A stretch of DNA of 64,000 nt, from the NCBI GenBank assembly GCA_016192135.1, contig JACPUR010000001.1, positions 1 through 64,000 of the forward strand, written 5' to 3'. How positions within the stretch are numbered: position 1 is the first letter of the stretch; each line of letters opens with the position of its first letter. The notes under the pieces are model-generated. The model saw nothing but the letters and a program-made list of their open reading frames with translations, was not told the origin of the DNA and did not search any database. The stretch is from Candidatus Tectomicrobia bacterium (GTDB lineage Bacteria > UBA8248). Of the stretch, positions 1 through 64,000 are shown in pieces. The position numbers and the translations under genes were made by a program.

Positions 1-642
1 AACTCCGGCAGCTACCCCGCGGATAACTTCTTCCCGGCCACCTTCGCGGCCGTGGGCTTCACCGACCAGGCCGGGGGCGATTACCGCCTCGCCGCCTCCA
101 GCCCCTACAAGGGCGCGGGCACCGACGGCAAGGACCTCGGCGCGGACATCGGAGCCTTGACCGACGCCACGGGTGGGGCCGTCTCCGGGGTGATGCCCGT
201 CGCGGTCGCCTCCAATCCGCCCGCCCAGCCCTCCGTGACGCCCCCGTCCTCCGATCCGGTCCCGTCCAACCCGGCTCCCTCGACGGCCTCCAACACATCG
301 TCCCCCACCCCGTCCACTGCGACCTCCAGCGCGACACCGTCGACCGTGTCCAGCACCGGCAGCACCAGCTCCACCACCACCAGCCCCGCCGGCAGCAGCA
401 GCGGCGTCAGCTCCGGTGGAGCCGCCGGCACCGGCTCCGGCCCCGCCGCGATCGCGGCCACGAGCGGGGGAAGCGGCGGCGGAGGAGGAGGGGGGGGCGG
501 GTGCACGATCCGCTTCCAGCCGGGCGAGGGCGAGGGCTGGCTGAGCGGCCCCCTCAACATGCTCCTCCCCTGGCTGCCCCTGCTCCTCTTCGCGACGCGC
601 CGCCGCTGCCTCAAGGCGAGGGCCCGCGTCCAAGAAGCGTGA
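1..642 (+). CDS. Surface protein with beta-helix end and Gly/Cys C-terminal sorting tail (5' partial)
   Basis: The reading frame is open from the first base of the window, so the N-terminus lies outside it. The visible part begins with a segment typical of the last coil of parallel beta-helix proteins (DYRLAASSPYKGAG, then DLGADIGAL). About 100 residues of Ser/Thr/Pro/Gly low complexity follow, which look like a cell-wall or envelope spacer. The end is a run of nine Gly, one Cys, a hydrophobic segment (NMLLPWLPLLLFA) and a basic cluster RRR. This Gly-Cys/hydrophobic/Arg arrangement is that of protein-sorting tails of the GlyGly-CTERM and JDVT-CTERM type. Such proteins are cleaved at the membrane and passed to the surface. 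The next gene, 7 bp downstream, encodes a CPBP-type intramembrane protease, the type of enzyme that processes several such tails. The enzymatic activity of the missing N-terminal part is unknown. Confidence 0.75.
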   Translation, partial: NSGSYPADNFFPATFAAVGFTDQAGGDYRLAASSPYKGAGTDGKDLGADIGALTDATGGAVSGVMPVAVASNPPAQPSVTPPSSDPVPSNPAPSTASNTSSPTPSTATSSATPSTVSSTGSTSSTTTSPAGSSSGVSSGGAAGTGSGPAAIAATSGGSGGGGGGGGGCTIRFQPGEGEGWLSGPLNMLLPWLPLLLFATRRRCLKARARVQEA

Positions 643-649
643 GGGGCGG

Positions 650-1309
650 ATGCTCCGGGCGGGGATGTGGGCGTATGGCCGGGGGGAGATGCTCGACGCG
701 TCGATGGCGGCGCTCATGTTCACGGCCTTCGCCGGGAGCGCGGCCCCGCTGGCCCAGGGAGCCAGCCCCCCGGTGCCCCCGTACGCGGTCACCGCGATCG
801 CGGGAATCCTGACGGCCGCCGGCTGGATGGGCTGGAAGCAGATCGGCCCGAAGGAAATGGGTTTCGCCTGGACTCTCCGGACGGCGCCCTGGACTCTCGC
901 GGCGCTCGCGCTGGCGCTGCCGGGCGCGGCCCTCTGGGCCTGGACGGCGGGGGGAGATCGGGGAGGGGCCCCGGACGGCCTCCGGATATGGCTGGCGCTC
1001 ATCGGCTTCCAGCTGCTCTGGGTCGCGCTCCCGGAGGAGCTTCTCTTCCGCGGGGCGCTTCAGGGGATGCTGCGGAGGGGAGACAGCGCCCAGGATCCTT
1101 TCCCCATTCCTCTTTCCGTCATCTGCTCCGGCATCCTCTTCGCCCTGGTCCATGTGATGGCGGAGCAGTCGGTGGGGGGACTCAGGGTCTTCGCGCCGGG
1201 GATCCTCTTCGGGGTCCTGCGGGAGCGGACGGGTTCCCTCCTCGCGCCCATCCTGGTCCACGCCGCGAGCAACGCGGCGCTGGCCGTGTTCCTGGGGCGC
1301 GCCGGCTGA
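650..1309 (+). CDS. CPBP family glutamic-type intramembrane protease
   Basis: This 219-residue polytopic protein has the three signature blocks of the CPBP (CaaX protease/bacteriocin-processing, ABI) family. They are the Glu-Glu-x-x-x-Arg motif in PEELLFRGALQGML (about residue 125), a FALVHV block, and LVHAASNAAL near the C-terminus. These residues form the membrane-embedded active site in the family. The gene begins 7 bp after a surface protein with a Gly/Cys sorting tail and has a purine-rich GAGGGGCGG just before the ATG. The inference is that it is the dedicated processing peptidase of that tail, as CPBP proteases are for the JDVT-CTERM and Synergist-CTERM systems. An unrelated role in prenyl-protein or bacteriocin-immunity-like processing cannot be excluded. 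Confidence 0.8.
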   Translation: MLRAGMWAYGRGEMLDASMAALMFTAFAGSAAPLAQGASPPVPPYAVTAIAGILTAAGWMGWKQIGPKEMGFAWTLRTAPWTLAALALALPGAALWAWTAGGDRGGAPDGLRIWLALIGFQLLWVALPEELLFRGALQGMLRRGDSAQDPFPIPLSVICSGILFALVHVMAEQSVGGLRVFAPGILFGVLRERTGSLLAPILVHAASNAALAVFLGRAG

Positions 1310-1394
1310 GACTTCTCGCGGCACAACGGGTGCGGCACAACCGGCGGGCGCGCCGCCCGCGCGGCGGCGGACGGCCCGTCCCATGAGGGAATCG

Positions 1395-2288
1395 ATGAAA
1401 CCGCTTCCGGCCGTGCGAAAGACCCTGGCCGCGCTCGCGCTCCTCGCCGCGCTCGGCGCGGCCCTCCCGGCCGCGGGCGCTCCGGCCGGCGGCGAGGACC
1501 CCCTTTGGATGGGCCGGGGGGCCATGGAGAAGGAATGGGGCAAGGTCCTCCGCCTGAGCGGGGAGATTGGCCCCGCGGCGTACCGCTACGAAGAGCACTT
1601 CGGCGCCACGTCGAGCCGCTTCGAGTCCGAGGGAGTGTCCTGGACGCTGTTGGGGGAACTGGAGCTGCTCCCTCCGCTGGGGGTGGGCGCCGCCCTGGAG
1701 GTCACCCGCATCGGCCGGGACATCGAGACCTGGAGCAACCTCCCGGCCGGCACCGTCATCGGGACCCAGGTCGACCAGACGAACGACACCCAGGTGGACG
1801 TCGGCATGCTGGATATCTACGCCAGCCTGGCCGTCGTCCGCGCCGCGAGCCTCGAGCTGGAATTCCTGGCGGGGTGGCACTTCCTGCGCCACCGGTTCGA
1901 GCGGTCGAACTTCGCCTTCCAGGTGTCCGGGTTCACCATCCATTCCATCCTGGGGCCGGTGAGCGAGGACGTGTCGGCGGACGGGCCCTCCCTCGGCGCC
2001 CGCCTCACCGCGAAATACAACGGGTTCGTCCTGGGAGGGGGGCTCCAGTGGGCGTACCTTCCGAACCTGAGGGCGGAGAACAGCCTCCTCGGCAACATCG
2101 AGTCGGAGGGAAATTCCCTGCGCTGGAGGCTCGGCCTGGGCTACCGGGCGCGGGAGTGGCTGGAGCTGGGCCTTAGCTACCGGGGCACCTACATCGAGGT
2201 GGAGGAAGGCCGGAGCGTCAACGCCGTCCTCCCCAACAACCGGACCTACATCAACTCCATCTTCTTCCAGGCCGAGATCCGGTTCTAG
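1395..2288 (+). CDS. Outer-membrane beta-barrel protein
   Basis: The protein has a clean signal peptide (MKPLPAVRKTLAALALLAALG, AxA-like end near residue 28). About 265 residues of alternating amphipathic strands follow, rich in Tyr, Trp, Leu and Glu. It ends in FFQAEIRF, the terminal-Phe signature used by the BAM machinery. I prefer the ATG at 1395 over the in-frame ATG at 1383 because GAGGG lies 5 bases ahead of it and the signal peptide then starts with Met-Lys. No ligand or enzymatic role can be read from the sequence. It resembles generic porin-like or adhesin-like small barrels. It stands alone between the sorting-protease pair and the convergent two-component system. Confidence 0.7.
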   Translation: MKPLPAVRKTLAALALLAALGAALPAAGAPAGGEDPLWMGRGAMEKEWGKVLRLSGEIGPAAYRYEEHFGATSSRFESEGVSWTLLGELELLPPLGVGAALEVTRIGRDIETWSNLPAGTVIGTQVDQTNDTQVDVGMLDIYASLAVVRAASLELEFLAGWHFLRHRFERSNFAFQVSGFTIHSILGPVSEDVSADGPSLGARLTAKYNGFVLGGGLQWAYLPNLRAENSLLGNIESEGNSLRWRLGLGYRAREWLELGLSYRGTYIEVEEGRSVNAVLPNNRTYINSIFFQAEIRF

Positions 2289-2290
2289 CG

Positions 2291-2311
2291 GCGCCCGGTG
2301 GGCCGGGGCGC
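2291..2311. terminator. GC-rich hairpin between convergent genes
   Basis: GCGCCCGG, a TGGG loop and CCGGGGCGC form a hairpin with a single bulged G in the 23-bp gap between two convergent genes. There is no T-run, so intrinsic termination is not certain. It could act on both strands. Confidence 0.3.
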
Positions 2312-2965
2312 TCAGCCCTCCGCGGAGACGAGCCCGATCCGGATCGCGTAGCGCACCAGGCCGGGCACGTCGAAGATCTGCAGCCGCTCCATGATCTGCG
2401 CCCGGTGGGCCTCCACCGTCTTCGCGCTCACCTGAAGCGTGAACGCGATCTCCTTCGTGCTCTTTCCCTCCGCCATGAGCTGGAGAATCTGCCGCTGCCG
2501 GGGCGTGAGCGGGTCGAAGGGGCCTTTCGACTCCTCGGCCCGCTTCAGGTAGTCGTTCACCACTTTCCTGGAGATCCGGGGGCTCAGGTAGCTCTCCCCC
2601 CGGCAGACGGCCTGTATCGCCACCTCGAGCTCCGCCGGGACGGAATCCTTCACCAGATAGCCGGCCGCTCCCGAGCGCAGCGCCTGGAAGACGTACTCTT
2701 CGCTGCTGTACATGGAGAGGATGATGACGCGGACGCGTGGATGCTCCTTCACGATCCGGGCCGTCGCGTCCAGGCCGTTCAGCCCGGGCATCGCGATGTC
2801 CATCAGGATGACGTCGGGGGCGTCGCGCGCGGCGACTTCAAGCGCCTGGGGGCCGGTCGAGGCCTCCCCCGCCACCTCGACCCCGGCCATGCGCTCCAGA
2901 AGGGAGCGGATGCCCGCACGGACGATGGCATGGTCGTCCGCCAAAGCCACCCGGACGCTCGTCAT
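2312..2965 (-). CDS. NarL/FixJ-type response regulator
   Basis: This is a 217-residue two-domain regulator. The receiver domain has the acidic pair DD at residues 10-11, the phospho-acceptor Asp56 in VILMDIAMPG and the conserved Lys in YLVKD. The C-terminal LuxR-type helix-turn-helix covers about residues 150-210 (LTPRQRQILQLMAEGKSTKEIA, then KTVEAHRAQIMERL). The ATG overlaps the stop of the upstream kinase gene as ATGA, so the two are translationally coupled. An in-frame ATG 66 bases upstream would read into the kinase gene and is rejected as the start. Its targets are unknown. The nearest candidate sites are the repeats and the palindrome upstream of the kinase. Confidence 0.9.
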   Translation of the reverse strand: MTSVRVALADDHAIVRAGIRSLLERMAGVEVAGEASTGPQALEVAARDAPDVILMDIAMPGLNGLDATARIVKEHPRVRVIILSMYSSEEYVFQALRSGAAGYLVKDSVPAELEVAIQAVCRGESYLSPRISRKVVNDYLKRAEESKGPFDPLTPRQRQILQLMAEGKSTKEIAFTLQVSAKTVEAHRAQIMERLQIFDVPGLVRYAIRIGLVSAEG

Positions 2966-5900
2966 CCAATTCCGGCCTTGCTTCGCCCTTGGATCCCTTC
3001 GTTCGAGGGCCGAAGGGGCACCTTGAGGCATATGCGGGTTCCGTTTCCGGGGGTGGACAGGATGTCGAGAGAGGCCCCGATGAGGGCGGCCCGCTCCTGC
3101 ATCCCGACCAGCCCCATGCTCAGCCCGGCGGCGGCGTACCGCAGCTTGGATTCGGCGTCGAAACCCCTCCCGTCGTCCTGGACGACCATCTCATAGGCGC
3201 CGCCCGCGCGCCGGAAGGTGAGCTCGACCTCCTTGGCCTCCGCGTGGCGGCTGACGTTGGTCAGCGCCTCCTGGGCGATGCGGAAGCAGGCGGTTTCGAC
3301 CTCGATGGGGAGCCGGCCGCCGACCGGATCGGCGTCGAAGTGGAGGCGGAACCCGCTGCGCTGGGCCTGGCGCCCGGCCGACCACCGGAGGGCGGCCACC
3401 AGCCCCAGGTCGTCCAGGATGGACGGGTGCAGGTCGAGCGAGAGGTTCCGGACCTGCCTCAGTAGGCTGTCGGCGAGGTCCGCGCTCTCGGCCAGGTACT
3501 TGGCGTTGGACATCGCCGGCGTCTGCAGGGCGAGGTCGAGGTTGATCTTGAGGGCGGTGAGGGCCTGGCCGGTTTCGTCGTGGAGCTCCCGGGCGATGGC
3601 CCGGCGCTCGGTCTCCTGCAGCTCCAGCAGCCGGCGGGAGAGGAACTGCAGCCGGTCGGCGTACTCCTTGAGCTTCTCCTGCTCTTCCTTCCGGGCGGTG
3701 ATGTCCTGCGTCACCTTGGCGAAGCCGCCGAGCTGGCCGTCCTCCGTCCTCAGCGCCGCCATGAGCACGCTGGCGAAGAACCTCGATCCGTCCTTCCGGA
3801 CGCGCCAGCCCTCCTCCCGGTGGCGCCCGTTCTCGGCCGCCAGCCGCAGCGCCTCCTCGGGCCTCAGATCGCGGAGGTCCTCCTGCGTATAGAAGCAAGA
3901 GAAGTGCCGGCCGACGATCTCGTCGGCGCGGTAGCCCTTGATCCGCTCGGCGCCGTCGTTCCAGGTGATCACGTTCCCGTGGGGGTCGATCAGGCAGATG
4001 GCGTAGTCCTGCACGCCCTCCACCAGCAGGCGGAACCGCTCCTCGACGCGCCGCATCTCATCCAGGGTCCGCTGCCGCTCCACCGCGATGGCCGCCATGC
4101 GGGCGGCCGACTCCAGCAGCTCCCGGTCCTTTTCGCTCGGGGAGAGGTGCGGCGAGGGGTGGTGCATGATGAGGGCCCCGAGGACCTCCCGCCCGGCCGA
4201 GACGATGGGGGCGCCCCAGCACGCCGGGAAGCCGTGCCGCGCCGCGAGACGGCGGTACTCCGCCCAGGGCGAGGCCGGCAGGGCGCCGTCCGCCCCCTCC
4301 CCCGGGACCGCGGGCAGGAGGGTGGAGGGGAGGTCCGAGTCCGGGGAGAGGGCCAGCTCCGGAATCGCCTCCGCGAACGCGGCGGGCAGGCGGGGCGCGG
4401 CGGCGACGCGCAGCCGCGTACCCTCCGGACCGTGCAGGAGAAGGGCGCAGAGGTCCCCGCCGCTCTCCCTCGCGGCGAAGGAGGCGATCGAATCGAGGAT
4501 GGCCGGAAGGGGGGCGCCCGAGGCCATCTGGAGGAGGATCTCGTTCTGGTCCCGCACCAGGGCCTCGGCGTGCCTGCGCTCCTGTATCTCGGCGGCCAGG
4601 GTCCGGTTCGCCCGGGCCAGGGAGAGCGTCCGTTCCTCCACGCGCATCTCGAGCGATTCGTTGACCCTCTGGAGCTCCTCGGCCGCCCGCTTCCGCTCGC
4701 TGATGTCCCGGGTGAAGCAGCGCGTGTGGACGAGCCGGCCGTTCTCCCGGTGGGCGTTCAAGTCGAGGAGGACGTGCACGAGCGAGCCGTCCTTGCGCCT
4801 CAGCCGCGCTTCGTAGCCTTGGACCTCCCCGCCCCTCTCCAGCCTCCGCAGGATATCGTCCACCATCCCCGCGTCGGCGTGGAAATCGGCCGCCCGGCGG
4901 CCGATATACTCCTCCGGCGCGTATCCCAGAAGGGCGAGCTCGGCCTTGTTCGCCCAGATGATGATCCCCTCCGCGTTCACCCAGTGCATGCCCAGGACGG
5001 CGTTCTCGAGGAAGTTCGAGAGCTCCTCCTCCCGCCGCCGCAGCATCTGGTGGGTGGCCTGCCTTTCGTGGACGGAGGCCGCGAGGGAGAGGGCCATGAA
5101 GGAGATCAGCCCCAGGAACACCTGCAGGGAGAGGAGGGACTCGTGGCTCCAGGCCTCGTAGTCGGTCAGCCTGCCCCAGACGGCCATCCCGGAGAGGACG
5201 AAGACGGCGCCGGCCGTCTCCCGCGGGCCGAACCGGATGGCGGCCCAGAGCAGGGGGGAGACGCAGAGGTAGGAGAGCGGGTAGGGGCGCTCCCAGAGGG
5301 GGAGCCCGCTCTTGAACACGAAGATTCCGACGGCCAGGGTGAAGGCCGCGAGGGCCGCGAACTCCGGCAGCCGCCCGGGCATGCCGAGGTGGCGCTCCCG
5401 GACGGCCGCGAGCAGGATGAGGGGCGCGATGGTGAGGACGCTGGTCCCGTCCCCGAGCCACCAGGTGAGCCAGACCACCCCAGCGCCCGCCTCCCCGAAG
5501 GCCCCTCCCAGCCAGATGCTGAACAGCCCCACGGTGGCGCTGATCGAGGTCGCTCCCATCCCGGCGAGGATGGCGTACCGGAAGGTGTCCTGCGGCCGGT
5601 AGAAGCAGTCCCGCCCGTTCGCGAACCGGTTGACCAGGGCGGCGCCGGCCAGGGCCTCGAGCGTGTTCCCCATGGCGATGAGGAACGAGGGGAGGAGGGC
5701 TCCGTCGACCGTCGCGTTCGCCAGGAGCGCCCCCAGGAACACCCCGGGCCAGGCCCGGTGGCCCAGGAGCAGCAGGGAGGCCAGGGCGATCCCCGTGGGG
5801 GGCCACACCACGGTGGCATAGGGGCTGACGGTCGCGAGCTGCAGCCCCAGCTTGGCCGAGCCGAAATAGGCGGCCGCGAGGAGGGAGACGGCGGCGGCGT

Positions 5901-6018
5901 ACCGGAGGGAGCCGCTCGCGGCCATCCGGGATATCCGGGGGGCGGGGCGGGGAATCGCGGGCGCCGGGGGACGCGCCTGGGCGGGATGAGTCTTTGCGTC
6001 CTGCGCGCGAGGCAGCAT
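2962..6018 (-). CDS. MASE1-PAS-GAF-PAS sensor histidine kinase (HisKA_3)
   Basis: This is a 1018-residue membrane sensor kinase. An N-terminal MASE1-type polytopic region (about 40-320, with the typical YATVVWPPTGIALA) is followed by a PAS/PAC (about 332-442). A coiled coil comes next, then a GAF-like domain (about 495-650) and a second PAS/PAC (about 665-777). The dimerisation/phosphoacceptor domain is of the HisKA_3 type, with His813 in RAIARELHDETG. The HATPase domain spans about 908-1003, with the N box around NVSRHA and the G box DDGRGFD. It pairs with the NarL-type regulator it overlaps by 4 bp. The signal is unknown; MASE1 and PAS/GAF domains often sense small ligands or redox state. 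The ATG at 6018 has only a distant AAAGG. An alternative start at 5925 would still keep all membrane segments. Confidence 0.9.
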   Translation of the reverse strand: MLPRAQDAKTHPAQARPPAPAIPRPAPRISRMAASGSLRYAAAVSLLAAAYFGSAKLGLQLATVSPYATVVWPPTGIALASLLLLGHRAWPGVFLGALLANATVDGALLPSFLIAMGNTLEALAGAALVNRFANGRDCFYRPQDTFRYAILAGMGATSISATVGLFSIWLGGAFGEAGAGVVWLTWWLGDGTSVLTIAPLILLAAVRERHLGMPGRLPEFAALAAFTLAVGIFVFKSGLPLWERPYPLSYLCVSPLLWAAIRFGPRETAGAVFVLSGMAVWGRLTDYEAWSHESLLSLQVFLGLISFMALSLAASVHERQATHQMLRRREEELSNFLENAVLGMHWVNAEGIIIWANKAELALLGYAPEEYIGRRAADFHADAGMVDDILRRLERGGEVQGYEARLRRKDGSLVHVLLDLNAHRENGRLVHTRCFTRDISERKRAAEELQRVNESLEMRVEERTLSLARANRTLAAEIQERRHAEALVRDQNEILLQMASGAPLPAILDSIASFAARESGGDLCALLLHGPEGTRLRVAAAPRLPAAFAEAIPELALSPDSDLPSTLLPAVPGEGADGALPASPWAEYRRLAARHGFPACWGAPIVSAGREVLGALIMHHPSPHLSPSEKDRELLESAARMAAIAVERQRTLDEMRRVEERFRLLVEGVQDYAICLIDPHGNVITWNDGAERIKGYRADEIVGRHFSCFYTQEDLRDLRPEEALRLAAENGRHREEGWRVRKDGSRFFASVLMAALRTEDGQLGGFAKVTQDITARKEEQEKLKEYADRLQFLSRRLLELQETERRAIARELHDETGQALTALKINLDLALQTPAMSNAKYLAESADLADSLLRQVRNLSLDLHPSILDDLGLVAALRWSAGRQAQRSGFRLHFDADPVGGRLPIEVETACFRIAQEALTNVSRHAEAKEVELTFRRAGGAYEMVVQDDGRGFDAESKLRYAAAGLSMGLVGMQERAALIGASLDILSTPGNGTRICLKVPLRPSNEGIQGRSKAGIG

Positions 6019-6054
6019 GAAGGGAAATGCCTTTCAGCAACGGACGGCGCAGGG

Positions 6055-6074
6055 CTCAATTTTTGTAAATTGAG
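6055..6074. promoter_or_regulatory. Perfect AT-rich palindrome upstream of the kinase operon
   Basis: CTCAATTT and AAATTGAG form perfect 8-bp arms around a TTGT centre. The site lies 36 bp upstream of the kinase ATG, in an AT-rich island within GC-rich DNA. The position and symmetry suggest an operator bound by a dimeric regulator, possibly the co-encoded response regulator. Confidence 0.45.
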
Positions 6075-6184
6075 ACGGCCGCCTCTCCGGGCACCGTTTA
6101 ACGTTCGTTTAATTTAAAAATCAGGCGGTTAGATTCTAAACCCGGAAGGAGCAGGAGAGATATCGGGGAAAAACCGGAGTTTCA

Positions 6185-6248
6185 ATTAGCGAAACGAAAT
6201 GGTTTCATGGCGGCGGCGCCCGGGAATTCGGCATTAGCTAAATGAAAT
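6185..6248. repeat. Pair of 16-bp direct repeats, 48 bp apart
   Basis: ATTAGCGAAACGAAAT (6185-6200) recurs as ATTAGCTAAATGAAAT (6233-6248) with 14 of 16 bases identical. The start-to-start distance is 48 bp. They lie in the non-coding stretch between the kinase start and the epimerase remnant. They could be binding sites for a regulator or flanks of a lost insertion. Confidence 0.5.
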
Positions 6249-6276
6249 CAACCGGTTGCGGACGGACGGCGCGGGT

Positions 6277-6568
6277 TTAGGTGCGGACCCGGGAGGCCCA
6301 GCTCCGGTTCGCCATGTATCACTCGACCAAGCGGGCCACCCCGTCCCCGAAGGCCACCTGGGGCCGCCAGCCGAGGAGGCGCCCGGCCTTCTCGATGCTG
6401 GCCCAGGTCTTCAGGACGTCGGCCTGGTGGCGATCCTGGTATTCGATTTGCGCCTTCTTCTCCAGCCGCTCCTCCACCTTCCGGACCGCATCCATGAGGA
6501 CCACGGGCCGGTCCGAGCCCAGGTTGCTGGTCTCGTAGCCGAGGAGCTTGACCGCCGCGACAATACCT
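6277..6568 (-). pseudogene. Duplicated 3' fragment of an NAD-dependent epimerase gene
   Basis: Translated on the minus strand, this segment reads GIVAAVKLLGYETSNLGSD, continues through EKKAQIEYQDRHQADVLKTW and ends LLGWRPQVAFGDGVARLVE. It matches the last ~95 residues of the intact epimerase at 10338-11354 almost residue for residue. The Trp codon of the intact copy (VEWYMANRSW) is a TGA stop here (at 6319-6321), and the 5' two thirds are missing. Beyond base 6568 the similarity stops abruptly. It is a dead duplicate left by recombination or a mobile-element event. Confidence 0.85.
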
Positions 6569-7029
6569 AGTCTATATAAAATCCAAAGAAAATCTTCTCT
6601 GCAAGTGTCCCAAAATCTGTCCTCAAACCTATAATATACGCCCCAGGCGCGAGGAGTTGGACGGGCGGCGTAACATGGAATGACCGACGACCCGTGAGAA
6701 GCGATCTGAGCCCACCACCCAGGTGGAAGCGAAGCCCCGAAGAAAGGAGGCACGGGCTGATGGCCGTATGTGCTTCGGAGGACTGGTATAGACCCTCTGG
6801 GCCGGGGCGTTAAGGCCGAAGCACTCAACAGGGGCGGTCGGAGATTCCAGCGCTTCCGTCAGCATCGGAAGGCAAAAAACTTGCTCCGTTCGGTTCTCCG
6901 GTTATGGCTGCCGTTGCAGAAGGTGTATCATGGAGTATTGTAGCGCTACCCGGAGATAGGTCACAGGAAGGTCGGGAGGACATTGCCCGGCGACTGCAAG
7001 GAAAAAATTGCGTATCATGGGGGTTAATT
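6569..7029. other. Non-coding stretch with strong inverted repeats (possible structured RNA or element remnant)
   Basis: No convincing gene is seen here. GTGCTTCGG (6770-6778) pairs perfectly with CCGAAGCAC (6816-6824). A smaller CCACC/GGTGG hairpin lies near 6705-6720. Purine-rich single-strand-like segments lie between. The stretch lies between the epimerase fragment and the RfbD-like gene, in a region full of insertion-element debris. A remnant of a mobile element that carries a structured RNA is possible, but I could not match it to a named family. Confidence 0.3.
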
Positions 7030-7971
7030 GTGGCTATCCTCCTTCTTGGTTGGAATTCCAAGCTCGGCTCAGCTTTGTACGAAAAAATCATCCATTCGGA
7101 TCAAGAAATTCGGACCGAAGGAGGGGCAACAGAAGGCCTAGATTATGCGAAAGATCCGCCATTTCGTACGCTTTTTGCCAAACATAAGCCAAGGTGGATT
7201 ATCAATTGTAATGCCTTGACGTCTCACAGCGAATGTGAGCACAACCCCGCCAAGGCTTTTGCGGCAAACGCATGGGCACCCGCACTTCTTGCAAAATTAT
7301 GCCAAGAAGAAAATGTGGGATTGGTTCACTTGTCTACCAATTTTGTTTTTTCGCGTCCTCCGGCACATGGAGGATTTCTGACCGAAGAGGATCCTGTAGA
7401 GCCTTTTAACATTTATGGAAAGACCAAAGCCGAGGGGGAACGCTTAATTCAAGCGGTTATGGAATATTCTGATTGTTCTTATTATATTGTTCGTTCTTCA
7501 TGGCTGTTCGGAAAGGGAGCGACCTGCAATCAGGTCGATGCCGATTTATTAGAGGACATGGCAAGAGCCGCGCTGCCAAACAGAAGAGTAAAAGCCACCT
7601 CGTTCGGATTTGAGCGGCTGTATGCGCCTACCAATGTGCATGAACTTGCTGACACTATCTTGCAAATGATTAATCAGACTCCTCCAAGAGGCATATATCA
7701 TGCCGCAGGGTCGCTTGCATCACCAATCGGTTCTTTAGCTCAATACGTTTCGGAAATTGTCACGGAGATCACCAACGAATTAGTGCATGCCGAAATCGAC
7801 GTGCAGCCGTTGGTCCCGAATGGCCGATCCCAAGTCCCTTGCAATGCAATTCTAGATTGCAATAAATTAAGAAATCAAGGAATTCGGACGCCGAGAGCTT
7901 GGATCGAGGGAGCCGAATCCTACATTAGAGATGTTATTTTTCAGTTGCTCAGCGAAGAGATGCAAGCATAA
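7030..7971 (+). CDS. RfbD-like dTDP-4-dehydrorhamnose reductase family protein
   Basis: This is a 313-residue extended short-chain dehydrogenase of the RmlD/RfbD type. Family features are the NALTSHSECEHNPAKAFAAN helix, the strand-Ser block LVHLSTNFVF, and the YxxxK pair in YGKTKAEGE. The C-terminal sugar-binding half has ERLYAPTNVHELAD and IYHAAG. The N-terminal nucleotide loop is LLLGWNSKLG instead of the usual TGxxGxxG, so cofactor binding may be altered. I start it at the GTG at 7030, which has GGGGG six bases ahead. Starting at the ATG at 6904 would add 42 residues without similarity. It is more AT-rich than its neighbours and sits between recombination debris, which suggests transfer. 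It probably reduces a 4-keto or similar nucleotide sugar. Confidence 0.7.
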   Translation: MAILLLGWNSKLGSALYEKIIHSDQEIRTEGGATEGLDYAKDPPFRTLFAKHKPRWIINCNALTSHSECEHNPAKAFAANAWAPALLAKLCQEENVGLVHLSTNFVFSRPPAHGGFLTEEDPVEPFNIYGKTKAEGERLIQAVMEYSDCSYYIVRSSWLFGKGATCNQVDADLLEDMARAALPNRRVKATSFGFERLYAPTNVHELADTILQMINQTPPRGIYHAAGSLASPIGSLAQYVSEIVTEITNELVHAEIDVQPLVPNGRSQVPCNAILDCNKLRNQGIRTPRAWIEGAESYIRDVIFQLLSEEMQA

Positions 7972-8005
7972 TTTTTTCGATTCTTCGAAATTTTTGACCT
8001 GACAA

Positions 8006-9240
8006 GGTGATGTCCCAACCTTCCTGAAAAAGTGAAGCGGTGTAGGCTACCTTTCGCGGTCGAGCAATCAGCCCAAAGCACCTTGCAGGAGGGGCGGAAA
8101 GGAGGCCTACGCCGATGAAGAGGATACTCCCCCAAGGAGGCAGATAGGGGAAAAGAGTTTTCGGAGCGGCTCCGGGAGGGAAGCGGGGGCCACCTCCTGG
8201 ACGAGGTGTTCACCTTCTCGGCTCGCCTCATGCTCCAGGAGGCAGTGGGGGGGCTGACGGCCTATTTGGGCTGGGCCCGCTACCGCCGGAGAGGCGGCAG
8301 CTCTGAGTGGCGGAACGGCTACGAGCCGAGGCGGCTCAAGACGACCGAGAGTTCTCTTCTCGTCCACTTTCCCAGGTGCGCGGTACCGGGAAGCCCTTCC
8401 ACTCGCGCCTGGTGGAGGGCTTGGCGCAGGGCTCGGCCCGCCTTCAAGGGCTCGCCGCCCAGATGTACCTGAAAGGGCTCTCTGCGCCCGACGCCACGGG
8501 CGAGCAGATTCTGAACAAGAGCACCGTGAGCCGGGTGACGGAATCCTTGAACGCCGACTTCGAAGTGTTCAAGCGGCGGGCGCTCTTGGGGCTGGCGATG
8601 GCCCTACCTCTTCCTGGACGCCCTCTACCTGCGGTTTAGGCAGGGAAGCGCCGAGAAGGAGGGAGTGCTCCGCGCCTACGAGGTGCTGGAGGAGGGGAAA
8701 AAGGTCCTCCTGGGGCTGACGCTGGGAAGCAGGGAGTCACATGACGGTTGACCTTCCTACCCTACATGACTTGGCGGAGCGGGGCCTCAAGGAACCCCTT
8801 CTTGTGTGTTCGGATGGAATGCCTGTCCTGAGGCGCGCCCTCCTGGAGGTCTTCCCCCGCGCACTCAAGAAGCGCTGCCAGGTGCAGAAGATGCGGGACA
8901 TCATCGCCAAGCTTCTCCGCCAGGTGGGCCGAAATCACGTCTTCACGGCCGGGAGCTTCGAGAAGGGTCTGCGGCGGGGCAAGTCCCTAATCGCCCTCTT
9001 CAGGGGGCGATTCCCCCGTGGCGATGGAAGCATTAGAGGTGAAGGACCTGGAAGAGGCTCTCGCGCACCTTAAGTGCCCACGTGAGCATCACAGGTACCT
9101 TCGGACCACGAACCTCTTGGAGCGCCTGATCGGGGAGGGCAGACGAAGGAGCAAGGTGTTCCCCGCTTCCCAGGCGGGCAAGCCTGCTTGAAGCTCCTCT
9201 ACGCGAATCTGGTCGAGTCGGCCGGGGAGGGGCTCCTCTA
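8006..9240 (+). mobile_element. Degenerate IS256-family (mutator-type) insertion sequence
   Basis: Pieces of one transposase appear in several frames. They are RNGYEPRRLKTTE near 8310, VRGTGKPFHSRLVEGLAQG near 8380, FLDALYLRFRQGSAEKEG near 8610, CSDGMPVLRRALLEVFPRAL near 8800, and HRYLRTTNLLERLIGEGRRR near 9090. The last ends the DDE catalytic region typical of IS256. Frameshifts and a short internal loss make the gene non-functional. GGTGATGTCCCAACC at 8006 resembles the terminal repeat of the better-preserved element at 30930 (GAGTATGTCCCATCC) and probably marks the left end. I found no matching right end before the next gene at 9283. Confidence 0.8.
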
Positions 9241-9282
9241 TGATTCTATAATTTCAACATCTTCTTGACGATGGAGGCCTTG

Positions 9283-10248
9283 ATGGCACAGCGGGTGCTC
9301 ATCACGGGCATCACTGGTTTCGCTGGAAGCCACCTAGCCGATCATTTGCTCTCCCTTGGCCACATAGTTTCGGGTCTCGTCCAGCCGGGCGCCAGCCTCG
9401 ACAACGTTGCCCATCTCATTGGCCGGATCTCCCTCCTCGAAGGCGACCTTCTCGACGCTGGGCGGATTGCCGAAATTCTGGACGCCGAGCGGCCCCATCG
9501 GGTTTTCCACCTCGCAGCACAGAGCTACGTTCCGTCCTCTTGGGAGGACCCCGTCGCGACCTTCGGTGTTAATGTCACGGGTGGGATCCGCCTTTTGCAG
9601 AGTTGCCTCCCCTTTCGGGAGAGACTTCGTTTGGTGGTGGTGACCTCCGCCGAGATTTACGGAGGCGGTCCCCCCGACGGCCTTTTGACGGAAGAGTCTC
9701 CCTTCCTCCCCCGCAATCCGTACGCCGTGAGCAAGCTTGCACTCGATCTGGTGGTCGGCCAGTTCGGGAAGGCGAAGGGGTTACCGATTGTGAGGTTGCG
9801 GCCCTCAAATCACATCGGTCCGCGGCAGTCCCCTCGCTTCGTCATCTCGCGTTTCGCCAAGGAGGCGGCCGAGATCGAAGCGGGGTTGCGGGAACCCCTC
9901 ATCCGAGTAGGGGATCTAGAAATCGCACGGGACTTCACTGATGTGCGCGACGTGGTGCGGGCCTACGCGCTCGTGGCCGAGCGGGGAAAGCCTGGTGAAG
10001 GCTATCTCGTCTGCTCGGGGATTCCGCGTCGGGTGGGGGATGGGCTCGACCTTCTTCTCGGAATGCTCCAGGTGCCCGTGCGAGTGGAGCGCGATCCTTC
10101 TATTGGCCGCGCGGCCGACAGCTCGCACCAGCGCTTCTCTTATGCCCGGTTGGAGGCCGATGCGGGCTGGCGGCCTGAAATCTCCTTCGATCAGACCCTG
10201 CGGGACACTCTGGCTTACTGGCGCGGAAAGGTCCAGGCAGGCTCTTGA
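9283..10248 (+). CDS. rmd: GDP-6-deoxy-D-mannose reductase-like SDR (Rmd family)
   Basis: This is a 321-residue extended SDR with the intact NAD(P) loop TGITGFAGSH, the active-site block VVVTSAEIYG and the YAVSK pair. The stretch FAKEAAEIEAGLREPLIRVG followed by ARDFTDVRDVVRAY is the hallmark of GDP-4-keto-6-deoxy-mannose reductases. These make GDP-D-rhamnose. The ATG at 9283 is preferred because GGAGG lies 5 bases before it. A TTG at 9265 and an ATG at 9271 are also in frame. No GDP-mannose 4,6-dehydratase partner is seen beside it, so the substrate may come from outside the window or from the 4,6-dehydratase at 22133-23167. Confidence 0.75.
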   Translation: MAQRVLITGITGFAGSHLADHLLSLGHIVSGLVQPGASLDNVAHLIGRISLLEGDLLDAGRIAEILDAERPHRVFHLAAQSYVPSSWEDPVATFGVNVTGGIRLLQSCLPFRERLRLVVVTSAEIYGGGPPDGLLTEESPFLPRNPYAVSKLALDLVVGQFGKAKGLPIVRLRPSNHIGPRQSPRFVISRFAKEAAEIEAGLREPLIRVGDLEIARDFTDVRDVVRAYALVAERGKPGEGYLVCSGIPRRVGDGLDLLLGMLQVPVRVERDPSIGRAADSSHQRFSYARLEADAGWRPEISFDQTLRDTLAYWRGKVQAGS

Positions 10249-10337
10249 TCTCCTTGGGACGAACCAGCAACAAGTTAGGGGGAGAACGTGCTACACAGTC
10301 TGTATTCCGGCGAAATACGGTAATTGGATTCATTGTC

Positions 10338-11354
10338 TCAGGTCCGGATCTGAGAAGTCCAACTCCGGTTGGCCATGTACCACTCGACGAGACGGGCGGC
10401 CCCGTCCCCGAAGGGTACCTGGGGCCGCCAGCCGAGCAGGCGCTCGGCCTTCTCGATGCTGGCCCAGGTCCTGAGGACGTCGGCCTGGTGGCGGTCCTGG
10501 TATTCGATTTGCGCCTTCTTCTCCAGTAGCTCCTCCACCTTCCGGACCGCGTCCATGAGCATCACGGGCTGGTCCGAGCCCAGGTTGATGATCTCGTAGC
10601 CGAGGGGCTTGAGGGCCGCGACCGTGCCCCGGGCGATGTCCTCCACGAAGGTGAAGTCTCGCTCCTGGCGGCCGTCCCCGAACACCTGCACGGGCTTCCC
10701 CTCCGCTATCCACTGGACGAAGCGGAAGAGGCTCATGTCGGGCCGGCCGGCGGGGCCGTAGACGGTGAAGTAGCGCAGCACCGTCACGTCGATGCCGTAC
10801 AGGAAATGATAGGTGCTGCAGAGCACCTCGGCCGCCTTCTTGGACGCGGCGTAGGGGGAGAGGGGCCGGTCGGTGGGTGCCTCCTCCCGGAAGGGGACGG
10901 GCGTGCCATCCCCGTACGCGCTCGAGGTCGAGGCGAGCACAAACTTCCTGACCCCGAACTCCCGGCAGAGCTCGAGGAGGTTCAGGGTGCCCATGACATT
11001 CGTCTCGTAATAGACCCAGGGGTTCTCGACGGACTGCCGTACCCCCGCCCGGGCCGCCAGGTTCAGGACGGCGGCCCAGGGGGGCTCCCCGGCCCGCGGG
11101 GCGCCCCGCTCGAAGAGGGCCCTCAGCCCGGCCAAGTCCCCGATGTCCAGCCGGTGGAACTCGAACCCCGGCCGCCCCTTGAGCTGGCCCAGCCGCCACT
11201 CCTTCAGGCGCAGGTCATAAGCGTCGTTCAGGTTGTCGAGGGCGACGACCCGGTGGCCCTGCTCCAGGAGCCGCTCGCACACCTTCGAGGCGATGAAGCC
11301 CGCGGCGCCTGTGACGAGGTGGGTGGGCAAAGCGGTATCCTGCTCATTACTCAT
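10338..11354 (-). CDS. NAD-dependent nucleotide-sugar epimerase (UDP-glucuronate 4-epimerase-like)
   Basis: This is a 338-residue extended SDR with the cofactor loop TGAAGFIASK, the catalytic stretch LASTSSAYG, the YAASK pair and the YGPAGRPDM block. That combination is usual in UDP-glucuronate 4-epimerases. The C-terminal ~95 residues are duplicated as a pseudogene at 6277-6568, so this copy is the parent of that remnant. It is divergently transcribed from the dehydrogenase gene at 11523. It probably supplies a uronic acid or related sugar for the surface polymer. UDP-glucose or UDP-GlcNAc epimerisation remains possible. Confidence 0.8.
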   Translation of the reverse strand: MSNEQDTALPTHLVTGAAGFIASKVCERLLEQGHRVVALDNLNDAYDLRLKEWRLGQLKGRPGFEFHRLDIGDLAGLRALFERGAPRAGEPPWAAVLNLAARAGVRQSVENPWVYYETNVMGTLNLLELCREFGVRKFVLASTSSAYGDGTPVPFREEAPTDRPLSPYAASKKAAEVLCSTYHFLYGIDVTVLRYFTVYGPAGRPDMSLFRFVQWIAEGKPVQVFGDGRQERDFTFVEDIARGTVAALKPLGYEIINLGSDQPVMLMDAVRKVEELLEKKAQIEYQDRHQADVLRTWASIEKAERLLGWRPQVPFGDGAARLVEWYMANRSWTSQIRT

Positions 11355-11522
11355 GAAGGGGCGAATTCATATCAATTTGGGGCCGCTGCGCTTGCCAAAG
11401 CACATTATCATGGCCTGGATGGGCCCGAGTATGCAAGATGAGCCTGGCGGGAAAGTTGCCAGAACTTTCTCGTCCGGCTATTTTCATTTCGCAGATCTGA
11501 GCCAATCGCCATTGAGGCAATC

Positions 11523-12500
11523 ATGAATCGCGTGGCCATCACCGCGAGGCTATTCGCAGAAGTGGACCGCGCACCTCTCGCCCTCCTGGAAAAGGCAGGG
11601 GTGGAATGGGCGCTCAATTCATCGGGAAAGCATCTGGACGAGGATGGAATTATCGCCCTGGCCGCGGATTCCGAGGCCTTGATCGCGGGCACCGAACCCA
11701 TCACGGCGCGTCTTATGAGCCGCTTGCCGCGGCTTCGCCTGATCTCTCGGGTCGGGATCGGGCTGGACAGCGTAGACCTGGCGGCGGCGAAGGCACAGGG
11801 GATTCAGGTCGCCTATACGCCGGATGCCCCTTCCACGGCCGTAGCGGAGTTGACCGCCGCCTTCATGCTCTCGATGCTGCGGGGCATTCCCATCGCCGAC
11901 GCCTCCATCCGGCGGGGTGAGTGGAGCCGCGTCCTCGGACGCTCGCTGTCGGAGACGACCGTCGGCGTCGTGGGAGTGAACCGGATCGGAAAGAAACTGA
12001 TACGGCTGCTGGCCCCTTTCGGGCCTCGCTTCCTGGGGAATGATCTCGTGCGGGACGAGGCCTTCGGCGCCGAGTTCGGCCTTCAGTGGGCGGAAAAAGA
12101 GCGGCTTTACCGGGAAGCCGACGTCATCACCCTGCATGTGCCTCTCACGGCGGATACGAGGGGCATGATCGGCGCGCGGGAGCTGGCGATGATGAAACGG
12201 GATGCCATCCTGATCAACACGGCGCGCGGGGGGGTGGTGGACGAGGCGGCCTTGGCCGAGGCCCTGCGGCAGGGTCGCCTGGGCGGGGCGGCCTTGGACG
12301 TTTTTCAGAAGGAGCCCTATGCGGGCGAGCTTGCCCGGCTCGACAACTGCCTCCTCACCTGCCACATGGGCTCGAGCACGCGGTCCTCCCGCCTGCGGAT
12401 GGAGATGGAGGCAGCCGAGAACGTGGTCGCATTCTTTATGGAAGGCCGCCGCGCGACCTTGATCCCGGAGCACGAATACGATTCAAAGGGGCAGGACTGA
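11523..12500 (+). CDS. D-isomer-specific 2-hydroxyacid dehydrogenase (SerA-like)
   Basis: The 325-residue protein has the two-domain layout of phosphoglycerate-type dehydrogenases. The NAD-binding strand is VGVVGVNRIGKKL (about residues 142-155). The catalytic triad is visible as Arg in NTARGGVVDEAAL, Glu in LDVFQKEPY and His in LTCHMGSST. The C-terminal regulatory domains of classical SerA are missing. Family members oxidise or reduce a 2-hydroxy acid with NAD. In this setting it may make a hydroxyacid used to decorate a sugar, but the substrate is not readable. The 168-bp gap upstream is shared with the divergent epimerase. Confidence 0.85.
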   Translation: MNRVAITARLFAEVDRAPLALLEKAGVEWALNSSGKHLDEDGIIALAADSEALIAGTEPITARLMSRLPRLRLISRVGIGLDSVDLAAAKAQGIQVAYTPDAPSTAVAELTAAFMLSMLRGIPIADASIRRGEWSRVLGRSLSETTVGVVGVNRIGKKLIRLLAPFGPRFLGNDLVRDEAFGAEFGLQWAEKERLYREADVITLHVPLTADTRGMIGARELAMMKRDAILINTARGGVVDEAALAEALRQGRLGGAALDVFQKEPYAGELARLDNCLLTCHMGSSTRSSRLRMEMEAAENVVAFFMEGRRATLIPEHEYDSKGQD

Positions 12501-12554
12501 AGCTTGGTCCTGACAAGACTGCGGCGGAGACCCGATCGCTGAAGATCTACGGGG

Positions 12555-13712
12555 TCATCGGGGGACGAGCGCCCGCTTCTCCTGCCCGGCGGCCTTCAGC
12601 ACGACCCCTCCCAGCACCACATGCATGGTCTCCAACATTTGTTTTCCTCTCCGCCTCCCCCCGTGGCAGTCCACGAAGGTGAACCTCCCCTCCTTCACCC
12701 GGAAGACGGCGGCGTCCCCTCGCGCTCCGGGCCGCAGGGTGCCGATTTCCCTCTCCAGGCCCAGCCAGCGGGCCGTCGTCTGGGTGCTGAGCCGGATAAC
12801 TTCCGCTAAAGGAAAACCGAGCGCCAGGAACTTGCCGATGAGGTTCGGGAAGCTCCACACCGGCCCGTTGATGCAGTGGGCGTGGAGGTCGGTGCTGAGG
12901 TTCCCCGGCATGAGGCCCTGGGCCATGGCGGTCTCCAGGGTCTCGAAGCGGAAGCTGGCCTGGCCGTGCGCCACGTCGAGGAGGATGCCCCGGTCCCGCG
13001 CCTCCCACACCGCCCGGCGCACCTTCCCCCGGCGGTCCAGGATGCTCTCCCGCCGCCCGTGAAAGGCGTGGGTGAGCACGTCCCCCGGCCGGAGGCGCCG
13101 GAGAATCTTGGGGAGGCTCTCCGGGGTGTCCCCCACGTGGACCATGAGGGGGACGCGGAGGGCCTTGGCGGCCTCCAGGGCCGGGTCGAGGGGCCTCCCG
13201 CCGCTGCGGCCCACCACGTTTCGGCTCAGGCGCACCTTCATCCCCACGAGGAGGTCACGGTGCGCCTTGTAGCATTCGAGGGCGCGCTCCACGCCCAGGG
13301 CGCGCATGTCAATGTTTTCTCCAATGCCCGGCAGGAGGAGGCCCCCCGCCGAGATGTTCAGGAAGGCGCGCACCGTGGGCCGGGCGGCATCGAGAATCCA
13401 TCGGCGAAAGCTGGGGAAGGTTTGCGCCCCGGCGCTGCCGGTGTCCACGGCGGTGGTCACCCCCCGGGCCAGCATGCCCTTCTCCAGAGAGACTCCATAA
13501 TGCGAAATTCCCTCGAAGAAATGGCAGTGGAGGTCCACCAGCCCCGGGGTCACGAGCTTCCCTCGGGCGTCGAGGGTGGGCATTCCCCGCAGCTCGATGT
13601 GGGGGGCAATGCGGCGGACGCGTCCCCGGCGGATCTCCACGTCCATCGTCCCCTCGATGCCCTGGGAGGGGTCGGTGAGGTACCCGCCGCGGATGAGGAG
13701 GTCGCCAGTCAT
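12555..13712 (-). CDS. Amidohydrolase/deacetylase family metallohydrolase
   Basis: This is a 385-residue dihydroorotase-like amidohydrolase with the typical small beta-sandwich ends (TGDLLIRGGYLTDPSQGI and GARGDAAVFRVKEG). Metal ligands can be placed at HCH in GLVDLHCHFFEG, the bridging Lys in VGMKVRLS, His in LMVHVGD and LTHAFHG, and the final Asp in STDLHAH. Relatives act on N-acyl or cyclic amides such as N-acetylated sugars or amino acids. Nothing beside it identifies the substrate. A 32-base sequence similar to its 5' end recurs at 35467-35498. Confidence 0.8.
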   Translation of the reverse strand: MTGDLLIRGGYLTDPSQGIEGTMDVEIRRGRVRRIAPHIELRGMPTLDARGKLVTPGLVDLHCHFFEGISHYGVSLEKGMLARGVTTAVDTGSAGAQTFPSFRRWILDAARPTVRAFLNISAGGLLLPGIGENIDMRALGVERALECYKAHRDLLVGMKVRLSRNVVGRSGGRPLDPALEAAKALRVPLMVHVGDTPESLPKILRRLRPGDVLTHAFHGRRESILDRRGKVRRAVWEARDRGILLDVAHGQASFRFETLETAMAQGLMPGNLSTDLHAHCINGPVWSFPNLIGKFLALGFPLAEVIRLSTQTTARWLGLEREIGTLRPGARGDAAVFRVKEGRFTFVDCHGGRRRGKQMLETMHVVLGGVVLKAAGQEKRALVPR

Positions 13713-13786
13713 CGCCTACTCTCAACCGCTCTTCTCGAAGTCTAAAACGACGTGGTATGGCAGTCGAGGAGACTTTGCGCTCGCCT

Positions 13787-16123
13787 TCACAGGACTCTCA
13801 CCACTGCTTCTTTGTCATGAGAGTTCTGGAAGACTATCCTATACAAGTCCTGCCGTCGGGAAAAATAATCTAACAACGTATTATAATAATGTCCTCTAAG
13901 GAGGATATAATCGACGGAGTGGCGCTTTAAATACGACATAAGCTGAGGATCTTCAATCTCATAGGGTTTTTCCATGGGTTTAAACAAAGGATGTTCCATC
14001 TTCTTGGCCTGGCTGTATGTATTGGCAAATGCGAATAAAGGTGTTTTCGCTGGAACAATAACAAGATCATGGGGTGCATAAATGGATACGACATCCCCTC
14101 CGAGAGGATCGACCAAGATGTTGCTATATGGGAGCGAGCGAATAAAGCCAATCAAGTCCCCGGAAACTCGAAGGGGATTTCCTTTCCCCCACCAGTCCAT
14201 GGCAGGTCTTTTCCTGAGAAAAATATCGCTAAGCGATCGAACGTAATTTGCGCTGAATAGTGGCAGCGTGAGCAGAAAAATGCCGAGAACGGTCGAAAAT
14301 ACATTAGGAGCGGGCCAACGGTGTTCGCGCAAGATTCTCTTCCAGGGAGTGAAAGGGATGAAAAAAATAGAAAATACAAATCCGAGAGTTATAATTGTAG
14401 TGCCTGTTCCTGCCAATATCATCCCGCTCCTCCACCACAACCAAAGCAACAAACCCAAAACTAGCATTATCGAAAGGGGGGCAGCCATACCCGAAAAATG
14501 ATCGGCGCATTTTGCGAAAATCATTCGGGTGAATCTGGCGAAAGCGGCGCCGATTACGAGATAAGAAAAAATGTAAAGCAACCGGATCGTCGACACGAAA
14601 AATTCACTATACGTCAAATAAAGAATCACAAGCAGGCTAAAGTTCCATGCGAGGGATAAAAACCAGAATAATACATAAAAGTAAGCCAGATGCCGCTCCT
14701 CCTTATCTCCGGCAAAGAGCAACCAAAGGGCCGAAATGGCGGAAATGACCAAAAATGGGGATATGTCCCACCCCTTGTATAAAAAAGGTTCAGAAGAAGG
14801 AGGAGAAATGTACACTGGGGAAACCTTGGCGGGAAAATTAAAAATATTCCTGAAACCCACGAGGTTTTCAGGCCGGAGGAGAAGTTGAACCGCCCCCGAC
14901 TTAACTCGCCTTTCGTTCTGTGCTGACCAATTCATCGAGACAGACGGAGACAATACAAAATGATAGAAAATCCCGAATGAGACGGCCACGGCGAAAGCCG
15001 CCGCCCATCTTGTCAACGCGGCTTTTCTTCGGCGAAGAGGAAACAATACAAGCGTGAGCCCAAGCATTCCCAGATACAAAGCGGTTTGGACATACTCCCT
15101 GGGATGCCATAGGAACGTCGCCACCATCCCACCAAGAACCAGAAGGCCGTTCTTCCAGTCGAAGCGCCTCACCGCCTGTATCATTAACCCGATAATTAAC
15201 GCCAGCAGAATATCCATGGCCGAATCGCCGTGATGACTGGAACCCATAAAGATCGTCGCAGCGCGCAAATGCACCCATATCCATGCCCAACGAGTTGGTG
15301 GGACGAAAATGAGGGCACCGAGGCACATCATGAGGACTGCCCAGAATATTATCTCGCATTTCTTTCTGTGGATGAATATTCTGGCCGTCATCAGATAGAG
15401 ACCCGAGAGCCCCAGGACGGGGATTACGAAGCGCGCCCTGAAAATGAGGGGGAGAGGATCCAGATTGACAGAACGCGCCCAGGCGGCGAGGAGATACTCC
15501 CAAAACTGAACTAAATTCGGGGGGAAATCGGCCGGACTAAGCCCCAACTGATCCATTACCATTGGGGCACCGAAATATTTCCGTACGAATATGGCTTGAA
15601 GGAGGATTTCCGCTGCAATGTCTTTAACTGTTTCCGTTCCCCAGCGGTAAGTCCCGTAGGCCATGAGGATCAAGACGAGAAGAATCCCCATCGAGCTCCA
15701 ATTTAAGGGAGCCGGATATTTCCACAGGGCAAAGGATGGAAATATGAAGTCTGACCGGCCGGAACGGAAAATCTTCAAGGTTGACAGAAACAGACCCACC
15801 GCGCTGATCGAAAAGAGCAGCATGACCCAGGTGCCTATTCTTGCGCCAAGATAAAAGGGAACAGGCAGAAGAAAAACCTCGATCGTCATCGTCAGGGCAA
15901 AAGAAAGAGCTGTGGCTTCCAGGAAGTGGCGGGAACGGAAGCCCAGCGCCTCGCCCCAGAAAAGCCCCGGAAGCACAAAGATGAAGAGGCTGCCCCAGAG
16001 GATGCGTACGTGTTGCTCTGCCGTCAGAGGAGGGCCGCCCGCGGCGAACCAATAAAAGGGGACGCCTAGAAAGATCAGAGATATTCCCAGGTATAGGAAA
16101 TGAGATCTTCGCTCAAGCTTCAC
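13787..16123 (-). CDS. Large polytopic membrane protein, GT-C-like, unknown function
   Basis: This 778-residue protein has many predicted membrane spans (for example LGISLIFLGVPFYWFAAGG at the N-terminus) and a C-terminal soluble tail of about 130 residues. The tail contains SNILVDPLGGDVVSIYAPHD and ends YRIVFQNSHDKEAVVRVL. This architecture is shared by GT-C glycosyltransferases and O-antigen-ligase-like or YfhO-like proteins, but no family motif is clear. The gene is distinctly more AT-rich than the window average, which suggests acquisition from another genome. A second, unrelated-looking polytopic protein of similar build is at 31826-33763; both may work on surface-polymer assembly. Confidence 0.65.
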   Translation of the reverse strand: MKLERRSHFLYLGISLIFLGVPFYWFAAGGPPLTAEQHVRILWGSLFIFVLPGLFWGEALGFRSRHFLEATALSFALTMTIEVFLLPVPFYLGARIGTWVMLLFSISAVGLFLSTLKIFRSGRSDFIFPSFALWKYPAPLNWSSMGILLVLILMAYGTYRWGTETVKDIAAEILLQAIFVRKYFGAPMVMDQLGLSPADFPPNLVQFWEYLLAAWARSVNLDPLPLIFRARFVIPVLGLSGLYLMTARIFIHRKKCEIIFWAVLMMCLGALIFVPPTRWAWIWVHLRAATIFMGSSHHGDSAMDILLALIIGLMIQAVRRFDWKNGLLVLGGMVATFLWHPREYVQTALYLGMLGLTLVLFPLRRRKAALTRWAAAFAVAVSFGIFYHFVLSPSVSMNWSAQNERRVKSGAVQLLLRPENLVGFRNIFNFPAKVSPVYISPPSSEPFLYKGWDISPFLVISAISALWLLFAGDKEERHLAYFYVLFWFLSLAWNFSLLVILYLTYSEFFVSTIRLLYIFSYLVIGAAFARFTRMIFAKCADHFSGMAAPLSIMLVLGLLLWLWWRSGMILAGTGTTIITLGFVFSIFFIPFTPWKRILREHRWPAPNVFSTVLGIFLLTLPLFSANYVRSLSDIFLRKRPAMDWWGKGNPLRVSGDLIGFIRSLPYSNILVDPLGGDVVSIYAPHDLVIVPAKTPLFAFANTYSQAKKMEHPLFKPMEKPYEIEDPQLMSYLKRHSVDYILLRGHYYNTLLDYFSRRQDLYRIVFQNSHDKEAVVRVL

Positions 16124-16473
16124 GGAAGATGGTTCCCCTCGCCATCTGCCTCATCCTCTGCGTGGGTTGGATCGGGATGAAAAATGAACGCGCCAGCACT
16201 CCCCGACGGCAAGCATGTCCCATTCCGTGGGAAGGCAATCCGTCAAGCGTCGTGACCCGTGCAATTATATGCGCAGTTCGATCTGACACAATATCTAGAG
16301 TTTCTCAAATTCGCAGCGATGAAACAACTAATAAGGGCGCCCCGCCCCCTTTCTCGTCCGGGACCCGTCTGCCAGGAGCACTTGCCCTGAATAAAAATAT
16401 CCGGCAAGCTTAGGCTCACGCAATGTCCCGGCCGCGAAGGAGAAAGGGCCCTCAGTAGGGGAGGCACATCGGG
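16124..16473. other. Divergent intergenic region
   Basis: This is about 350 bases between a minus-strand membrane-protein gene and the plus-strand flippase-like gene. It contains only short unsupported frames. Promoters for both genes are expected here, but I cannot point to a convincing -35/-10 pair. Confidence 0.5.
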
Positions 16474-17469
16474 TTGGTTGCCTGGAACGGGCCGAACCGG
16501 CGGAGGATGCTCTTTTCCCTCCGGGCAATGCTATGTGTGGCCCTCTTGTTTCTCCTCTACCGCTACTTTCCGGCCGAGGGTTTCCAAAAAGAACTGTTCC
16601 GGCTGCGGCTTGCTCCCCTCCTCCTGGCCGCATTGGGATATCTGGCCATCCAGCTCGCCGCATCGTTGCGGTTTTCCCTCGCCCTGGGGGCGATGGGGTT
16701 CCGCGTGCCCCTCGCGCGGGTGATTCATCTTCATTTCGTCTCTTTGTTCTTCAATATGCTCCTGCCCGGGGGGATTGGTGGGGACGCGGCCAAGGGCTAC
16801 TACCTGCGGGCCTCCTCCGACCACTGGGGCAAGGGAATCCTCGCCGCCCTGCTGGATCGCTACCTGGGACTCGTCAGCCTCACGGCGCTCGCTCTCGCCT
16901 CGGGTATCATGCTCCACACGCCGGGACTCCGCGGCGCCGCCCCTCTTCCCTGGATCCTGGGCTTCTTGGTCCTCACCTCCTCGGCCCCCTACGCCTTGAG
17001 GGCCGGATGGCTCCGGGGGATCCTCCGCCGGGGGCTCGGGCGGTTTGCCTGGGCGTCGGGCGCCACCGGCGCCGCGGATGAAGGCATCCGGGCCGCCCGG
17101 CGTCCGAGGCTGCTCGCGCTGGGAGCGATCCTCACCCTCTCGTATTACATGGGTTCCTCGGTTGTCCATCTGCTCCTGGGGAAAGCCTTCGGGGCCGAGC
17201 TGGAGTACTGGCCGACGTTCCACCTTCTCATCGTCGTCGCGCTCGTATCCTCCCTCCCTCTCCTGCCGGGCGCCCACGGCCAGCGGGAGGCAGCCTACGT
17301 CGTCATGTTCACGGCTTACGGCCTGAGCCGGAGCCAGAGCTTTCTCCTCGCCGCCCTCGCCCTGGGCATGCTCCTCCTCGGGGCTGTGGTGGGGGGATTC
17401 CTCTATTTGACGCTTCGGGCTTCCCGAGAGGATGGCCTCACAATCCAGAGGCCGACTTTGGTATCTTGA
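16474..17469 (+). CDS. Lysylphosphatidylglycerol synthase-like TM protein (flippase-like domain)
   Basis: The 331-residue polytopic protein carries the two marks of the LPG_synthase_TM/UPF0104 family. They are PGGIGGDAAKGYYL (about residue 98) and PGAHGQREAAYV (about residue 268), embedded in about eight hydrophobic spans. Stand-alone members occur in polysaccharide and lipid gene clusters and are thought to move or modify lipid-linked compounds. The TTG at 16474 has GGGGAGG ten bases upstream and is kept as the start. An ATG at 16507 is an alternative. It lies 97 bp ahead of a GT2 gene on the same strand and probably works with it. Confidence 0.75.
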   Translation: MVAWNGPNRRRMLFSLRAMLCVALLFLLYRYFPAEGFQKELFRLRLAPLLLAALGYLAIQLAASLRFSLALGAMGFRVPLARVIHLHFVSLFFNMLLPGGIGGDAAKGYYLRASSDHWGKGILAALLDRYLGLVSLTALALASGIMLHTPGLRGAAPLPWILGFLVLTSSAPYALRAGWLRGILRRGLGRFAWASGATGAADEGIRAARRPRLLALGAILTLSYYMGSSVVHLLLGKAFGAELEYWPTFHLLIVVALVSSLPLLPGAHGQREAAYVVMFTAYGLSRSQSFLLAALALGMLLLGAVVGGFLYLTLRASREDGLTIQRPTLVS

Positions 17470-17566
17470 AACGGATTTCACCTTCTGGACGCCGGGATTG
17501 GCGCTCGGCCAGCGGGTCCACGCCGGATGGCTGGGCCAGCCTCTCGCACCCGTGATCAGGAGCGCT

Positions 17567-18439
17567 ATGAGTCCCGCCCTGCTCCCCAAATTCCCGCACT
17601 CCATTTCCCTCCTCACCTGGGGCTATGACGAAGAGGCGCTCATTGACGAGTTCATGGAGCGGGCGCTCCGCATGCTCGAATCCGTCGCCGATGAGTTCGA
17701 GATCATCTACGTCAACGACGGAAGCACGGACCGGAGCGCGGAAATCCTCCGCAGATGGGAGGCCCGCGAGCCGAGGCTCAGGGTGATCACGAATGAAAGG
17801 AACCTGAACGTCGGCTGGAACACGCGGATTGCCGTTGCGGCGGCGCGGAAAGACTATCTTCTCTGGCAGATGGTGGATTGGTGCTACGATATTTCTTCTT
17901 TGCGGGACCACCTCGAATTGCTGAATTCGGTTGACGTTGTACAGGGCGTGCGGATAGGCCCCTCCATGTGGATTTACCGCGTCCCGATCCTGGGAGCGAT
18001 CATCTGGGGCGTCCGCCGATCGGACAATCTTTACAAGGGCTTCATATCACTCATGAACTACGCTCTCTTACGGATCCTTTTCCGGGTCCCATTCCACGAC
18101 TTCCAAAACGTGACGATTTACCCTCGCGGGCTTGCGCAGTCGCTTCATCTTGAAAGCACCACCTCATTCATTAATCCCGAGATGCTCTTGAAGGCATACT
18201 GGAGCGGTGCCAGCTTCGTCGAGGTACCCGTTGAGTTCATCCCGAGAGATAAAGGAACAGCCAAGGGATCCAAGCTAGGCTCGATCTTCAGATCTGTGCG
18301 CGAGATATTGGGATACTGGTGGAGATGGACCGTCCGCGGAGAAATCAGAGACCGGAACAGGGGGAAAATCGTCAGACTGAGTCAGATTCTCAAGGAACTC
18401 AGGAAGAAGGAAGTTGCCATCAGGGAATGGGCCCGATAG
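17567..18439 (+). CDS. Family 2 glycosyltransferase (dolichol-phosphate-mannose-synthase-like)
   Basis: This is a 290-residue GT-A enzyme. The nucleotide-sugar site is visible as FEIIYVNDGSTDRSAEILRRW, with later conserved blocks LRVITNERNLNVGWNTR and VEVPVEFIPRDKGTAKGSKL. The last of these is typical of polyprenyl-phosphate glycosyltransferases. The expected DxD is replaced by LLWQMVDWCYD. I take the ATG at 17567, which has AGGAG five bases ahead. An in-frame start at 17432 would overlap the preceding gene and add unrelated sequence. It probably loads a sugar on a lipid carrier together with the flippase-like protein before it. Confidence 0.8.
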   Translation: MSPALLPKFPHSISLLTWGYDEEALIDEFMERALRMLESVADEFEIIYVNDGSTDRSAEILRRWEAREPRLRVITNERNLNVGWNTRIAVAAARKDYLLWQMVDWCYDISSLRDHLELLNSVDVVQGVRIGPSMWIYRVPILGAIIWGVRRSDNLYKGFISLMNYALLRILFRVPFHDFQNVTIYPRGLAQSLHLESTTSFINPEMLLKAYWSGASFVEVPVEFIPRDKGTAKGSKLGSIFRSVREILGYWWRWTVRGEIRDRNRGKIVRLSQILKELRKKEVAIREWAR

Positions 18440-18480
18440 CCACGGGCCTCCTCCGCCATCTTTTACGCGAGAGCGGCTGA

Positions 18481-19992
18481 TCAGGGTTTGTTGTATGCGG
18501 TGCGCTCGCTTTCAAACCTGTCAGCGGTCATGTCCACGGGCGGGGGAAAGAGCAATCCCTTCATCGCGGCGAAGTACTGGTCCACCTTGTCCCATCTGAA
18601 GTTGCTCAGTTCCCTGAGGATGACCCGCTTGCGGAACATGGCCTTCCGCATCCCGATTTTCTGGAGGCGAATCAGGTCCTTGTACGTCCTTCCCGCGGGA
18701 ACGTATGCGGCCTTTCCCCCCGTATACGTGGGGTAAGAAGTGTATTCATTGAAGTCCATGTTTGTTAATTCCCCTCTCGCCTTAAGCACATCCCACAGCT
18801 CGGAACCGGGATAAGGAACGAAGAGGTTCAGCTTGATGTGATCCAGATCCAGCGACAGCGCGAAATTGATGGTGTCCCATGTGTCCCGCTCCGTCTCCCC
18901 CGGAAGGCCGATGATGAAGAGCCCTTCCGTCTGGATGCCGGCCTTCCGCGTCCAATCCACGGCTCTTCGGACCTGCTCGATCGTGAATCCCTTCTTGATG
19001 GAATCCAGCATCTTCTGGTTCCCGCACTCGATCCCATAATCTATCCGCGCGCACCCCGCCTGCTTCATCTTGACCAGCAGCGGGTAGGTGACGCTGCTAA
19101 CCCGGGTTTCGCACATCCACCGGGTCGGCAAGCCGCGTGCTATCAGCTCGTCGCAGAACTGAATTCCGAGACGCTCCGAGATGGGGAAGGTCAGGTCCAT
19201 ATAATAAAAGGTTTCGACGCCCCATTTGCGGTGAAAGTACTCCATTTCGTCAACGGTACTCTTGGGAGTCCGCATCCGGTACTTGTTGCCGATTGTGTTG
19301 ATCGGCGAGCAGAATGTGCACCGGTGAGGGCACCCGCGCGTAGCCAGGATCCCGAGGGCTTGCACTCCCTCGTCGTGTATCCGCTTCTTGGAACCCGGCG
19401 CCTGGAGCCGGATGTCCGGCCGGAATTGATCGACCGGAAAAAGGTCCCAGGCGGGGTACGGCATTTCATCCAGGGACATCTTGTCGATCCAGGGCCTGTC
19501 AGGGTTATGGATGATCTGTCCGAACACGTTCCGGTAGGAAATTCCCTTGACATTCGACGTGCCCCGGCCGTCCCGGAGGGATTCCACCAGCTCCAGCATG
19601 GTGAACTCGCCTTCGTGATGGACCATGTAATCCGCCAAGCCGTTCGACAGATAATGATCGGCGAAAGCGGAAGCATGAATATTGCCCAGCACGATCTTAA
19701 GCCCGGGCAAGCGCTCTTTCAGCAGGGGAGCGAGCCGGTCATACAAGGGGGCGGCCGGAGTGAGGAGGGAGACTCCCAGGACATCGGGGGCCTCGGCCAC
19801 AATCCGGTCGCGCATCTCCTCGACGGTGAGGCATTCTATGAAGGCGTCAAGGCCGACAACCTCGAAATCATTCTGCCGAAGAACGGCCCCCACGTAGGCG
19901 AGCCCGATGGAGGGGATTGGGGTATAGAACTTCTTCAGGGTCCCGAACTGCTTGTCGAAATGGACAGAGGGATTGAGCAGAAGAATTTTCAT
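18481..19992 (-). CDS. B12-binding-domain radical SAM protein
   Basis: This is a 503-residue protein with an N-terminal cobalamin-binding Rossmann domain (MKILLLNPSV to about residue 140). A radical SAM core follows, with the Cx3Cx2C cluster GCPHRCTFCSP at about residue 220 and SAM-site strands such as DYGIECGNQKMLDSI and EGLFIIGLPGET. The C-terminal ~90 residues are of the kind seen in BchE/P-methylase-like proteins. Such enzymes methylate unactivated carbons or rearrange skeletons. It is followed upstream in transcription order by a second member of the same family, so the pair may act in sequence. The product is not identifiable from sequence. Confidence 0.85.
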   Translation of the reverse strand: MKILLLNPSVHFDKQFGTLKKFYTPIPSIGLAYVGAVLRQNDFEVVGLDAFIECLTVEEMRDRIVAEAPDVLGVSLLTPAAPLYDRLAPLLKERLPGLKIVLGNIHASAFADHYLSNGLADYMVHHEGEFTMLELVESLRDGRGTSNVKGISYRNVFGQIIHNPDRPWIDKMSLDEMPYPAWDLFPVDQFRPDIRLQAPGSKKRIHDEGVQALGILATRGCPHRCTFCSPINTIGNKYRMRTPKSTVDEMEYFHRKWGVETFYYMDLTFPISERLGIQFCDELIARGLPTRWMCETRVSSVTYPLLVKMKQAGCARIDYGIECGNQKMLDSIKKGFTIEQVRRAVDWTRKAGIQTEGLFIIGLPGETERDTWDTINFALSLDLDHIKLNLFVPYPGSELWDVLKARGELTNMDFNEYTSYPTYTGGKAAYVPAGRTYKDLIRLQKIGMRKAMFRKRVILRELSNFRWDKVDQYFAAMKGLLFPPPVDMTADRFESERTAYNKP

Positions 19993-20190
19993 CGTTCGCG
20001 CCCTTCCATTCTTGCCGATCTTTTGAAGGACCTATTTCGCAACTCACATGCAATCATCGCAGGCTTGGGAACAGCGACGTCCCACTTGCTTGCGATGAGG
20101 TAATCTCTCTCCCAAGACCAATTTCCGCTTCGGCTGGTCGCGTTACGCGGAACAGATTTCTTGAATTTGGAATTCATTCTCATCCCGAAC

Positions 20191-21837
20191 TCACTTGCGA
20201 CTCCCAGGCTTAGAAATCCTGGAAGTCGGCGAATCGATCTGCAATAAATCCAATGAAACCTGGTATCCATCCTCCGTTTCGGACTCCGCGAGTGCCTTAA
20301 AGCCTTGTCCCAGTTCATTGGGCGGAATCTGAGTGGCCGAAGAGGGCATCGGGCGAAAATCAAGAAGTTGCCTGATGATACCACGAATGAACCATCGCAA
20401 CCAATCTGGGCTTGCATCCATTACAACAAGGCACGTAGATAAGATAGGCCTGAGAATCTTGGCAAGCCGTGAGCGCTTCAGACCGACCAGCTTATACGCG
20501 AAGGTTTCTGCAATGACCCGGTTCCTAAGTTTGACCAACTTCTGATCGTCAATATTGGTTAGGTTGATGAAAGGTCGATTCGTGAAGTCAATATGGGCAA
20601 GAGTACCAAAATAGGAAGACCAATCCTTCACTTTTTCGGAGGCGTATTCATGAAACATCTTCGAATTCGGGAAAAGCGTGGTGAACGTGGGCAAGTATAC
20701 CAAATCCATCTTCTTGCAAAACTCGACAGTCTCTCGGATGGTTTCCTCGGTTTCTCCAGGATGGGCAAACATGAAATTCGCGATGAAATTCATCCCTACT
20801 TTTCGCGCGCTGTTGAGCCCAAGTATCACTTTCTCTTTCTTGGCATTCTTGTGCATCAGGTCCATCATTTTTTGACTGCCCGTTTCGACCCCAAAGAGGA
20901 CATAGCGGCAACCGGCTGTGCGCATGGCATGCAGCTTTTCTTCTGTCGCCCAGTCCGCGCGCCCAGATGTTGACCACGTAATGCCAAGAGGCCGGATGGC
21001 ATCGCACACCTCGAACAGGCGCGATTTGTGAGTGATAAATTCCTCGTCCGCAAAGTGGAAGTCGGAGATGCCGTAATTGCGCCGCAGGAAATCGATTTCC
21101 TTTACAATGTTGGCCGGAGAGCGGAAGCGTTGCGCCGCGTTGTTCCGCTCGTCCACTATGCTTCCATGCAATTGCTTCAGAAAATCATTGTCGTTCAGCA
21201 CAGAGTTGATGCAGAATGAGCATCTAAAAGGACACCCCCGAGATGTCATCATATGGATCGAGCGGGAACCCTCGCCGTTATACGACCGCTTGCATATGTA
21301 CTCGATATCGAAATGATGGAATGCTGGAAAGGGGAGTTCATCTAAGTCTACCTGGACCGGGCCTTTGGGGTTTTTAACGAAATTTCCGTTCTTCTTATAT
21401 ACAAATGTAGGCACATGCTCAAAGGGAGCACCAGCCTCGATCGAGGCGAGCATGTCTGGAAGAACGGCTTCGCACTCCCCAATCGCAACGGCGGAGGCGC
21501 CGGTGTAATCCAGTGCGATTTCGGGAATGTCGCTGACGCCTACACCTCCAATCACCACGGTTGTCCGGGGAGAGAGTTCTCGCACGAGACGCGCGACCTC
21601 ACGCATCCCCTGGACTTGCATGGCGAAACCTCCCATGAAGCATAAATCATATTCATCCTTCCGCAGCTCTTTCTCTAAAATCCTCATCGGCAGTCTCAGA
21701 TTATGCATATCAACTACTTTGACCCGATGGCCCTGCTTTTCCGTGATCGAGATAACGTAGCCCAAACCAAGAGGCATGAAGACAATCTCTCTCTTGCCTG
21801 GGTACGGCGGGTTGACAACCAGGATATTTAGCGCCAT
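20191..21837 (-). CDS. Second B12-binding-domain radical SAM protein
   Basis: This is a 548-residue protein of the same family. The cobalamin domain starts ALNILVVNPPYPG and includes VVIGGVGVSDIP. The radical SAM Cx3Cx2C motif is RGCPFRCSFCIN, followed by FHFADEEFITHK, YVLFGVETGSQKMMDLMHK and MFAHPGETEETI. I start it at the ATG at 21837, preceded by AGGAG, instead of the upstream frame opening at 21999 that adds 54 unrelated residues. It is more AT-rich than its neighbours. It shares only the family fold with the paralogue at 18481-19992, so the two are not a recent duplication. Confidence 0.85.
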   Translation of the reverse strand: MALNILVVNPPYPGKREIVFMPLGLGYVISITEKQGHRVKVVDMHNLRLPMRILEKELRKDEYDLCFMGGFAMQVQGMREVARLVRELSPRTTVVIGGVGVSDIPEIALDYTGASAVAIGECEAVLPDMLASIEAGAPFEHVPTFVYKKNGNFVKNPKGPVQVDLDELPFPAFHHFDIEYICKRSYNGEGSRSIHMMTSRGCPFRCSFCINSVLNDNDFLKQLHGSIVDERNNAAQRFRSPANIVKEIDFLRRNYGISDFHFADEEFITHKSRLFEVCDAIRPLGITWSTSGRADWATEEKLHAMRTAGCRYVLFGVETGSQKMMDLMHKNAKKEKVILGLNSARKVGMNFIANFMFAHPGETEETIRETVEFCKKMDLVYLPTFTTLFPNSKMFHEYASEKVKDWSSYFGTLAHIDFTNRPFINLTNIDDQKLVKLRNRVIAETFAYKLVGLKRSRLAKILRPILSTCLVVMDASPDWLRWFIRGIIRQLLDFRPMPSSATQIPPNELGQGFKALAESETEDGYQVSLDLLQIDSPTSRISKPGSRK

Positions 21838-22132
21838 TTCCTGAACTCCTTGCTCCAGTTTCGTTTCAGAGGAAACCTCCAGGAGATTTGACCTTCGTGA
21901 GAACAGCTCAACTATATCCAACCCTCCTGGATAATACACACTCCTAAATTCGCGAAGGCGAACCGAGTCGCTTAACTCATTCCATTTCAATGGGTTCAAT
22001 GCCCACTGCCAAATAGCACGGCATCAGGGAAAGCGCAGGCCTTGAGGCCATAAGCGGTCCACCAGACCTGCCGGAACAACGCGACCAGATGGGCCCGCCA
22101 TATTTCATGGGAACTTCTATTCATGGGGACTT

Positions 22133-23167
22133 CTAATGGTACACAGTTTTCCCCGGCTCGAGCTCGATGGGGATCGTTCGCATCCAGAGCTGATCCTCCC
22201 ACCACTTCCGGTTTTCCTTGTACCAGGTGATGGCACGCTCCAGTCCCTGCGCCAGGCTTATCCGGGGCTCCCAGCCGAGGAGCCGCTTGGCCTGCTCGTT
22301 GTTCGCGGTGTGCCGCTCGACCTGGCCAGGGCGGTCGGCGGTGAGTTCGATGTGCGCGCGGGGCACGTCCATGGCGTCCGCGATCATCTCGGCCAGGCGG
22401 ACGATGGACGTGCTGGTGCCCGTTCCAAGGTTTATGGCCTTGCCCGCCACCTTTTCGATGGGGCAGTGCAGGAGGCTCTCCAGCGCCCGGCAGGCGTCCT
22501 CCACGTACATCCAGTCCCGCGAAGCCTCGCCACTCCCGTGGACTCTGAGCGGCTCCCCCAGGAGGCATCCGGTGACGAACCGCGGAATCGCCTTCTCCAG
22601 ATGCTGGTAGGGGCCGTAATTGTTGAAGGGGCGGACGATGACGACGGGAAGGTTGTAGGTGCACCAGTAGGAGTACACCAGCCGGTCGGCGCCCACCTTG
22701 GCCGCCGCGTAGGGGCTCCGCGCCAGGAGCGGATGGTCTTCGGCCATCTTCGGCTGGACAGCACTGCCGTACACCTCGGAGCTGGAGATGTGAATGAAGC
22801 GTTCGATCCGGTCCCGGTGGGCCAGGACGGCGCTGGCGAGGACCTGCGTCCCCATGACGTCCGTCTCGAAAAAGAGGGAGTTGTCGAAAATGGAGCGGGT
22901 GACGTGGGTCTCGGCCGCGAAGTGGACGACGGTCTCAACCCGGGAGACGAGCGCGGAGACAATGGCGCCGTTGCGGATGTTTCCATAGTGGAAGTGAAGC
23001 CTTCCCCCTTTCCCCGAGTTCTCGGCGAGGGGAAGGTTCTTGATGCTGCCAGCGTAGGTGAGGCAATCGAGGACGTGGATTTCGCAATCCTTGTAGCGAT
23101 CGAGCATGTGGCGGACGAAGTTTGAGCCGATGAAACCCGCGCCGCCTGTCACGAGAATCTTGCGCAT
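22133..23167 (-). CDS. NAD-dependent nucleotide-sugar 4,6-dehydratase-like SDR
   Basis: This is a 344-residue extended SDR with TGGAGFIGSNFVRHML, VVHFAAETHVTRSI, the SPYAAAK helix and RPFNNYGPYQHLEKAIPRFV. Those blocks align with dTDP-glucose 4,6-dehydratase (RmlB). The usual Thr-Asp-Glu dehydration triad is Ser-Ser-Glu here (HISSSEVYG), nearer to the arrangement in GDP-mannose 4,6-dehydratases. The substrate nucleotide is therefore open. It lies 50 bp downstream of a DegT aminotransferase, the classic partner that turns the 4-keto product into an amino-deoxy sugar. Confidence 0.75.
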   Translation of the reverse strand: MRKILVTGGAGFIGSNFVRHMLDRYKDCEIHVLDCLTYAGSIKNLPLAENSGKGGRLHFHYGNIRNGAIVSALVSRVETVVHFAAETHVTRSIFDNSLFFETDVMGTQVLASAVLAHRDRIERFIHISSSEVYGSAVQPKMAEDHPLLARSPYAAAKVGADRLVYSYWCTYNLPVVIVRPFNNYGPYQHLEKAIPRFVTGCLLGEPLRVHGSGEASRDWMYVEDACRALESLLHCPIEKVAGKAINLGTGTSTSIVRLAEMIADAMDVPRAHIELTADRPGQVERHTANNEQAKRLLGWEPRISLAQGLERAITWYKENRKWWEDQLWMRTIPIELEPGKTVYH

Positions 23168-23217
23168 GTACGGCTTTTCCCCTTCTGGAGGAGGAGATTC
23201 AGGCTATACGGAATCCT

Positions 23218-24405
23218 TCACTCATAGCCCCCGTCTGCCGCTTGTCGCACGGCTGCGATCACGTCCTCGACATCCTGGTCGGTCATCGCCGGAAAGAGCG
23301 GTATAGAAAATACATTGTCTCCCACCCGTTCGGCAATGGGAAAATCTCGCGGGCGAAACCCGTACGCCCGGCGGTAGTAGGGGTGCAGGTGCACGGCCCG
23401 GAAGTGGACGCCAACGCCGACCTTGGCGTTCTGGACCCGCTCCATCATCTCGTCCCGGGTGAAGCCCAGCTTCTCGGGATCCACCAAGAGGACATAGAGG
23501 TGATGGGGGTGCGACCAGCCGGCGGGCACCTCATGGGAGAGTGGGCGAAGGCCGGGGAGGCCCGCGAATGCCGCGTCGTAGCGGGCGGTAATCTCCGCCC
23601 GCCGCGCGTTGAATTCGGCCAGCCTGGCCAACTGCTGAAGCCCGAGGGCGGCCTGCAGGTCCATCATGTTGTATTTGAAGCCGGGCTCGATAATGTCCCA
23701 GTGATGGTAGCCGGATTCCCCATAGCGCTTCCAGGCGTCGGCGCTCAGGCCGTGGAGCCGAAGGACCCGGGCCCGCGTGGCCATCTCGTCATCCTCTAGG
23801 ACGAGCATGCCCCCTTCGCCCGTCGTCATGTTCTTGGTCGCGTAGAAGCTAAAAGAGGTGAGGTTCCCGCGCGCCCCAATGGGGCGACTGGCGTAGACGG
23901 ATCCGGCGGCGTGCGCCGCGTCCTCGATGAGGACGAGCCGGTGCAAGCGGCACAGATCCTCGAACTCCTCCATGAGGCATGGCATGCCGGCGAAGTGGAC
24001 GACTATCACGGCGCGCGTCGCGGGGGTGATGCGCGTTTCCACGTCGGCCGGATCGAGGTTGAAGGTGCGCTCGCTCACCTCGGCGAAAGCGGGGCGCGCC
24101 CCCGTGTGGACGATGACATTCACGGTGGATGCAAAGGTGATTGGGCTCGTAATCACCTCGTCTCCGGGCCCTATGCCGTGGAGGAGGAGGGAGAGATGGA
24201 GGCCCGCCGTGCACGAGTTGAGGCCGACGGCGTGCTTCGCCCCGACACTCTCGGCGAATCGCGCCTCGAACTCGCCCACCTTGGGGCCGGTCGAGAGCCA
24301 GCCCGAGCGCAGGGACTCGACGACGACGCGCTCCTCCGCAAGGCTCATCGAGGGACGCGCAAAGGGAAGGAACGTCTCGCGGACGGCTTGAATCGCACGG
24401 CTCAT
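23218..24405 (-). CDS. DegT/DnrJ/EryC1-type sugar aminotransferase
   Basis: This 395-residue PLP enzyme is of the sugar-nucleotide aminotransferase type. It contains RSGWLSTGPKVGEFEARFAE, the substrate loop EVITSPITFASTVN, the Asp of VLIEDAAHAAGSVY and the PLP Lys in SFYATKNMTTGEGGM. The C-terminal GVGVHFRAVHLHPYYR is usual in UDP-4-keto or dTDP-4-keto sugar aminotransferases. It should transaminate the keto sugar made by the adjacent dehydratase. WbqC lies 9 bp upstream, and together the three look like a small amino-sugar module. Confidence 0.88.
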   Translation of the reverse strand: MSRAIQAVRETFLPFARPSMSLAEERVVVESLRSGWLSTGPKVGEFEARFAESVGAKHAVGLNSCTAGLHLSLLLHGIGPGDEVITSPITFASTVNVIVHTGARPAFAEVSERTFNLDPADVETRITPATRAVIVVHFAGMPCLMEEFEDLCRLHRLVLIEDAAHAAGSVYASRPIGARGNLTSFSFYATKNMTTGEGGMLVLEDDEMATRARVLRLHGLSADAWKRYGESGYHHWDIIEPGFKYNMMDLQAALGLQQLARLAEFNARRAEITARYDAAFAGLPGLRPLSHEVPAGWSHPHHLYVLLVDPEKLGFTRDEMMERVQNAKVGVGVHFRAVHLHPYYRRAYGFRPRDFPIAERVGDNVFSIPLFPAMTDQDVEDVIAAVRQAADGGYE

Positions 24406-24414
24406 GGAAGACGC

Positions 24415-25137
24415 TTACGCCTCACTGGAAGAGGGGAGGGGATGGACCCCCTGGCTCAAGATGATGGCCATGGAATCTTTGCCGTGGTTGAACAGCAGGT
24501 CGATCACCGACAGGTGTGAAACGAATCCCGGGTACTGCTGCGCATACACGGGGTGCTCATAGTCCTGGTATGCCAGTTGCACGCCCGCACGGGTGAAACG
24601 CTCCTCCTCGATGTAGTTGCGTCCCGAGGCACCCTCGTACAAAGAGGATGCGCCCACCGCCAGGCAGATCTCGACGAGCCGCTCCGTCGGGTTGAGATTC
24701 TCGGGAACCCTGAGCTCCGACGACAAGCACACCTTGCGCTCAAGCCCAAGCCAGCCTGCCGCGAGGTGCAGCAGCTCCAGGTTCAGGCCGAGGAGCGGTC
24801 CATGAGCGTGTAGAATTGCACGCTCGAGCTGAGGGTAGTGCAGATCGAATGCTTTCGTCATTCCGTAGTGCTGCCGGATGGCACCGAGATGCTTCTTCTT
24901 CCAGCGCCCGCCCTCGGAGATGCGCACCTCATTGTTCCGCTGACCGAACCGGCCCTTCGTCTGGACGGGCACGGTGAGCCACTCGGTGCCCTCCTTCGTG
25001 CGTATCCGGTTGCGGTTTCGCCAGCCGTGCTTGTCAAACTGGACATCGTCGTACACGACGAAAACGTCCGCTTGGTGGAGCTGCTCGAAGTATCCCACCC
25101 AGGGCAGGTATGAGGGCTGGAGGATAACTGCTCGCAT
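24415..25137 (-). CDS. WbqC family protein
   Basis: The 240-residue protein begins MRAVILQPSYLPWVGYFEQL and continues with DVFVVYDDVQFDKHGWRNRN. These are the signature blocks of the WbqC-like family found in O-antigen and N-acyl-amino-sugar clusters. Members are thought to assist attachment of an acyl or amino-acid group to an amino-sugar, but the reaction is not settled. Its place next to an aminotransferase and a 4,6-dehydratase supports a role on a 4-amino sugar. Confidence 0.85.
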   Translation of the reverse strand: MRAVILQPSYLPWVGYFEQLHQADVFVVYDDVQFDKHGWRNRNRIRTKEGTEWLTVPVQTKGRFGQRNNEVRISEGGRWKKKHLGAIRQHYGMTKAFDLHYPQLERAILHAHGPLLGLNLELLHLAAGWLGLERKVCLSSELRVPENLNPTERLVEICLAVGASSLYEGASGRNYIEEERFTRAGVQLAYQDYEHPVYAQQYPGFVSHLSVIDLLFNHGKDSMAIILSQGVHPLPSSSEA

Positions 25138-25252
25138 CGAATCCCCCGGAGAGCAACAGCTCGAACTTTATCTTATTGAGATATAGAGAATTACGAGGGC
25201 CTTCTAGCACAAGGGACTTGCTTATTGCAAACCGGCCGTGACACGCTGGCAC

Positions 25253-25633
25253 TCATGGTCGGAACAGAATCCGTGTGAAGAAACTCCGGTTCCTAGCCAC
25301 CATCCAGTAGGCTGTCTCCACCGCCCAGACGAAAGGAGGAAGTGAAAAGACGGCGGCGGTCCTTCGCCAGCCGATGATTCTCAGCGCGGCCAGCACTGCA
25401 CGGCCAGCGGAGAGAACGGAGCCATCCGGCTGGACGACCTGCACCGCCCGCCCGCACCGCTCGTAGAGCTGCGGCGTCATGGGGGGCGAGGGCACCCGCT
25501 GGTAGGGGAACGTCTCGATGCGGCCCTCGGGGTCCCGCGCACGGAGCCACTCCACCGAGCGGCGGCAGAAGCCACAGTCCCCATCCCATAGCAGCAGGGG
25601 TCTGTTTTGGGAGGAAGCGGGTGACGGCCTCAT
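25253..25633 (-). CDS. DCC-family thiol-disulfide oxidoreductase-like protein
   Basis: This is a small 126-residue protein with the family motif LLWDGDCGFCRRS, in which the Asp-Cys and Cys-x-x-Cys residues are intact. It ends in a hydrophobic segment (FSLPPFVWAVETAYWMVARN). DCC proteins are often encoded next to HTTM-type membrane proteins; here the nearest such protein is 8 kb away at 33777-35270. Its electron partner is unknown. It sits 12 bp downstream of the asparagine-synthase-like gene and is probably co-transcribed with it. Confidence 0.8.
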   Translation of the reverse strand: MRPSPASSQNRPLLLWDGDCGFCRRSVEWLRARDPEGRIETFPYQRVPSPPMTPQLYERCGRAVQVVQPDGSVLSAGRAVLAALRIIGWRRTAAVFSLPPFVWAVETAYWMVARNRSFFTRILFRP

Positions 25634-25645
25634 AGGGGCTCCCCC

Positions 25646-27508
25646 TCAGTGGATATAGCGCTCGTACCAGAGCTGGAATATGGTGAGCATCCAGAGCTTG
25701 TTGGCTTGGAGGTGCCCGCCGTCCGGCCGATCCGCAAGTAGCCTGGCTACATACTCCCCCTGGAAGAAGCCGTGCAGCCCCAGGCGCTCCGGAGCCAGGG
25801 TCTCCTCCACGAAGGGGCGCAGCTTCTCAGGCATCCACTGGTGGATCGGCATCACGAAACCCTCCTTCGGCCGGTTGACGACCTCGGGGGGCAGCACTTG
25901 GGCGAGTGCCTCCTTCAGGATGTGCTTCACCCGGCCGTTCTGCATCTTGAGGCGGCCGGGAATGGTGGCGGCGAACTCCACGAGGCGGTGATCCACGAAT
26001 GGAGGACGCACCTCGACGGAGTGCGCCATCGAGAGCCGGTCCACGAAAGCCAGCACCTGATCCGGGAGAATGTGGCTGCACTCCACCTCAAGCACCTCGT
26101 TGAGGGGGTCTCGGGCCGTCGTCTGGCCGTACCACTCCCCCATCGTGGCGAGGGATTGGGCGTCCGCCATCTCGTCTTGGATCGCAGGGCTAAAGAGCTG
26201 TCGTTTCTCCTGGTCCGGGAAGACGGAGAGGCGGTGACGCCACCGCCAGCCCTCCTCTCGAGCGAGAGAGGCCAAGAAATCCATCTGCCCAGCGAAGGCA
26301 CCGAGTTCTTGGCGATCCTCTGCGTTCAGGGGGTGCGAGAGGACATGTCCACCGAACCGCTTCCGGAAGTAGGCGATGGGTTGGGCTAGGCGGTGGGGCA
26401 GGTAGCTTCCGAAGATCTCGTCCGCACCGTCCCCAGAAAGAGCGACCTTCACGTGCCGACTGATGAGCCTCGTGATGAAGTAGGTCGAGATCACTCCAGC
26501 AAAGGGCTCGTCGAAGGCGCTGACGATGGCATCAAGGCTCTCGATCAGGTCCTGGTAAGACAGAATGCACTCATGGTGGGCGGTCCCGAAGCGCTGGGAC
26601 ATTAGGCGGGCGTGATGGAGATCGGCCTCCTTGTTCTTGAAGCCGTCCTCGTAACCGAGGGAGAATGTCATCACTGGCCTGGAGGAGTGACGGCTCATCA
26701 GGGCCACCACGGCGCTGGAATCCATCCCGCCGCTGAGGTAGGCGCCGATGGGCACGTCGCTCACCATGTGGGACCGCACCGCCTCGTCCAGGCGCGCGAA
26801 GATGCCCTCGGCCGCCTCGTCGGCGGTCATCCGCTCGTTCTCCTGGTAGCGGACCTTCCAGTACTGCGACCGCCGGACGCTTCCCTCCTCCGCGATCAGG
26901 CAGTTCCCCGGCCGCAGGCAGCGGATCCCGGAATAGATGGTTTTCGGACTCGGCACATGCTTGAAACTGAAGAAGTCGTTCAGGGCAGCAAAGTCGATGC
27001 CGCGCGAAACCCACGGGCAGAGGAGAAGGGCCTTCATCTCCGAGGCGAAGGCGATCTTTCCCCCTGGGGCCTGGTGGAGGTAGAGCGGCTTGATGCCCAG
27101 TCTGTCCCGAGCCAGCAGGAGGCGCTTCCGCTGCTGGTCCCAAATGGCGATGGCAAACATCCCGTCCAGGAGGGAAAGCAGCCCCTCGCCCTCCCGCTCG
27201 TAGAGATGAACGAGGACCTCGGTGTCCACGCGGGAGTGAAAGCGGTGCCCCTGAACCTCCAGGCGCCGCCGCAGGGCTGCGGCGTTGTAGATTTCTCCGT
27301 TGAGGGCGGCCCAGACGGTGCCGTCCTCATTGGTGACGGGTTGGCGGCCACCTTCAACGTCGATGATGCTGAGGCGCCGGGCCCCCAGCACGATGCGATC
27401 ATCCGCAAGGACGTGGCCGTCGTCCGGCCCCCGGTGGGCGATCTTCAGGAGCATCCGCTCCATGACCTCGAGGTCCGGAGCGCCGAGGATGCCCGCGATG
27501 CCACACAT
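25646..27508 (-). CDS. asnB: Glutamine-hydrolysing asparagine synthase-like amidotransferase
   Basis: This is a 620-residue AsnB-type protein. Met1-Cys2-Gly-Ile gives the N-terminal nucleophile glutaminase (ALNGEIYN follows). The synthase half has the PP-loop LSGGMDSSAVVAL and the downstream ALSGDGADEIFGSY block. The full length and all key residues are present. It probably amidates a carboxylate of a sugar or peptide. AsnB paralogues in polysaccharide loci typically amidate uronic acids. It lies 82 bp downstream of the formyltransferase/radical-SAM gene in the same transcription direction. Confidence 0.88.
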   Translation of the reverse strand: MCGIAGILGAPDLEVMERMLLKIAHRGPDDGHVLADDRIVLGARRLSIIDVEGGRQPVTNEDGTVWAALNGEIYNAAALRRRLEVQGHRFHSRVDTEVLVHLYEREGEGLLSLLDGMFAIAIWDQQRKRLLLARDRLGIKPLYLHQAPGGKIAFASEMKALLLCPWVSRGIDFAALNDFFSFKHVPSPKTIYSGIRCLRPGNCLIAEEGSVRRSQYWKVRYQENERMTADEAAEGIFARLDEAVRSHMVSDVPIGAYLSGGMDSSAVVALMSRHSSRPVMTFSLGYEDGFKNKEADLHHARLMSQRFGTAHHECILSYQDLIESLDAIVSAFDEPFAGVISTYFITRLISRHVKVALSGDGADEIFGSYLPHRLAQPIAYFRKRFGGHVLSHPLNAEDRQELGAFAGQMDFLASLAREEGWRWRHRLSVFPDQEKRQLFSPAIQDEMADAQSLATMGEWYGQTTARDPLNEVLEVECSHILPDQVLAFVDRLSMAHSVEVRPPFVDHRLVEFAATIPGRLKMQNGRVKHILKEALAQVLPPEVVNRPKEGFVMPIHQWMPEKLRPFVEETLAPERLGLHGFFQGEYVARLLADRPDGGHLQANKLWMLTIFQLWYERYIH

Positions 27509-27590
27509 GGAAGGGCGTTCTCCTTCGGGTCAGACGCGGGGAAGGAACAAGGGCAAGAGCGGACCCGCCGGAATGGGGTGGAAATCCCGC

Positions 27591-29666
27591 TCAGTCACGC
27601 GGGTGGATGGGGGCGGGCGCGTTAGCCCTCGGCTCGCGGAGAAGGCTATCGGAATGCTCCAGGCCGCCGGCAGGCCAGGTGGCTTCACCGGCCATGCGGA
27701 GGGGGGCCATGTCCCGGCGCTTGGCGGAGTTACGCAGCACCTTCTCCCAGTTGTGGTTCCAGGAGCGGTACTGCCAGTCCGGGCACTCGCGGCACAGAGG
27801 GATCTCCCCTCCCCGGCCCTCGGCGTGCATGCGCCGCCACCAGTCGAACATGGGGCCCAGCCAGATTTCCCGGATCGAGCGCTCCGAGATGTCCCCGAAG
27901 TTCGTCCGGCCCGAGATGTCGTACCCACAGACCTCCACCTTGCCCCGGCTGTCGATGTTGAGGCGGTGGAAGGGGTAGGGGCAAGGCTCTCCCTCGAACT
28001 TGTCGAGATACGCCGACGGGTCAGCCGACTGGGAGGGGTCGAGAGTGGTGTTCGAGCCCCAAGTCAGGAACTTGCGGCGGATCACCTCGTCCACCCCGAT
28101 GTCCTCGAGCCAGAAGTCGGAGATTCCGTCCATCTTGTCGCGCACGATGGCCTGGTTGATGACGCTCACCACGATCCGAGTGGCGCTCCCGATCTCCCGG
28201 CGGATCTCCAGCAGGCGCCGCAAGGAGGCCACCAGGCGGTCCCAGTCCAGCCCGGCGCGGACGATCTTGTAGATGCCGGGATCAGCGGCGTCCACGCTGC
28301 ACTCGATCATGTCCGTGCCGCAGGCGAGGAGGCGCCGCATGTTCTCCTCGGTGAAGAGCGAGCCGTTGGTGTTCAGCCACACGCGCGAGTTCACGCTCTT
28401 GGCGTGCGCGATGAGCCGGGACATGTCGTCCGGGTGCATCATCGGCTCTCCGCCCCCGGTGATCCGCAGGTAGGAGCCGTACTGGCCGCATTCCTCGGCG
28501 ATCTTGCGGAACAGATCGGGGAGTATGTAGGGCCGGTCGGCGTACTTCTTCCGGATGTCGGAGTTCGTCTCCGTGTAGGGGCAGTTTGGGCACAGCGCGT
28601 TGCAGGGGTATGCGACGGAGAGCACCACCATCTTGGGGAACTCCTCCGCCCCCTGTTCGATGCCGTACTTCTCCCGCGTGTGGACGATCAGGGAGTCGCC
28701 GCGCACCGCGAAGGCGACGCTTTTCTCCCGGCTGGGGCCCAGGATCAGGGGGGACTCGCCGAGGAGGCTGGCGGCGTCCCCGGGCGCGACGTGGATCTGG
28801 ATCATGCCGTCCTTGGTCTTGACGTCGAGCCGCTCGCCCTGCTGCCGGGCGATCAGGCCGGGCGCGACCTCGTAGGAGTCCCGGTTCAGCATCTCGCTGC
28901 CGAGGATGCGGATCTTCCTGTCACCCAACCAGGTGAAAGCACCGGGGTAGGGGGTCGTGCCACGGATCCGGTTGTAGATCTGAGCGGTAGGCTCGTTGAA
29001 CTGGATCAGGCCATCGCGCTCCATGACGCGCGGGAAGTAGGTCACCTCCCCGCCATGCTGCGGCTTGGGAATAATGGACTCGCCCCGCTTCATGGCCCGG
29101 AGGTACTCGCGGATCACCTCCTCAGTGAGTGCCGCGAGTTTTTGGCGCAGCCCTCCGTCCGTGTCCTCTATCGAGACGGGGCATTCACGCTGGAGCAGGA
29201 TATCCCCCGCGTCGATCTGGTTGGTGAGGACGTGGAGCGTCACACCGACTTTCTCCTCCCCGAAGATGATGGCCCAGTTCGTGGGATTGGGACCCCGGAG
29301 CTTGGGCAGGAGGGAGGGATGGAGGTTGACGCCGCCCAGGGGAGCGATCTGGATCAGCCGGCGCGGGACGATGTGGTGGTAAGTCGCGCAGAGGATGAGG
29401 TCCGGGGCGAGATCGCGGACGAGGTCGTGCGCCGCCGTTTCCTTGAAGGAGATGTCCTCATGGACGGGAATCCCGAGCTCCCGGGCCTCCTCCGAGATCG
29501 AGCGCTCTGCGTAGTAGGGAAATGGACCGGATTCCGCGCGCGTGAAGACACCTGCTACCGGAACCGATTCCGAGGCGAGGGCGCGGAGCGCGGCGTTGCC
29601 GAATCCCGTCAGCCCCATCAGGAGGACGCGGGGCGCCCGGGCCGCTCTTACCGGTCCATCCGCCAT
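27591..29666 (-). CDS. Fusion of formyltransferase and radical SAM/SPASM protein
   Basis: This 691-residue two-part protein has a formyltransferase N-terminal ~310 residues. It shows RVLLMGLTGFGNAALRAL, the folate-site block VNLHPSLLPKLRGPNPTNWAI and the ITDxGD-like NQIDAGDILLQ, then a C-terminal FMT-like domain ending near IQIHVAPGD. The second part has the radical SAM Cx3Cx2C motif PCNALCPNCPYTE, followed by LRITGGGEPMMHPD, WLNTNGSLF and a SPASM-like Cys cluster (EVCGYDISG, CRECPDW). The start is set at the ATG at 29666, which has AGGAG nine bases ahead. Formyltransferases of this type act on amino-sugars or amino acids. The fusion is unusual and is discussed in the findings. Confidence 0.8.
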   Translation of the reverse strand: MADGPVRAARAPRVLLMGLTGFGNAALRALASESVPVAGVFTRAESGPFPYYAERSISEEARELGIPVHEDISFKETAAHDLVRDLAPDLILCATYHHIVPRRLIQIAPLGGVNLHPSLLPKLRGPNPTNWAIIFGEEKVGVTLHVLTNQIDAGDILLQRECPVSIEDTDGGLRQKLAALTEEVIREYLRAMKRGESIIPKPQHGGEVTYFPRVMERDGLIQFNEPTAQIYNRIRGTTPYPGAFTWLGDRKIRILGSEMLNRDSYEVAPGLIARQQGERLDVKTKDGMIQIHVAPGDAASLLGESPLILGPSREKSVAFAVRGDSLIVHTREKYGIEQGAEEFPKMVVLSVAYPCNALCPNCPYTETNSDIRKKYADRPYILPDLFRKIAEECGQYGSYLRITGGGEPMMHPDDMSRLIAHAKSVNSRVWLNTNGSLFTEENMRRLLACGTDMIECSVDAADPGIYKIVRAGLDWDRLVASLRRLLEIRREIGSATRIVVSVINQAIVRDKMDGISDFWLEDIGVDEVIRRKFLTWGSNTTLDPSQSADPSAYLDKFEGEPCPYPFHRLNIDSRGKVEVCGYDISGRTNFGDISERSIREIWLGPMFDWWRRMHAEGRGGEIPLCRECPDWQYRSWNHNWEKVLRNSAKRRDMAPLRMAGEATWPAGGLEHSDSLLREPRANAPAPIHPRD

Positions 29667-29724
29667 GATGTTTGTCTCCTCTCCTATTTCACGGGAGGGG
29701 TGGAGCGCGCGAGGGCTCAACAAG

Positions 29725-30813
29725 TCAGACTTGGGGAGACACCTCCCCGCCCGCAGCCAGGGATGAATTGTGCTCTTGAAAGAAGACTCTTCCCTGGCGA
29801 ATATAGGTTTCGTAGCGTTCCTGAGTCGCCGCATCGGGGAAATAGGCGTGCGCCCGCTTCACCTGCCAGTCCGGGCATTTGCGGCAGATCTCGGGCAGCT
29901 CCATGAAGCGGCGCCGCATTTGCAGCTCCCTCATCCACTTCAGGGGACCGTTCCAGATTTCCTTGAGCGGCTGTGACTCGACGTTCCCGGCCACGTACTT
30001 GCCATCGCAGTCAATGGCACACATCACAACGTTCCCGTTCCAATGGATAGCGCAGGTGTCGAGAGACCACAGACATGGCAAGCGGAGGTTGGAGTCGGTG
30101 ATTATCCTCGAATCGCCCCCCTCGACCGAGCCCGACCAGTGGAGTTTGGGCCGCACTTTCACCACCACGTTCCGCCCCAGCCAATGCTTGATGAAAGCCT
30201 CGGTCTCGTGTTCGTTTTCCTCAAATATGGAAAACTGCATCTCAATGAGAGGAACTTCTGACCCAAACTGGCCAATTGATTCAAGAAGTAGGTCCATTCC
30301 GCGGTAGATGACATCCAATCCACCGGCCGATTTCAGCCCAGGGCGAACCCGGGCGTGCGTTGCCGGAGTGTGGGCATCGCAACTGATGATCAGCCGATTA
30401 ATGCCGCATGTCAGGATTCGTGGAATGGTCTTCCGGTTAATTCTGGTTCCGTTCGTATTTAGGGTGATCTTTCCACAGCCAGTTTCTCGCGCAAACTCGA
30501 TCATATCGAATAGGCGGTCTCCCAGGAGCATCGCTTCGCCCATGAAAGTCGGCCAGATCTCGGTGTAGGGACTTTCTCGCCCGGATTCGGACGCGATTCT
30601 CTCGAACAGGGCGCGCGCCATGGTTTTCTTAGGCCGATCCATGTAGGTGTGGCCACAGAAGACGCAGAGCTGGTTGCAGGCGGCCGTGGTTTCGATGATG
30701 AGCTGCTGGGGGAATTCGGTGTGGAAGTAGCCCTGCTCTCGCTTGGGGGCGAACGACCGGCCCTTCTCGTCTCGCCGGTGTCCGACCCGGAGGGGGAGAG
30801 CGTCAGCGGCCAA
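29725..30813 (-). CDS. Radical SAM/SPASM protein
   Basis: This is a 362-residue enzyme with the radical SAM motif AACNQLCVFCGHTYM, GEAMLLGDRLFDMI, ITLNTNGTRI and a C-terminal SPASM region (CAIHWNGNVVMCAIDCDG, CRKCPDW). The last motif is nearly the same as in the fusion protein just downstream (CRECPDW), so the two are probably partners or paralogues. I start it at a TTG at 30813 because GAGGAGG lies 8 bases ahead. Reading on to the frame opening at 31053 would run through the insertion-sequence end. The insertion sequence begins about 115 bp upstream. Confidence 0.8.
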   Translation of the reverse strand: MAADALPLRVGHRRDEKGRSFAPKREQGYFHTEFPQQLIIETTAACNQLCVFCGHTYMDRPKKTMARALFERIASESGRESPYTEIWPTFMGEAMLLGDRLFDMIEFARETGCGKITLNTNGTRINRKTIPRILTCGINRLIISCDAHTPATHARVRPGLKSAGGLDVIYRGMDLLLESIGQFGSEVPLIEMQFSIFEENEHETEAFIKHWLGRNVVVKVRPKLHWSGSVEGGDSRIITDSNLRLPCLWSLDTCAIHWNGNVVMCAIDCDGKYVAGNVESQPLKEIWNGPLKWMRELQMRRRFMELPEICRKCPDWQVKRAHAYFPDAATQERYETYIRQGRVFFQEHNSSLAAGGEVSPQV

Positions 30814-30921
30814 TTTATTTCCCTCCTCGGGGGCATGCAATGAGAACGTGTTGCTGCGTGATACCAAGCCACGAAGACATCCACAATCGGAAAAAAGAGT
30901 AACAAAATTCCAATCTAGAAA

Positions 30922-30929
30922 CAAACTTG
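30922..30929. repeat. Target-site duplication, left copy (CAAACTTG)
   Basis: The octamer CAAACTTG directly precedes the left terminal repeat. It recurs exactly at 31645-31652 after the right terminal repeat. IS256-family elements usually duplicate 8-9 bp. Confidence 0.85.
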
Positions 30930-30974
30930 GAGTATGTCCCATCCTTAGTTGAGGTTTGGGGTGGTTCCGTCCCC
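30930..30974 (+). repeat. Left terminal inverted repeat
   Basis: It begins GAGTATGTCCCATCC and continues TTAGTTG. It pairs with 31601-31644 over about 44 bp, with roughly three quarters of positions identical. The left edge of the older IS256 remnant at 8006 is similar. Confidence 0.85.
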
Positions 30975-31600
30975 TGTGGTTGCATGGTGTCGCCAAACGC
31001 CATCCGCCCACAAGGGAGGAACCACCGATGGAGAGCATTCTACAGATAGCCAAAAGGCCAAGAAGGGCCGCCGGATGGGCGAGCCCCGGGTGCTGAGCCG
31101 GGAGAGGCCGAGGGCCCGGAGGTGAACGCCCGGGCCGAGATCATCCGGGCCCTCATCCCGCTGGGTCTGATCGGGGCGTATGAGATGTTCAAGGCCGAGC
31201 TGGAGGAGCTGACGGGGCCCGGTGGGCACCGAGAGCGCGAAGGTGTTGGCCCCCTTCCTAATGGGCCTCCTGGAGCGGGGCCTAGACGTCTCGCGGGGGA
31301 TCCTCGTGGTGATCGACGGGGGCAAGGGCCTGCGCAAGGCGGTGGAGCTCGTCTTCAACCGGGGGGCTCGGCGAGCCCTGGTTCAGCGCTGCCACTGGCA
31401 CAAGCGCGAGAACGTGGTGAAGCCGCTTCCCACTCGCGCCAGAAGCACCGCTGGCTGACCGCCTCCCTCCTCCGACATCGAGGGGAGGCTCAATCGCGTC
31501 ATGGGCTACTGTCATCTGCCAAAGCTTCGCGAGGCGCTCCAGCGGGAGCTGGGAATCGGGAAGGAGCGTGCGGCTTCAGAGGAGACCGCCTGACGTGCCA

Positions 31601-31644
31601 CGGGACGGCGCCACTTCAAACGCAACTAAAGTTGGGATTGACTC
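31601..31644 (-). repeat. Right terminal inverted repeat
   Basis: Read on the minus strand, it begins GAGTCAATCCCAACT and continues TTAGTTGCGTTTG. It is the partner of the left repeat at 30930. Confidence 0.85.
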
Positions 31645-31652
31645 CAAACTTG
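31645..31652. repeat. Target-site duplication, right copy (CAAACTTG)
   Basis: This is an exact copy of 30922-30929 immediately after the right terminal repeat. Confidence 0.85.
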
Positions 31653-31825
31653 GTCCCAACCGCTGAATCTTTGCAAGGATGATGAATCTTCGGCAGAAGC
31701 GTCTCACCCGACACCTTTTGTCTTTTCCGCTTGCTTTTGACACTCTTCAGCCGAATATAAGTCCTTCGCCTAGGGCACGGATTGGCCGGATGCCGCACTT
31801 GCTTTGCCTGGGGAGAAGAATATTG

Positions 31826-33763
31826 ATGCCCATCATGCAGGTCAGAACGCCAGGCGCGTCTCCTTTTCCCCGCGCGGAGATCATTGCCGCGGTGATAGTG
31901 GGGCTTGTGGCCCTCCTTTTCCGAATCAGTTGGGGGGGAATCTACTCCCTGCACGATCACTATAGCCAGTGGGCCTATTTCAATTCTGTCCTGGACCCGG
32001 TGCTTTCCGCGGCGGACCCGCTCATTCAGACCGCAACGTTCAACGCCCCTCCTTTGACGCTCCGTGCTCAGGCGTTCATTTATTCTCTCGGAATGTATCC
32101 CGCCTTCGCCTTTTTCCTGATTCATGCCTGCATCGCCGTCTCGTATGGGACGAGCTATCTGCTGTTCCGCGAGGGAGGTGCATGGCGCCCATTGGCCGCC
32201 GCCGGAGTGATTGCCCTTCCGTTCACGATGGAGACCCCGCTGGGGCTAGCGGGGGGTCTGAAATTCTACAGCGGCCCTATTTTTTTGGTTTTCGCCACCG
32301 GCGCGTTACTCTCCATTTCGAGGCGGGGATATCTCTTCGGCGGGCTCCTCCTGGTTGTCTCGTTCCTGAGCCACCCGATGAATTCTTCCCCCTTCATCCT
32401 TGCTGTCATCGCGTTCACGGTGCTTCGGGCCCGGTCGGACGGTTGTTCCTGGAGCGGATCGCTCAAGGCCGGGGCGCTGTGCGCCGCCCCCTTCATGCTC
32501 TACGCCCTCTGGTTCTTTTTCGGGAAGCTGGCAGGTGCGGGTCATGCCGCGGGAATTCAAGCCGCCGGCCAGCCCCTGGGCATCCTGGAATGGAGAAACC
32601 TATGCTGGCTGGAGGATCCCGACGACTGCACCGTGCTGTTCTGGCTCTTCCACGGGTATCCAACGTGGCGCGCCTGGATCTGGCTGCCGGCCGTGGGGGC
32701 GTCCGTCATCGCCTTGGCGGTGCACCGTTGGTCTCCCGCGAAAGGTAGAATCCCCGAGGCGCTGCTGCTGACGATATGTGGCTTCATGGCCCTTGGAGCC
32801 ATCATGGAGCTCACGCTCTACCGGATTTTTCCCGGGCAGCTTCTGACGCTGGCCCTCCCGGTTCAGTTCCGGAGGTTGTTCTCCTGGGTGAGCTATGCCG
32901 CCATCTTCGTGCTGGCCGTGGCGGCCTCGCGGGTGTTGGAGGATGCGGAGAAGCGGCAACGCATAGGGTTGATCGAGATGCTGATCGCCCTCTTCACCAC
33001 CATGTTGCTCTTGGCCCCGCGCGTGCGTTACTTCGTTCCCACGGTCCTGCTCTTCGTGCTTTGGCCGGTGTCATCCAGGCTCCCGTTCGTCCGGGGCTGG
33101 TACTGGCAGATCTCCGCTCGCGCTTTCGCGTGGACGGTGCTCATCCTCATTGTGTCTCTCTGGTCGATCCAAAACGCAGCGGCTGTCCGTCAAGCCCTTT
33201 TGATCACCTTCCCCCAAACCATCAGGATGGTGAAAAATCTGCCTAAAGGGGACCTCTTCACCCAGATTGCATCCTCCGGTGAGTCGCCTTTCTATATCGG
33301 ACTGGCGGAAGGCCTTCGCATCCGGGAGTGGCTGGAGAAAAGCACTCTTCCCGATGAAATCCTGATCGTACAGGATGAGATTTCAACCCCGCGGATGATT
33401 TTCCGCCGCCCCGTCCTGTCGAACATCAACGACGCTGGGCTCGCGAACGTTAACTACGACGCCGGCAAGGTGTGGTGGAACCAGGTAAGGGTGCTGTACC
33501 CGATCCCCGACGCCACTGTCTCGGCCCTCCACGAGAACCTTTCGCCCTTGGATTTTATGACCAGGGCATGCTCCCCCGGTAAGAAGGACCCCCGTTGCAT
33601 CCCCCGGATCAAGGAAATGGACCAGCGCATGATTCCAGCCGAGCGGCTGAAAAAGGCGAAGGAGATATTTGGCGCGAGGTTCTTCATCTCCCGGGAACGG
33701 AGCGAGCCCTTTCTGGTCCCCGTCTTTCAAGCGGGTCCCTGGGTGATCTACCGGATTTCTTAG
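31826..33763 (+). CDS. Polytopic membrane protein, GT-C-like, unknown function
   Basis: This is about 645 residues with around a dozen hydrophobic spans (first one AEIIAAVIVGLVALLFR) and a C-terminal soluble domain of about 180 residues. The first extramembrane loop includes SLHDHYSQW, which resembles the acidic first-loop motif area of GT-C glycosyltransferases, though the match is weak. I start it at the ATG at 31826; the frame opens further up at 31679, just after the insertion sequence. Any promoter for this gene may have been altered by the insertion. Possible roles are glycan polymerisation or transfer from a lipid carrier. Confidence 0.65.
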   Translation: MPIMQVRTPGASPFPRAEIIAAVIVGLVALLFRISWGGIYSLHDHYSQWAYFNSVLDPVLSAADPLIQTATFNAPPLTLRAQAFIYSLGMYPAFAFFLIHACIAVSYGTSYLLFREGGAWRPLAAAGVIALPFTMETPLGLAGGLKFYSGPIFLVFATGALLSISRRGYLFGGLLLVVSFLSHPMNSSPFILAVIAFTVLRARSDGCSWSGSLKAGALCAAPFMLYALWFFFGKLAGAGHAAGIQAAGQPLGILEWRNLCWLEDPDDCTVLFWLFHGYPTWRAWIWLPAVGASVIALAVHRWSPAKGRIPEALLLTICGFMALGAIMELTLYRIFPGQLLTLALPVQFRRLFSWVSYAAIFVLAVAASRVLEDAEKRQRIGLIEMLIALFTTMLLLAPRVRYFVPTVLLFVLWPVSSRLPFVRGWYWQISARAFAWTVLILIVSLWSIQNAAAVRQALLITFPQTIRMVKNLPKGDLFTQIASSGESPFYIGLAEGLRIREWLEKSTLPDEILIVQDEISTPRMIFRRPVLSNINDAGLANVNYDAGKVWWNQVRVLYPIPDATVSALHENLSPLDFMTRACSPGKKDPRCIPRIKEMDQRMIPAERLKKAKEIFGARFFISRERSEPFLVPVFQAGPWVIYRIS

Positions 33764-33776
33764 CTCTCCATGGTTA

Positions 33777-35270
33777 TTACTTAGCGGGGGCATAACTTCC
33801 AGGCCGAGACGATTCCGTCACGGGCCAGCGAGGCTGAATTTCCCGGGAGAAGAGCGTCTCGTCGAGTATTTCGCGGACAATGGTTCCGGAGGCTGGATCT
33901 ACGGTGAATTGCGCGAGCGGCCGATGGACAAAGCGCCCCTTCTCTTTCAAGAGCACAATGTACTCGAAGGACAAAACCGAATTTCCCGGGCAGCCTAATG
34001 TCCAGGCAAAGCGCATCAGGCGTTCCGCGAACAAGTGCGGCCTGCTCGGGTAGTACTTCAGGGTCGTGAAGAGGGACGCCAGCGCGATGCTCTCGGCCAC
34101 ATGGCTGAAGCGCAAGCCCCCCGCGCGCCAGCCGAACCGAGTGACCTCTTTTTCCGCCGCTTCGGGCTGACCCCGTTCCCGCTGATAGATCCGGACAAAG
34201 AAGTTCACGATATCGATAGAGAATACCCGCCAAATCAAGATGCCGAAAAGATTTGTATAGGCCTCCAGCGCGCTCTGGAGCCAAAGCCACGGCAACTTCC
34301 GGCGCAGATAGAGGTTGTAGTAAAGCCCAGCGTGCGCGAACGGCAACAGGATGAGGTACATCCAGAGTGCTGGCTCGAGGAGAGCGGCCACCCAAGGTGT
34401 GATCGCAGGTGCCTGTATGACGGCGGGCGCCGCCTCGCCTATGAATCCGCTGACAAAAGTATCTCCAGCGCTTCCTGGGTGGAAGAACAACACGCAACCC
34501 GTCACGACCATCTCGGGGAGCAGGCAAAGCCGGATCTGGGTCGCGACGAAGAGGAAGCTCAGGAGGATTAGCATGGCGCCGATGAAGCGCATCGACGGGA
34601 TCAGCATCATGATTCCCGCTGCCACTTCGGTGGACCATGCCATGTGGTTCAGGGTCCGTATCATCCAATGGTTCACCGGCATCTTTAGATAAGCCTTCCA
34701 CCAGTAGCCCCACATGGGATTCGCCAGCCCCAATTCCATCCCATCATTTTTCGCGTAACCCGAAGTCAGCTTATAGATACCTGCCGATAGCATGATGAGT
34801 GCGAAGTCAGTCTGCACCACGAGCAGTGCCAGAGGACGCACGGAAGGAGCCAGTTGCAGGGTGCACTCCAGCAGAAGCACAGCGGCCGCGAGCCAGTACG
34901 TCATGAAGCCGGGAGCCCCCATCCCACGGAGCAGGCTTTTCCACCGCATGTGGATGAAGTAGTAACGACATAGGGCAAAGTTCAAGAGAGCCGCCAGGAG
35001 GATCCAACGGCCTATGATGAGCAGCACGGCGCAGATCAGCCAACCCCCGAGGATCCAAGGCATTCTTTTTGGATGGTGAAGCAAGTTTACTGTCCAATCC
35101 GAGTACGCATAACCGCCCCAGCGCTCGCCCAAGAAGTAGCGGCGCGCGTGGGGCAGTACAGAGAGCAAAGTGCCGAGCAGAAAAATGCCATATCCAGCGC
35201 GGAAGAAAGTCTGCGTCGGGATAGAAAGTGCAGGGAAAAAGAAACTATCAGGAGAAAGGATGGTTGGCAT
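33777..35270 (-). CDS. HTTM-like polytopic membrane protein
   Basis: This 497-residue protein has an N-terminal hydrophobic region with multiple spans and the stretch GIYKLTSGYAKNDGMELGLANPMWGYWW. That stretch resembles the His/Tyr-rich membrane core of HTTM/vitamin K gamma-carboxylase-like proteins. A soluble C-terminal half contains WRVFSIDIVNFFVRIYQRERGQPE. HTTM proteins commonly partner DCC-family proteins, and such a protein is encoded at 25253-25633. The family call is tentative. The gene ends 13 bp from the convergent membrane-protein gene. Confidence 0.5.
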   Translation of the reverse strand: MPTILSPDSFFFPALSIPTQTFFRAGYGIFLLGTLLSVLPHARRYFLGERWGGYAYSDWTVNLLHHPKRMPWILGGWLICAVLLIIGRWILLAALLNFALCRYYFIHMRWKSLLRGMGAPGFMTYWLAAAVLLLECTLQLAPSVRPLALLVVQTDFALIMLSAGIYKLTSGYAKNDGMELGLANPMWGYWWKAYLKMPVNHWMIRTLNHMAWSTEVAAGIMMLIPSMRFIGAMLILLSFLFVATQIRLCLLPEMVVTGCVLFFHPGSAGDTFVSGFIGEAAPAVIQAPAITPWVAALLEPALWMYLILLPFAHAGLYYNLYLRRKLPWLWLQSALEAYTNLFGILIWRVFSIDIVNFFVRIYQRERGQPEAAEKEVTRFGWRAGGLRFSHVAESIALASLFTTLKYYPSRPHLFAERLMRFAWTLGCPGNSVLSFEYIVLLKEKGRFVHRPLAQFTVDPASGTIVREILDETLFSREIQPRWPVTESSRPGSYAPAK

Positions 35271-36050
35271 ATGGCCAAGTCCTTGTTAGCCGAAGGATGC
35301 GTAAATAACTGTGTTTCGCCAGTGAAGATTCATCGGGTGCATTAGCCTGTCAATCGTTCCCGGCCGAAGCTGGTTCCATGGTCCGGACAGCCGACCCGTG
35401 GCAGCGCATCGGCTTATGCCGGGGCTCGGATCATGAGGTCCATGACGAGGGGGAGTAGGTGAGCCTGGTAGCCGCCACGGATGAGGAGGTCGCCGGCCGC
35501 CGGATGTTTGGTCAAGGAAATCCTCCCGCGGGGCGCAGTGGGGACCTCCTGCGGCATGATACGTGAACCCAGGCGAGAATCTTACCCCGATTGCACACCG
35601 GCGGGAGGATCTAAGGACAATGTTTTTATCGAAGCCGGGGCGCCAACCGAAGCGGATGTGACTGGAGGCCATGGGGGCACGGGCGGACCCATCGGTCGTC
35701 TCGGATTTCCATCCGCAGGCCATCGTTGCAGGAGTATCGACCGGCATTACCCATGGGGGGAATTCTGGCGCAGATGCGAGGGTAGGCGGCAATGATCGGT
35801 CTCGGTCGAAACGCCAATTTGCACGCCTGTTCGGCTGATTTATCCTGTTGATTTCTCGCCCCTGCCCGAGTTGCACCCCTTTTCGATAGATTGCCGCAGG
35901 GTTGCCTCTCCTCCCCTTTTCGGGGGCGTGGAAAAAGCGAAATTAAGACAAAAACATTCTGCCGCAGTCGAGAAAAATTTATTCATGTGCCTTCATGCTA
36001 ACATTGACAACCTGCTGTGGAACAAAGTAATTTCTCGGTCGGTTCAGTGA
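35271..36050. other. Long divergent intergenic region upstream of the glycan operon
   Basis: These 780 bases have no supported gene. They contain a 32-base stretch (35467-35498) with 28 identities to the 5' end of the amidohydrolase gene (13679-13710), which reads GDLLIRGGY on the minus strand. They also hold a candidate promoter just before the antiterminator gene. The rest shows no clear structure. Confidence 0.55.
36004..36033 (+). promoter_or_regulatory. Candidate sigma-70-type promoter of the nonulosonate operon
   Basis: TTGACA (36004-36009) is a perfect -35 box. An 18-base spacer leads to a weaker -10-like TAATTT (36028-36033). It lies about 20 bases before the first possible start codon of the NusG-like gene, so the leader would be short. 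Confidence 0.4.
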
Positions 36051-36683
36051 TTGAACACATGGGGATTCGTGGTGCCCGTTGATTTCCCGGGCTCCGGGGT
36101 AGATGCCTTGTCCGTGCTTATGCCAGAAGCCAGGCATTCGTTCTCCCTCCATGAAGCTTGGTCCTCGTGGTTCGTGGTCCATACCCGCAGCCGCCACGAG
36201 GACAAGGTCGTCGATCTCCTTCGCGAAAAACGCATCCCCGTATTCCTCCCCAAGATGCAGGTCTGGAGCCGTCGGCGGGACCGCCGCCTGAAGGTCCAGG
36301 TGCCGCTTTTTCGCGGCTATTTGTTTGTGAATCTTCCCGAGCCGGAATTCAGGTGGTCCAATCTCCTTCAGACTCGCGGAGTGGTGCGTGTCCTGGGGGC
36401 GGGGGGAAAGCCCGTCTCGCTGGTCCAAAGGGAGGTTGAATCCATCCTCCTGATGGTGGCGAGCGGCGCCGACCTCCATCCGCTGGACGCCTTGGTCCGG
36501 GGCGACCGCGTCCGCGTGGTCGATGGGCCGCTGGCCGGGGTGGAGGGGGTGGTTCTCCGCCGGAAGGGGAAAGAGCAGATCGCGGTCTCTATCGATCTTC
36601 TGGCGCGCTCGGTCGCGGTCGATTTGAACGAGAGCCAACTGGAAAGAGTTGGACGTCCAAGACAGCGAAACGCGCACTCGTAA
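36051..36683 (+). CDS. NusG/RfaH-type transcription antiterminator
   Basis: This is a protein of up to 210 residues. The NusG N-terminal domain is clear (WFVVHTRSRHEDKVVDLLREKRIPVFLPKMQ, then PLFRGYLFVN, split here by other residues). The C-terminal KOW-like domain follows (GDRVRVVDGPLAGVEGVVLRRKGK). Specialised NusG paralogues of this kind (RfaH, UpxY, LoaP) sit at the head of long polysaccharide operons and help RNA polymerase read through them. The exact start is unclear: TTG at 36051, GTG at 36072 with GGGG ahead, or ATG at 36120. I found no ops-type element in the short leader. Confidence 0.85.
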   Translation: MNTWGFVVPVDFPGSGVDALSVLMPEARHSFSLHEAWSSWFVVHTRSRHEDKVVDLLREKRIPVFLPKMQVWSRRRDRRLKVQVPLFRGYLFVNLPEPEFRWSNLLQTRGVVRVLGAGGKPVSLVQREVESILLMVASGADLHPLDALVRGDRVRVVDGPLAGVEGVVLRRKGKEQIAVSIDLLARSVAVDLNESQLERVGRPRQRNAHS

Positions 36684-36838
36684 TCTTGAACGCCGGCCAA
36701 GGCCGAGTTCGATGTAAGTCATTTATTTTCAGTTTGTTGCATGTTTTCTTTCATGTAACCGAGAGGGCGGAGCTGTCTCTATTTCCCCATCCGCCGGCCT
36801 ATCATCCGCATCCCATTTCCCTCTCCAAGGAAACCCTG

Positions 36839-37504
36839 TTGCGCAAAGAAGACCTCCACCAATTCCGTCTTATGGAAGAGGTGGAAAAGGAAGGGGGCAT
36901 TGTCACCCAGCGCGATCTGGCGAGGCGTCTCAACGTCTCGCTGGGTCTCACCAACGCGTTCTTGAAGCGGATTGTTCGGAAGGGTTATTTCAAGATCACC
37001 ACGGTCCCGGGACGCACGGTGCGTTACATCCTCACCCCAAAGGGCTTTGCGGAAAAGTCCCGCCTGACGATGGAGTATATTCGCTATTCCCTCGCGCATT
37101 ACCAGGAGATCCGCCACCGGACGAGGCTCTTGGCAAACGTGCTGCGGGAAAAGAACATTCAGCGCGTGGCGATGGTGGGGACGGGCGAGCTGGCAGAGCT
37201 GTTCTATCTGAGCCTTCGAGAAGCGGCTATCGAGGTGATGGTTGTTGTTTCGCTCGGCGCCGAGGAAGGATTTTTCCTCGGCTATCCAATCATGTCTCCC
37301 GACAGCCTTCGTGAATCCTCGGCTGATGCAATCTGCGTGGTGGACATGGATGAGGAGCATTTCGCCTTGTTCCTCTCCCGTGCCGGGGAATTGGGCCTGC
37401 CGAAAGACAAGATCATTCGCGTCGGGGCCAATTCCGGAATGGAAAAGGCACCGACAGGCAAGACCGCGGCGGTCGGTTCACCGTCCGAATCCCATCACAG
37501 ATGA
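36839..37504 (+). CDS. Winged-helix (MarR-like) regulator with Rossmann-like C-terminal domain
   Basis: The N-terminal winged helix is visible in EKEGGIVTQRDLARRLNVSLGLTNAFLKRIVRKGYFK followed by the wing ITTVPGRTVRYILTPKG. After a helical linker comes a nucleotide-binding-like domain (QRVAMVGTGELAELFYLSL, then EVMVVVS). Proteins of this layout are common just behind NusG-like genes in surface-polymer loci. They probably sense a nucleotide-sugar or cofactor. I prefer the TTG at 36839 with AAGG eight bases ahead. The frame opens at 36686 without a good start. The stop overlaps the pseB start as ATGA. Confidence 0.7.
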   Translation: MRKEDLHQFRLMEEVEKEGGIVTQRDLARRLNVSLGLTNAFLKRIVRKGYFKITTVPGRTVRYILTPKGFAEKSRLTMEYIRYSLAHYQEIRHRTRLLANVLREKNIQRVAMVGTGELAELFYLSLREAAIEVMVVVSLGAEEGFFLGYPIMSPDSLRESSADAICVVDMDEEHFALFLSRAGELGLPKDKIIRVGANSGMEKAPTGKTAAVGSPSESHHR

Positions 37505-38496
37505 GCGAGGCAGTGAACTCATTCGACGGAAAATCCATTTTGGTGACCGGGGGCACCGGCTCCTTCGGGCGGAAGTTCACGGAGATAGTTCTGAAGCGAT
37601 ATCATCCTCGGAAGCTGATTATCCTCAGCAGGGATGAGCTCAAGCAGCATGAGATGCGTCAAGTCTTTCCCGATGGAGACGATTCGCCGATGCGCTATTT
37701 CATCGGCGACGTCCGGGACCGCGAAAGGCTCCACCGGGCATTCTACGGCGTGGACATCGTCGTCCATGCCGCCGCGCTGAAGCAGGTCCCCGCGTGCGAG
37801 TACAACCCCTTCGAGGCCGTGCAGACGAACGTCATGGGGGCGCGGAACGTCATCGACGCGGCCACGGATCGCGGGGTACAGAGGGTCCTGGCGCTCAGCA
37901 CGGACAAGGCGGTGAACCCCGTCAACCTCTACGGCGCCACCAAGCTCTGCGCCGAGAAGCTCTTCGTGCAGGGGAACGCCTACTCCGACCTCGACCGCAC
38001 GCGCTTCAGCTGCGCGCGTTACGGCAACGTGATCGGCAGCCGGGGAAGCGTCGTCCCCCTGTTCTTGGAGCAGCGGAAGAATGGCACCGTCACCGTAACG
38101 GACCCCCGGATGACGCGCTTCTGGATCACGTTGGAGGAAGGCGTCAACTTCGTTCTGAACTGCATCGAGAGGATGCAGGGGGGGGAGATTTTCGTCCCTA
38201 AGATCCCAAGCATGGAGATCATGGACCTGGTGCAGGCCCTCGCGCCCGGCTGCAAGGTCAACGAGATCGGCATCCGCCCCGGCGAGAAGCTTCACGAGGT
38301 TCTGCTCTCCGAGGACGAGGCGCGGCATGCCTTCGAGCTTGATGACATGTACATCGTCGTCCCGTCCCATCCGTGGTGGAAGATGCAGGAGATTCCGGGA
38401 GCCAGGCCGGTTCCCGACAACTTCCGCTACACCAGCGACGTAAATCCCCTCCGGCTCTCGACGAAGGAGCTGACCCGCTTGGTCGGACAAGGTTGA
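37501..38496 (+). CDS. pseB: UDP-GlcNAc 4,6-dehydratase (5-inverting), PseB
   Basis: This 331-residue SDR has TGGTGSFGRKF, the catalytic ALSTDKAVNPVNLYGATKL (Asp-Lys replaces the usual acid, a PseB/FlaA1 mark) and RYGNVIGSRGSVVP. PseB removes water from UDP-GlcNAc and inverts C5, giving the 4-keto-6-deoxy-L-sugar that starts pseudaminic acid synthesis. The ATG overlaps the preceding stop by 4 bp, so translation is coupled to the regulator. PseC follows 17 bp downstream. Confidence 0.93.
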   Translation: MSEAVNSFDGKSILVTGGTGSFGRKFTEIVLKRYHPRKLIILSRDELKQHEMRQVFPDGDDSPMRYFIGDVRDRERLHRAFYGVDIVVHAAALKQVPACEYNPFEAVQTNVMGARNVIDAATDRGVQRVLALSTDKAVNPVNLYGATKLCAEKLFVQGNAYSDLDRTRFSCARYGNVIGSRGSVVPLFLEQRKNGTVTVTDPRMTRFWITLEEGVNFVLNCIERMQGGEIFVPKIPSMEIMDLVQALAPGCKVNEIGIRPGEKLHEVLLSEDEARHAFELDDMYIVVPSHPWWKMQEIPGARPVPDNFRYTSDVNPLRLSTKELTRLVGQG

Positions 38497-38513
38497 ACCC
38501 GGGCCGGAGGCAG

Positions 38514-39707
38514 ATGGCGGACCCGCTGGCCATCCACGGCGGCAAGGCCGTCCGCGAAAAGCTGCTCCCCTACGGCCGCCAGTCCGTCGACGAGGAGGAC
38601 ATCCTCGCCGTTGGTGAGGTGCTGCGCTCCGATTGGCTAACCACCGGCCCGAAGGTGGATGAGTTCGAGGAGGCATTCGCCGGGTATGTCGGCACCCGGC
38701 ACGCGGTGAGCTTCAGTTCCGGGACGGCGGCGCTCCACGGAGCGGTCTTCGCCGCGGACCTCGGGCCCGGGGACGAGGCGGTGACCACCCCGATTACATT
38801 CTGCGCGACGGCGAACTGCCTCCTCTACCAGGGCGCTTCGCCGGTCTTCGCCGACGTGAGCCCCGACACGCTGAACCTCGATCCTGACGGACTGACGCGC
38901 CGTATTACCCCTCGGACGAGGGCGATCCTCCCGGTGGACTATGCGGGCCATCCGGCGGACCTCGGGCCCATCATGGAGCTGGCCGGGCGGCACGGCCTGA
39001 CGGTCATCGAGGACGGATGCCACGCCCTGGGCGCCGAGCTGGGCGGGCGCCGGGTCGGCCGGCTGAGCCACATGACCGTATTCAGCTTCCACCCGGTCAA
39101 GCACCTCACCACCGGGGAAGGCGGGATGGTGGCGACGGACGACGAGCGTTTCGCCCGCCGGCTCCGCCTCTTCCGCAACCACGGGATCGACAGCGACGCC
39201 CGGGACCGCCAGTCCCGGGGCGAGTGGTTCTACGAGATGGTGGACCTCGGCTGGAACTACCGCCTGACCGACATCGGGTGCGCGCTTGGGCTGGTTCAGC
39301 TCCGGAAGCTGGACCGCAACCTGGCGCGGCGGCGGGAGATCGCGGCCGCCTACACTGAGGCGTTCCGGAAGATGGAGGGCATGGCTCCTCCTGCGGTCCG
39401 GCCGGGGGCGAATCCGGCTTGGCACCTCTATCCGGTGCGCATTGAGCCGGACAAGCTTGCCGTCGGCCGGCGGGAGATCTTCCGCGCCCTGCGGGCGGAG
39501 GGCCTGGGCGTGAACGTGCACTACATCCCGGTCCATCTCCACCCGTATTACCGGGACAAGCGGGGCCACCGGAAGGGGGAGTGCCCCGTCGCCGAGGACG
39601 CCTATGAGCGCCTGATCTCCCTGCCTATCTTCCACGGCATGACGGACCAGGACGCCGAAGACGTCGTGCATGCCATGGGCAAGGTGATGGAGCACTATGT
39701 CCGGTAG
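38514..39707 (+). CDS. pseC: UDP-4-amino-4,6-dideoxy-N-acetyl-beta-L-altrosamine transaminase, PseC
   Basis: This is a 397-residue DegT-type PLP enzyme. LLPYGRQSVDEEDILAVGEV and SDWLTTGPKVDEFE are characteristic of PseC. The PLP Lys is in FSFHPVKHLTTGEGGM, and GVNVHYIPVHLHPYYR closes the domain. It uses the PseB product and glutamate to make the 4-amino sugar. The ATG at 38514 has CGGAGG three bases ahead. The frame opens earlier inside pseB but that part has no similarity. Its 3' end overlaps the next gene by 11 bp. Confidence 0.93.
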   Translation: MADPLAIHGGKAVREKLLPYGRQSVDEEDILAVGEVLRSDWLTTGPKVDEFEEAFAGYVGTRHAVSFSSGTAALHGAVFAADLGPGDEAVTTPITFCATANCLLYQGASPVFADVSPDTLNLDPDGLTRRITPRTRAILPVDYAGHPADLGPIMELAGRHGLTVIEDGCHALGAELGGRRVGRLSHMTVFSFHPVKHLTTGEGGMVATDDERFARRLRLFRNHGIDSDARDRQSRGEWFYEMVDLGWNYRLTDIGCALGLVQLRKLDRNLARRREIAAAYTEAFRKMEGMAPPAVRPGANPAWHLYPVRIEPDKLAVGRREIFRALRAEGLGVNVHYIPVHLHPYYRDKRGHRKGECPVAEDAYERLISLPIFHGMTDQDAEDVVHAMGKVMEHYVR

Positions 39708-40701
39708 CCTCGCCCTTCGGTTTCTGGTCGCCGGCTGCGGGTCCGTCGGAAAGCGCCACCTCCGGAACCTTCGGACGCTCGGCGTGACGGACCTCCTGAC
39801 GTTCGATGTCCTGGCCGAGCGGTGCCGCGAGGCGTCGGCGGAGCTTGGCGTGGAGGCCGTGGCCAGCCTGGAGGAGGCTTGGGCGCGCGGGGTGGATGCC
39901 GTTCTGGTGACGGTCCCCACCCGTGAGCATTATCCGTTGGCGCTCGAGGCCGCGCGGCAGGGCTGTCACCTGTTCATCGAAAAGCCTCTGTCGGACCGCC
40001 TGGAGGGCCTGGACGCTCTGGCCGGGATCGCGGCGGAGAAGAGGCTCATCGCCCTGGTCGGCTGCAACATGCGCTTCCATCCCGGCCCCGCCGCCGTGAA
40101 GCGCCTCCTGGACGAGGGGGCCATCGGAGCCCCCGTTGCCGCCCGGCTCCAAACGGGCTCCTACCTGCCGGACTGGCGGCCAAGCGTGGATTACCGCCAG
40201 AGCTACAGCGCGTCGGCCGAGGGCGGGGGTGGCGCGGTCCTCGACTGCATCCACGAAATTGACCTGGCTCTCTGGTATTTCGGCCCGGCCGAGGTCGCGG
40301 GCGCCGCGGTTCTCCCGGCCGAGAGCCTCGGATTGGACGTGGACGGGCTGGCCGAAATGCTGCTCCGGCATCATTCAGGCGTGCTTTCGAGCGTCCATCT
40401 CAACTTCGTCCAGCGTGACTACCGGCGCGTCTGCCAGATCATCGGCACCGAGGGAACCCTGTACTGGGACTTCGAAGAAGAGGCCGTCCGGTGCTACCGC
40501 CCGAAGGAAGGATGGCAAGCGTTCCCCCAGCCGGCCGGGTGGGAGCTGAACCGGATGTACCTGGACGAGATGCGCCATTTTCTGGCCTGCCTCGTCGGCG
40601 AGGAGAAGCCCCATGTGGACGTGACCGGGGGGTGGCGTGCACTGGAAATCGCCCTGGCGGCGAAGGCCTGGCCCGGCGCGCGCCCGGTGGTGGGGGCATA
40701 G
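39697..40701 (+). CDS. Gfo/Idh/MocA-family oxidoreductase (first of three)
   Basis: This is a 334-residue NAD(P)-dependent oxidoreductase with the N-terminal loop LVAGCGSVGKRHLRNL. The family's catalytic Lys is in HLFIEKPLSD and the C-terminal domain has GGAVLDCIHEIDLALWYFG. The gene starts inside the end of pseC, so it belongs to the same operon. Oxidoreductases in nonulosonate clusters can oxidise a sugar hydroxyl or reduce a keto group. The substrate is not readable from sequence, but its place between PseC and the cytidylyltransferase suggests an extra step on the amino sugar. Confidence 0.85.
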   Translation: MSGSLALRFLVAGCGSVGKRHLRNLRTLGVTDLLTFDVLAERCREASAELGVEAVASLEEAWARGVDAVLVTVPTREHYPLALEAARQGCHLFIEKPLSDRLEGLDALAGIAAEKRLIALVGCNMRFHPGPAAVKRLLDEGAIGAPVAARLQTGSYLPDWRPSVDYRQSYSASAEGGGGAVLDCIHEIDLALWYFGPAEVAGAAVLPAESLGLDVDGLAEMLLRHHSGVLSSVHLNFVQRDYRRVCQIIGTEGTLYWDFEEEAVRCYRPKEGWQAFPQPAGWELNRMYLDEMRHFLACLVGEEKPHVDVTGGWRALEIALAAKAWPGARPVVGA

Positions 40702-40710
40702 GAATCCGTG

Positions 40711-40832
40711 ATGGGGAAGCCGAAGGTCGTCGCCACCGTCCAGGCCCGGATGGGCGCCACGCGCCTTCCGGGCAGGTGCTCGCCGAGATCTCCGGCCGCC
40801 CCATGCTCTGGTACGTCGTGGAGGAGGCCCGG
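40711..40832 (+). pseudogene. Frameshifted N-terminal remnant of an SpsF-like cytidylyltransferase
   Basis: Starting at an ATG it reads MGKPKVVATVQARMGATRLPG. After one missing base near 40773 the frame shifts to QVLAEISGRPMLWYVVEEAR. The unbroken gene at 56676 begins MKVVATIEARMTSKRLPGKVL in the same way. One base lost from a GGCAAGG-type run explains the break. The remnant is directly joined to the complete paralogue starting at 40833. Confidence 0.75.
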
Positions 40833-41642
40833 ATGGCGGCGGAATTGAAGATAGGTGCCCTCGTTCCCGTCCGGCTTGCCTCGGAACGGCTACCCCGGAA
40901 GGCACTTCAGCCTATCGCTGGACGGCCGGTGATCGTGCATCTCTTGGATCGCTTCTGTGCGTCTAAATTCCTCGCACCCGAGCGGGTGGTGGTGTGCACT
41001 ACCGAGGAGCGGGAGGACGACCCGCTTGTGCCTGTTGCTGAGGCGGCCGGGGTATCCGTCTTTCGCGGCAGCCGGGACGATATCATCGACCGCTTCCACC
41101 GGGCAGTGGAGCACTTCGGCTTCGGCGCTGTCATCCAGGCGGATGGAGACGACCCGTGCACCGACCCCGCATACATGGACCTGTGCATGGAGCGCCTGCT
41201 GGCGGATCCCTCGCTGGATATCGTTTTCGGGGAGGAATTGCCCCTCGGGCTGGCCTCCAAGGCGATCCGGGCCTCCGCCATCCGGAAGGTCCGGGAGCAT
41301 TACCTGACGGAACGGAACGACACCGGCTTCATCTACTACTTCACCAAGACCGGGCTGTGCCGGGTGGACAAGGTTCGTCCCGTTTCCGAGGCGCACCGCC
41401 ACGAGACAGCCCGCCTGACCTTGGATTACCCGGAGGATCTGATGTTTTTTCAGGCTCTTTTCGACGAGCTCTATGAGGAGGGGAAGGTTTTCGGAGTTGG
41501 CGAGATCGTCGCATTGCTGCGCCGCAGGCCCGATCTTCTCGCGATCAATGCGGGGCTCGCTGAGCGCTACATGAAGCGAACGCGCGAATTGGCTCGGCTC
41601 GAGTACCGAGTGGATGGGCAGGTTCACAAGGTGCAGGTCTGA
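40833..41642 (+). CDS. SpsF-like acylneuraminate cytidylyltransferase family protein
   Basis: This is a 269-residue nucleotidyltransferase. The N-terminal nucleotide loop is IGALVPVRLASERLPRKALQPIAG. VVVCTTEEREDDPLVPVA and RGSRDDIIDRFHRAVEH with VIQADGDDP follow, the blocks of the SpsF/CMP-NeuAc-synthetase-like family. The ATG at 40833 has GGAGGAGG five to six bases ahead. It may activate the pseudaminate-type sugar (PseF role) or a precursor sugar phosphate as in GDP-sugar routes. A paralogue lies at 56676-57467. The frame runs in from an upstream fossil of another family member. Confidence 0.8.
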   Translation: MAAELKIGALVPVRLASERLPRKALQPIAGRPVIVHLLDRFCASKFLAPERVVVCTTEEREDDPLVPVAEAAGVSVFRGSRDDIIDRFHRAVEHFGFGAVIQADGDDPCTDPAYMDLCMERLLADPSLDIVFGEELPLGLASKAIRASAIRKVREHYLTERNDTGFIYYFTKTGLCRVDKVRPVSEAHRHETARLTLDYPEDLMFFQALFDELYEEGKVFGVGEIVALLRRRPDLLAINAGLAERYMKRTRELARLEYRVDGQVHKVQV

Positions 41643-42688
41643 TGCGCTACGGGGTGGTGGGTCTGGGCTCCATGGGCAGCCGGCGGGTGCGCTGTCTTGC
41701 GGCGCTGGGCCGCGAGGTTGTGGGGTTTGATATCCGTCCCGACCGGATGAGAAGCGCAGAGGAGCGGTTTGGCATCCGCACGGCGGAGAGTTTCGAGGCG
41801 ATGCTCCGGCTCGAACCAGAGGCCCTCGTGATCTCCACCCCTCCGGACCAACATTTGCCTTATTACGAACGCGCTTGCGCCCTGGGGCTTCCGTATTTCA
41901 GCGAGGCAAGCATCTTCGTCCCCCGAGCGGAATGGTTCGCCACCCGCGAGAAGGAAAAGGGAGCCAAGGGCTATCCCTCGGCAACGTGGCGGTTCTACCC
42001 TTGGCTGCGTGAGCTCCACCGGCAGCTCCGGCACGAGGGGCGGCCTCGTGTGCATACGGTCCACTACGCCTACGGAGGTTTTCTGCCCCGCTGGCACCCC
42101 TGGGAGCCTTACGAAGACTTCTACGCCGGCCGCGAGCGCAAGACCTGCGCTGCCCGGGAGACGGTTCCCTTCGATCTCGAGTGGCTATGCTGGATCTTCG
42201 GCCCGGTGCGGGCGGTCTCCTGCGCGTATGGACGGACGGCGGAGTGGCGGACCGACATCGACGATACCTATCTCCTCCTGCTCGAGTTCGAATCGGGATT
42301 GCTCGGAACGATGACGGCCGAACTGCATCAGGTCGCCCCGTTCCGCAGCGCCCGGGTGGGCTGCGAGGGGATGAGCTTCGAGCTCGATTTCACGACCCAC
42401 AAATTGCGTACTTGGGGGCAGGAGGAGGCGCAAGGGCGCATACTGAAGCCTGCGGAATCGGAGGGGTCCGAGAATTTCGACTTCGAGCGGGTCTACATGG
42501 CCGAGTCGAGCGCCTTCGTCGATGCGATGGAGGGCCGTTCAACCTACCCCAAGACGTGGGTTGAGGAGCGGCATCTTTCCAATGTCCTCTACGCGGCGGA
42601 GGAGAGCTGGCGCCGGAGGGCATGGGTGGATGTAGCCGAAGCTGAGAGCGCCCACGACGGATGTTCGTGGATAGAGGTGGATAGCTGA
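41642..42688 (+). CDS. Gfo/Idh/MocA-family oxidoreductase (second)
   Basis: This is a 348-residue protein with the cofactor loop YGVVGLGSMGSRRVRCL and the acid ending the second strand (VVGFDIRPDR). The catalytic Lys position is a Ser here: YFSEASIFVPR replaces the usual EKP. Oxidoreductase activity may therefore be altered or lost. The C-terminal half has the beta-sheet of the family (LLLLEFESGLLGTMTAEL). The ATG shares a base with the preceding stop (TGATG). It could be a dedicated keto-reductase or a non-catalytic partner of the first member. Confidence 0.8.
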   Translation: MRYGVVGLGSMGSRRVRCLAALGREVVGFDIRPDRMRSAEERFGIRTAESFEAMLRLEPEALVISTPPDQHLPYYERACALGLPYFSEASIFVPRAEWFATREKEKGAKGYPSATWRFYPWLRELHRQLRHEGRPRVHTVHYAYGGFLPRWHPWEPYEDFYAGRERKTCAARETVPFDLEWLCWIFGPVRAVSCAYGRTAEWRTDIDDTYLLLLEFESGLLGTMTAELHQVAPFRSARVGCEGMSFELDFTTHKLRTWGQEEAQGRILKPAESEGSENFDFERVYMAESSAFVDAMEGRSTYPKTWVEERHLSNVLYAAEESWRRRAWVDVAEAESAHDGCSWIEVDS

Positions 42689-42754
42689 TGATGTTTCCGC
42701 GCCGTCTGTGCCCGGCCGGGCGCGGCGAACGGCGCCTTCTGCCAGCCGGATGTA

Positions 42755-44149
42755 TTGCGATTGCTTGACCAGGAGCCTGCCTTGGGGAATCTCAACGCCG
42801 CGGCGATCCGCAACGAGGGTTACTACAAGTCGCTGGCCGCGGAGCCGCCCATCCCTCCGCGCGATCGGAGCCTGGCCCGCTCCCTCGCGCTGAAGGCGAA
42901 GGCTGAGTCGCTCATCCCCTCCTGCTCGCAGACCTTCAGCAAGGGGCCGACCCAGTTCGTGCAGGGGGTAGCGCCGGTGTTCCTTGCCCGCGGCAAGGGG
43001 AGCCGGGTGTGGGACGTGGACGGAAACGAGTACATCGATTTCCCCATGGCCCTCGGCGCCATCATTCTGGGGCACGGCTACCCCGCCGTGGACGAGGCGG
43101 TTAGGCGCCAGATGGAGGAGGGGAGCACCTTTTCCCTCCCCCATCCCCTCGAGGTGGAGCTCGCCGAGCTTCTCACCGGGGTCATCCCCGGCGCGGAGAT
43201 GGTACGGTTCGGCAAGAATGGCTCGGACGCAACCTCCGGGGCGGTGCGAGTCGCCCGCGCGGTCACGGGGCGGGAGGTGATCGCCTGCTGCGGCTACCAC
43301 GGCTGGCAGGACTGGTACATCGGGACGACCACCCGATCCAAGGGCGTGCCGAAGACGGTCCGGGAGCTGACCGTCCCCTTCGAGTACAACTCGCTGGAGG
43401 GCCTCGAGTGGATTTTCGAGGCGCATCCCGGCCAAGTGGCCGCGGTCGTCATGGAGCCGGTCGGGGTGGTGGAGCCGCGGGAGGGTTTCCTGGCGGCTGT
43501 GCGCGACCTCGCCCGGCGGGAGGGGGCGCTCCTCGTCTTCGACGAGATCGTCACGGGCTTCCGGGTGGCCCTGGGCGGGGCCGCGGCGCACTACGGCGTG
43601 ACGCCCGACCTCACGTGCATCGGCAAGGCCATGGCGAACGGATTCCCCATCTCGGCGGTCGTGGGACGGCGGGAGATCATGGAGGCGTTCGACGAGATCT
43701 TCTTCTCCTTCACCTTCGGCGGCGAGGCGCTCTCCCTGGCGGCGGCCCTCGCAACGATCCGCGAGATCCAGGACAAGGGCGTGATCCCCTACCTGTGGGG
43801 CCAGGGACGGAAGCTGAAGGATGGCTACAACGCCCTGGCGAGGGAGTACGGCATCGAACGCTTCACCCAATGCATCGGTATCCCGCCACGCACCGTCATG
43901 ACGTTCCGGGACGAAGCAGGAGCGGAGTCACTTCTCTTCAAGAGCCTCTTCCAGCAGGAGTGCCTCAAGCGGGGGGTGCTCTACTCCGGCGGCCAGAACA
44001 TGTGCTTCAGCCACACGGAGGAAGACATCGAGCACACCCTGCGGGCCTACCGGGCGGCGATGGAGGTACTGGCCGCGGCCATCGAGCGCGGCGACGCGCG
44101 CAGCCGGCTGGAGGGAGAGCCCGTGCAGCCCGTCTTCCGGAGGGCCTAG
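42755..44149 (+). CDS. Class III aminotransferase (GSA-aminotransferase-like)
   Basis: This 464-residue PLP enzyme resembles glutamate-1-semialdehyde aminomutases. It has GKGSRVWDVDGNEYIDFPMALGAIILGH, the GSDATSGAVRVAR cofactor block, LLVFDEIVTGFRVALGG with the conserved Asp, and the PLP Lys in LTCIGKAMANGFP. A TTG at 42755 opens the frame; the true start may be further in. It is not a member of the known pseudaminate pathway, so it may add an extra amino group or make an unusual amino-acyl donor. The end overlaps the next gene by one base. Confidence 0.88.
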   Translation: MRLLDQEPALGNLNAAAIRNEGYYKSLAAEPPIPPRDRSLARSLALKAKAESLIPSCSQTFSKGPTQFVQGVAPVFLARGKGSRVWDVDGNEYIDFPMALGAIILGHGYPAVDEAVRRQMEEGSTFSLPHPLEVELAELLTGVIPGAEMVRFGKNGSDATSGAVRVARAVTGREVIACCGYHGWQDWYIGTTTRSKGVPKTVRELTVPFEYNSLEGLEWIFEAHPGQVAAVVMEPVGVVEPREGFLAAVRDLARREGALLVFDEIVTGFRVALGGAAAHYGVTPDLTCIGKAMANGFPISAVVGRREIMEAFDEIFFSFTFGGEALSLAAALATIREIQDKGVIPYLWGQGRKLKDGYNALAREYGIERFTQCIGIPPRTVMTFRDEAGAESLLFKSLFQQECLKRGVLYSGGQNMCFSHTEEDIEHTLRAYRAAMEVLAAAIERGDARSRLEGEPVQPVFRRA

Positions 44150-45207
44150 TGGGCGTCCTGTCGGGCATTATCGAGGTGGGCGGCCGCCGCATCGGCGCGG
44201 GGGAGCCCTGCTTCGTCATCGCCGAGGCGGGCAGCAACCACAACGGGAGCCTGGAGAAGGCCCGGGAGCTCGTCGAGACCGCCGCCTCGGCCGGCGCCGA
44301 CGCCGTGAAATTCCAGGTGTTCCGGGCCGAGCGTCTCTACCCCAAGAGCGCGGGGCTGAGCGGCTACCTGAAGCTGAGCAAGCCCATCTACGACATCATC
44401 GCCGAGATGGAGATGCCGCTCGGCTGGCTCCCCGTTCTGAGTGATCTCTGCCGCGAGAGGAGGATCCAGTTCCTGGCCTCGGCCTTCGACGAGGAGTCGG
44501 CCGACCGGCTCGACCCCTACACCCACGCCTTCAAGGTCGCCTCCTACGAGATGACGCACATTCCGCTCATCCGGCACTTGGCCCGGAAGGGGAAGCCCCT
44601 CATCATTTCGACCGGGACGGCCTGCCTCGACGAGGTGGCCGAGACGGTGGAGGAGGTCCGCGCGGCGGGCCGTGCGCCGCTGGCCCTGATGCAGTGCACC
44701 GGGGCCTACCCGGCCCCGCTTGAGTCTCTCAACGTGCGGGCCATCCCCACCATGAAGTCCGCCTTCGGGGTTCCGGTCGGGCTCTCCGACCACTCGCGCG
44801 ATCCCTTGGTCGGCCCGCTCGCGGCGGTCGCCGTGGGGGGGAGCCTTCTGGAGAAGCACTTCACCCTGAGCAACGACCTCCCCGGCCCCGACCACCGCTT
44901 CGCGGTGGAGCCCGGCGAGCTGCGCCTGATGGTCCGGAAGGTGCGCGAGACGGAGCGGGCGCTGGGGAGCGGCGAGAAGGTGGTGGACCCGGCCGAGGAG
45001 GAGCTGCGGAGCTTCGCCCGGCGGAGCGTCTTCTCCCTGCGGGCAATCGCGGCGGGCGAGTTGCTCTCCCTGGGGAACATCGCCGTTCTGCGCTGCGGAA
45101 ACCTCCCCGCCGGGGTGGAGCCCAGGCGCCTGGGTGAGATCCTGGGGAAGCGCGCCTCGCGCGCCATCCCGGCCGAGCAGGCCCTCCGGGAGGGGGACTA
45201 TGTCTGA
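44149..45207 (+). CDS. pseI: Nonulosonate (pseudaminate-type) synthase, PseI/NeuB family
   Basis: This 352-residue aldolase-like synthase condenses a hexosamine with phosphoenolpyruvate. The TIM barrel shows FVIAEAGSNHNGSLEKA, DAVKFQVFRAERLYP, LIISTGTACLDEV, MQCTGAYPAP, VPVGLSDHSRDP and the metal-binding SLLEKHFTLSNDLPGPDHRFAVEP. The C-terminal ~60 residues form the SAF/antifreeze-like domain (SVFSLRAIAAGELLS). The GTG start overlaps the stop of the preceding gene (TAGTG). PseH and PseG directly downstream point to pseudaminic acid. A second synthase is fused to a cytidylyltransferase at 60874. Confidence 0.9.
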   Translation: MGVLSGIIEVGGRRIGAGEPCFVIAEAGSNHNGSLEKARELVETAASAGADAVKFQVFRAERLYPKSAGLSGYLKLSKPIYDIIAEMEMPLGWLPVLSDLCRERRIQFLASAFDEESADRLDPYTHAFKVASYEMTHIPLIRHLARKGKPLIISTGTACLDEVAETVEEVRAAGRAPLALMQCTGAYPAPLESLNVRAIPTMKSAFGVPVGLSDHSRDPLVGPLAAVAVGGSLLEKHFTLSNDLPGPDHRFAVEPGELRLMVRKVRETERALGSGEKVVDPAEEELRSFARRSVFSLRAIAAGELLSLGNIAVLRCGNLPAGVEPRRLGEILGKRASRAIPAEQALREGDYV

Positions 45208-45679
45208 GGCCGGCATCCGCCTGCGCCCCGCCGGCCCGGCGGACTCCCGCCTCCTCTGGGAGCTGCGGAACGAGGACTCGGTCCGCCGGGCGTCCTTCCA
45301 CCCGAAGGCGATCCCGATCGAGGAGCACGAGCGGTGGTTCGCCCGAAAGATGGGCGACGCCCGCTTCCGCGCCTTCGTCGCGGTGGACCCTGCGGGGAAG
45401 GACGTCGGCTACGTCCGCTTCGACCTCGATGGCGAGGAGGCCGAGATCAGCGTGGCGATCGACAAGGGGGAGCGCGGGAAGGGCTACGGCCTCGCGGCCA
45501 TCCGCGCGGGGTCGGAGCGGATGCTGGCGGAGGGCCCGGCCCGCCGCGTCATCGCCCTCGTCCGCCGCGACAACCCCGCCTCCCTCGCCGCCTTCGAGCG
45601 CGCGGGCTACCGGGCGGCGGGCGGGAAATCCCTCCAGGGCGTTGAGGGCATCGTGCTGGTGTTCGGCGATGGCGGCTAG
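45200..45679 (+). CDS. pseH: GNAT N-acetyltransferase, PseH-like
   Basis: This is a 159-residue GNAT with IRLRPAGPADSRLLWELRNEDSVRRASF, the acetyl-CoA loop GERGKGYGLAAIRAG and ALVRRDNPASLAAFERAGYRA. PseH puts the acetyl group on the 4-amino nitrogen of the altrosamine intermediate. The ATG at 45200 lies within the last bases of the synthase gene and has GGGGG upstream. The gene ends inside the start of the PseG-like gene, so the three form one translated block. Confidence 0.85.
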   Translation: MSEAGIRLRPAGPADSRLLWELRNEDSVRRASFHPKAIPIEEHERWFARKMGDARFRAFVAVDPAGKDVGYVRFDLDGEEAEISVAIDKGERGKGYGLAAIRAGSERMLAEGPARRVIALVRRDNPASLAAFERAGYRAAGGKSLQGVEGIVLVFGDGG

Positions 45680-46772
45680 GGCCGGCTCGGCCCGCCGCGG
45701 CGGGGTGCTCATCCGGGCGGATGCCGGGCCTGGGGTCGGCCTGGGCCATCTCCAGCGGTGCCTCTCGCTCGCGGAAGCCCTCCGGCGCGGCGGCGCGGAG
45801 TGCGCGTTCGTGCTGAACGAGAGGGCCGGGGCGGCCGGGCGCGTCGAGGCCGCGGGTTTCGAGGCCCCCGAGGCCGCGGGGGCGCCGTCGTGGTCCGGTG
45901 CAGACATGGAGAGGACGATCGGCCTCGCCGCCCAGCGAGGATGCACTGCCGCCGTCGTTGACGGCTACGGCGCGGGGCCAGACTTCCTGCGCGGCCTCCG
46001 GGAGGGCGGGCTCTATGTCGCAGCCGTCGATGACCTCTGCCGGGAGCTCTTCCCCTGCCAGCTCGCCGTCAACGGCGGGGTGCACGCGAAAGAACTCCGG
46101 CCCCAGTCCTCCACGGGAGACACGGCGTTCCTGTTCGGTCCGGAGTATGCGCTGATCCGGCCGGAGCTCTGGAACGTACCCGCCCGCGCGGTGCGGGCGG
46201 AAGTTTCTTCCATTTTGCTCACCTTGGGGGGGACGGATGATTTTAATCTGATGCCAGTCCTCCTCCGCGCCCTGGACGCGCTTCCCGGGGTCTTCGCCGT
46301 GACGGCGATCCTCGGCACCTACTTCACGGATGGGGAGGCAATCCTTCGGGCGGCCGCCGAATGCGGGAAGAAGGTCCGCCTCGTGGAGAGCCCGACCTCT
46401 GTCCGGGACCTCATGCTCGGGGCCGACCTCGCGGTCTCGGCGGGCGGGCAGACGCTCTATGAGCTCGCGGTGGCGGGCACCCCGGCCGTCGCGATCCAGC
46501 TCGCGGAGAACCAGGCGGGGCAGCTGCGGGGCTTCGCCGGGGCCGGGTTTGCCCGCCTCGCGGGGGTGGCGGGCCGGGACGACGTCGTGGCCGGGGTGCG
46601 GGAGCAGGTCCTGCCCCTCCTGGCGGATGCCGCCGCGCGGGAGGCCATGGCGGCCGCCGGCCGGGCGCTGATCGACGGGAGAGGGGCGATCCGCGTGGCG
46701 GAGAGGATCCTCGGGGAGGTGTCCCCAGCGGCCGGGCGCCCCATTCCTTCCCGGCAGGGGGCGGTGGGGTGA
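45669..46772 (+). CDS. pseG: PseG-like UDP-sugar hydrolase
   Basis: This 367-residue GT-B-like hydrolase has the PseG opening VLIRADAGPGVGLGHLQRCLSLAEAL and LAVNGGVHAKEL. FLFGPEYALIRPEL, ILLTLGGTDDFN and the nucleotide-binding DLAVSAGGQTLYELAVAGTPAV follow. PseG cleaves UDP from the diacetamido-trideoxy-altropyranose to give the synthase substrate. The ATG at 45669 overlaps the preceding stop. The end overlaps the next GTG start by 4 bp (GTGA). Confidence 0.9.
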   Translation: MAARAGSARRGGVLIRADAGPGVGLGHLQRCLSLAEALRRGGAECAFVLNERAGAAGRVEAAGFEAPEAAGAPSWSGADMERTIGLAAQRGCTAAVVDGYGAGPDFLRGLREGGLYVAAVDDLCRELFPCQLAVNGGVHAKELRPQSSTGDTAFLFGPEYALIRPELWNVPARAVRAEVSSILLTLGGTDDFNLMPVLLRALDALPGVFAVTAILGTYFTDGEAILRAAAECGKKVRLVESPTSVRDLMLGADLAVSAGGQTLYELAVAGTPAVAIQLAENQAGQLRGFAGAGFARLAGVAGRDDVVAGVREQVLPLLADAAAREAMAAAGRALIDGRGAIRVAERILGEVSPAAGRPIPSRQGAVG

Positions 46773-48670
46773 AGCGGCTCATCCTCACGCGGCTCGACCC
46801 GGTGGCCGAGGACGGGCGGGCGGTTCACTTGGGCCCCTGGTCCCTGTCGGAGGCGGAGCACCGGAGCGGCGCCTGGAGCCGGTACGGATTCCAGCGGCCC
46901 TTGCCGAGCGAGGCCGTCGCCGGGACCGCTTCGGCCTTGGAGGCCGTCTCCGAGTATCTCCTGGCGGGCCTCCGCGAGGAGCTGAACGCGCGGCACCGGA
47001 CGAATCGCTCGATCCGGTTTTGGCGCATCCTCCTGATGCCGTGGCTCATCTGGCTGGCGATGTGTGTTTTCGAGCGGTATTTGCGGCTTCGCGGCCGCGC
47101 GGGAGAGGGCATCCCCTACGAGGTCTTCCTCTCCCCCCCGGGGGAGCGCCTACCGCTCGATTCCACGCGGCACTTCAGGAACCTCCTTCAGGACGATTCC
47201 CTGAACCGACTGGTCCTCACCCGGATCATTGAGGACCTGCGCCCCCCCGGGTGGGTCCTGAGGCCGGGGCCGCCCGCCGCGCCCGAGGGCGGCCTGGTGT
47301 CCGTGAACCGGCGGCGGAAGCTCGCTCTCGTCCACTGGGCCTCCCTGCTCGCCTCCAACCTAGGGCGGGTCCAGTTCTGCATGGTGTACGGGATGACCCT
47401 CTGGGACACGGCGGCGCTCGCCCTTCGCCTCGCGCTCCGGCCCGGCCGTAAGCTGGAAAGCGGGTCCGCGGGGCTCCGCTGGCAGTCGCCCCCCGTCCCG
47501 TCTCGTACGGAGGCGGCCGAAGGGCTCGAATCCGCCGCCGGACTGGCCGGGGGGGAGGGGGAGCGGTTCCTGCGCATCCTCGAAGGCCTCTCCAAGGAGA
47601 CGTTGCCTAAGACATTCGCCGAGGATTTTCCCCGAGAGGTCCGGCTCGCCCGCGCGAAGCTCGCCCTCACGGCTCCCTGGACGCGCGCGATTGTGTGCGG
47701 CCCCGCCCTCGGGGCGGACGACGAGGCCAAGTTTTACATCGCTCACATGGTGGAGCTCCGGGGGGCGGCGCTGATCGGCCACCAGCACGGCGGCAACTAC
47801 GGCCTCATGGAAACGTTCACCTACGTGAACCAGACCGAGTACCAGACGTGCGACCGGTACCTCTCTTGGGGCTGGGAGGCGCAGTCGGGGTACCCCCTCC
47901 GGGCGGTGCCTGCCGCCTCCCCCCTCCTCTCCAAGCTCCGGCGGGGCGGGGAGCGGAACGGGAGCCTCCTGCTCGTCACGAACGAGCCGCCGCTCTACAC
48001 CCAGGATATCTCCTCCAACCTCTTCCCCGAAGATGTCGAGAAATACAGGGAGGACCAGGCGGTGTTTGTCCATGCCCTGGAAGAGGGCCCCAGGGCGTCG
48101 CTGGTGTACCGCCCCTACATGAGCCGGCTCGGCCGCGTCTACGGCGAGGCGTTCATGCGGGAGCGTTTCCCCGGCCTCCAGTTGTTCAAGGGCACCCTTT
48201 CCCGGAACCGGAAGGGCTGGCTCTCCCCCTTCGTCGCTGGGTGCCGGGCGTGCGTCGTGGACCACCCGGGGACGACCGCCGCCATGACCCTCGCCGCCCG
48301 CATCCCGACCGTCCTGTTCTGGGACGAGGACGTGTGGCGGACCCAGGGGGAGCAGAAGCGGGCGCTCGACGGCCTCCGGGCGGCGGGCGTCTTCCACGGG
48401 ACGCCCGAGTCGGCGGCCCGGCACCTGAACGCCGTCTGGCCCGATGTCGAGGCGTGGTGGGGCGATCCCCGCAGCCGGGAGGCGGTGGATCGGTTCGCCC
48501 ACAGCTACTGCCGGTCGAACCCGGGGTGGATGAAGGAATGGGAGGCGCTCCTCGCCTCGCCGGACTCGCCCCTGTGGAGCGGTCTTGGCGGAAGCCAGGA
48601 GGCGGGCCGCGTCCGGAGCGGGGAGGGGGAGAAGGAGCTAGCCGGCGGCGGGGCGCGCCGGCGGGCCTGA
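46769..48670 (+). CDS. LIC12162-like putative transferase (GT-B type)
   Basis: This 633-residue protein begins KRLILTRLDPVAEDG followed by VHLGPWSLSEAEH. The centre carries RAIVCGPALGADDEAKFY, then ELRGAALIGHQHGGNYGLMETF. The QHGG-x-YG block and opening strand resemble the LIC12162 family of surface-sugar transferases first noted in Leptospira. The second half has NEPPLY, YRPYM and a nucleotide-binding-like stretch ending DHPGTTAAMTLAARIPTVLFW. It probably transfers a nonulosonate or other sugar to a surface acceptor. The family call is from memory of the motif and is moderate. Confidence 0.6.
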   Translation: MKRLILTRLDPVAEDGRAVHLGPWSLSEAEHRSGAWSRYGFQRPLPSEAVAGTASALEAVSEYLLAGLREELNARHRTNRSIRFWRILLMPWLIWLAMCVFERYLRLRGRAGEGIPYEVFLSPPGERLPLDSTRHFRNLLQDDSLNRLVLTRIIEDLRPPGWVLRPGPPAAPEGGLVSVNRRRKLALVHWASLLASNLGRVQFCMVYGMTLWDTAALALRLALRPGRKLESGSAGLRWQSPPVPSRTEAAEGLESAAGLAGGEGERFLRILEGLSKETLPKTFAEDFPREVRLARAKLALTAPWTRAIVCGPALGADDEAKFYIAHMVELRGAALIGHQHGGNYGLMETFTYVNQTEYQTCDRYLSWGWEAQSGYPLRAVPAASPLLSKLRRGGERNGSLLLVTNEPPLYTQDISSNLFPEDVEKYREDQAVFVHALEEGPRASLVYRPYMSRLGRVYGEAFMRERFPGLQLFKGTLSRNRKGWLSPFVAGCRACVVDHPGTTAAMTLAARIPTVLFWDEDVWRTQGEQKRALDGLRAAGVFHGTPESAARHLNAVWPDVEAWWGDPRSREAVDRFAHSYCRSNPGWMKEWEALLASPDSPLWSGLGGSQEAGRVRSGEGEKELAGGGARRRA

Positions 48671-48709
48671 TGTCCGGTTCGGGGCAGGGCACACGAGCGG
48701 AGGAGGGTG

Positions 48710-49987
48710 ATGCGGATTTCCCTGACCAAGGACATCTTCGGGAAGGTCGAGGTCCCTGAGGGCCGCCTCGCCGGCGCCTACGGCCCCCGCCGGCCGGAGC
48801 GTCCCGGCCTAGAGGATGGGGATCTCCGGGACCGGATCCACAACCCCATCGGCACGCCCCCGCTCCGGGAGATGGCGCGCGGGGCCCGGAGGGTCCTCAT
48901 CGTAACGGACGACATCACGCGCCAGACCCCCCTCTACCGCGTCCTGCCCCTCATTCTGGAGGAGTTGGCGGAGGCCGGGGTTCCGGAGAGCGGGGTCCGC
49001 TTCCTGATTGGGCTGGGGACGCACCGGGGGATGACGGAGGAGGAGATCGCCGTGAAGTTCGGCGAGGCCATCCCCAAGCGGTTCCCGGTCGTGAACCACG
49101 CCTGGGACGATCCCTCCGCCCTGGTTTCCATGGGCCGGAGCGGGCTCGGCTTCGAGGTGATGATCAACCGGCTGGCGCTGGAGACCGACCTCCTCATCGG
49201 GGTGGGGAGCATCATCCCGCACGCGACGGCGGGCTTCTCCGGCGGGGGCAAGAGCATCATGCCGGGAATCTGCGGTGAGGCCACCATCGAGGCGACCCAC
49301 TGGGCGGCCCTCGGTTACGAGATGTCGGAGATCCTCGGGAACTTCGACAACAAGGTCCGCGAGGCCGCGGTGCAGGTCTGCCGGAAGGCGGGGCTGCGCT
49401 TTATCGTGAACACGGTGATGTGCGAGGGCGGGCGGGTCTATGGCCTGGTCGCGGGCGACGTCGAGGAGGCCCACCGGGCCGGGGTGCGGCTTTCGCTCGA
49501 AGTGTACGGCGTGCCGGTCGCCGGGACGGCCGACGTCGTGATCGCCGAGGCCTATCCGACCGACATCGATCTGCGGCAGGCGATCAAGGCCGTCTGCTCG
49601 GCCGACATCGTCTGCCGGGACGGCGGGGTCGTCATCCTTCCGGCGGAATGCCGGGAGGGGGTCTCGCCGCAGTTCCCGGATTTCTCGCGCTACGGGTTCC
49701 GGGAGCCGGAGGCGCTCTACCGGGCGGTCGAGGCGGGGGAATTCCGCCAGAAGCTGCTCGCCTACACCCTCGTGGCCATCGGGCGGATCATCTCCCGGCG
49801 GGTGAAGGGGATGCTCGTCTCGCCCCATATCGGCGAGGCGGAGGCCGCGCGCATGGGTTTCCTCTGGGCCCCGACCCTCCAGGCGGCGGTGGACCGCGCG
49901 CTGGAGATGTGCGGCCCCCGCTCCCGGGCGATGGTCCTGCGGGAGGCCGGGGAGATCCTTCCCCTGGTCCCCGCCTCCGTCCCTTGA
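48710..49987 (+). CDS. larA: LarA-type nickel-dependent racemase/epimerase homologue
   Basis: This is a 425-residue protein of the LarA family. The key residues of the Lactiplantibacillus enzyme (His108, His174, Lys184, His200) all have counterparts three positions earlier: His105 in GLGTHRGM, His171 and Lys181 in IPHATAGFSGGGKSIMPG, and His197 in EATHWAA. Lys184 carries the pincer cofactor in the known enzyme, so a functional site is likely. The family racemises lactate and epimerises other 2-hydroxyacids, including sugar-derived ones. No cofactor-making larB, larC or larE is seen in the window. AGGAGG precedes the ATG at 48710. Its presence in a nonulosonate operon is unexpected. Confidence 0.85.
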   Translation: MRISLTKDIFGKVEVPEGRLAGAYGPRRPERPGLEDGDLRDRIHNPIGTPPLREMARGARRVLIVTDDITRQTPLYRVLPLILEELAEAGVPESGVRFLIGLGTHRGMTEEEIAVKFGEAIPKRFPVVNHAWDDPSALVSMGRSGLGFEVMINRLALETDLLIGVGSIIPHATAGFSGGGKSIMPGICGEATIEATHWAALGYEMSEILGNFDNKVREAAVQVCRKAGLRFIVNTVMCEGGRVYGLVAGDVEEAHRAGVRLSLEVYGVPVAGTADVVIAEAYPTDIDLRQAIKAVCSADIVCRDGGVVILPAECREGVSPQFPDFSRYGFREPEALYRAVEAGEFRQKLLAYTLVAIGRIISRRVKGMLVSPHIGEAEAARMGFLWAPTLQAAVDRALEMCGPRSRAMVLREAGEILPLVPASVP

Positions 49988-50014
49988 GACGGTGCCGGCA
50001 ATGAGTGTGAATCG

Positions 50015-52042
50015 GTGAGAATGCTGTTCTTCGAGTCCTATTCGATCCTGCAGATCGTTTTTTTGTGGCGGGCGATCCGCCGCGCCCGGCGGATCTGCTT
50101 CCACGAGAAAATCTATCCTCCGCTGCGCCGGAGGTTCCGCCTCCCCCGGCACGAGGCCATCTGCCGGGCGCTCATCCGGCTGATCAACCGGGAGGTCGAG
50201 TTCGTCCGCCCGCCGGAGGAGTTGCTGCTCCGGCACAACTGGGAGATGAACAAGCGCGCCATCCCTGTTACGGACCGGATGGAGGAGATCCTCTCCGGAA
50301 CCGGCGCCTGCCGGGCGCTGCACTCCCTGCTCAAGGATGATGCGCTCGTCCGCTTCTTCCAGGGCCTCTATGTGAGCCACGCGGCCGAGCGCCTGATGTT
50401 CTACGCGGTGGGGAGCTCCCTCCGCGCGGAGGATAAGGGTTGGGTGCTGGTACCCGCCTGGAACGGGGGGGACCGCTACGCGGCCGAGGTGGAGGGCGGG
50501 GCGGAGGCGGCGCGCCATTCGGCGGAGGTCTCCTTCGTCAACGGCCTCCGGGAGGCGGTCCGGAAGCTGCTGATCTTGACTGCGGCCCTCGCTTATCCCC
50601 TGATTTTCGTCCTCTCCCGCCTCATCCGGGGGAAGGTGGCGCTGCGCCCGCCCCGGCGGCGGGAATATGACGTGCTGCAGCCCGTCCTCTGGGGAATCTT
50701 CGAGGCCGGCTCCGGCCGGATGATCTCCGGCACCAAGAAGGCCCAGGACGACAGCTACCTCCAGTGCGAGCGCCTCTCCCCGGATCGCATTCTTTATCTC
50801 TTCCGAAAGTGGAGAAGGAGCCTTGAAGAGGAGGCGGACCTCAAGGCGAAGATGGCGCGCAACGGCTGGCCGTTCGCCGACAGCCGCGACTTCGTCCTCA
50901 CCCCGTCGTTCCTGAGATACGCCCTCCGGGTCCAGTGGTGCGCGCTCCGGCTCCTGGCGGGGGGGCTCGCGGGGGGGGACGGCGCCGGCATGTGCGAGTC
51001 GGGGGCGCTCGCGGTCCGGGCGATCCTCCACAAGCGGCTCGAGATCGAGAACGTCGCCTGCAAGGTCGAGTTCGTGCGGGATGACTACAACGCGGGCCAT
51101 GTGATCGAAACGATCCTCAACAACCGCGCCGGCCGGCTCTCGATCGGCATCCAGCACCACATGAACGCCTGGGACTACCCGGCGCTCTCCTACGTCCACT
51201 TCGACAAGTACATCGTCTACGGCGACCTGACGGCCCGCACCTTCCGGCCCCACTGGGACCGCCTGGATCTGCAGAAGACCGGGCGGGAGAACATCGACTG
51301 GGCCGTCTCCCTCGTCCGGGACCGGGAGGCGGTGGAGCGGATCGCCGAGAGGCTCGACGCGCTCTACGGCAAAAGGCGCGCCCGCGTGCTTTTCGTCCTC
51401 CCCACTCGCAGGCCCCTGAACCGCCGGAAGAAATGGGACGAGCTTTACGCGGCGCTGGAATGGCTCACCCAATCCGAGCTGGAAATTCAGGTGTTCCTTC
51501 GCTTCCGGAGCCTCTCGGACCTCGAGGCTTCCCGCCTCGCGCGCTTCCGCGGCCTGGCCGGACGGGATCCCCGCGTCATCATCGACCAGGAGAACTTCAC
51601 CACCCAGGAGCTCATGGCCGCGGTGGACGTGACCGTGGGCAACACGGTCTCCTTCTCCATCTGGGAAGCGGCGGCCGCCGGGCGGAAGGTATTTTCCTTC
51701 GACATGATCGGCGTTACCCCCTATTATTTCGCCGGCTATGGAAAGGACTTCGTCCTGACGGGCGAGGAAGCGCTGCGCGCCCTTTTTCGCGCCGCCGTGG
51801 AAGGCCTCGCGGGCCTCGACGTCCGCTGGGAGGACCTGGCGCGGGATTGCAACTACCATGCCGACGGCGGGAACCTCCGGCGGATCCAGGAGGTCGTCGT
51901 GGAAGGGGTCGCGGAGGTGAACGGCGCCGGCGAGGGCCGGCGCGCCGCCGCGCATTCGGGTGGCGAGGGGGCCGAGCCTACGCAGGCCGCTCCGGCGGAG
52001 GAGCTTCGCCCCCGCCCTTTCCCCGCCAAGACCCAGCGCTAA
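50015..52042 (+). CDS. Large GT-B-like surface-carbohydrate protein, unknown function
   Basis: The 675-residue protein begins FFESYSILQIVFLWRAIRRA. It has a hydrophobic stretch near residue 190 (LLILTAALAYPLIFVLSRLI). The C-terminal half has features of GT-B folds: LSIGIQHHMNAWD, YIVYGDLTARTFRPHW, ARVLFVLPTRRPLN and VTVGNTVSFSIWEAAAAGRKVFSFDM. The last is like the nucleotide-sugar loop of CDP-glycerol and sialyltransferase-type enzymes. No family could be named with certainty. It follows larA by 27 bp and precedes the amidotransferase genes. The last ~40 residues are low complexity. It may be a nonulosonate transferase or polymer modifier. Confidence 0.55.
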   Translation: MRMLFFESYSILQIVFLWRAIRRARRICFHEKIYPPLRRRFRLPRHEAICRALIRLINREVEFVRPPEELLLRHNWEMNKRAIPVTDRMEEILSGTGACRALHSLLKDDALVRFFQGLYVSHAAERLMFYAVGSSLRAEDKGWVLVPAWNGGDRYAAEVEGGAEAARHSAEVSFVNGLREAVRKLLILTAALAYPLIFVLSRLIRGKVALRPPRRREYDVLQPVLWGIFEAGSGRMISGTKKAQDDSYLQCERLSPDRILYLFRKWRRSLEEEADLKAKMARNGWPFADSRDFVLTPSFLRYALRVQWCALRLLAGGLAGGDGAGMCESGALAVRAILHKRLEIENVACKVEFVRDDYNAGHVIETILNNRAGRLSIGIQHHMNAWDYPALSYVHFDKYIVYGDLTARTFRPHWDRLDLQKTGRENIDWAVSLVRDREAVERIAERLDALYGKRRARVLFVLPTRRPLNRRKKWDELYAALEWLTQSELEIQVFLRFRSLSDLEASRLARFRGLAGRDPRVIIDQENFTTQELMAAVDVTVGNTVSFSIWEAAAAGRKVFSFDMIGVTPYYFAGYGKDFVLTGEEALRALFRAAVEGLAGLDVRWEDLARDCNYHADGGNLRRIQEVVVEGVAEVNGAGEGRRAAAHSGGEGAEPTQAAPAEELRPRPFPAKTQR

Positions 52043-52058
52043 ATAAAGAGGAATCGGA

Positions 52059-53174
52059 ATGCAGTTCTGCAAGCGATGTTTGGTCCCCACGACGCGCCCG
52101 GGCATTACGTTCGACGCGGAAGGCATCTGCTTCCCGTGCCGGGTGGCGGAGAGGCACGAGGCGATCGACTGGGACGCCCGGCGCAAGGAGCTCGAGAAGA
52201 TCGCCGAATGGGGGCGGGCCAACAGCCGGTGCGACTACGATTGCCTAATCGGGGTGAGCGGCGGCAAGGACAGCACCCGCCAGGCCCTCTTCGCGCGGGA
52301 CGATCTGGGCCTCCGGCCCCTGCTGGTCTGCTGCACCTATCCCCCAGAGCAGCAGAGCGACCTCGGGGCCTACAACCTCAACAACCTGATCTCGCTCGGC
52401 TTCGACACGATGGTGGTGGGGCCTTCGCCGGAGAAGTGGAAGCGGCTGATGCGGAAGGCCTTCTTCAAGTACGGGAACTGGGCGAAGCCGACCGAGATGG
52501 CCCTCTACGCCATCCCCCCGCGGATCGCGATCGCCTACGGCATCCCCCTGATTTTCCTGGGGGAGAACAACGCCCTGGCGTCCGGGGACCTCGGCGGGTC
52601 GCATACGGGCGATGCCAACCGGATCAAGTACAACAACACCCTCTCCGGCGGGGACCCGAGCGAGTTCCTGGGGGACGGGATCGCCGAGAACGACATCTAC
52701 TGGCACACCTTCCCCTCCGACGAGGAGATGGCCCGGGCGAACATCCGGATCGTCTACATGGGCTACTACATCATGGACTTCGACCCCTTCGTGAACACGG
52801 AGATCGCCAAGGCGCACGGCCTGAGGGCCCGCGACGTGAAGGAAGAGGACATCGGCGCGCTGAACCTGAACGAGGACCTCGATGAGGATTTGGTCCACGT
52901 CAACCAGATGCTGAAGTTCATGAAACTCGGCTTCGCCCGGGCGACGGACGATGCCTGCCAGATGATCCGGCGCGGCCTCCTCACCCGGGAGGAAGGCGCC
53001 GATCTCGTCCGCCGGTACGACGGGAGATGCGCCGACCGCTACGTGAGGATGTTCTGCGATTACCTGGGGATCACCGTGGAAGAGTTCTGGCGCCATGCGG
53101 AGAAGTTCCGGAACCCGGACATCTGGGAGAAGAACGGCACGGGGGAGTGGCGGCTCAAGCATCCGGTCGAATGA
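52059..53174 (+). CDS. N-acetyl sugar amidotransferase (WbpG/PseA-like), first copy
   Basis: This is a 371-residue enzyme with a four-Cys N-terminal zinc-ribbon-like motif (Cys4, Cys7, Cys24, Cys27), typical of the family. The canonical ATP PP-loop is VSGGKDSTRQ (residues 66-75). WbpG/PseA-type enzymes use ATP and ammonia to turn an acetamido group into an acetamidino group on a sugar. Ammonia comes from HisH and HisF paralogues, which follow directly. All key residues are present, so this copy should be active. Confidence 0.88.
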   Translation: MQFCKRCLVPTTRPGITFDAEGICFPCRVAERHEAIDWDARRKELEKIAEWGRANSRCDYDCLIGVSGGKDSTRQALFARDDLGLRPLLVCCTYPPEQQSDLGAYNLNNLISLGFDTMVVGPSPEKWKRLMRKAFFKYGNWAKPTEMALYAIPPRIAIAYGIPLIFLGENNALASGDLGGSHTGDANRIKYNNTLSGGDPSEFLGDGIAENDIYWHTFPSDEEMARANIRIVYMGYYIMDFDPFVNTEIAKAHGLRARDVKEEDIGALNLNEDLDEDLVHVNQMLKFMKLGFARATDDACQMIRRGLLTREEGADLVRRYDGRCADRYVRMFCDYLGITVEEFWRHAEKFRNPDIWEKNGTGEWRLKHPVE

Positions 53175-53196
53175 TCGAACACTGAGGAAGCACGGA

Positions 53197-53895
53197 GTGG
53201 AAAAGAAGAAAATAGCCATCGTCAACTACGGCCTCGGCAATCTCCAGTCCGTGGAGAACGCGGTGCGGTACTTGGGCGTGGAGGCGGTCCAGGTGGCGCG
53301 GAAGGAGGAGTTCGAGGAGGCGGACGGGTACATCCTTCCCGGCGTCGGGGCCTTCGGCGAGGCCATGAAGCGGCTGAGCCGCTCCGGGATGATCCCCTCG
53401 ATCGAGAAGGAGGTGCTCGGGCGGCGGAAGCCCTTCCTGGGCATCTGCCTCGGGATGCAGCTCATCGCGATAGAGTCCTGCGAGAACGGCCGGCACAAGG
53501 GCCTGGGCTGGTTTCCGGGCCGGGTGAACCAGCTCGCATCGAGCGACCAATGGCGGCTGCCGCACGTGGGGTGGAACGAGGTCGAGGTGAGGCGGGAGTC
53601 GCCGCTGCTCCGCAAGGTGAAAAGCGGCTCCACCTTTTACTTCGACCACAGCTACGCCCTGGAATGCGACCCGCAGTTCGTCTCGGCGACGTGCGAGTAC
53701 AGCCAGTCCGTGGTCTCCGTCATCCAGAAGGACAACATGTGGGGCACCCAGTTCCATCCGGAGAAGAGCCAGAAGAACGGGCTGCGGGTGCTCTGGAACT
53801 TCATCGGCCAGTTGGGCGGCGGCGCGAACGGAGCGGGCGGATTGAACGGGGAGGCCCGCCGCCCCGGCTTCATCCTCCCGCAGGCGGGGCCTTAG
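53197..53895 (+). CDS. hisH: HisH-like glutamine amidotransferase subunit
   Basis: This is a 232-residue class I glutaminase with the triad intact: Cys84 in FLGICLGMQ, and His187 and Glu189 in GTQFHPEKS. The oxyanion strand is YILPGVGAFGEAM. I start at the GTG at 53197. The protein matches the ~200-residue HisH plus a short C-terminal tail rich in Gly and Asn. In this setting, between two amidotransferases and next to HisF, it should supply ammonia for sugar amidination, not for histidine synthesis. Confidence 0.88.
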   Translation: MEKKKIAIVNYGLGNLQSVENAVRYLGVEAVQVARKEEFEEADGYILPGVGAFGEAMKRLSRSGMIPSIEKEVLGRRKPFLGICLGMQLIAIESCENGRHKGLGWFPGRVNQLASSDQWRLPHVGWNEVEVRRESPLLRKVKSGSTFYFDHSYALECDPQFVSATCEYSQSVVSVIQKDNMWGTQFHPEKSQKNGLRVLWNFIGQLGGGANGAGGLNGEARRPGFILPQAGP

Positions 53896-53926
53896 GGCTC
53901 ACGAACGGGGCGGGGCGGTTATCACA

Positions 53927-54799
53927 ATGCTGAAAAAGCGGATTATCGGGTGTCTCATCGTCCGGGACGGCATCGTCGTCCAGAGCATCAATTTCCGGTC
54001 CTATCTCCCGGTCGGGAGGCCGAAGATCGCGGTCGAGTACCTCAACCGCTGGAGCATCGACGAGATCGCCGTCCTCGACATCACGGCCGGGCGGAACGGG
54101 GACGGGCCGAATGTCCGGCTCGTGAAGGAGGTCTCGGACCGGTGCTTCGTTCCCCTGACCGCCGGCGGCGGGATCCGCAGCCTCCGCCACGTCGAGATGC
54201 TCATCCAGGGAGGCGCCGACAAGATCAGCGTGAACACGGCGGCGCTGGAGACCCCGGAGCTGATCACCGAGGTTGCCAATGCCTTCGGGAGCCAGTCGGT
54301 CATCGTCTCGATCGACGCCGTATCCGACGGGCGGGGCGGGCACCGGGTCTGGTCGTTCCGCGAGCGCCGGGCGCTCGACGCCACCCCGGTCGAGCATGCC
54401 CGCCGGGCGGAGGGCCGAGGGGCGGGGGAGATCCTCCTGAACTCGGTGGATCGGGACGGCTCGAAGGCCGGCTACGACATCGGCCTCGTCGGAGAGCTCG
54501 CCTCGAAGGTGGGAATTCCGGTGATCGCCCTGGGCGGAGCGGGGCATCCGCGGCACTTCGCCGAAGTGTTCCAGAAGACCGCCGCCGCGGCCGCCGCGGC
54601 CGCCAACTACTTCCATTTTACCGAGCACAGCGTCATCACGACCAAATCGTTCCTGGAGAGGGACGGCTTGGGCGTCCGCCTCGACGGGGAAGTGAACTAT
54701 CAGGACTCGGGGTTCGCCCGCACGGGCCGGATCCGGAAGAAGGACGACCTCGTCCTGGATGAGCTGCGGTTCGTCCCGGTGGAGCCCGACGAGCTATGA
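53927..54799 (+). CDS. hisF: HisF-like barrel subunit with catalytic Asp11 replaced
   Basis: This is a 290-residue HisF-type barrel. KRIIGCLIVRDG aligns with the usual KRIIxCLDVxDG, so the catalytic Asp11 is Ile here. Asp130 is kept (VIVSIDAVSDG), as are phosphate-binding blocks (TAGGGIRS, KISVNTAAL, NSVDRDGSKAGYD). It is about 37 residues longer than usual at the C-terminus, ending VNYQDSGFARTGRIRKKDD. Loss of Asp11 argues against imidazole-glycerol-phosphate chemistry and for an ammonia-channel role with HisH. The end overlaps the next start as ATGA. Confidence 0.85.
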   Translation: MLKKRIIGCLIVRDGIVVQSINFRSYLPVGRPKIAVEYLNRWSIDEIAVLDITAGRNGDGPNVRLVKEVSDRCFVPLTAGGGIRSLRHVEMLIQGGADKISVNTAALETPELITEVANAFGSQSVIVSIDAVSDGRGGHRVWSFRERRALDATPVEHARRAEGRGAGEILLNSVDRDGSKAGYDIGLVGELASKVGIPVIALGGAGHPRHFAEVFQKTAAAAAAAANYFHFTEHSVITTKSFLERDGLGVRLDGEVNYQDSGFARTGRIRKKDDLVLDELRFVPVEPDEL

Positions 54800-56046
54800 A
54801 ATACTGCAAGCGCTGCCTGTACCCCGAGAACCACCCGCTGAACCTGACTTTCGACGACGCGGGCGTATGCAGCGGCTGCCGCGTGCACGAAGAGAAGGAC
54901 GCGCTGGACTGGGAGGAGCGTTTCGCGCGCCTGGAGCGCATCGCCGGGGACCACCGGCGGAAGGCCGGGCGGGGCCCCGACTGCATCGTCCCCGTCAGCG
55001 GCGCCCGGGACTCCTATTTCATCGTCCACATCGTCAAGAACGTCCTGAAGCTGAACCCGCTCCTCGTGAGCTACAACAAGCAGTACAACACGAAGCTGGG
55101 CATCCGGAACTTGGCCTACCTGCGGACCCTCTTCGACTGCGACTACGTCATGAAGGCCCTCGACCCGAGGTTCGTGAAGCGGATCAACCGGGTGACGCTC
55201 AGGCGCATGGGCAGCATGTACTGGCATTGCCTGGCTGGGACCACCGTGTTCCCGGTGCAGATGGCCGCCAACCTGAAAATCCCGTTGATCATCTGGGGGG
55301 CGCACCAGGGCCTGGACCAGGTGGGGATGTTCTCCCATCTCGACGAGGTCGAAATGACCCGCAAGTACAGGAAGGAGCACGATCTCATGGGCTGGGAGGC
55401 GGAGGACCTCGCGGCCCTGGGCGAGGGACTGTCGGCAGGGGATCTGGAGCCTTTCGCCTACCCGGACGACAAGGAGCTCGAGGTCGTCGGCGTCCGGGGG
55501 ATCTACCTCGGCAACTACATCCGCTGGGACTCCAAGAAGCAGCACGAGAAGATGATCCAGATGTACGGGTATGAGTCGCGGGAGCAGATCCGGACCTTCG
55601 ACACCTACAATGACGTCGACTGCTTCCACTATTCGGGTCTCCACGACTACATCAAGTTCCTCAAGTACGGCTTCGGCAAGGTGACCGATCACGCCACGCG
55701 GGAGATCCGCCTGAAGCGCCTCACCCGCGAGGAGGGAATAGGCCTCGTGGAGCGCTACGCGGGAGCCGAGCCCTCGGACATGGCTTTCTTCCTCGACTGG
55801 ATGGGGATGCCGAAGGAGGAGCTGCTCGAGTGCGTCGACGCCCACCGGGACCCGACGGCCTGGGAGAAGGGCGGGGCGGGCGAATGGCACCTCCGGGACA
55901 GCGTCACGAAGCACCTGAATGACGAAGGGGTGGAGGAAGCCAGGCTCAGGAAGAAAGAGGACTGCCGTTTCGTCCTGACGCCTTCCCGGAGGCCGGGCGA
56001 GGCCGAGGATCGGTATGTGATCCTCGCGAAAGGATATGTGAATTGA
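54796..56046 (+). CDS. N-acetyl sugar amidotransferase-like protein, second copy with altered PP-loop
   Basis: This is a 416-residue paralogue of the 52059 gene. The Cys4, Cys7, Cys25 and Cys28 cluster and the overall layout are kept. The ATP loop reads VSGARDSYF where the first copy has SGGKDS, so the Gly and the Lys are changed. It is longer by about 45 residues at the C-terminus. It could act on a different position or sugar, or serve as a non-catalytic partner. Overlap with hisF (ATGA) ties the two in expression. Confidence 0.8.
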   Translation: MKYCKRCLYPENHPLNLTFDDAGVCSGCRVHEEKDALDWEERFARLERIAGDHRRKAGRGPDCIVPVSGARDSYFIVHIVKNVLKLNPLLVSYNKQYNTKLGIRNLAYLRTLFDCDYVMKALDPRFVKRINRVTLRRMGSMYWHCLAGTTVFPVQMAANLKIPLIIWGAHQGLDQVGMFSHLDEVEMTRKYRKEHDLMGWEAEDLAALGEGLSAGDLEPFAYPDDKELEVVGVRGIYLGNYIRWDSKKQHEKMIQMYGYESREQIRTFDTYNDVDCFHYSGLHDYIKFLKYGFGKVTDHATREIRLKRLTREEGIGLVERYAGAEPSDMAFFLDWMGMPKEELLECVDAHRDPTAWEKGGAGEWHLRDSVTKHLNDEGVEEARLRKKEDCRFVLTPSRRPGEAEDRYVILAKGYVN

Positions 56047-56103
56047 ATCTCCCGGCCGGCGCCCGCCCAGCGGCGAAGGCATGCGGGCGGAGGTCCTGAG
56101 ATC

Positions 56104-56679
56104 ATGACGGGCGATCCCGGCGCGCCCCGCCTGCTCGAGGGCGGGAAGGTCTTCCTGCGGGCCCTCACCCGGGCGGATATCCCCGTCTGGCACGCCTGGT
56201 TCAACTCGGCGGAGGTCACCGAGCACCTGAACAAGGGCGCCTTCCCGGTCACCGAGGAGGCGCAGGCGGACTATTTGGCGCACCTCTCCAAGAGCCGGGC
56301 CGACGTCCAGCTCGGCATCGGGGCGAAGGAGGGCGGGCAGCTCATCGGGGTCATCGGGATCCACAAGATCGACTGGGTGCACCGCCACGGCGACATCAGC
56401 ATCGTGATCGGGGACAGCCGGTGGTGGGGCAAGGGGGCCGCGACCGAGGCTATCGGGCTCATGGTCCGGCACGGCTTCGAGAAGCTCAACCTGCACAAGC
56501 TGACGGCGGGCATGTGGGCCACGAACGAGGGCTCCCGGCGGGGCTTCGAGCGGAACGGCTTCGTCCTGGAGGGCACCCTCCGGCAGAGCTACTTCCACAA
56601 GACGGGCTACGTGGACGAGTGGCGCCTCGGGCTCCTGCGCGCGGAATGGGAAGCCAAGGGGGGAGGAAGGGCCTCGTGA
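56104..56679 (+). CDS. GNAT acetyltransferase (RimJ-like)
   Basis: This is a 191-residue acetyltransferase. KVFLRALTRADIPVWHAWFNSAEVTEHL is the usual opening. WWGKGAATEAIGLMVRHGFEKLNLHKL holds the acetyl-CoA loop, and NEGSRRGFERNGFVLEGTLRQSYFHKTGY closes the domain (quoted here in pieces of the motif; spacing is normal). It is less like PseH than the 45200 gene. It may acylate a second amino group in the pathway. It starts 57 bp after the second amidotransferase and overlaps the next gene by 4 bp. Confidence 0.85.
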   Translation: MTGDPGAPRLLEGGKVFLRALTRADIPVWHAWFNSAEVTEHLNKGAFPVTEEAQADYLAHLSKSRADVQLGIGAKEGGQLIGVIGIHKIDWVHRHGDISIVIGDSRWWGKGAATEAIGLMVRHGFEKLNLHKLTAGMWATNEGSRRGFERNGFVLEGTLRQSYFHKTGYVDEWRLGLLRAEWEAKGGGRAS

Positions 56680-57467
56680 AGGTCGTCGCCACCATCGAGG
56701 CCCGCATGACCTCCAAGCGCCTGCCGGGGAAGGTGCTGCGGGAGTTGGATGGCGCCCCCATGCTCCAGCGCATCATCGAGCGGGCGGGCCGGGCCGGCCG
56801 GGTGGACCAGGTGATCCTGGCCACCACGGTGAACCGGACGGACGACCCTCTGGAGGACCTCGCCCGCCGGCTGGGCGCCGCCTGCCACCGGGGGAGCGAG
56901 GACGACGTGCTGGATCGGGTGCTCCAGGCGGCGCGCTCGTCTGGAGGAGACCTCATCGTGGAGCTGACCGGAGACAGCCCCTTCACCGACCCTTCCCTGA
57001 TCGACGACATGGTGGACTTCTACCGGACGGGCGGGTACGACTACGTGGCCAACACCGCCATGCGCCACAGCGCCCAGTGGGAGAAGGACCCCACCTTCCC
57101 CATCGGCACGAGCGTGGAGATCTTCTCGGCGGATCTGCTCGGCAAGGTGGCCGGATGGACGCAGGACCCCATCGACCACGAGCACGTGAGCTCCTACATC
57201 TTCGAGCGCCCGGACCGGTTCCGCCTGGGGGCCTTCGAGGCGGAGGGCAAGTGGGAGCGCTGCCGGCGCCCGGACGTGCGCCTGACCGTGGATACGCCGG
57301 AGGACCTCGCGCTGGCGCGGGAGGTCTACGCGCGCCTCCATCCCCGGAACCCCCGGTTTACGCTGATGGACGTCATCGAAGTCTTCGAGAAGGAGCCGGA
57401 GCTCCTGGCCATCAACGGCCAGGTGGTCCAGCAGCGGGTGTTTGAGCAGCGCCAAGCCAGCGCTTAA
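56676..57467 (+). CDS. SpsF-like cytidylyltransferase family protein, second copy
   Basis: This is a 263-residue enzyme with the nucleotide loop VVATIEARMTSKRLPGKVLREL. VILATTVNRTDDPLEDLA, RGSEDDVLDRVLQAA and VELTGDSPFTDPSLI follow. The GTG start overlaps the previous stop (GTGA). It is the intact relative of the frameshifted fossil at 40711-40832. Family members activate nonulosonates or make nucleotide-sugars from sugar phosphates; which applies cannot be told. A Gfo/Idh/MocA gene overlaps its 3' end. Confidence 0.82.
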   Translation: MKVVATIEARMTSKRLPGKVLRELDGAPMLQRIIERAGRAGRVDQVILATTVNRTDDPLEDLARRLGAACHRGSEDDVLDRVLQAARSSGGDLIVELTGDSPFTDPSLIDDMVDFYRTGGYDYVANTAMRHSAQWEKDPTFPIGTSVEIFSADLLGKVAGWTQDPIDHEHVSSYIFERPDRFRLGAFEAEGKWERCRRPDVRLTVDTPEDLALAREVYARLHPRNPRFTLMDVIEVFEKEPELLAINGQVVQQRVFEQRQASA

Positions 57468-58446
57468 AGCTGCGGTCATCGGGTGCGGCAACGTGGCCTC
57501 CCGCTACGACCGCCTGTCCGACGGCTCCTGGACCTCCACCCACGCGGGGGCCTACCGGCTGTGCGCCGCGACGGAGCTGGCCTGCGCGGCCGACACCGAC
57601 GCGGGCGCCCTGCGGGAATTCGGCCAGAGGTGGGGGGTGTCTTCCCTGTATCCCGACTACCGCCGGATGCTGGAGCGCGAGCGGCCCGACATCGTGAGCA
57701 TCTGCGTCCCGACGCCCCGGCACGCCGCCGTGTTCCATGACGTGTGCGCCTCCGGCGCGGCGGCGGTGTTCCTGGAGAAGCCCGTCGCCGCATCCTCCGC
57801 GGAGGCCCGCGGCTTTCCGGCGGCGGCGGCCGGGCGGCCGGTGGCCGTCAACTACTTCCGCCGCTGGAACCCGGCGCTCGCCGCGTTGCGGGAGGAGATG
57901 GCGGCGGGCGGGCTGGGCCGCCCGTTCCGGGCCACCGTCTATTACGTGAAGGGCCTGCTCGGGAACGCGTCCCATTACATCGATCTGATGCGCTGGTTCT
58001 TCGGCGAGCCGGCGAAGGTCCGGGCCTGGCGGCGGTTCGCCCATCCGGGCCAGGAGGAGGCTGCGGATTTCGAGATGGAGTTCCCGGGCGGGATGATCGC
58101 CGCCTTCCTGCACGTGCCCCCGCCCGGCTACGTGTTCCTGGAGGCGGACATCCTCCTCGAGCGCGGCCGGGTGGTCATCGGCCAGCGGGGCCAGCGGATC
58201 GCGCGCTACCCGGTCGCCGACGAGCCCCACTTCGGCATGTTCCGGATCCTGGCGAGCGAGGGCCGGGGCGAGGAGACCGGCTGGCGGAACTGCCCCCTCC
58301 GGGCGGTGGAGCAGCTGGTCGCCTGCGTGGAGCGGGGCGGGGAGCCCGCCTGCGCGCTGGAGGACGGCCTGCGGGCCCTCGCCCTCTGCGAGGAGATTCT
58401 GGATTCCCATGATGGGGAAGTTCTGACGGAGAGCGCGCCGCGGTGA
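57442..58446 (+). CDS. Gfo/Idh/MocA-family oxidoreductase (third)
   Basis: This 334-residue protein has KAAVIGCGNVASRYDRLSDGSW as cofactor loop, followed by the catalytic Lys in VFLEKPVAAS and the C-terminal sheet. The TTG start at 57442 lies inside the preceding gene. The TSTHAGAY segment after the loop is usual for members acting on UDP-sugars or sugar acids. It ends with a GTGA overlap into the aminotransferase gene. The pair may oxidise and then transaminate a sugar carbon, giving a further amino group. Confidence 0.82.
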   Translation: MSSAKPALKAAVIGCGNVASRYDRLSDGSWTSTHAGAYRLCAATELACAADTDAGALREFGQRWGVSSLYPDYRRMLERERPDIVSICVPTPRHAAVFHDVCASGAAAVFLEKPVAASSAEARGFPAAAAGRPVAVNYFRRWNPALAALREEMAAGGLGRPFRATVYYVKGLLGNASHYIDLMRWFFGEPAKVRAWRRFAHPGQEEAADFEMEFPGGMIAAFLHVPPPGYVFLEADILLERGRVVIGQRGQRIARYPVADEPHFGMFRILASEGRGEETGWRNCPLRAVEQLVACVERGGEPACALEDGLRALALCEEILDSHDGEVLTESAPR

Positions 58447-59732
58447 GCCAGAAGCTCGCCTTGCTGGGGGGGGAGCCGGTCCGCAGGGAGCCCTATCCCG
58501 TCCACTCGACCATGATCGGGGAGGAGGAGGAGCGGGAGGTCCTGGAGGTCCTTCGGAGCCAGCACCTCTCGGGCTTCTCCGGGACCTTCACCGACCGGTT
58601 CCTGGGCGGGGAGAAGGTCCAGGCCATCGAGAGGGCGTTCGCGGATTTGTTCGGGGTGCGGCACGCGGTCTCGGTGAACTCGGCGACCTCGGCCCTGCAC
58701 TGCGCGGTCGCGGCCACCGGGGTGGAGCCGGGCGAGGAGATCATCACCTCCCCTTATACGATGAGCGCCACGGCGAGCAGCATCCTGATGGAGAACGCCA
58801 TCCCCGTCTTCGCGGACGTCGAGGATGAAACCTTCTGCATCGATCCCGCCTCGGTGGAGGCCTGCATCACCCCGCGCACCCGGGCCATCCTCACCGTCAA
58901 CATCTTCGGGCACCCCTCCGCCCTGCACGAGCTGCGGGCCATCGCCGACAAGCACGGCCTCATGCTCCTCGAGGACAACGCCCAGGCGCCGCTCGCGGCC
59001 TGCCGCGGCAGGATGGCGGGGACCGTCGGGGAGATCGGCATTCAGAGCCTGAACTACCACAAGGTTATCCAGACGGGCGAGGGCGGCATCGCCCTCACGG
59101 ACGACCCCGAGATGGCCCTCCACATGCAGCTCAAGCGCAACCACGGCGAGGTGGTGGCGGGCCCCATGGGGCGCGAGGACCTTCCGAACATGGTGGGGTT
59201 CAACTACCGGCTGACGGAGGTGTGCGCGGCGATCGGCCTGGGGCAGATGAAGAAGCTCCGGCGCCTGACGGACATCCGCGCGCGGCTGGCGGCCCGCCTG
59301 ACCCAGCAGCTCCGGGAGTTCGACTTCCTCACCCCGCCCGCCGTGGCCGAGGGCTGCACCCACGTGTACTACCTCTACACGATGAAGTTCGACGAGGCGA
59401 AGGCGGGCATCCCCCGCGGCCTCTTCGCCAGGGCCCTCCGGGCGGAGGGGGTGAACGTCCTGGAGGGCTACCTGCGCCCCATCTACATGGAACCCATCTA
59501 CCAGAAGCGCTCGGCCTACGGGACCCGGGGGTTCCCTTTCCGCCAGGGTTCCTGGGAGAGCCCCGTCTCCTACCGGGAGGGCGCCTGCCCGACGGTGGAG
59601 CGGCTCTGGAAGCGCGAGGCGCTCGTCACGAACATCTGCCGGCATCCCAACACGGAGCGGGAGGTGGAGGAGTTCGTCCAGGCGGTGGACAAGGTACGCC
59701 GGAACCTCGACGAGCTGCGAGGGATGGCGTGA
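58443..59732 (+). CDS. DegT-type aminotransferase (Gfo/Idh partner)
   Basis: This is a 429-residue PLP enzyme. GGEKVQAIERAFADLFGVRHAV, EEIITSPYTMSATASSIL, LLEDNAQAPLAA and the PLP Lys in SLNYHKVIQTGEGG are clear. The C-terminal region around YMEPIYQKRSAYGTRGFPF is longer than in PseC. Oxidoreductase-aminotransferase pairs of this kind put amino groups at C3 or other carbons of UDP-sugars. The start overlaps the oxidoreductase stop, and its own stop overlaps the next GTG, so the order is tightly kept. Confidence 0.88.
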   Translation: MSQKLALLGGEPVRREPYPVHSTMIGEEEEREVLEVLRSQHLSGFSGTFTDRFLGGEKVQAIERAFADLFGVRHAVSVNSATSALHCAVAATGVEPGEEIITSPYTMSATASSILMENAIPVFADVEDETFCIDPASVEACITPRTRAILTVNIFGHPSALHELRAIADKHGLMLLEDNAQAPLAACRGRMAGTVGEIGIQSLNYHKVIQTGEGGIALTDDPEMALHMQLKRNHGEVVAGPMGREDLPNMVGFNYRLTEVCAAIGLGQMKKLRRLTDIRARLAARLTQQLREFDFLTPPAVAEGCTHVYYLYTMKFDEAKAGIPRGLFARALRAEGVNVLEGYLRPIYMEPIYQKRSAYGTRGFPFRQGSWESPVSYREGACPTVERLWKREALVTNICRHPNTEREVEEFVQAVDKVRRNLDELRGMA

Positions 59733-60877
59733 GCCGCCGGGAGCCCCTTCTTCTCGTCTACGCCCAGGACGCGGGCGGAGCGCGGGCCCTCGCGCCGGTG
59801 GTGCGCCGGCTGCAGGGCCGGCCCGGGTGGAGGGTCCGGGCCGTGACCCATCTGTTCGCGGGGGAGGTTTTCCGCGAGGCCGGGATCGAGGCGGCCGACC
59901 TGGCGGGGTGCGCCGGTGCGATCCCGCTCGATGGAGAGGGGGCCTCCCGTTTCCTCGATGAGGCGTCCCCGGCCGCCCTGGTCTGCACGACCTCGGAGAA
60001 CCGCCACGACCCCTCGAACGGGATGCTCATCGAGGCGGCGGGCCGGGCGGGGCTGCCCTCCTTCGCCCTCATGGACCACTGGAAGGGGTGGGGCCGCCTG
60101 CACCGGGAGCCGGGCGACCTCTCCTACCTCCCGGGCGTTCTGGGCGTCATCGACGCGCCCTCTTTCCGCCGGGGAACCCGCGAAGGAGTTACGCCGGATC
60201 GGATGGCGGTGGTGGGCCACCCTCATCTGGAGATCCTTGCGGAATCGGGAGAAGGAGACCGGGAGGCGCTCCGGGCCGAATTGGGAATCCTTCGGGGGGA
60301 TTTCGCGGTGGCGTTCTTCTCGCAGCCGGCCGTGGGCGCCCCGGGCGAGGGGCCGCTGGTCCGGCCCTTGCTCGAGGGGGCGAGGAAAAGAGCAGTGAAT
60401 GAACTGGCGCTCCGTCTCGCCCAGCTTCTGGAACGCAGGGGCCGCCGGTCGCGGTTTCTCATCCGGCTGCACCCGCGGGAGCGGGGCGGGGGCCGGCCGG
60501 ACCTCCGGCCCGCCGCCGAGTGGGCCGAAGAATCCATTCCCTCGCTCGGCCTCGCCCGGGCGGCGGACCTGGTCCTGGGCCTGGATTCGATGATCCTTTA
60601 TGAGGCGTGGGCTTGCGGAAAGCCGGTGCTATCCCTGCGGTTCGGGGAATTCGCGGACGTGCCGGGCGCGTTCGAGGACGATCCAGGGTTGCTCCCCTGC
60701 GTGGAGGGTCCGGCCGGGGTGGAGGCGTTCGTGGAGGAGCAGCTGAAAGGAAGGGCGACGCGGGCACATGCGGGATATCCGCTGCCCGCGGGTTCCCCCG
60801 AGGCCTGCGAGCGGGCCATCCGGGGGTTGATCGAGCCGGGCGGGCATGCGGCCCGCCGAGAGGAGGCCGGAAGGTGA
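59729..60877 (+). CDS. GT-B-fold protein of unknown function
   Basis: This is a 382-residue protein. LLLVYAQDAGGARALAPVVRRL resembles the first strand-loop-helix of UDP-GlcNAc 2-epimerases and glycerophosphotransferase-like GT-B enzymes. Later come DRMAVVGHPHLEIL, FLIRLHPRERGGG and DLVLGLDSMILYEAWACGKPVLSL, a nucleotide-binding pattern of that fold. It may be a hydrolysing epimerase (NeuC-like role) or a transferase. The GTG start overlaps the upstream stop and its end overlaps the next GTG (GTGA). It sits just before the cytidylyltransferase-synthase fusion, so it may prepare the sugar for that enzyme. Confidence 0.6.
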   Translation: MSRREPLLLVYAQDAGGARALAPVVRRLQGRPGWRVRAVTHLFAGEVFREAGIEAADLAGCAGAIPLDGEGASRFLDEASPAALVCTTSENRHDPSNGMLIEAAGRAGLPSFALMDHWKGWGRLHREPGDLSYLPGVLGVIDAPSFRRGTREGVTPDRMAVVGHPHLEILAESGEGDREALRAELGILRGDFAVAFFSQPAVGAPGEGPLVRPLLEGARKRAVNELALRLAQLLERRGRRSRFLIRLHPRERGGGRPDLRPAAEWAEESIPSLGLARAADLVLGLDSMILYEAWACGKPVLSLRFGEFADVPGAFEDDPGLLPCVEGPAGVEAFVEEQLKGRATRAHAGYPLPAGSPEACERAIRGLIEPGGHAARREEAGR

Positions 60878-62466
60878 TCGTCGCTGTCATTCCCGCCAAG
60901 GGCGAATCCGGAAGGCTTCCGGGGAAGAACACCCGGGAGATCGCGGGGGTCCCACTCCTCGTCCATTCGATCCGCTACGCCAAGGCGGCCCGGAAGGTGG
61001 ACCGGGTCTACGTGTCGACGGACTCCGACGAGGTCGCCGCGGTGGCCGAGCGGAACGGAGCGGAAGTCATCCGCCGGGGGCCCGAGCTTGGCGGCGAGGC
61101 GCCGGCCGCGGCGCTGTGCGTCCACGCCTGGGAGGCGATCGGGCGGGAGAAGGTCGAGTACATGGCCTTCATCCAGCCCGACCACCCCGGCCGGCGGAGC
61201 GACCTGGACCAGGTCCTCGATCACGTCCGGAAGAGCGCCATCGATTCCCTCTTCACGGTGGACCGGAACGGGAAGCGCAACGGCTCGCTCCGGGTGCTGA
61301 GCGCCAAGGCTCTCGCCGGGGATCCGTACCTGCTCTCTTACAGCCTGATGGACGATTGCGTGAACGTCCACACGCAGGCCGACCTCGCCATGGCCGAGCA
61401 CGAGCTCTCCCCCTACCGCCGGGAGATCCAGGTGGAGGGACGCAGGATCGGGGAGGGGCACCCCGCCTACATCATCGCCGAGGGCGCGTGCAACCACATG
61501 TGCGACCTGGGCATGGCGCGCCGGATGATAGACCTGGCGGCCGAGGCGGGGGCGGACGCGATCAAGTTCCAGACCTACAAGGCGGAACGGCTCACCCGGA
61601 AGAGCGCCGTCACCTACTGGCAGGGGAAGGAAATCCCCCAGATCGAGTACTACAAGCGGCTCGACCGCTTCGGGACGGAGGAGTACGAGGAACTCTTCGC
61701 CCACGCGCGGGAGAGGGGCATCGTCGGCTTCTCCACTCCGTTCGACCTCGACAGCGCCTCCATGCTGAACGACCTGGGGATGCCGCTGTTCAAGATCGCC
61801 TCGTGCGACCTGCCCGACAGCCGGCTGCTCCGGCACGTCGCCGGGTTCGGGAAGCCGGTCATCCTCTCCTCGGGAGGCTCCACCCCGGAGGAGATCGACC
61901 GCGCCGTGGCCACCATCTTCGAGACGGGGAACCACCAGCTCATCCTGATGGCCTGCATGCTGAGCTATCCCACCACGAACGAGAACGCCCACCTCCTGCG
62001 GGTCCGCTCCCTGAAGGAGCGCTACCCGAGCATCATCATCGGCCTGTCGGACCACACCGAGCCCGACCCCCACATGGTCATCCCCTCCCTCGCCTTCGCC
62101 CTCGGGGCGAGCGTCATCGAGAAGCACTACACCCTGGACCGGTCCATGACGGGATCGGGCCACTTCTTCTCGGTGAACCCGGAAGACCTGAAGAAGATGG
62201 TCGCCAACATCCGGCTGGCGGAGACCGTCCTGGGAAGCCCGAGCCTGGGCGTCGCCCGCCAGGAAGAGGCGGCCCGCAACAGCGCGCGCCGGAGCGTCGT
62301 GGCCGAGCGGCTCATCCGGGCGGGGGAGGTGATCGAGTCCTCGATGCTGGGGATGAAGCGGCCCGCGGACGGCCTGCCCGGCTGGATGATGGACCAGGTC
62401 GTGGGCAAGCGCGCCAGACGCGACATCGAGGCCGACGAGGCCCTTTCCTTGGAGGCGGTCGAATGA
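60874..62466 (+). CDS. Fused cytidylyltransferase (NeuA-like) and nonulosonate synthase (NeuB-like)
   Basis: This is a 530-residue two-domain enzyme. Residues 1 to ~185 are a short CMP-sialate-synthetase-like domain: VIVAVIPAKGESGRLPGKNTREIAG, VYVSTDSDEVAAVAERNGAEV and MAFIQPDHPGRRSDLDQV. From ~195 the synthase follows: AYIIAEGACNHMCDLGMARR, DAIKFQTYKAERLTRK, FKIASCDLPDSRLLRHV, VILSSGGSTPEE, IIIGLSDHTEPDP and ASVIEKHYTLDRSM. The C-terminal SAF domain has RRSVVAERLIRAGEVIESSML. In other bacteria these are separate genes that act one after the other. The first domain is somewhat short (usual ~225 residues). It overlaps the preceding gene by 4 bp. Confidence 0.85.
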   Translation: MIVAVIPAKGESGRLPGKNTREIAGVPLLVHSIRYAKAARKVDRVYVSTDSDEVAAVAERNGAEVIRRGPELGGEAPAAALCVHAWEAIGREKVEYMAFIQPDHPGRRSDLDQVLDHVRKSAIDSLFTVDRNGKRNGSLRVLSAKALAGDPYLLSYSLMDDCVNVHTQADLAMAEHELSPYRREIQVEGRRIGEGHPAYIIAEGACNHMCDLGMARRMIDLAAEAGADAIKFQTYKAERLTRKSAVTYWQGKEIPQIEYYKRLDRFGTEEYEELFAHARERGIVGFSTPFDLDSASMLNDLGMPLFKIASCDLPDSRLLRHVAGFGKPVILSSGGSTPEEIDRAVATIFETGNHQLILMACMLSYPTTNENAHLLRVRSLKERYPSIIIGLSDHTEPDPHMVIPSLAFALGASVIEKHYTLDRSMTGSGHFFSVNPEDLKKMVANIRLAETVLGSPSLGVARQEEAARNSARRSVVAERLIRAGEVIESSMLGMKRPADGLPGWMMDQVVGKRARRDIEADEALSLEAVE

Positions 62467-62505
62467 TCGGCCCCCGCCGGCTCCCCCTTTCCGCTGCGGT
62501 GATTC

Positions 62506-63903
62506 ATGTCCGTTAAGGTCACGGTCTACATCCCGACCCACAACTACGGCCGGTTCCTGGATCGGGCCGTGCAGAGCGTGCTGGCGCAGACCATGGAGGA
62601 CTGGGAGCTGATCATCGTCGATGACGGCTCGACGGACGACACTCCGGAAATCCTCGGGCGCTACCGCTCGCATCCGAAGATCCGCATCCTGGAGCAGGAG
62701 AACAAGGGCCTCAACGTCACGAACAACATCGCCCTCCGGCTGGCCATGGGCGAGTACATGATGCGCCTGGACGCGGACGACTACCTCGACGAGAACATCC
62801 TGCTCATCCTCTCGAACGTGCTGGACACCAAGCCGGAGGTGGGCTTGGTATACCCGGATTACTACCTCGTGGACGAGAAGGGGGAGGTGCAGGAGCTGGT
62901 CCGCCGCAAGAAGATCGGCGAGGAGGTGGACCTGCTCGACCTGCCGGCCCACGGGGCTTGCACCATGATCCGGAAAGAGATCCTCCTCGATCTTGGAGGC
63001 TATTCCGAGGAGTTCAGCCGCCAGGACGGCTACGGTCTCTGGCTCAAGTTCATCCAGCGATACCGGCCATACAACGTCAACGTCCCGCTTTTTTACTACC
63101 GTCAGCACCCGAACAGCCTCACCCAGGACCGGGCCCGCCTCCTCGAGACGCGCAGGCAGGTCAAACGGCGCTTCGTGGAGGGGTCCAATGCCACGCCTCT
63201 TCAGGTGCTCGCCGTCGTGCCGGTCATGGCGGACCCGCCCTTCACGCTGGGGGCGCCCTTCACAAAGCTGGCGGGGAAACCGCTCATCGAGTACACGCTG
63301 GACGAGGTCGTGAAGGCCAAGCTGCTCACCCGGACGGTCCTCTCTTCCTCGAGCCCGGAGGTCCTCCAGGCCGCCGGCAAGTACCCCGGCGTGGTCCCTC
63401 TCCTTCGCCCCCGGGAACTGGCCAAGCAGACGGCCTCGGTGGTGGACCTGCTCAACCACATTCTGGCTTCGCTGGAGGGCGATGAAGGTTTTCGCCCCGA
63501 CGCAATTTGCATCTGCTACATCAACGCTCCTTTCCGGCAGGCCGGGCACATCGACAAGGCCATCGACACGATGGCCATCTTTGACGTCGATTCGGTGATT
63601 TCGGTCCAGGAGGAGCTCTCTCTTTGCTACCACCACGGCCGCCATGGGCTGGCGCCTCTCAACGGGTCCCGCGACCGCCGCATGCGCCTCGAGCGGGAGG
63701 CGATATTCAAGGAGAACGCGGCCATCTTCCTGTCGCGGATCGAGGTGATCCGGGCGGGACGCTTCCTCGGCGATCGGATCGGGCACATCACAATGCTTCC
63801 CGAGGAGAGCGTCCGGATCAACAGCGAGTTCGAGTTCTGGATGGCGGAAAAAATCGCCATCGAGCGGGAAGAGCGCCGGCTCACCCTGGAGAACCAAGGC
63901 TAA
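62506..63903 (+). CDS. Fused family 2 glycosyltransferase and cytidylyltransferase-like domain
   Basis: This is a 465-residue two-domain protein. Residues 1-225 are a GT-A domain: VTVYIPTHNYGRFLDRAVQSV, LIIVDDGSTDDTPEIL, the DxD-type MMRLDADDYLDENI and GGYSEEFSRQDGYGLW. From about 232 comes a CMP-sialate-synthetase-like domain. AVVPVMADPPFTLGAPFTKL replaces the canonical Arg/Gly/Ser/Lys nucleotide loop, but AGKPLIEYTLDEVV, CYINAPFRQAGHIDKAI, DSVISVQEE and FKENAAIFLSR keep the fold. The enzyme would thus carry a donor-making or donor-binding module on a glycosyltransferase. The nucleotide loop is degenerate, so the second domain may bind without catalysing. Confidence 0.82.
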   Translation: MSVKVTVYIPTHNYGRFLDRAVQSVLAQTMEDWELIIVDDGSTDDTPEILGRYRSHPKIRILEQENKGLNVTNNIALRLAMGEYMMRLDADDYLDENILLILSNVLDTKPEVGLVYPDYYLVDEKGEVQELVRRKKIGEEVDLLDLPAHGACTMIRKEILLDLGGYSEEFSRQDGYGLWLKFIQRYRPYNVNVPLFYYRQHPNSLTQDRARLLETRRQVKRRFVEGSNATPLQVLAVVPVMADPPFTLGAPFTKLAGKPLIEYTLDEVVKAKLLTRTVLSSSSPEVLQAAGKYPGVVPLLRPRELAKQTASVVDLLNHILASLEGDEGFRPDAICICYINAPFRQAGHIDKAIDTMAIFDVDSVISVQEELSLCYHHGRHGLAPLNGSRDRRMRLEREAIFKENAAIFLSRIEVIRAGRFLGDRIGHITMLPEESVRINSEFEFWMAEKIAIEREERRLTLENQG

Positions 63904-64000
63904 TGGATCTCTCATCGAAGGAAAGATCGGGCCACTCCCGCCGCGCCGAGATGGTGGGGCGCTACCGCCACCTCCCGATGCGGGAGTGGCCGCAGGAAGC
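63903..64000 (+). CDS. Start of an unidentified gene (3' partial)
   Basis: An ATG that overlaps the preceding TAA (TAATG) opens a frame to the window edge: MDLSSKERSGHSRRAEM followed by VGRYRHLPMREWPQE. The overlap makes it part of the same operon. Thirty-odd residues are too few to name it. Confidence 0.5.
   Translation, partial: MDLSSKERSGHSRRAEMVGRYRHLPMREWPQE

Follow-up and report, generated by a model that had tools for sequence, protein, structure and literature searches.

A LarA homologue among nonulosonate genes in a putative surface-glycan locus of Candidatus Tectomicrobia

Marine bacterial O-polysaccharides are known to contain 8-amino nonulosonates and 2-hydroxyglutaryl or malyl substituents (PMC3210612). 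In the sections of that source available to us, the polysaccharides of Flexibacter maritimus bear both an 8-amino nonulosonate and a 2-hydroxyglutaryl group, those of Pseudoalteromonas and Shewanella bear malyl amides, and all are given as structures without named genes. The O-antigen locus of Legionella pneumophila sg6 brings together PseG-like, acylneuraminate cytidylyltransferase, HisF and HisH genes with an annotated homologue of GSA-aminomutase; LarA is not mentioned in the available portion of that report (PMC3694923). In the C8-epimerisation of pseudaminic acid by EpaA/EpaB, as described in the accessible part of PMC12053666, a CTP_transf_3 domain and an oxidoreductase modify C8 of the nonulosonate. 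The LarA superfamily (LarA, Mar1/2, Hgr, Plr and GntE) is described, in the excerpts at hand, as acting on free hydroxy acids and sugar acids; roles of the active-site residues of L. plantarum LarA are given in the available parts of PMC7583248 and PMC11623692. A literature search over a limited collection found no published link between LarA and nonulosonates.

Here we analysed a 64-kb stretch of DNA (the window) from Candidatus Tectomicrobia bacterium, assembly GCA_016192135.1 (contig JACPUR010000001.1, positions 1 to 64,000, forward strand). The window probably belongs to an extensive locus for surface glycans that holds two nonulosonate modules (Table 1). We favour a model, at a probability of about 0.55, in which a 2-hydroxy acid inverted by the LarA homologue goes into the glycan of the second module. 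Gene content, conserved linkage, active-site residues, predicted fold and cofactor genes form its direct basis.

Table 1 Genes of the two putative modules and their surroundings. Score pairs are bits/family cut-off (Pfam or NCBIfam).
Feature	Coordinates	Strand	Evidence
PseB, UDP-GlcNAc 4,6-dehydratase (inverting)	37501..38496	+	TIGR03589 491.2/407.75
PseC-type aminotransferase (start approximate)	38514..39707	+	TIGR03588 468.3/423.5
Gfo/Idh/MocA oxidoreductase 1	39697..40701	+	PF01408 65.6/24
Cytidylyltransferase (CTP_transf_3; start approximate)	40833..41642	+	PF02348 68.3/22.6
Gfo/Idh/MocA oxidoreductase 2	41642..42688	+	PF01408 32.7/24
Class III, GSA-type aminotransferase	42755..44149	+	PF00202 187.7/30.5
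NeuB-family nonulosonate synthase, SpsE-like (start approximate)	44152..45207	+	PF03102 254.5/22.1
GNAT acetyltransferase, PseH position	45200..45679	+	PF13302 58.8/25.4
PseG-type UDP-sugar hydrolase (start approximate)	45669..46772	+	TIGR03590 155.5/153.55, narrowly over
LIC12162-family transferase, predicted GT-B fold	46769..48670	+	TIGR04331 308.1/225
LarA homologue, predicted nickel-pincer-nucleotide 2-hydroxyacid racemase/epimerase	48707..49987	+	PF09861 (Lar_N) 187.7/23.3; PF21113 (LarA_C) 33.4/25
675-aa protein without family match	50015..52042	+	Pfam, NCBIfam and PHROG all blank at 0.001
WbuX-type N-acetyl sugar amidotransferase 1	52059..53174	+	TIGR03573 316.2/203.2
HisH-like glutaminase	53191..53895	+	TIGR01855 222.4/105.4
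HisF/WbuZ-like partner	53927..54799	+	TIGR03572 259.9/299.7; PF00977 183.9/23.6
WbuX-type N-acetyl sugar amidotransferase 2	54796..56046	+	TIGR03573 325.6/203.2
GNAT, cytidylyltransferase, Gfo/Idh and DegT aminotransferase genes	56104..59732	+	Same block in genome G010 (L059)
Cytidylyltransferase::NeuB fusion (start approximate)	60850..62466	+	PF03102 246/22.1; PF02348 58.8/22.6; next to LarA in 7/7 sister-genus genomes
GT2::cytidylyltransferase fusion	62506..63903	+	PF00535 97.3/23.3; PF02348 32.6/22.6

The first module resembles the pseudaminic acid pathway (PseB-PseC-PseH-PseG-PseI-PseF) in a single gene run in which PseB, PseC and PseG, and these alone, reach the NCBIfam Pse cut-offs. A first-pass annotation had read PseB-PseC-PseI-PseH-PseG in order at 42755-49987. 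Strand and order hold; however, PseB and PseC fall outside that interval, and the synthase and the GNAT protein fail the PseI and PseH cut-offs. The synthase is under both equivalog thresholds (PseI 275.8/340.25; NeuB_NnaB 315.6/399.65), and its closest PDB entry is 1vli, SpsE (285.6 bits, against 179.6 bits for PseI). The GNAT protein scored 22.7/93.1 as PseH, while as PseF the cytidylyltransferase of this module scored 19.9/205.7 and the second cytidylyltransferase 33/205.7. A further departure from the pathway is the addition of a class III aminotransferase and a Gfo/Idh pair, the latter standing with one cytidylyltransferase between PseC and the aminotransferase. EpaA/EpaB differ from this arrangement in using, according to the accessible text, an aldo-keto reductase and an SDR instead of Gfo/Idh proteins, and no aminotransferase. 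Together, the nine genes from PseB to PseG would make a pseudaminic-type acid. A further amino group is most likely introduced by the oxidoreductase-aminotransferase set, with C8 as a guess at its position.

The GSA-type aminotransferase is present as first annotated and retains its PLP lysine, at about Lys291. Its scores as a glutamate-1-semialdehyde aminomutase are below cut-off (PRK06209 455/486; hemL 282.9/527.3). All four of its nearest relatives (49-56%) lie near NeuB, and one of these four (L101) adjoins PseB, PseC, Gfo/Idh, cytidylyltransferase, PseG and GNAT genes. The genome sample held 18 matches outside the own genome; 16 loci were examined and a NeuB match was found in six. Searches of plasmids and phages returned 39 and 11 records, respectively. 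Since only 6/16 genome loci contained NeuB and, of four plasmid regions opened, three had no NeuB-family gene near the aminotransferase (the exception being Methylomagnum), the family overall is not specific to nonulosonates. Judged from gene neighbourhoods, this aminotransferase belongs to a nonulosonate gene set of its own, which recurs in distant genomes and has an annotated counterpart in Legionella; it plausibly adds an amino group to the nonulosonate. If so, the Gfo/Idh, cytidylyltransferase and class III aminotransferase genes would offer a testable set for amino-nonulosonates, 8-amino forms for example.

The LarA homologue likewise stands as first described: both Pfam domains pass their cut-offs, the LarA fold is predicted, and catalytic and cofactor residues are kept. 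Counted from the GTG start, the four active-site residues are His106, His172, Lys182 and His198 (each one higher than in the first-pass annotation), aligning with His108, His174, Lys184 and His200 of L. plantarum LarA; in alignments, Asp72, Arg75, Gln295 and Lys298 of that enzyme also have identical counterparts. A structure model (pLDDT 87.3) retrieved LarA chains with Foldseek at ranks 1-10 (E 2.6e-37; TM 0.83-0.91). The protein nevertheless differs from the described superfamily in passing no named subfamily cut-off, in having Ala173-Thr174 as the loop after the second catalytic histidine, in carrying Arg in place of Tyr294, and in sharing an operon with a nonulosonate synthase. NCBIfam scores were 267.3/460 for lactate racemase, 216.1/462 for LarAH5 and 288/500 for LarAH6 (both malate), 257.3/540 for LarAH10, 82.2/740 for LarAH14/15/16 and 71.7/500 for the hexonate model LarAH18.

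The first-pass annotation had held that a genome without larB, larC and larE would speak against its proposal. That objection falls away, because contig C24 of the own genome carries larE, larB and larC as a group, all over cut-off. LarC was also found in all eight genomes with a close LarA. The idea that larBCE serve this LarA alone was dropped: LarC is present in five relatives in which LarA was not detected (G001, G011, G014, G015 and G016), so the cofactor genes are not specific to it. In G017, a distant LarA is present and a LarC match is absent. On sequence and modelled structure, the window protein is probably a genuine nickel-pincer-nucleotide enzyme; we infer its activity, its substrate and the use of its product.

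Close LarA homologues occur in the own genome and in 7/7 genomes of a sister genus (g2), with one PF09861 protein per genome; five aligned g2 copies are 65-69% identical to the window protein. LarA is adjacent to the LIC12162-type transferase in 8/8 of these genomes, a neighbourhood beyond chance and conserved in a second genus. In all seven g2 genomes, LarA is flanked by this transferase and by the cytidylyltransferase::NeuB fusion. Its stop codon overlaps the start codon of the fusion at the five clean junctions; of the other two, one holds unresolved bases and the other is split between contigs, the C-terminal part of LarA standing directly before the fusion. The window keeps the LIC12162-LarA pair, with the fusion approximately 11 kb downstream of LarA. 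No Pse gene match was found within the g2 flanks read, which, with LarA in another module there, speaks against the earlier placing of LarA in the pseudaminic route. Thus, given the g2 linkage to both partners and the pair retained in the window, LarA most likely belongs to the second nonulosonate/glycan module.

The linkage was seen in only two genera, both from a single family. By genome, the fusion occurs in 8/8 with a close LarA versus 9/18 overall (hypergeometric 0.0002); by genus, a close LarA is found in two of the three genera having the fusion (chance 0.2). G010 keeps the fusion and the surrounding block without LarA. A LarA-nonulosonate link was found within this small lineage and in none of five LarA relatives outside the phylum, which had no NeuB or Pse match nearby in the stretches available. 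A search of genome contigs with LarA gave just eight distant Brachybacterium loci (28-35% identity), and one of plasmids five records (best 33.6%); the fusion matched four plasmid records, none reaching 80% query coverage.

The partner transferase was modelled with a pLDDT of 80.3, and its best GT-B match had a Z of 11.0 (rmsd 3.9, 256 aligned). A wide variety of GT-B entries score near Z 10, so this structural match is a generic one and identifies neither donor nor acceptor. Its alignment profile found no credible match among PDB sequences. In 5/5 loci outside the own and g2 genomes, a homologue and a NeuB match are no more than about 11 kb apart.

The first-pass annotation had proposed that the aminotransferase and LarA jointly form a single extra branch of the Pse pathway. 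The two genes share a strand and are separated by approximately 4.5 kb, but none of the 16 examined aminotransferase loci of other genomes has a LarA match and LarA is without the aminotransferase in the seven g2 genomes, making a single branch very improbable. A less remote, still unlikely, alternative is that LarA epimerises C2 of an aldonic or similar sugar acid as the precursor of a glycan residue, no acyl substituent being formed. GntE1 and GntE2 of the LarA family act on hexonates (PMC7583248, available part), and the small Ala173-Thr174 loop would leave space for a bigger substrate. The low hexonate epimerase score argues against this, as does the lack of the Glu-Ser loop reported for GntE2 in the text available; furthermore, no pathway consuming aldonic acids was identified in the locus.

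The strongest competitor, which we nevertheless consider unlikely, is an ordinary malate- or lactate-type racemase serving central metabolism and found in a glycan operon by happenstance. The malate racemase LarAH6 model is the top NCBIfam score, the protein is the sole LarA of its genome, and the distant same-family LarA of G017 (L033) adjoins an ABC transporter and catabolic-looking genes. Against this, every named subfamily cut-off is missed, and Tyr172-Lys173 of Mar2, a loop thought to bind malate in the portion of the literature available, is replaced by Ala-Thr. The stop/start overlap with the NeuB fusion and the retention of LarA beside LIC12162 in two genera also count against it. On the gene linkage, LarA is most likely a dedicated step of the second nonulosonate/glycan module, determining the configuration in which a 2-hydroxy acid is incorporated into the glycan.

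In our favoured model, LarA would invert C2 of a 2-hydroxy acid via proton-coupled hydride transfer, and the LIC12162 transferase, LarA and the two fusion proteins would make and transfer a second nonulosonate. The inverted acid may enter the same glycan as an N-acyl group (malyl-, 2-hydroxyglutaryl-, lactyl- or glyceryl-like); alternatively, the GT-B transferase encoded next to LarA may install it as a glycosylated linker. No gene to activate or attach a 2-hydroxyacyl group was identified. That this is a nickel-pincer-nucleotide enzyme dedicated to surface-glycan assembly, its acid being glycosylated by the LIC12162 transferase or attached to the nonulosonate, is a tentative proposal at slightly short of even odds.

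If correct, the model would assign such an enzyme to surface-glycan biosynthesis and give the LarA family a glycan-building role. It would also provide a genetic handle on D/L-malyl- and 2-hydroxyglutaryl-type decorations. The window genes would explain both kinds of decoration seen in the marine O-polysaccharides, albeit in other organisms. These polysaccharides are natural precedents for the two chemistries raised in the first-pass annotation, a 2-hydroxyacyl substituent and an extra amino function. The linkage of LarA to nonulosonate genes in the relatives points tentatively to a novel type of surface decoration.

Two features were absent from the first-pass annotation: the LIC12162 transferase, positioned between PseG and LarA, and the second nonulosonate block at 52-64 kb. 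The latter comprises two WbuX, HisH, HisF/WbuZ, GNAT, cytidylyltransferase, Gfo/Idh and DegT genes together with the two fusions; within its candidate acetamidino-forming WbuX/HisH/WbuZ set, WbuZ is under its cut-off, whereas HisH and both WbuX proteins exceed theirs.

Profile searches of the translated window bore out the presence of both a class III aminotransferase and a LarA homologue, the two enzymes that the first-pass annotation had described as embedded in a pseudaminic acid pathway. The LarA homologue possesses Lar_N and LarA_C domains above cut-offs, and alignment with L. plantarum LarA revealed identical counterparts of Asp72, Arg75, His108, His174, Lys184, His200, Lys298 and Gln295; all but Gln295 are catalytic or NPN-binding according to the accessible portion of PMC7583248. 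The active-site histidines and lysine previously named are therefore present, but their numbers were one lower than ours because the frame starts GTG-ATG. An AlphaFold2 model (pLDDT 87.3) was matched by LarA entries at TM 0.83-0.91 (ranks 1-10). This is an ordinary enzyme family at an unusual location, and its placement is real and conserved.

Features of the window discussed in the text
Feature	Positions	Strand
Protein resembling a formyltransferase–radical SAM fusion	27591-29834	-
PseB to PseG gene set	37501-46772	
Class III aminotransferase	42755-44149	
LIC12162 transferase	46769-48670	+
LarA homologue	48707-49987	+
Protein lacking a family match	50015-52042	
HisH/HisF pair with two WbuX-type amidotransferases	52059-56046	
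Protein lacking a family match	59732-60877	
Cytidylyltransferase::NeuB fusion	60850-62466	+
GT2::cytidylyltransferase	62506-63903	+

The phylum sample comprised 18 genomes of a single family, nine of which encode one PF09861 protein each: the source genome, all seven genomes of a sister genus and G017. The G017 copy is distant (38%) with catabolic-looking surroundings, while five aligned sister-genus copies are 65-69% identical to the window protein. In 7/7 sister-genus genomes the gene order is LIC12162 transferase, LarA, cytidylyltransferase::NeuB fusion and GT2::cytidylyltransferase, although the LIC12162-LarA-fusion order is split across two contigs in G005, and G004 has unresolved bases at the LarA-fusion junction. 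At all five clean junctions the LarA stop codon overlaps the fusion start (GTGA or TTGA). No match to PseB, PseC, the aminotransferase, GNAT or PseG was detected in the sister-genus LarA flanks read (E 1e-6), and the assignment of LarA to the pseudaminic pathway is not upheld. The constant partner of LarA is the LIC12162 transferase, with the NeuB fusion in the same locus too (8/8). In the window, LIC12162 and LarA are still adjacent, with 36 bases between them, and the fusion lies ~11 kb downstream of LarA, behind WbuX/HisH/HisF genes and a GNAT-cytidylyltransferase-Gfo/Idh-DegT block. Since this block and the fusion occur in G010, from another genus of the family, where LarA was not detected, the window looks like two arrangements combined.

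Could this association reflect chance? Counted by genome, 8/8 carriers of the close LarA (source and sister-genus copies) also encode the fusion, versus 9/18 overall (hypergeometric 0.0002); counted by genus, it is 0.2: shared ancestry restricts what such statistics can show. The codon overlap and the persistence beside LIC12162 through rearrangement are a stronger argument. Five LarA relatives outside the phylum (386-genome sample) showed no NeuB or Pse matches in the stretches available; one had a GT2 match nearby. The literature searched, which excluded most subscription papers, held no report linking a LarA-family racemase to nonulosonate or polysaccharide synthesis. Among papers on the family, PMC11770544 lacks the words neuraminate, sialic and polysaccharide, and PMC7583248 lacks polysaccharide and neuraminate.

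TIGR04331 (the LIC12162 family) was found in 13/386 genomes: the source, the seven of the sister genus and five others. A NeuB match lies within ~11 kb in all five other loci (L112, L117, L118, L119 and L120), suggesting a family of nonulosonate transferases; LarA had no match in these loci. The LIC12162 model (pLDDT 80.3) matched GT-B proteins, with a top Z of 11.0 (rmsd 3.9, 256 aligned), and a putative nonulosonate-linked glycosyltransferase is the natural reading.

The cofactor genes larE, larB and larC, whose presence the annotation had proposed checking, are all above cut-off and together on one contig of the source genome (C24). This supports a working LarA, without being specific to this one. 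LarC occurs in 8/8 genomes carrying the close LarA; G017, with its distant LarA, gave no LarC match. LarC without a detected LarA-family protein occurs in G001, G011, G014, G015 and G016 (loci L125, L122, L130, L131 and L132), which points either to gaps in the sequence or to something else that uses the nickel-pincer cofactor.

Neither the window LarA nor two sister-genus proteins scanned reached any named LarA subfamily cut-off, the top score of the former being to malate racemase LarAH6 (288/500). The loop after the second catalytic histidine, which reportedly contacts the substrate side chain (PMC11623692 and PMC7583248, in the parts available), reads Ala-Thr, compared with Phe-Phe in LarA, Tyr-Lys in Mar2 and Glu-Ser in GntE2. 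The Tyr294 position is Arg in the window and five sister-genus proteins, and not Arg in the remaining four aligned. From these residues we infer a substrate whose side chain is polar or bigger than lactate's; candidates that would match this are malyl- or 2-hydroxyglutaryl-type acids.

Regarding the Pse route itself, PseB, PseC and PseG reached NCBIfam cut-offs, while the PseI and PseH assignments fell short (NeuB, 275.8 vs 340.25; GNAT, 22.7 vs 93.1), as did the cytidylyltransferases. The nearest PDB entry to NeuB is SpsE. 'Pseudaminic-type' is thus fair for the UDP-sugar steps.

The aminotransferase is GSA-type, scoring under the HemL and PRK06209 cut-offs; alignments revealed a retained PLP lysine and, past the conserved YHG motif, a stretch lacking several of the residues that GSA aminomutases have there. 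Relatives occur in 17/386 genomes (E 1e-90). Outside the source genome, 16 of 18 matching loci were fetched, and six contain a NeuB match, including those of all four best relatives (49-56% identical). Locus L101 encodes PseB, PseC, Gfo/Idh, cytidylyltransferase, aminotransferase, PseG, GNAT and NeuB, and the L. pneumophila sg6 O-antigen locus places an aminotransferase of the same type beside PseG, cytidylyltransferase, HisF and HisH (PMC3694923, part seen). The enzyme thus recurs as one component of a set of nonulosonate genes. According to the available text of the review PMC3210612, one Flexibacter maritimus O-polysaccharide combines an 8-amino-5,7-di-N-acyl nonulosonate with a 2-hydroxyglutaryl amide (configuration given as both S and R), and malyl amides occur in other O-polysaccharides; EpaA/EpaB can remodel C8 of pseudaminic acid (PMC12053666, likewise in part). 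Given the 8-amino and C8 precedents, our guess is that the aminotransferase would aminate the nonulosonate at C8. The chemistry originally suggested for the two enzymes, a 2-hydroxyacyl substituent or an extra amino function, is possible.

The NeuB part of the fusion has GSGH and NHM in place of GPDH and NHN in the window's other NeuB, and its acceptor sugar may differ. A single HisH/HisF pair is flanked by two WbuX-type amidotransferases, an arrangement in which the same source of ammonia may serve two acetamidino-type modifications. Two proteins without Pfam, NCBIfam or PHROG matches may be glycosyltransferases. Additionally, a 747-aa protein resembles, by eye, a fusion of a formyltransferase with a radical SAM domain.

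Follow-up and report, generated by a model that had tools for sequence, protein, structure and literature searches.

A degenerate second WbuX homologue accompanies predicted acetamidino-sugar modules in several bacterial phyla

A second WbuX homologue with a degenerate ATP site is kept, across several bacterial phyla, in a four-gene set with HisH, HisF and another WbuX, and appears from sequence comparison to be an undescribed variant of the acetamidino-sugar systems. We encountered it in a 64,000-nucleotide stretch of a Candidatus Tectomicrobia bacterium contig (JACPUR010000001.1; hereafter the window). As judged from its gene families, the locus is a variant of the amidation system represented by WbpG/HisH2/HisF2 and WbuXYZ. 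At the family level its assignment as an acetamidino-sugar module is nearly certain, and the four genes very probably encode a machine that adds an acetamidino group to a cell-surface sugar. The new element is the conserved WbuX pairing, not the HisF. The four ORFs overlap or almost abut, with the ATG of the second WbuX overlapping the HisF stop:

52059-53174, plus strand: WbuX1, N-acetyl sugar amidotransferase (TIGR03573, 316 bits; cut-off 203)
53197-53895, plus strand: HisH/WbuY-type glutaminase (TIGR01855, 222 bits; cut-off 105), GTG start inferred
53927-54799, plus strand: HisF/WbuZ-type barrel (WbuZ TIGR03572, 259.9 bits; cut-off 299.7)
54796-56046, plus strand: WbuX2, second amidotransferase homologue (TIGR03573, 326 bits; cut-off 203)

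Both WbuX proteins pass the curated cut-off of TIGR03573 over its full length, and the four ligands of the Cys4 zinc motif CxxC...CxxC (C4, C7, C24/25 and C27/28) are invariant across all module WbuX1 and WbuX2 sequences. WbuX1, which matches PDB entry 8wex with an E value of 9.5e-39, carries the PP-loop SGGKDS at residues 67-72 (52257-52274) and an intact Glu in its GEN motif. In WbuX2 the PP-loop reads SGARDS at residues 68-73 (54997-55014) and the GEH/GEN motif has become GAH (55297-55305). The different PP-loops reported in the initial annotation are therefore located in these two ORFs, and its statement that HisH has an intact triad also holds, the Cys motif GICLG and the His-Glu motif FHPEK both being present.

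WbuX, HisH and HisF together form a known acetamidino-sugar set, and the functions of WbpG and WbuX are summarised in PMC10607449. The window locus resembles WbpG/HisH2/HisF2 of P. aeruginosa O5 and WbuX/WbuY/WbuZ of E. coli O145 in its three families, in its setting within a surface-sugar cluster, and in having a second HisF that lacks Asp11 and comes with its own HisH; NCBIfam models for this type of system are TIGR03573, TIGR03572 and NF038364. Unlike those systems, the module has two WbuX genes, the second with a degenerate PP-loop and a C-terminal extension, and is linked to a cytidylyltransferase and to a different acetyltransferase family. The sole solved relative, LpNASAT of Legionella pneumophila (PDB 8WEX; PMC10607449), which crystallises as a dimer, shares the Cys4 zinc motif with WbuX2 and aligns to it by fold at 26% identity, but has SGGKDS and the conserved Glu where WbuX2 has SGARDS and GAH. 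Similar gene types stand in the Legionella Sg6 O-antigen cluster, where the genes Lp6_764-769 (PMC3694923) encode, one after another, a glutamate-1-semialdehyde aminomutase-like protein, an acylneuraminate cytidylyltransferase, an acetyltransferase, HisF, HisH and an LPS protein; there is one HisF/HisH set there, and the passage describing it does not report two WbuX.

The order WbuX1-HisH-HisF-WbuX2, which the initial annotation had proposed looking for elsewhere, recurs in ten loci besides the window. The eleven module loci come from the window genome, Alphaproteobacteria, Cyanobacteria (among them Spirulina sp.), Myxococcota (among them a Polyangiaceae MAG) and one MAG labelled Patescibacteria, which has a single HisF-family match in its genome and may be mis-binned. 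The arrangement varies slightly: WbuX2 is transcribed divergently from the other three genes in the Polyangiaceae MAG, and HisH and HisF lie about 1.9 kb apart in locus L012. A twelfth WbuX2 (L084) adjoins HisH, HisF and an SGGKDS WbuX of a different type, and L011 holds three WbuX genes. In surveys that assigned clade membership by score, identity and tree, and whose counts are not an exhaustive census, the WbuX2 clade was present in four and the WbuX1 clade in three of 385 alphaproteobacterial genomes, all three also carrying WbuX2, and both clades occurred in the same two of 386 cyanobacterial genomes; when pooled, six genomes have WbuX2 and five have WbuX1, with WbuX2 in 5/5 WbuX1 carriers. 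A plasmid search with WbuX2 returned no relative above 34% identity. We found no description of paired WbuX in the open-access literature searched, which is weak evidence of absence.

In the tree, WbuX1 (11 sequences) and WbuX2 (12 sequences) each form one clade with UFBoot 100, and because both clades are so supported and the set recurs in ten other loci, the four-gene association goes beyond chance. WbuX2 is nested in a wider clade (UFBoot 100), where most of the other members stand behind HisF in a HisH-HisF-WbuX arrangement, and its sister group contains four in-frame HisF-WbuX fusions (L088, L092, L094 and L100) with linkers of roughly 45-60 residues. Such naturally occurring fusions are evidence for joint action of barrel and amidotransferase. 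In L108 (1-5211) two WbuX genes, both SGGKDS, surround two HisH-HisF sets (X-H-F-H-F-X). This arrangement is a possible ancestor type of the module, which could then have arisen as one HisHF came to be shared and one ATP site decayed.

Degeneracy of the ATP site is a property of the whole WbuX2 clade. Alignment columns give SGGKDS in 29/29 classical WbuX and 11/11 WbuX1 but in 0/12 WbuX2, which display six different forms: SGARDS or SGARDT (eight together), SGGRDS, TGAQDS, TGCGDS and YGGGDS. The Lys is lost in every WbuX2, and the first Ser and third Gly also vary, although all three positions are fixed in all other WbuX examined. The invariant family Glu (GEH/GEN) is likewise present in 29/29 classical and 11/11 WbuX1 sequences and in only one of the twelve WbuX2 (L014). 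By the SGGxDS motif as stated in PMC10607449, which the window WbuX1 and all 11 module WbuX1 contain, the window WbuX2 and 11 of its 12 clade members depart (L085 has SGGRDS), so we file WbuX2 as a divergent family homologue rather than an active NASAT. No WbuX2 was found as the sole WbuX; an adjacent SGGKDS WbuX accompanies all twelve.

Despite this degeneracy, none of the other three module proteins is as well conserved as WbuX2, whose mean pairwise identity over the 11 loci is 0.547, as against 0.470 for WbuX1, 0.430 for HisH and 0.405 for HisF, and we reject on these values the idea that it is a random pseudogene. It keeps the Cys4 ligands together with W244, H283 and D284, and has a conserved C-terminal extension past the TIGR03573 region. 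The AlphaFold2 model of WbuX2 (mean pLDDT 86, pTM 0.87) has 8wex as its nearest PDB structure (TM 0.74/0.81), followed weakly by other PP-loop enzymes.

The HisF is less distinctive. Alignment to T. maritima HisF bears out the reading that Ile occupies position 11 while the features of the ammonia barrel are kept (R5, E46, D98, K99, D130 and E167); the catalytic pair of a histidine HisF, Asp11 and Asp130, is thus reduced to Asp130. The best model is WbuZ (259.9 bits), ahead of hisF TIGR00735 (236.0 bits; cut-off 294.6), and since its score lies below the WbuZ cut-off of 299.7 we call the protein WbuZ-like rather than a strict WbuZ. In position it behaves as a WbuZ/HisF2, being the genome's second HisF and adjoining HisH and WbuX. 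Most module HisF, though not all, share a tail of some 40 residues at the C terminus (from 54674 in the window).

Compared with the histidine HisH-HisF pair (imidazole glycerol phosphate synthase), the module retains a glutaminase and a barrel with the ammonia-gate and interface residues, but its HisF lacks Asp11 and authentic histidine genes lie elsewhere. The objection that this might be the only hisF falls away because a separate set is located on contig C17, with hisH at C17:264860-265480 and hisA and hisF at C17:266283-267709; of the first seven genomes in which the module was recognised, six likewise have separate his genes. Loss of Asp11 is not a special feature of the locus, a view we tried and rejected: among 35 WbuZ-type HisF (12 from modules and 23 classical, from single-WbuX loci) it is absent in all 35, and the genome's own histidine HisF carries it. 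R5, E46 and E167 occur in 35/35 of these proteins and K99 in 32, with Arg in the other three. The proposal of a HisHF serving as an ammonia source for amidotransferases thus gains support from the family-wide loss of Asp11 and the separate his genes, at the level of sequence; its implied peculiarity to this locus does not stand, the same function having already been proposed for WbuYZ/HisH2-HisF2. Module HisF from L012, L013 and L097 have all lost N103 (to Arg or Asp), and in that of L097 position 130 is additionally Pro; this further erosion looks as though the constraints of imidazole glycerol phosphate synthase were gone.

The sequence itself shows the gene identities, motifs, conservation, pairing and linkage, and from these we infer the ammonia flow, the heterodimer, the choice of catalytic subunit and the sugar in the following scheme. 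HisH would hydrolyse glutamine and ammonia would pass through the HisF barrel, whose gate is kept and whose imidazole-glycerol-phosphate synthase activity we presume lost because Asp11 is missing. WbuX1, the likely catalytic subunit, would use ATP to activate the sugar N-acetyl group for conversion into an acetamidino group. WbuX2, which descends from the clade of WbuX that follows HisF and is fused to it in some genomes, would most likely form a heterodimer with WbuX1, serving either to dock HisHF or to hand ammonia or substrate to WbuX1.

We lean towards WbuX1 as the catalyst and WbuX2 as its obligate, ATP-site-degenerate partner, and regard this as somewhat probable. More tentatively, we propose a new sugar amidotransferase architecture: the two WbuX would be obligate partners in a heteromer, and a conserved paralogue, stripped of its ATP chemistry, would have become the dedicated HisHF-docking or ammonia-delivery subunit that serves the catalytic WbuX. 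The initial annotation had offered two amidinations of one sugar or a catalytic/regulatory pair, and the degenerate PP-loop in 12/12 WbuX2, the loss of Glu in 11/12 and the absence of any solitary WbuX2 favour catalytic and auxiliary roles. Strong conservation of WbuX2, including W244, H283 and D284, would also fit an active enzyme, and WbuX1 has itself lost family residues (240 and 282-283). The main rival reading has two independent amidotransferases drawing on one HisHF, with SGARDS as a functional variant and different N-acetyl groups as targets, whether both on a single diamino sugar or each on a sugar of its own; we consider this possible, if rather doubtful. In PP-loop enzymes at large the residue at x in SGGxDS is not fixed, so Arg in the WbuX2 loop need not abolish ATP use, and SGARDS retains the Asp and Ser. 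Different substrates would also suit the retention by WbuX2 of the Cys4 ligands plus W244, H283 and D284, the latter three lacking in WbuX1. The two intact PP-loops and two HisHF sets of L108 make two amidinations in one locus plausible, three WbuX stand in L011, and the NeuB-type and second GNAT genes of the window make several N-acetyl groups likely. Such independence is harder to reconcile with Ser, Gly and Lys positions that vary in WbuX2 and are fixed in other WbuX, with a Glu that all but one WbuX2 have lost, and with a protein that in no locus examined was the only WbuX.

Conservation in spite of the degenerate ATP site, and of the C-terminal extension with it, could also reflect a changed enzyme whose reaction is ATP-independent, for instance a hydrolysis, an acyl transfer or a further modification of the same sugar. 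We think this unlikely, as the sequence holds no positive sign of other chemistry and the nearest fold is the amidotransferase 8wex. Decay of the PP-loop is what would be expected of an ordinary duplication, with a classical WbuXYZ set beside a non-functional WbuX copy; the same clade and arrangement in several phyla, the co-occurrence with WbuX1 and the top rank of WbuX2 in conservation make this very improbable, and the conservation already goes most of the way to refuting it.

An argument from complementary losses, in which WbuX1 lacks the Trp/His-Asp side and WbuX2 the ATP side of a shared active site, proved weaker than it looked. Relative to the family, WbuX1 has Asp for Trp at 240 and Asn-Gln for His-Asp at 282-283. 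The same signature, with Asn-Gln at 282-283 and an acidic residue at 240, occurs in genes on two viral contigs, L160 and L164, which branch next to WbuX1 outside the module crown and whose neighbourhoods, over 6 kb, contain neither WbuX2 nor HisHF; because these genes stand alone the argument is weakened, and the WbuX1 type probably works without WbuX2. Asn-Gln may instead mark a substrate subfamily. WbuX homologues are present on 43 IMG/VR viral contigs altogether (L125-L167), in many cases close to a HisF homologue; these contigs may hold phage-borne surface-sugar genes or be mis-called host contigs. With a search pattern that allowed A and R, the motif was readable in 41 of the 43 and was SGGKD[ST] in all.

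Amidotransferase structure and function are little known (PMC10607449), and so is the route of ammonia from HisH2-HisF2 to the sugar amidotransferase. The degenerate WbuX pair and the natural HisF-WbuX fusions offer a handle by which a HisHF-docking partner could be separated from a chemistry partner. The module also defines a transferable acetamidino-sugar cassette, in which annotation pipelines would call two equal amidotransferases.

Further sugar genes follow directly downstream:

56104-56679, plus strand: GNAT N-acetyltransferase (PF13302, 93 bits)
56682-57467 (start approximate), plus strand: cytidylyltransferase, CTP_transf_3, KdsB/SpsF-like (PF02348, 99.5 bits)
57442-58446 (start approximate), plus strand: Gfo/Idh/MocA oxidoreductase (PF01408)
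58443-59732, plus strand: DegT-family aminotransferase (PF01041, 284 bits)
59741-60877 (start approximate), plus strand: protein without a Pfam or NCBIfam match, recurring weakly in L009, L010 and L083

The WbpB-WbpE-WbpD-WbpG pathway oxidises, transaminates, acetylates and amidinates, following a Gfo/Idh, DegT and acetyltransferase logic, and the order of chemistry in the window cassette resembles it. The N-acetyl group would be supplied upstream of amidination by the Gfo/Idh oxidoreductase (WbpB-like hydroxyl oxidation), the DegT protein (WbpE-like transamination) and the GNAT enzyme, to which a cytidylyltransferase gene is linked. DegT homologues above 340 bits occur at 6/11 module loci and 0/25 classical loci (Fisher p 0.0002, approximate only because locus lengths differ), and a Gfo/Idh homologue is near 6/11 and 1/25, respectively. 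Cytidylyltransferase homologues are found in L009, L011, L013, L083 and L085, and GNAT homologues are clear in L011 and L085 and weak in L009 and L083.

The window also contains NeuB-type genes and a second GNAT gene, and the former point to a putative product sugar of the nonulosonic or another ulosonic acid type. A single ORF at 60607-62466 combines a cytidylyltransferase domain with NeuB and SAF domains, and at 62506-63903 a GT2 glycosyltransferase is joined to a cytidylyltransferase-like domain. Two long ORFs of 633 and 675 aa (46769-48670 and 50015-52042) have no Pfam match and no convincing similarity to each other (BLASTP E 0.09), and are possibly glycosyltransferase-like. At 48707-49987, inside the surface-sugar cluster, lies a homologue of LarA-type nickel-pincer racemases, whose best model is the LarAH6 malate racemase (288 bits, below the cut-off of 500).
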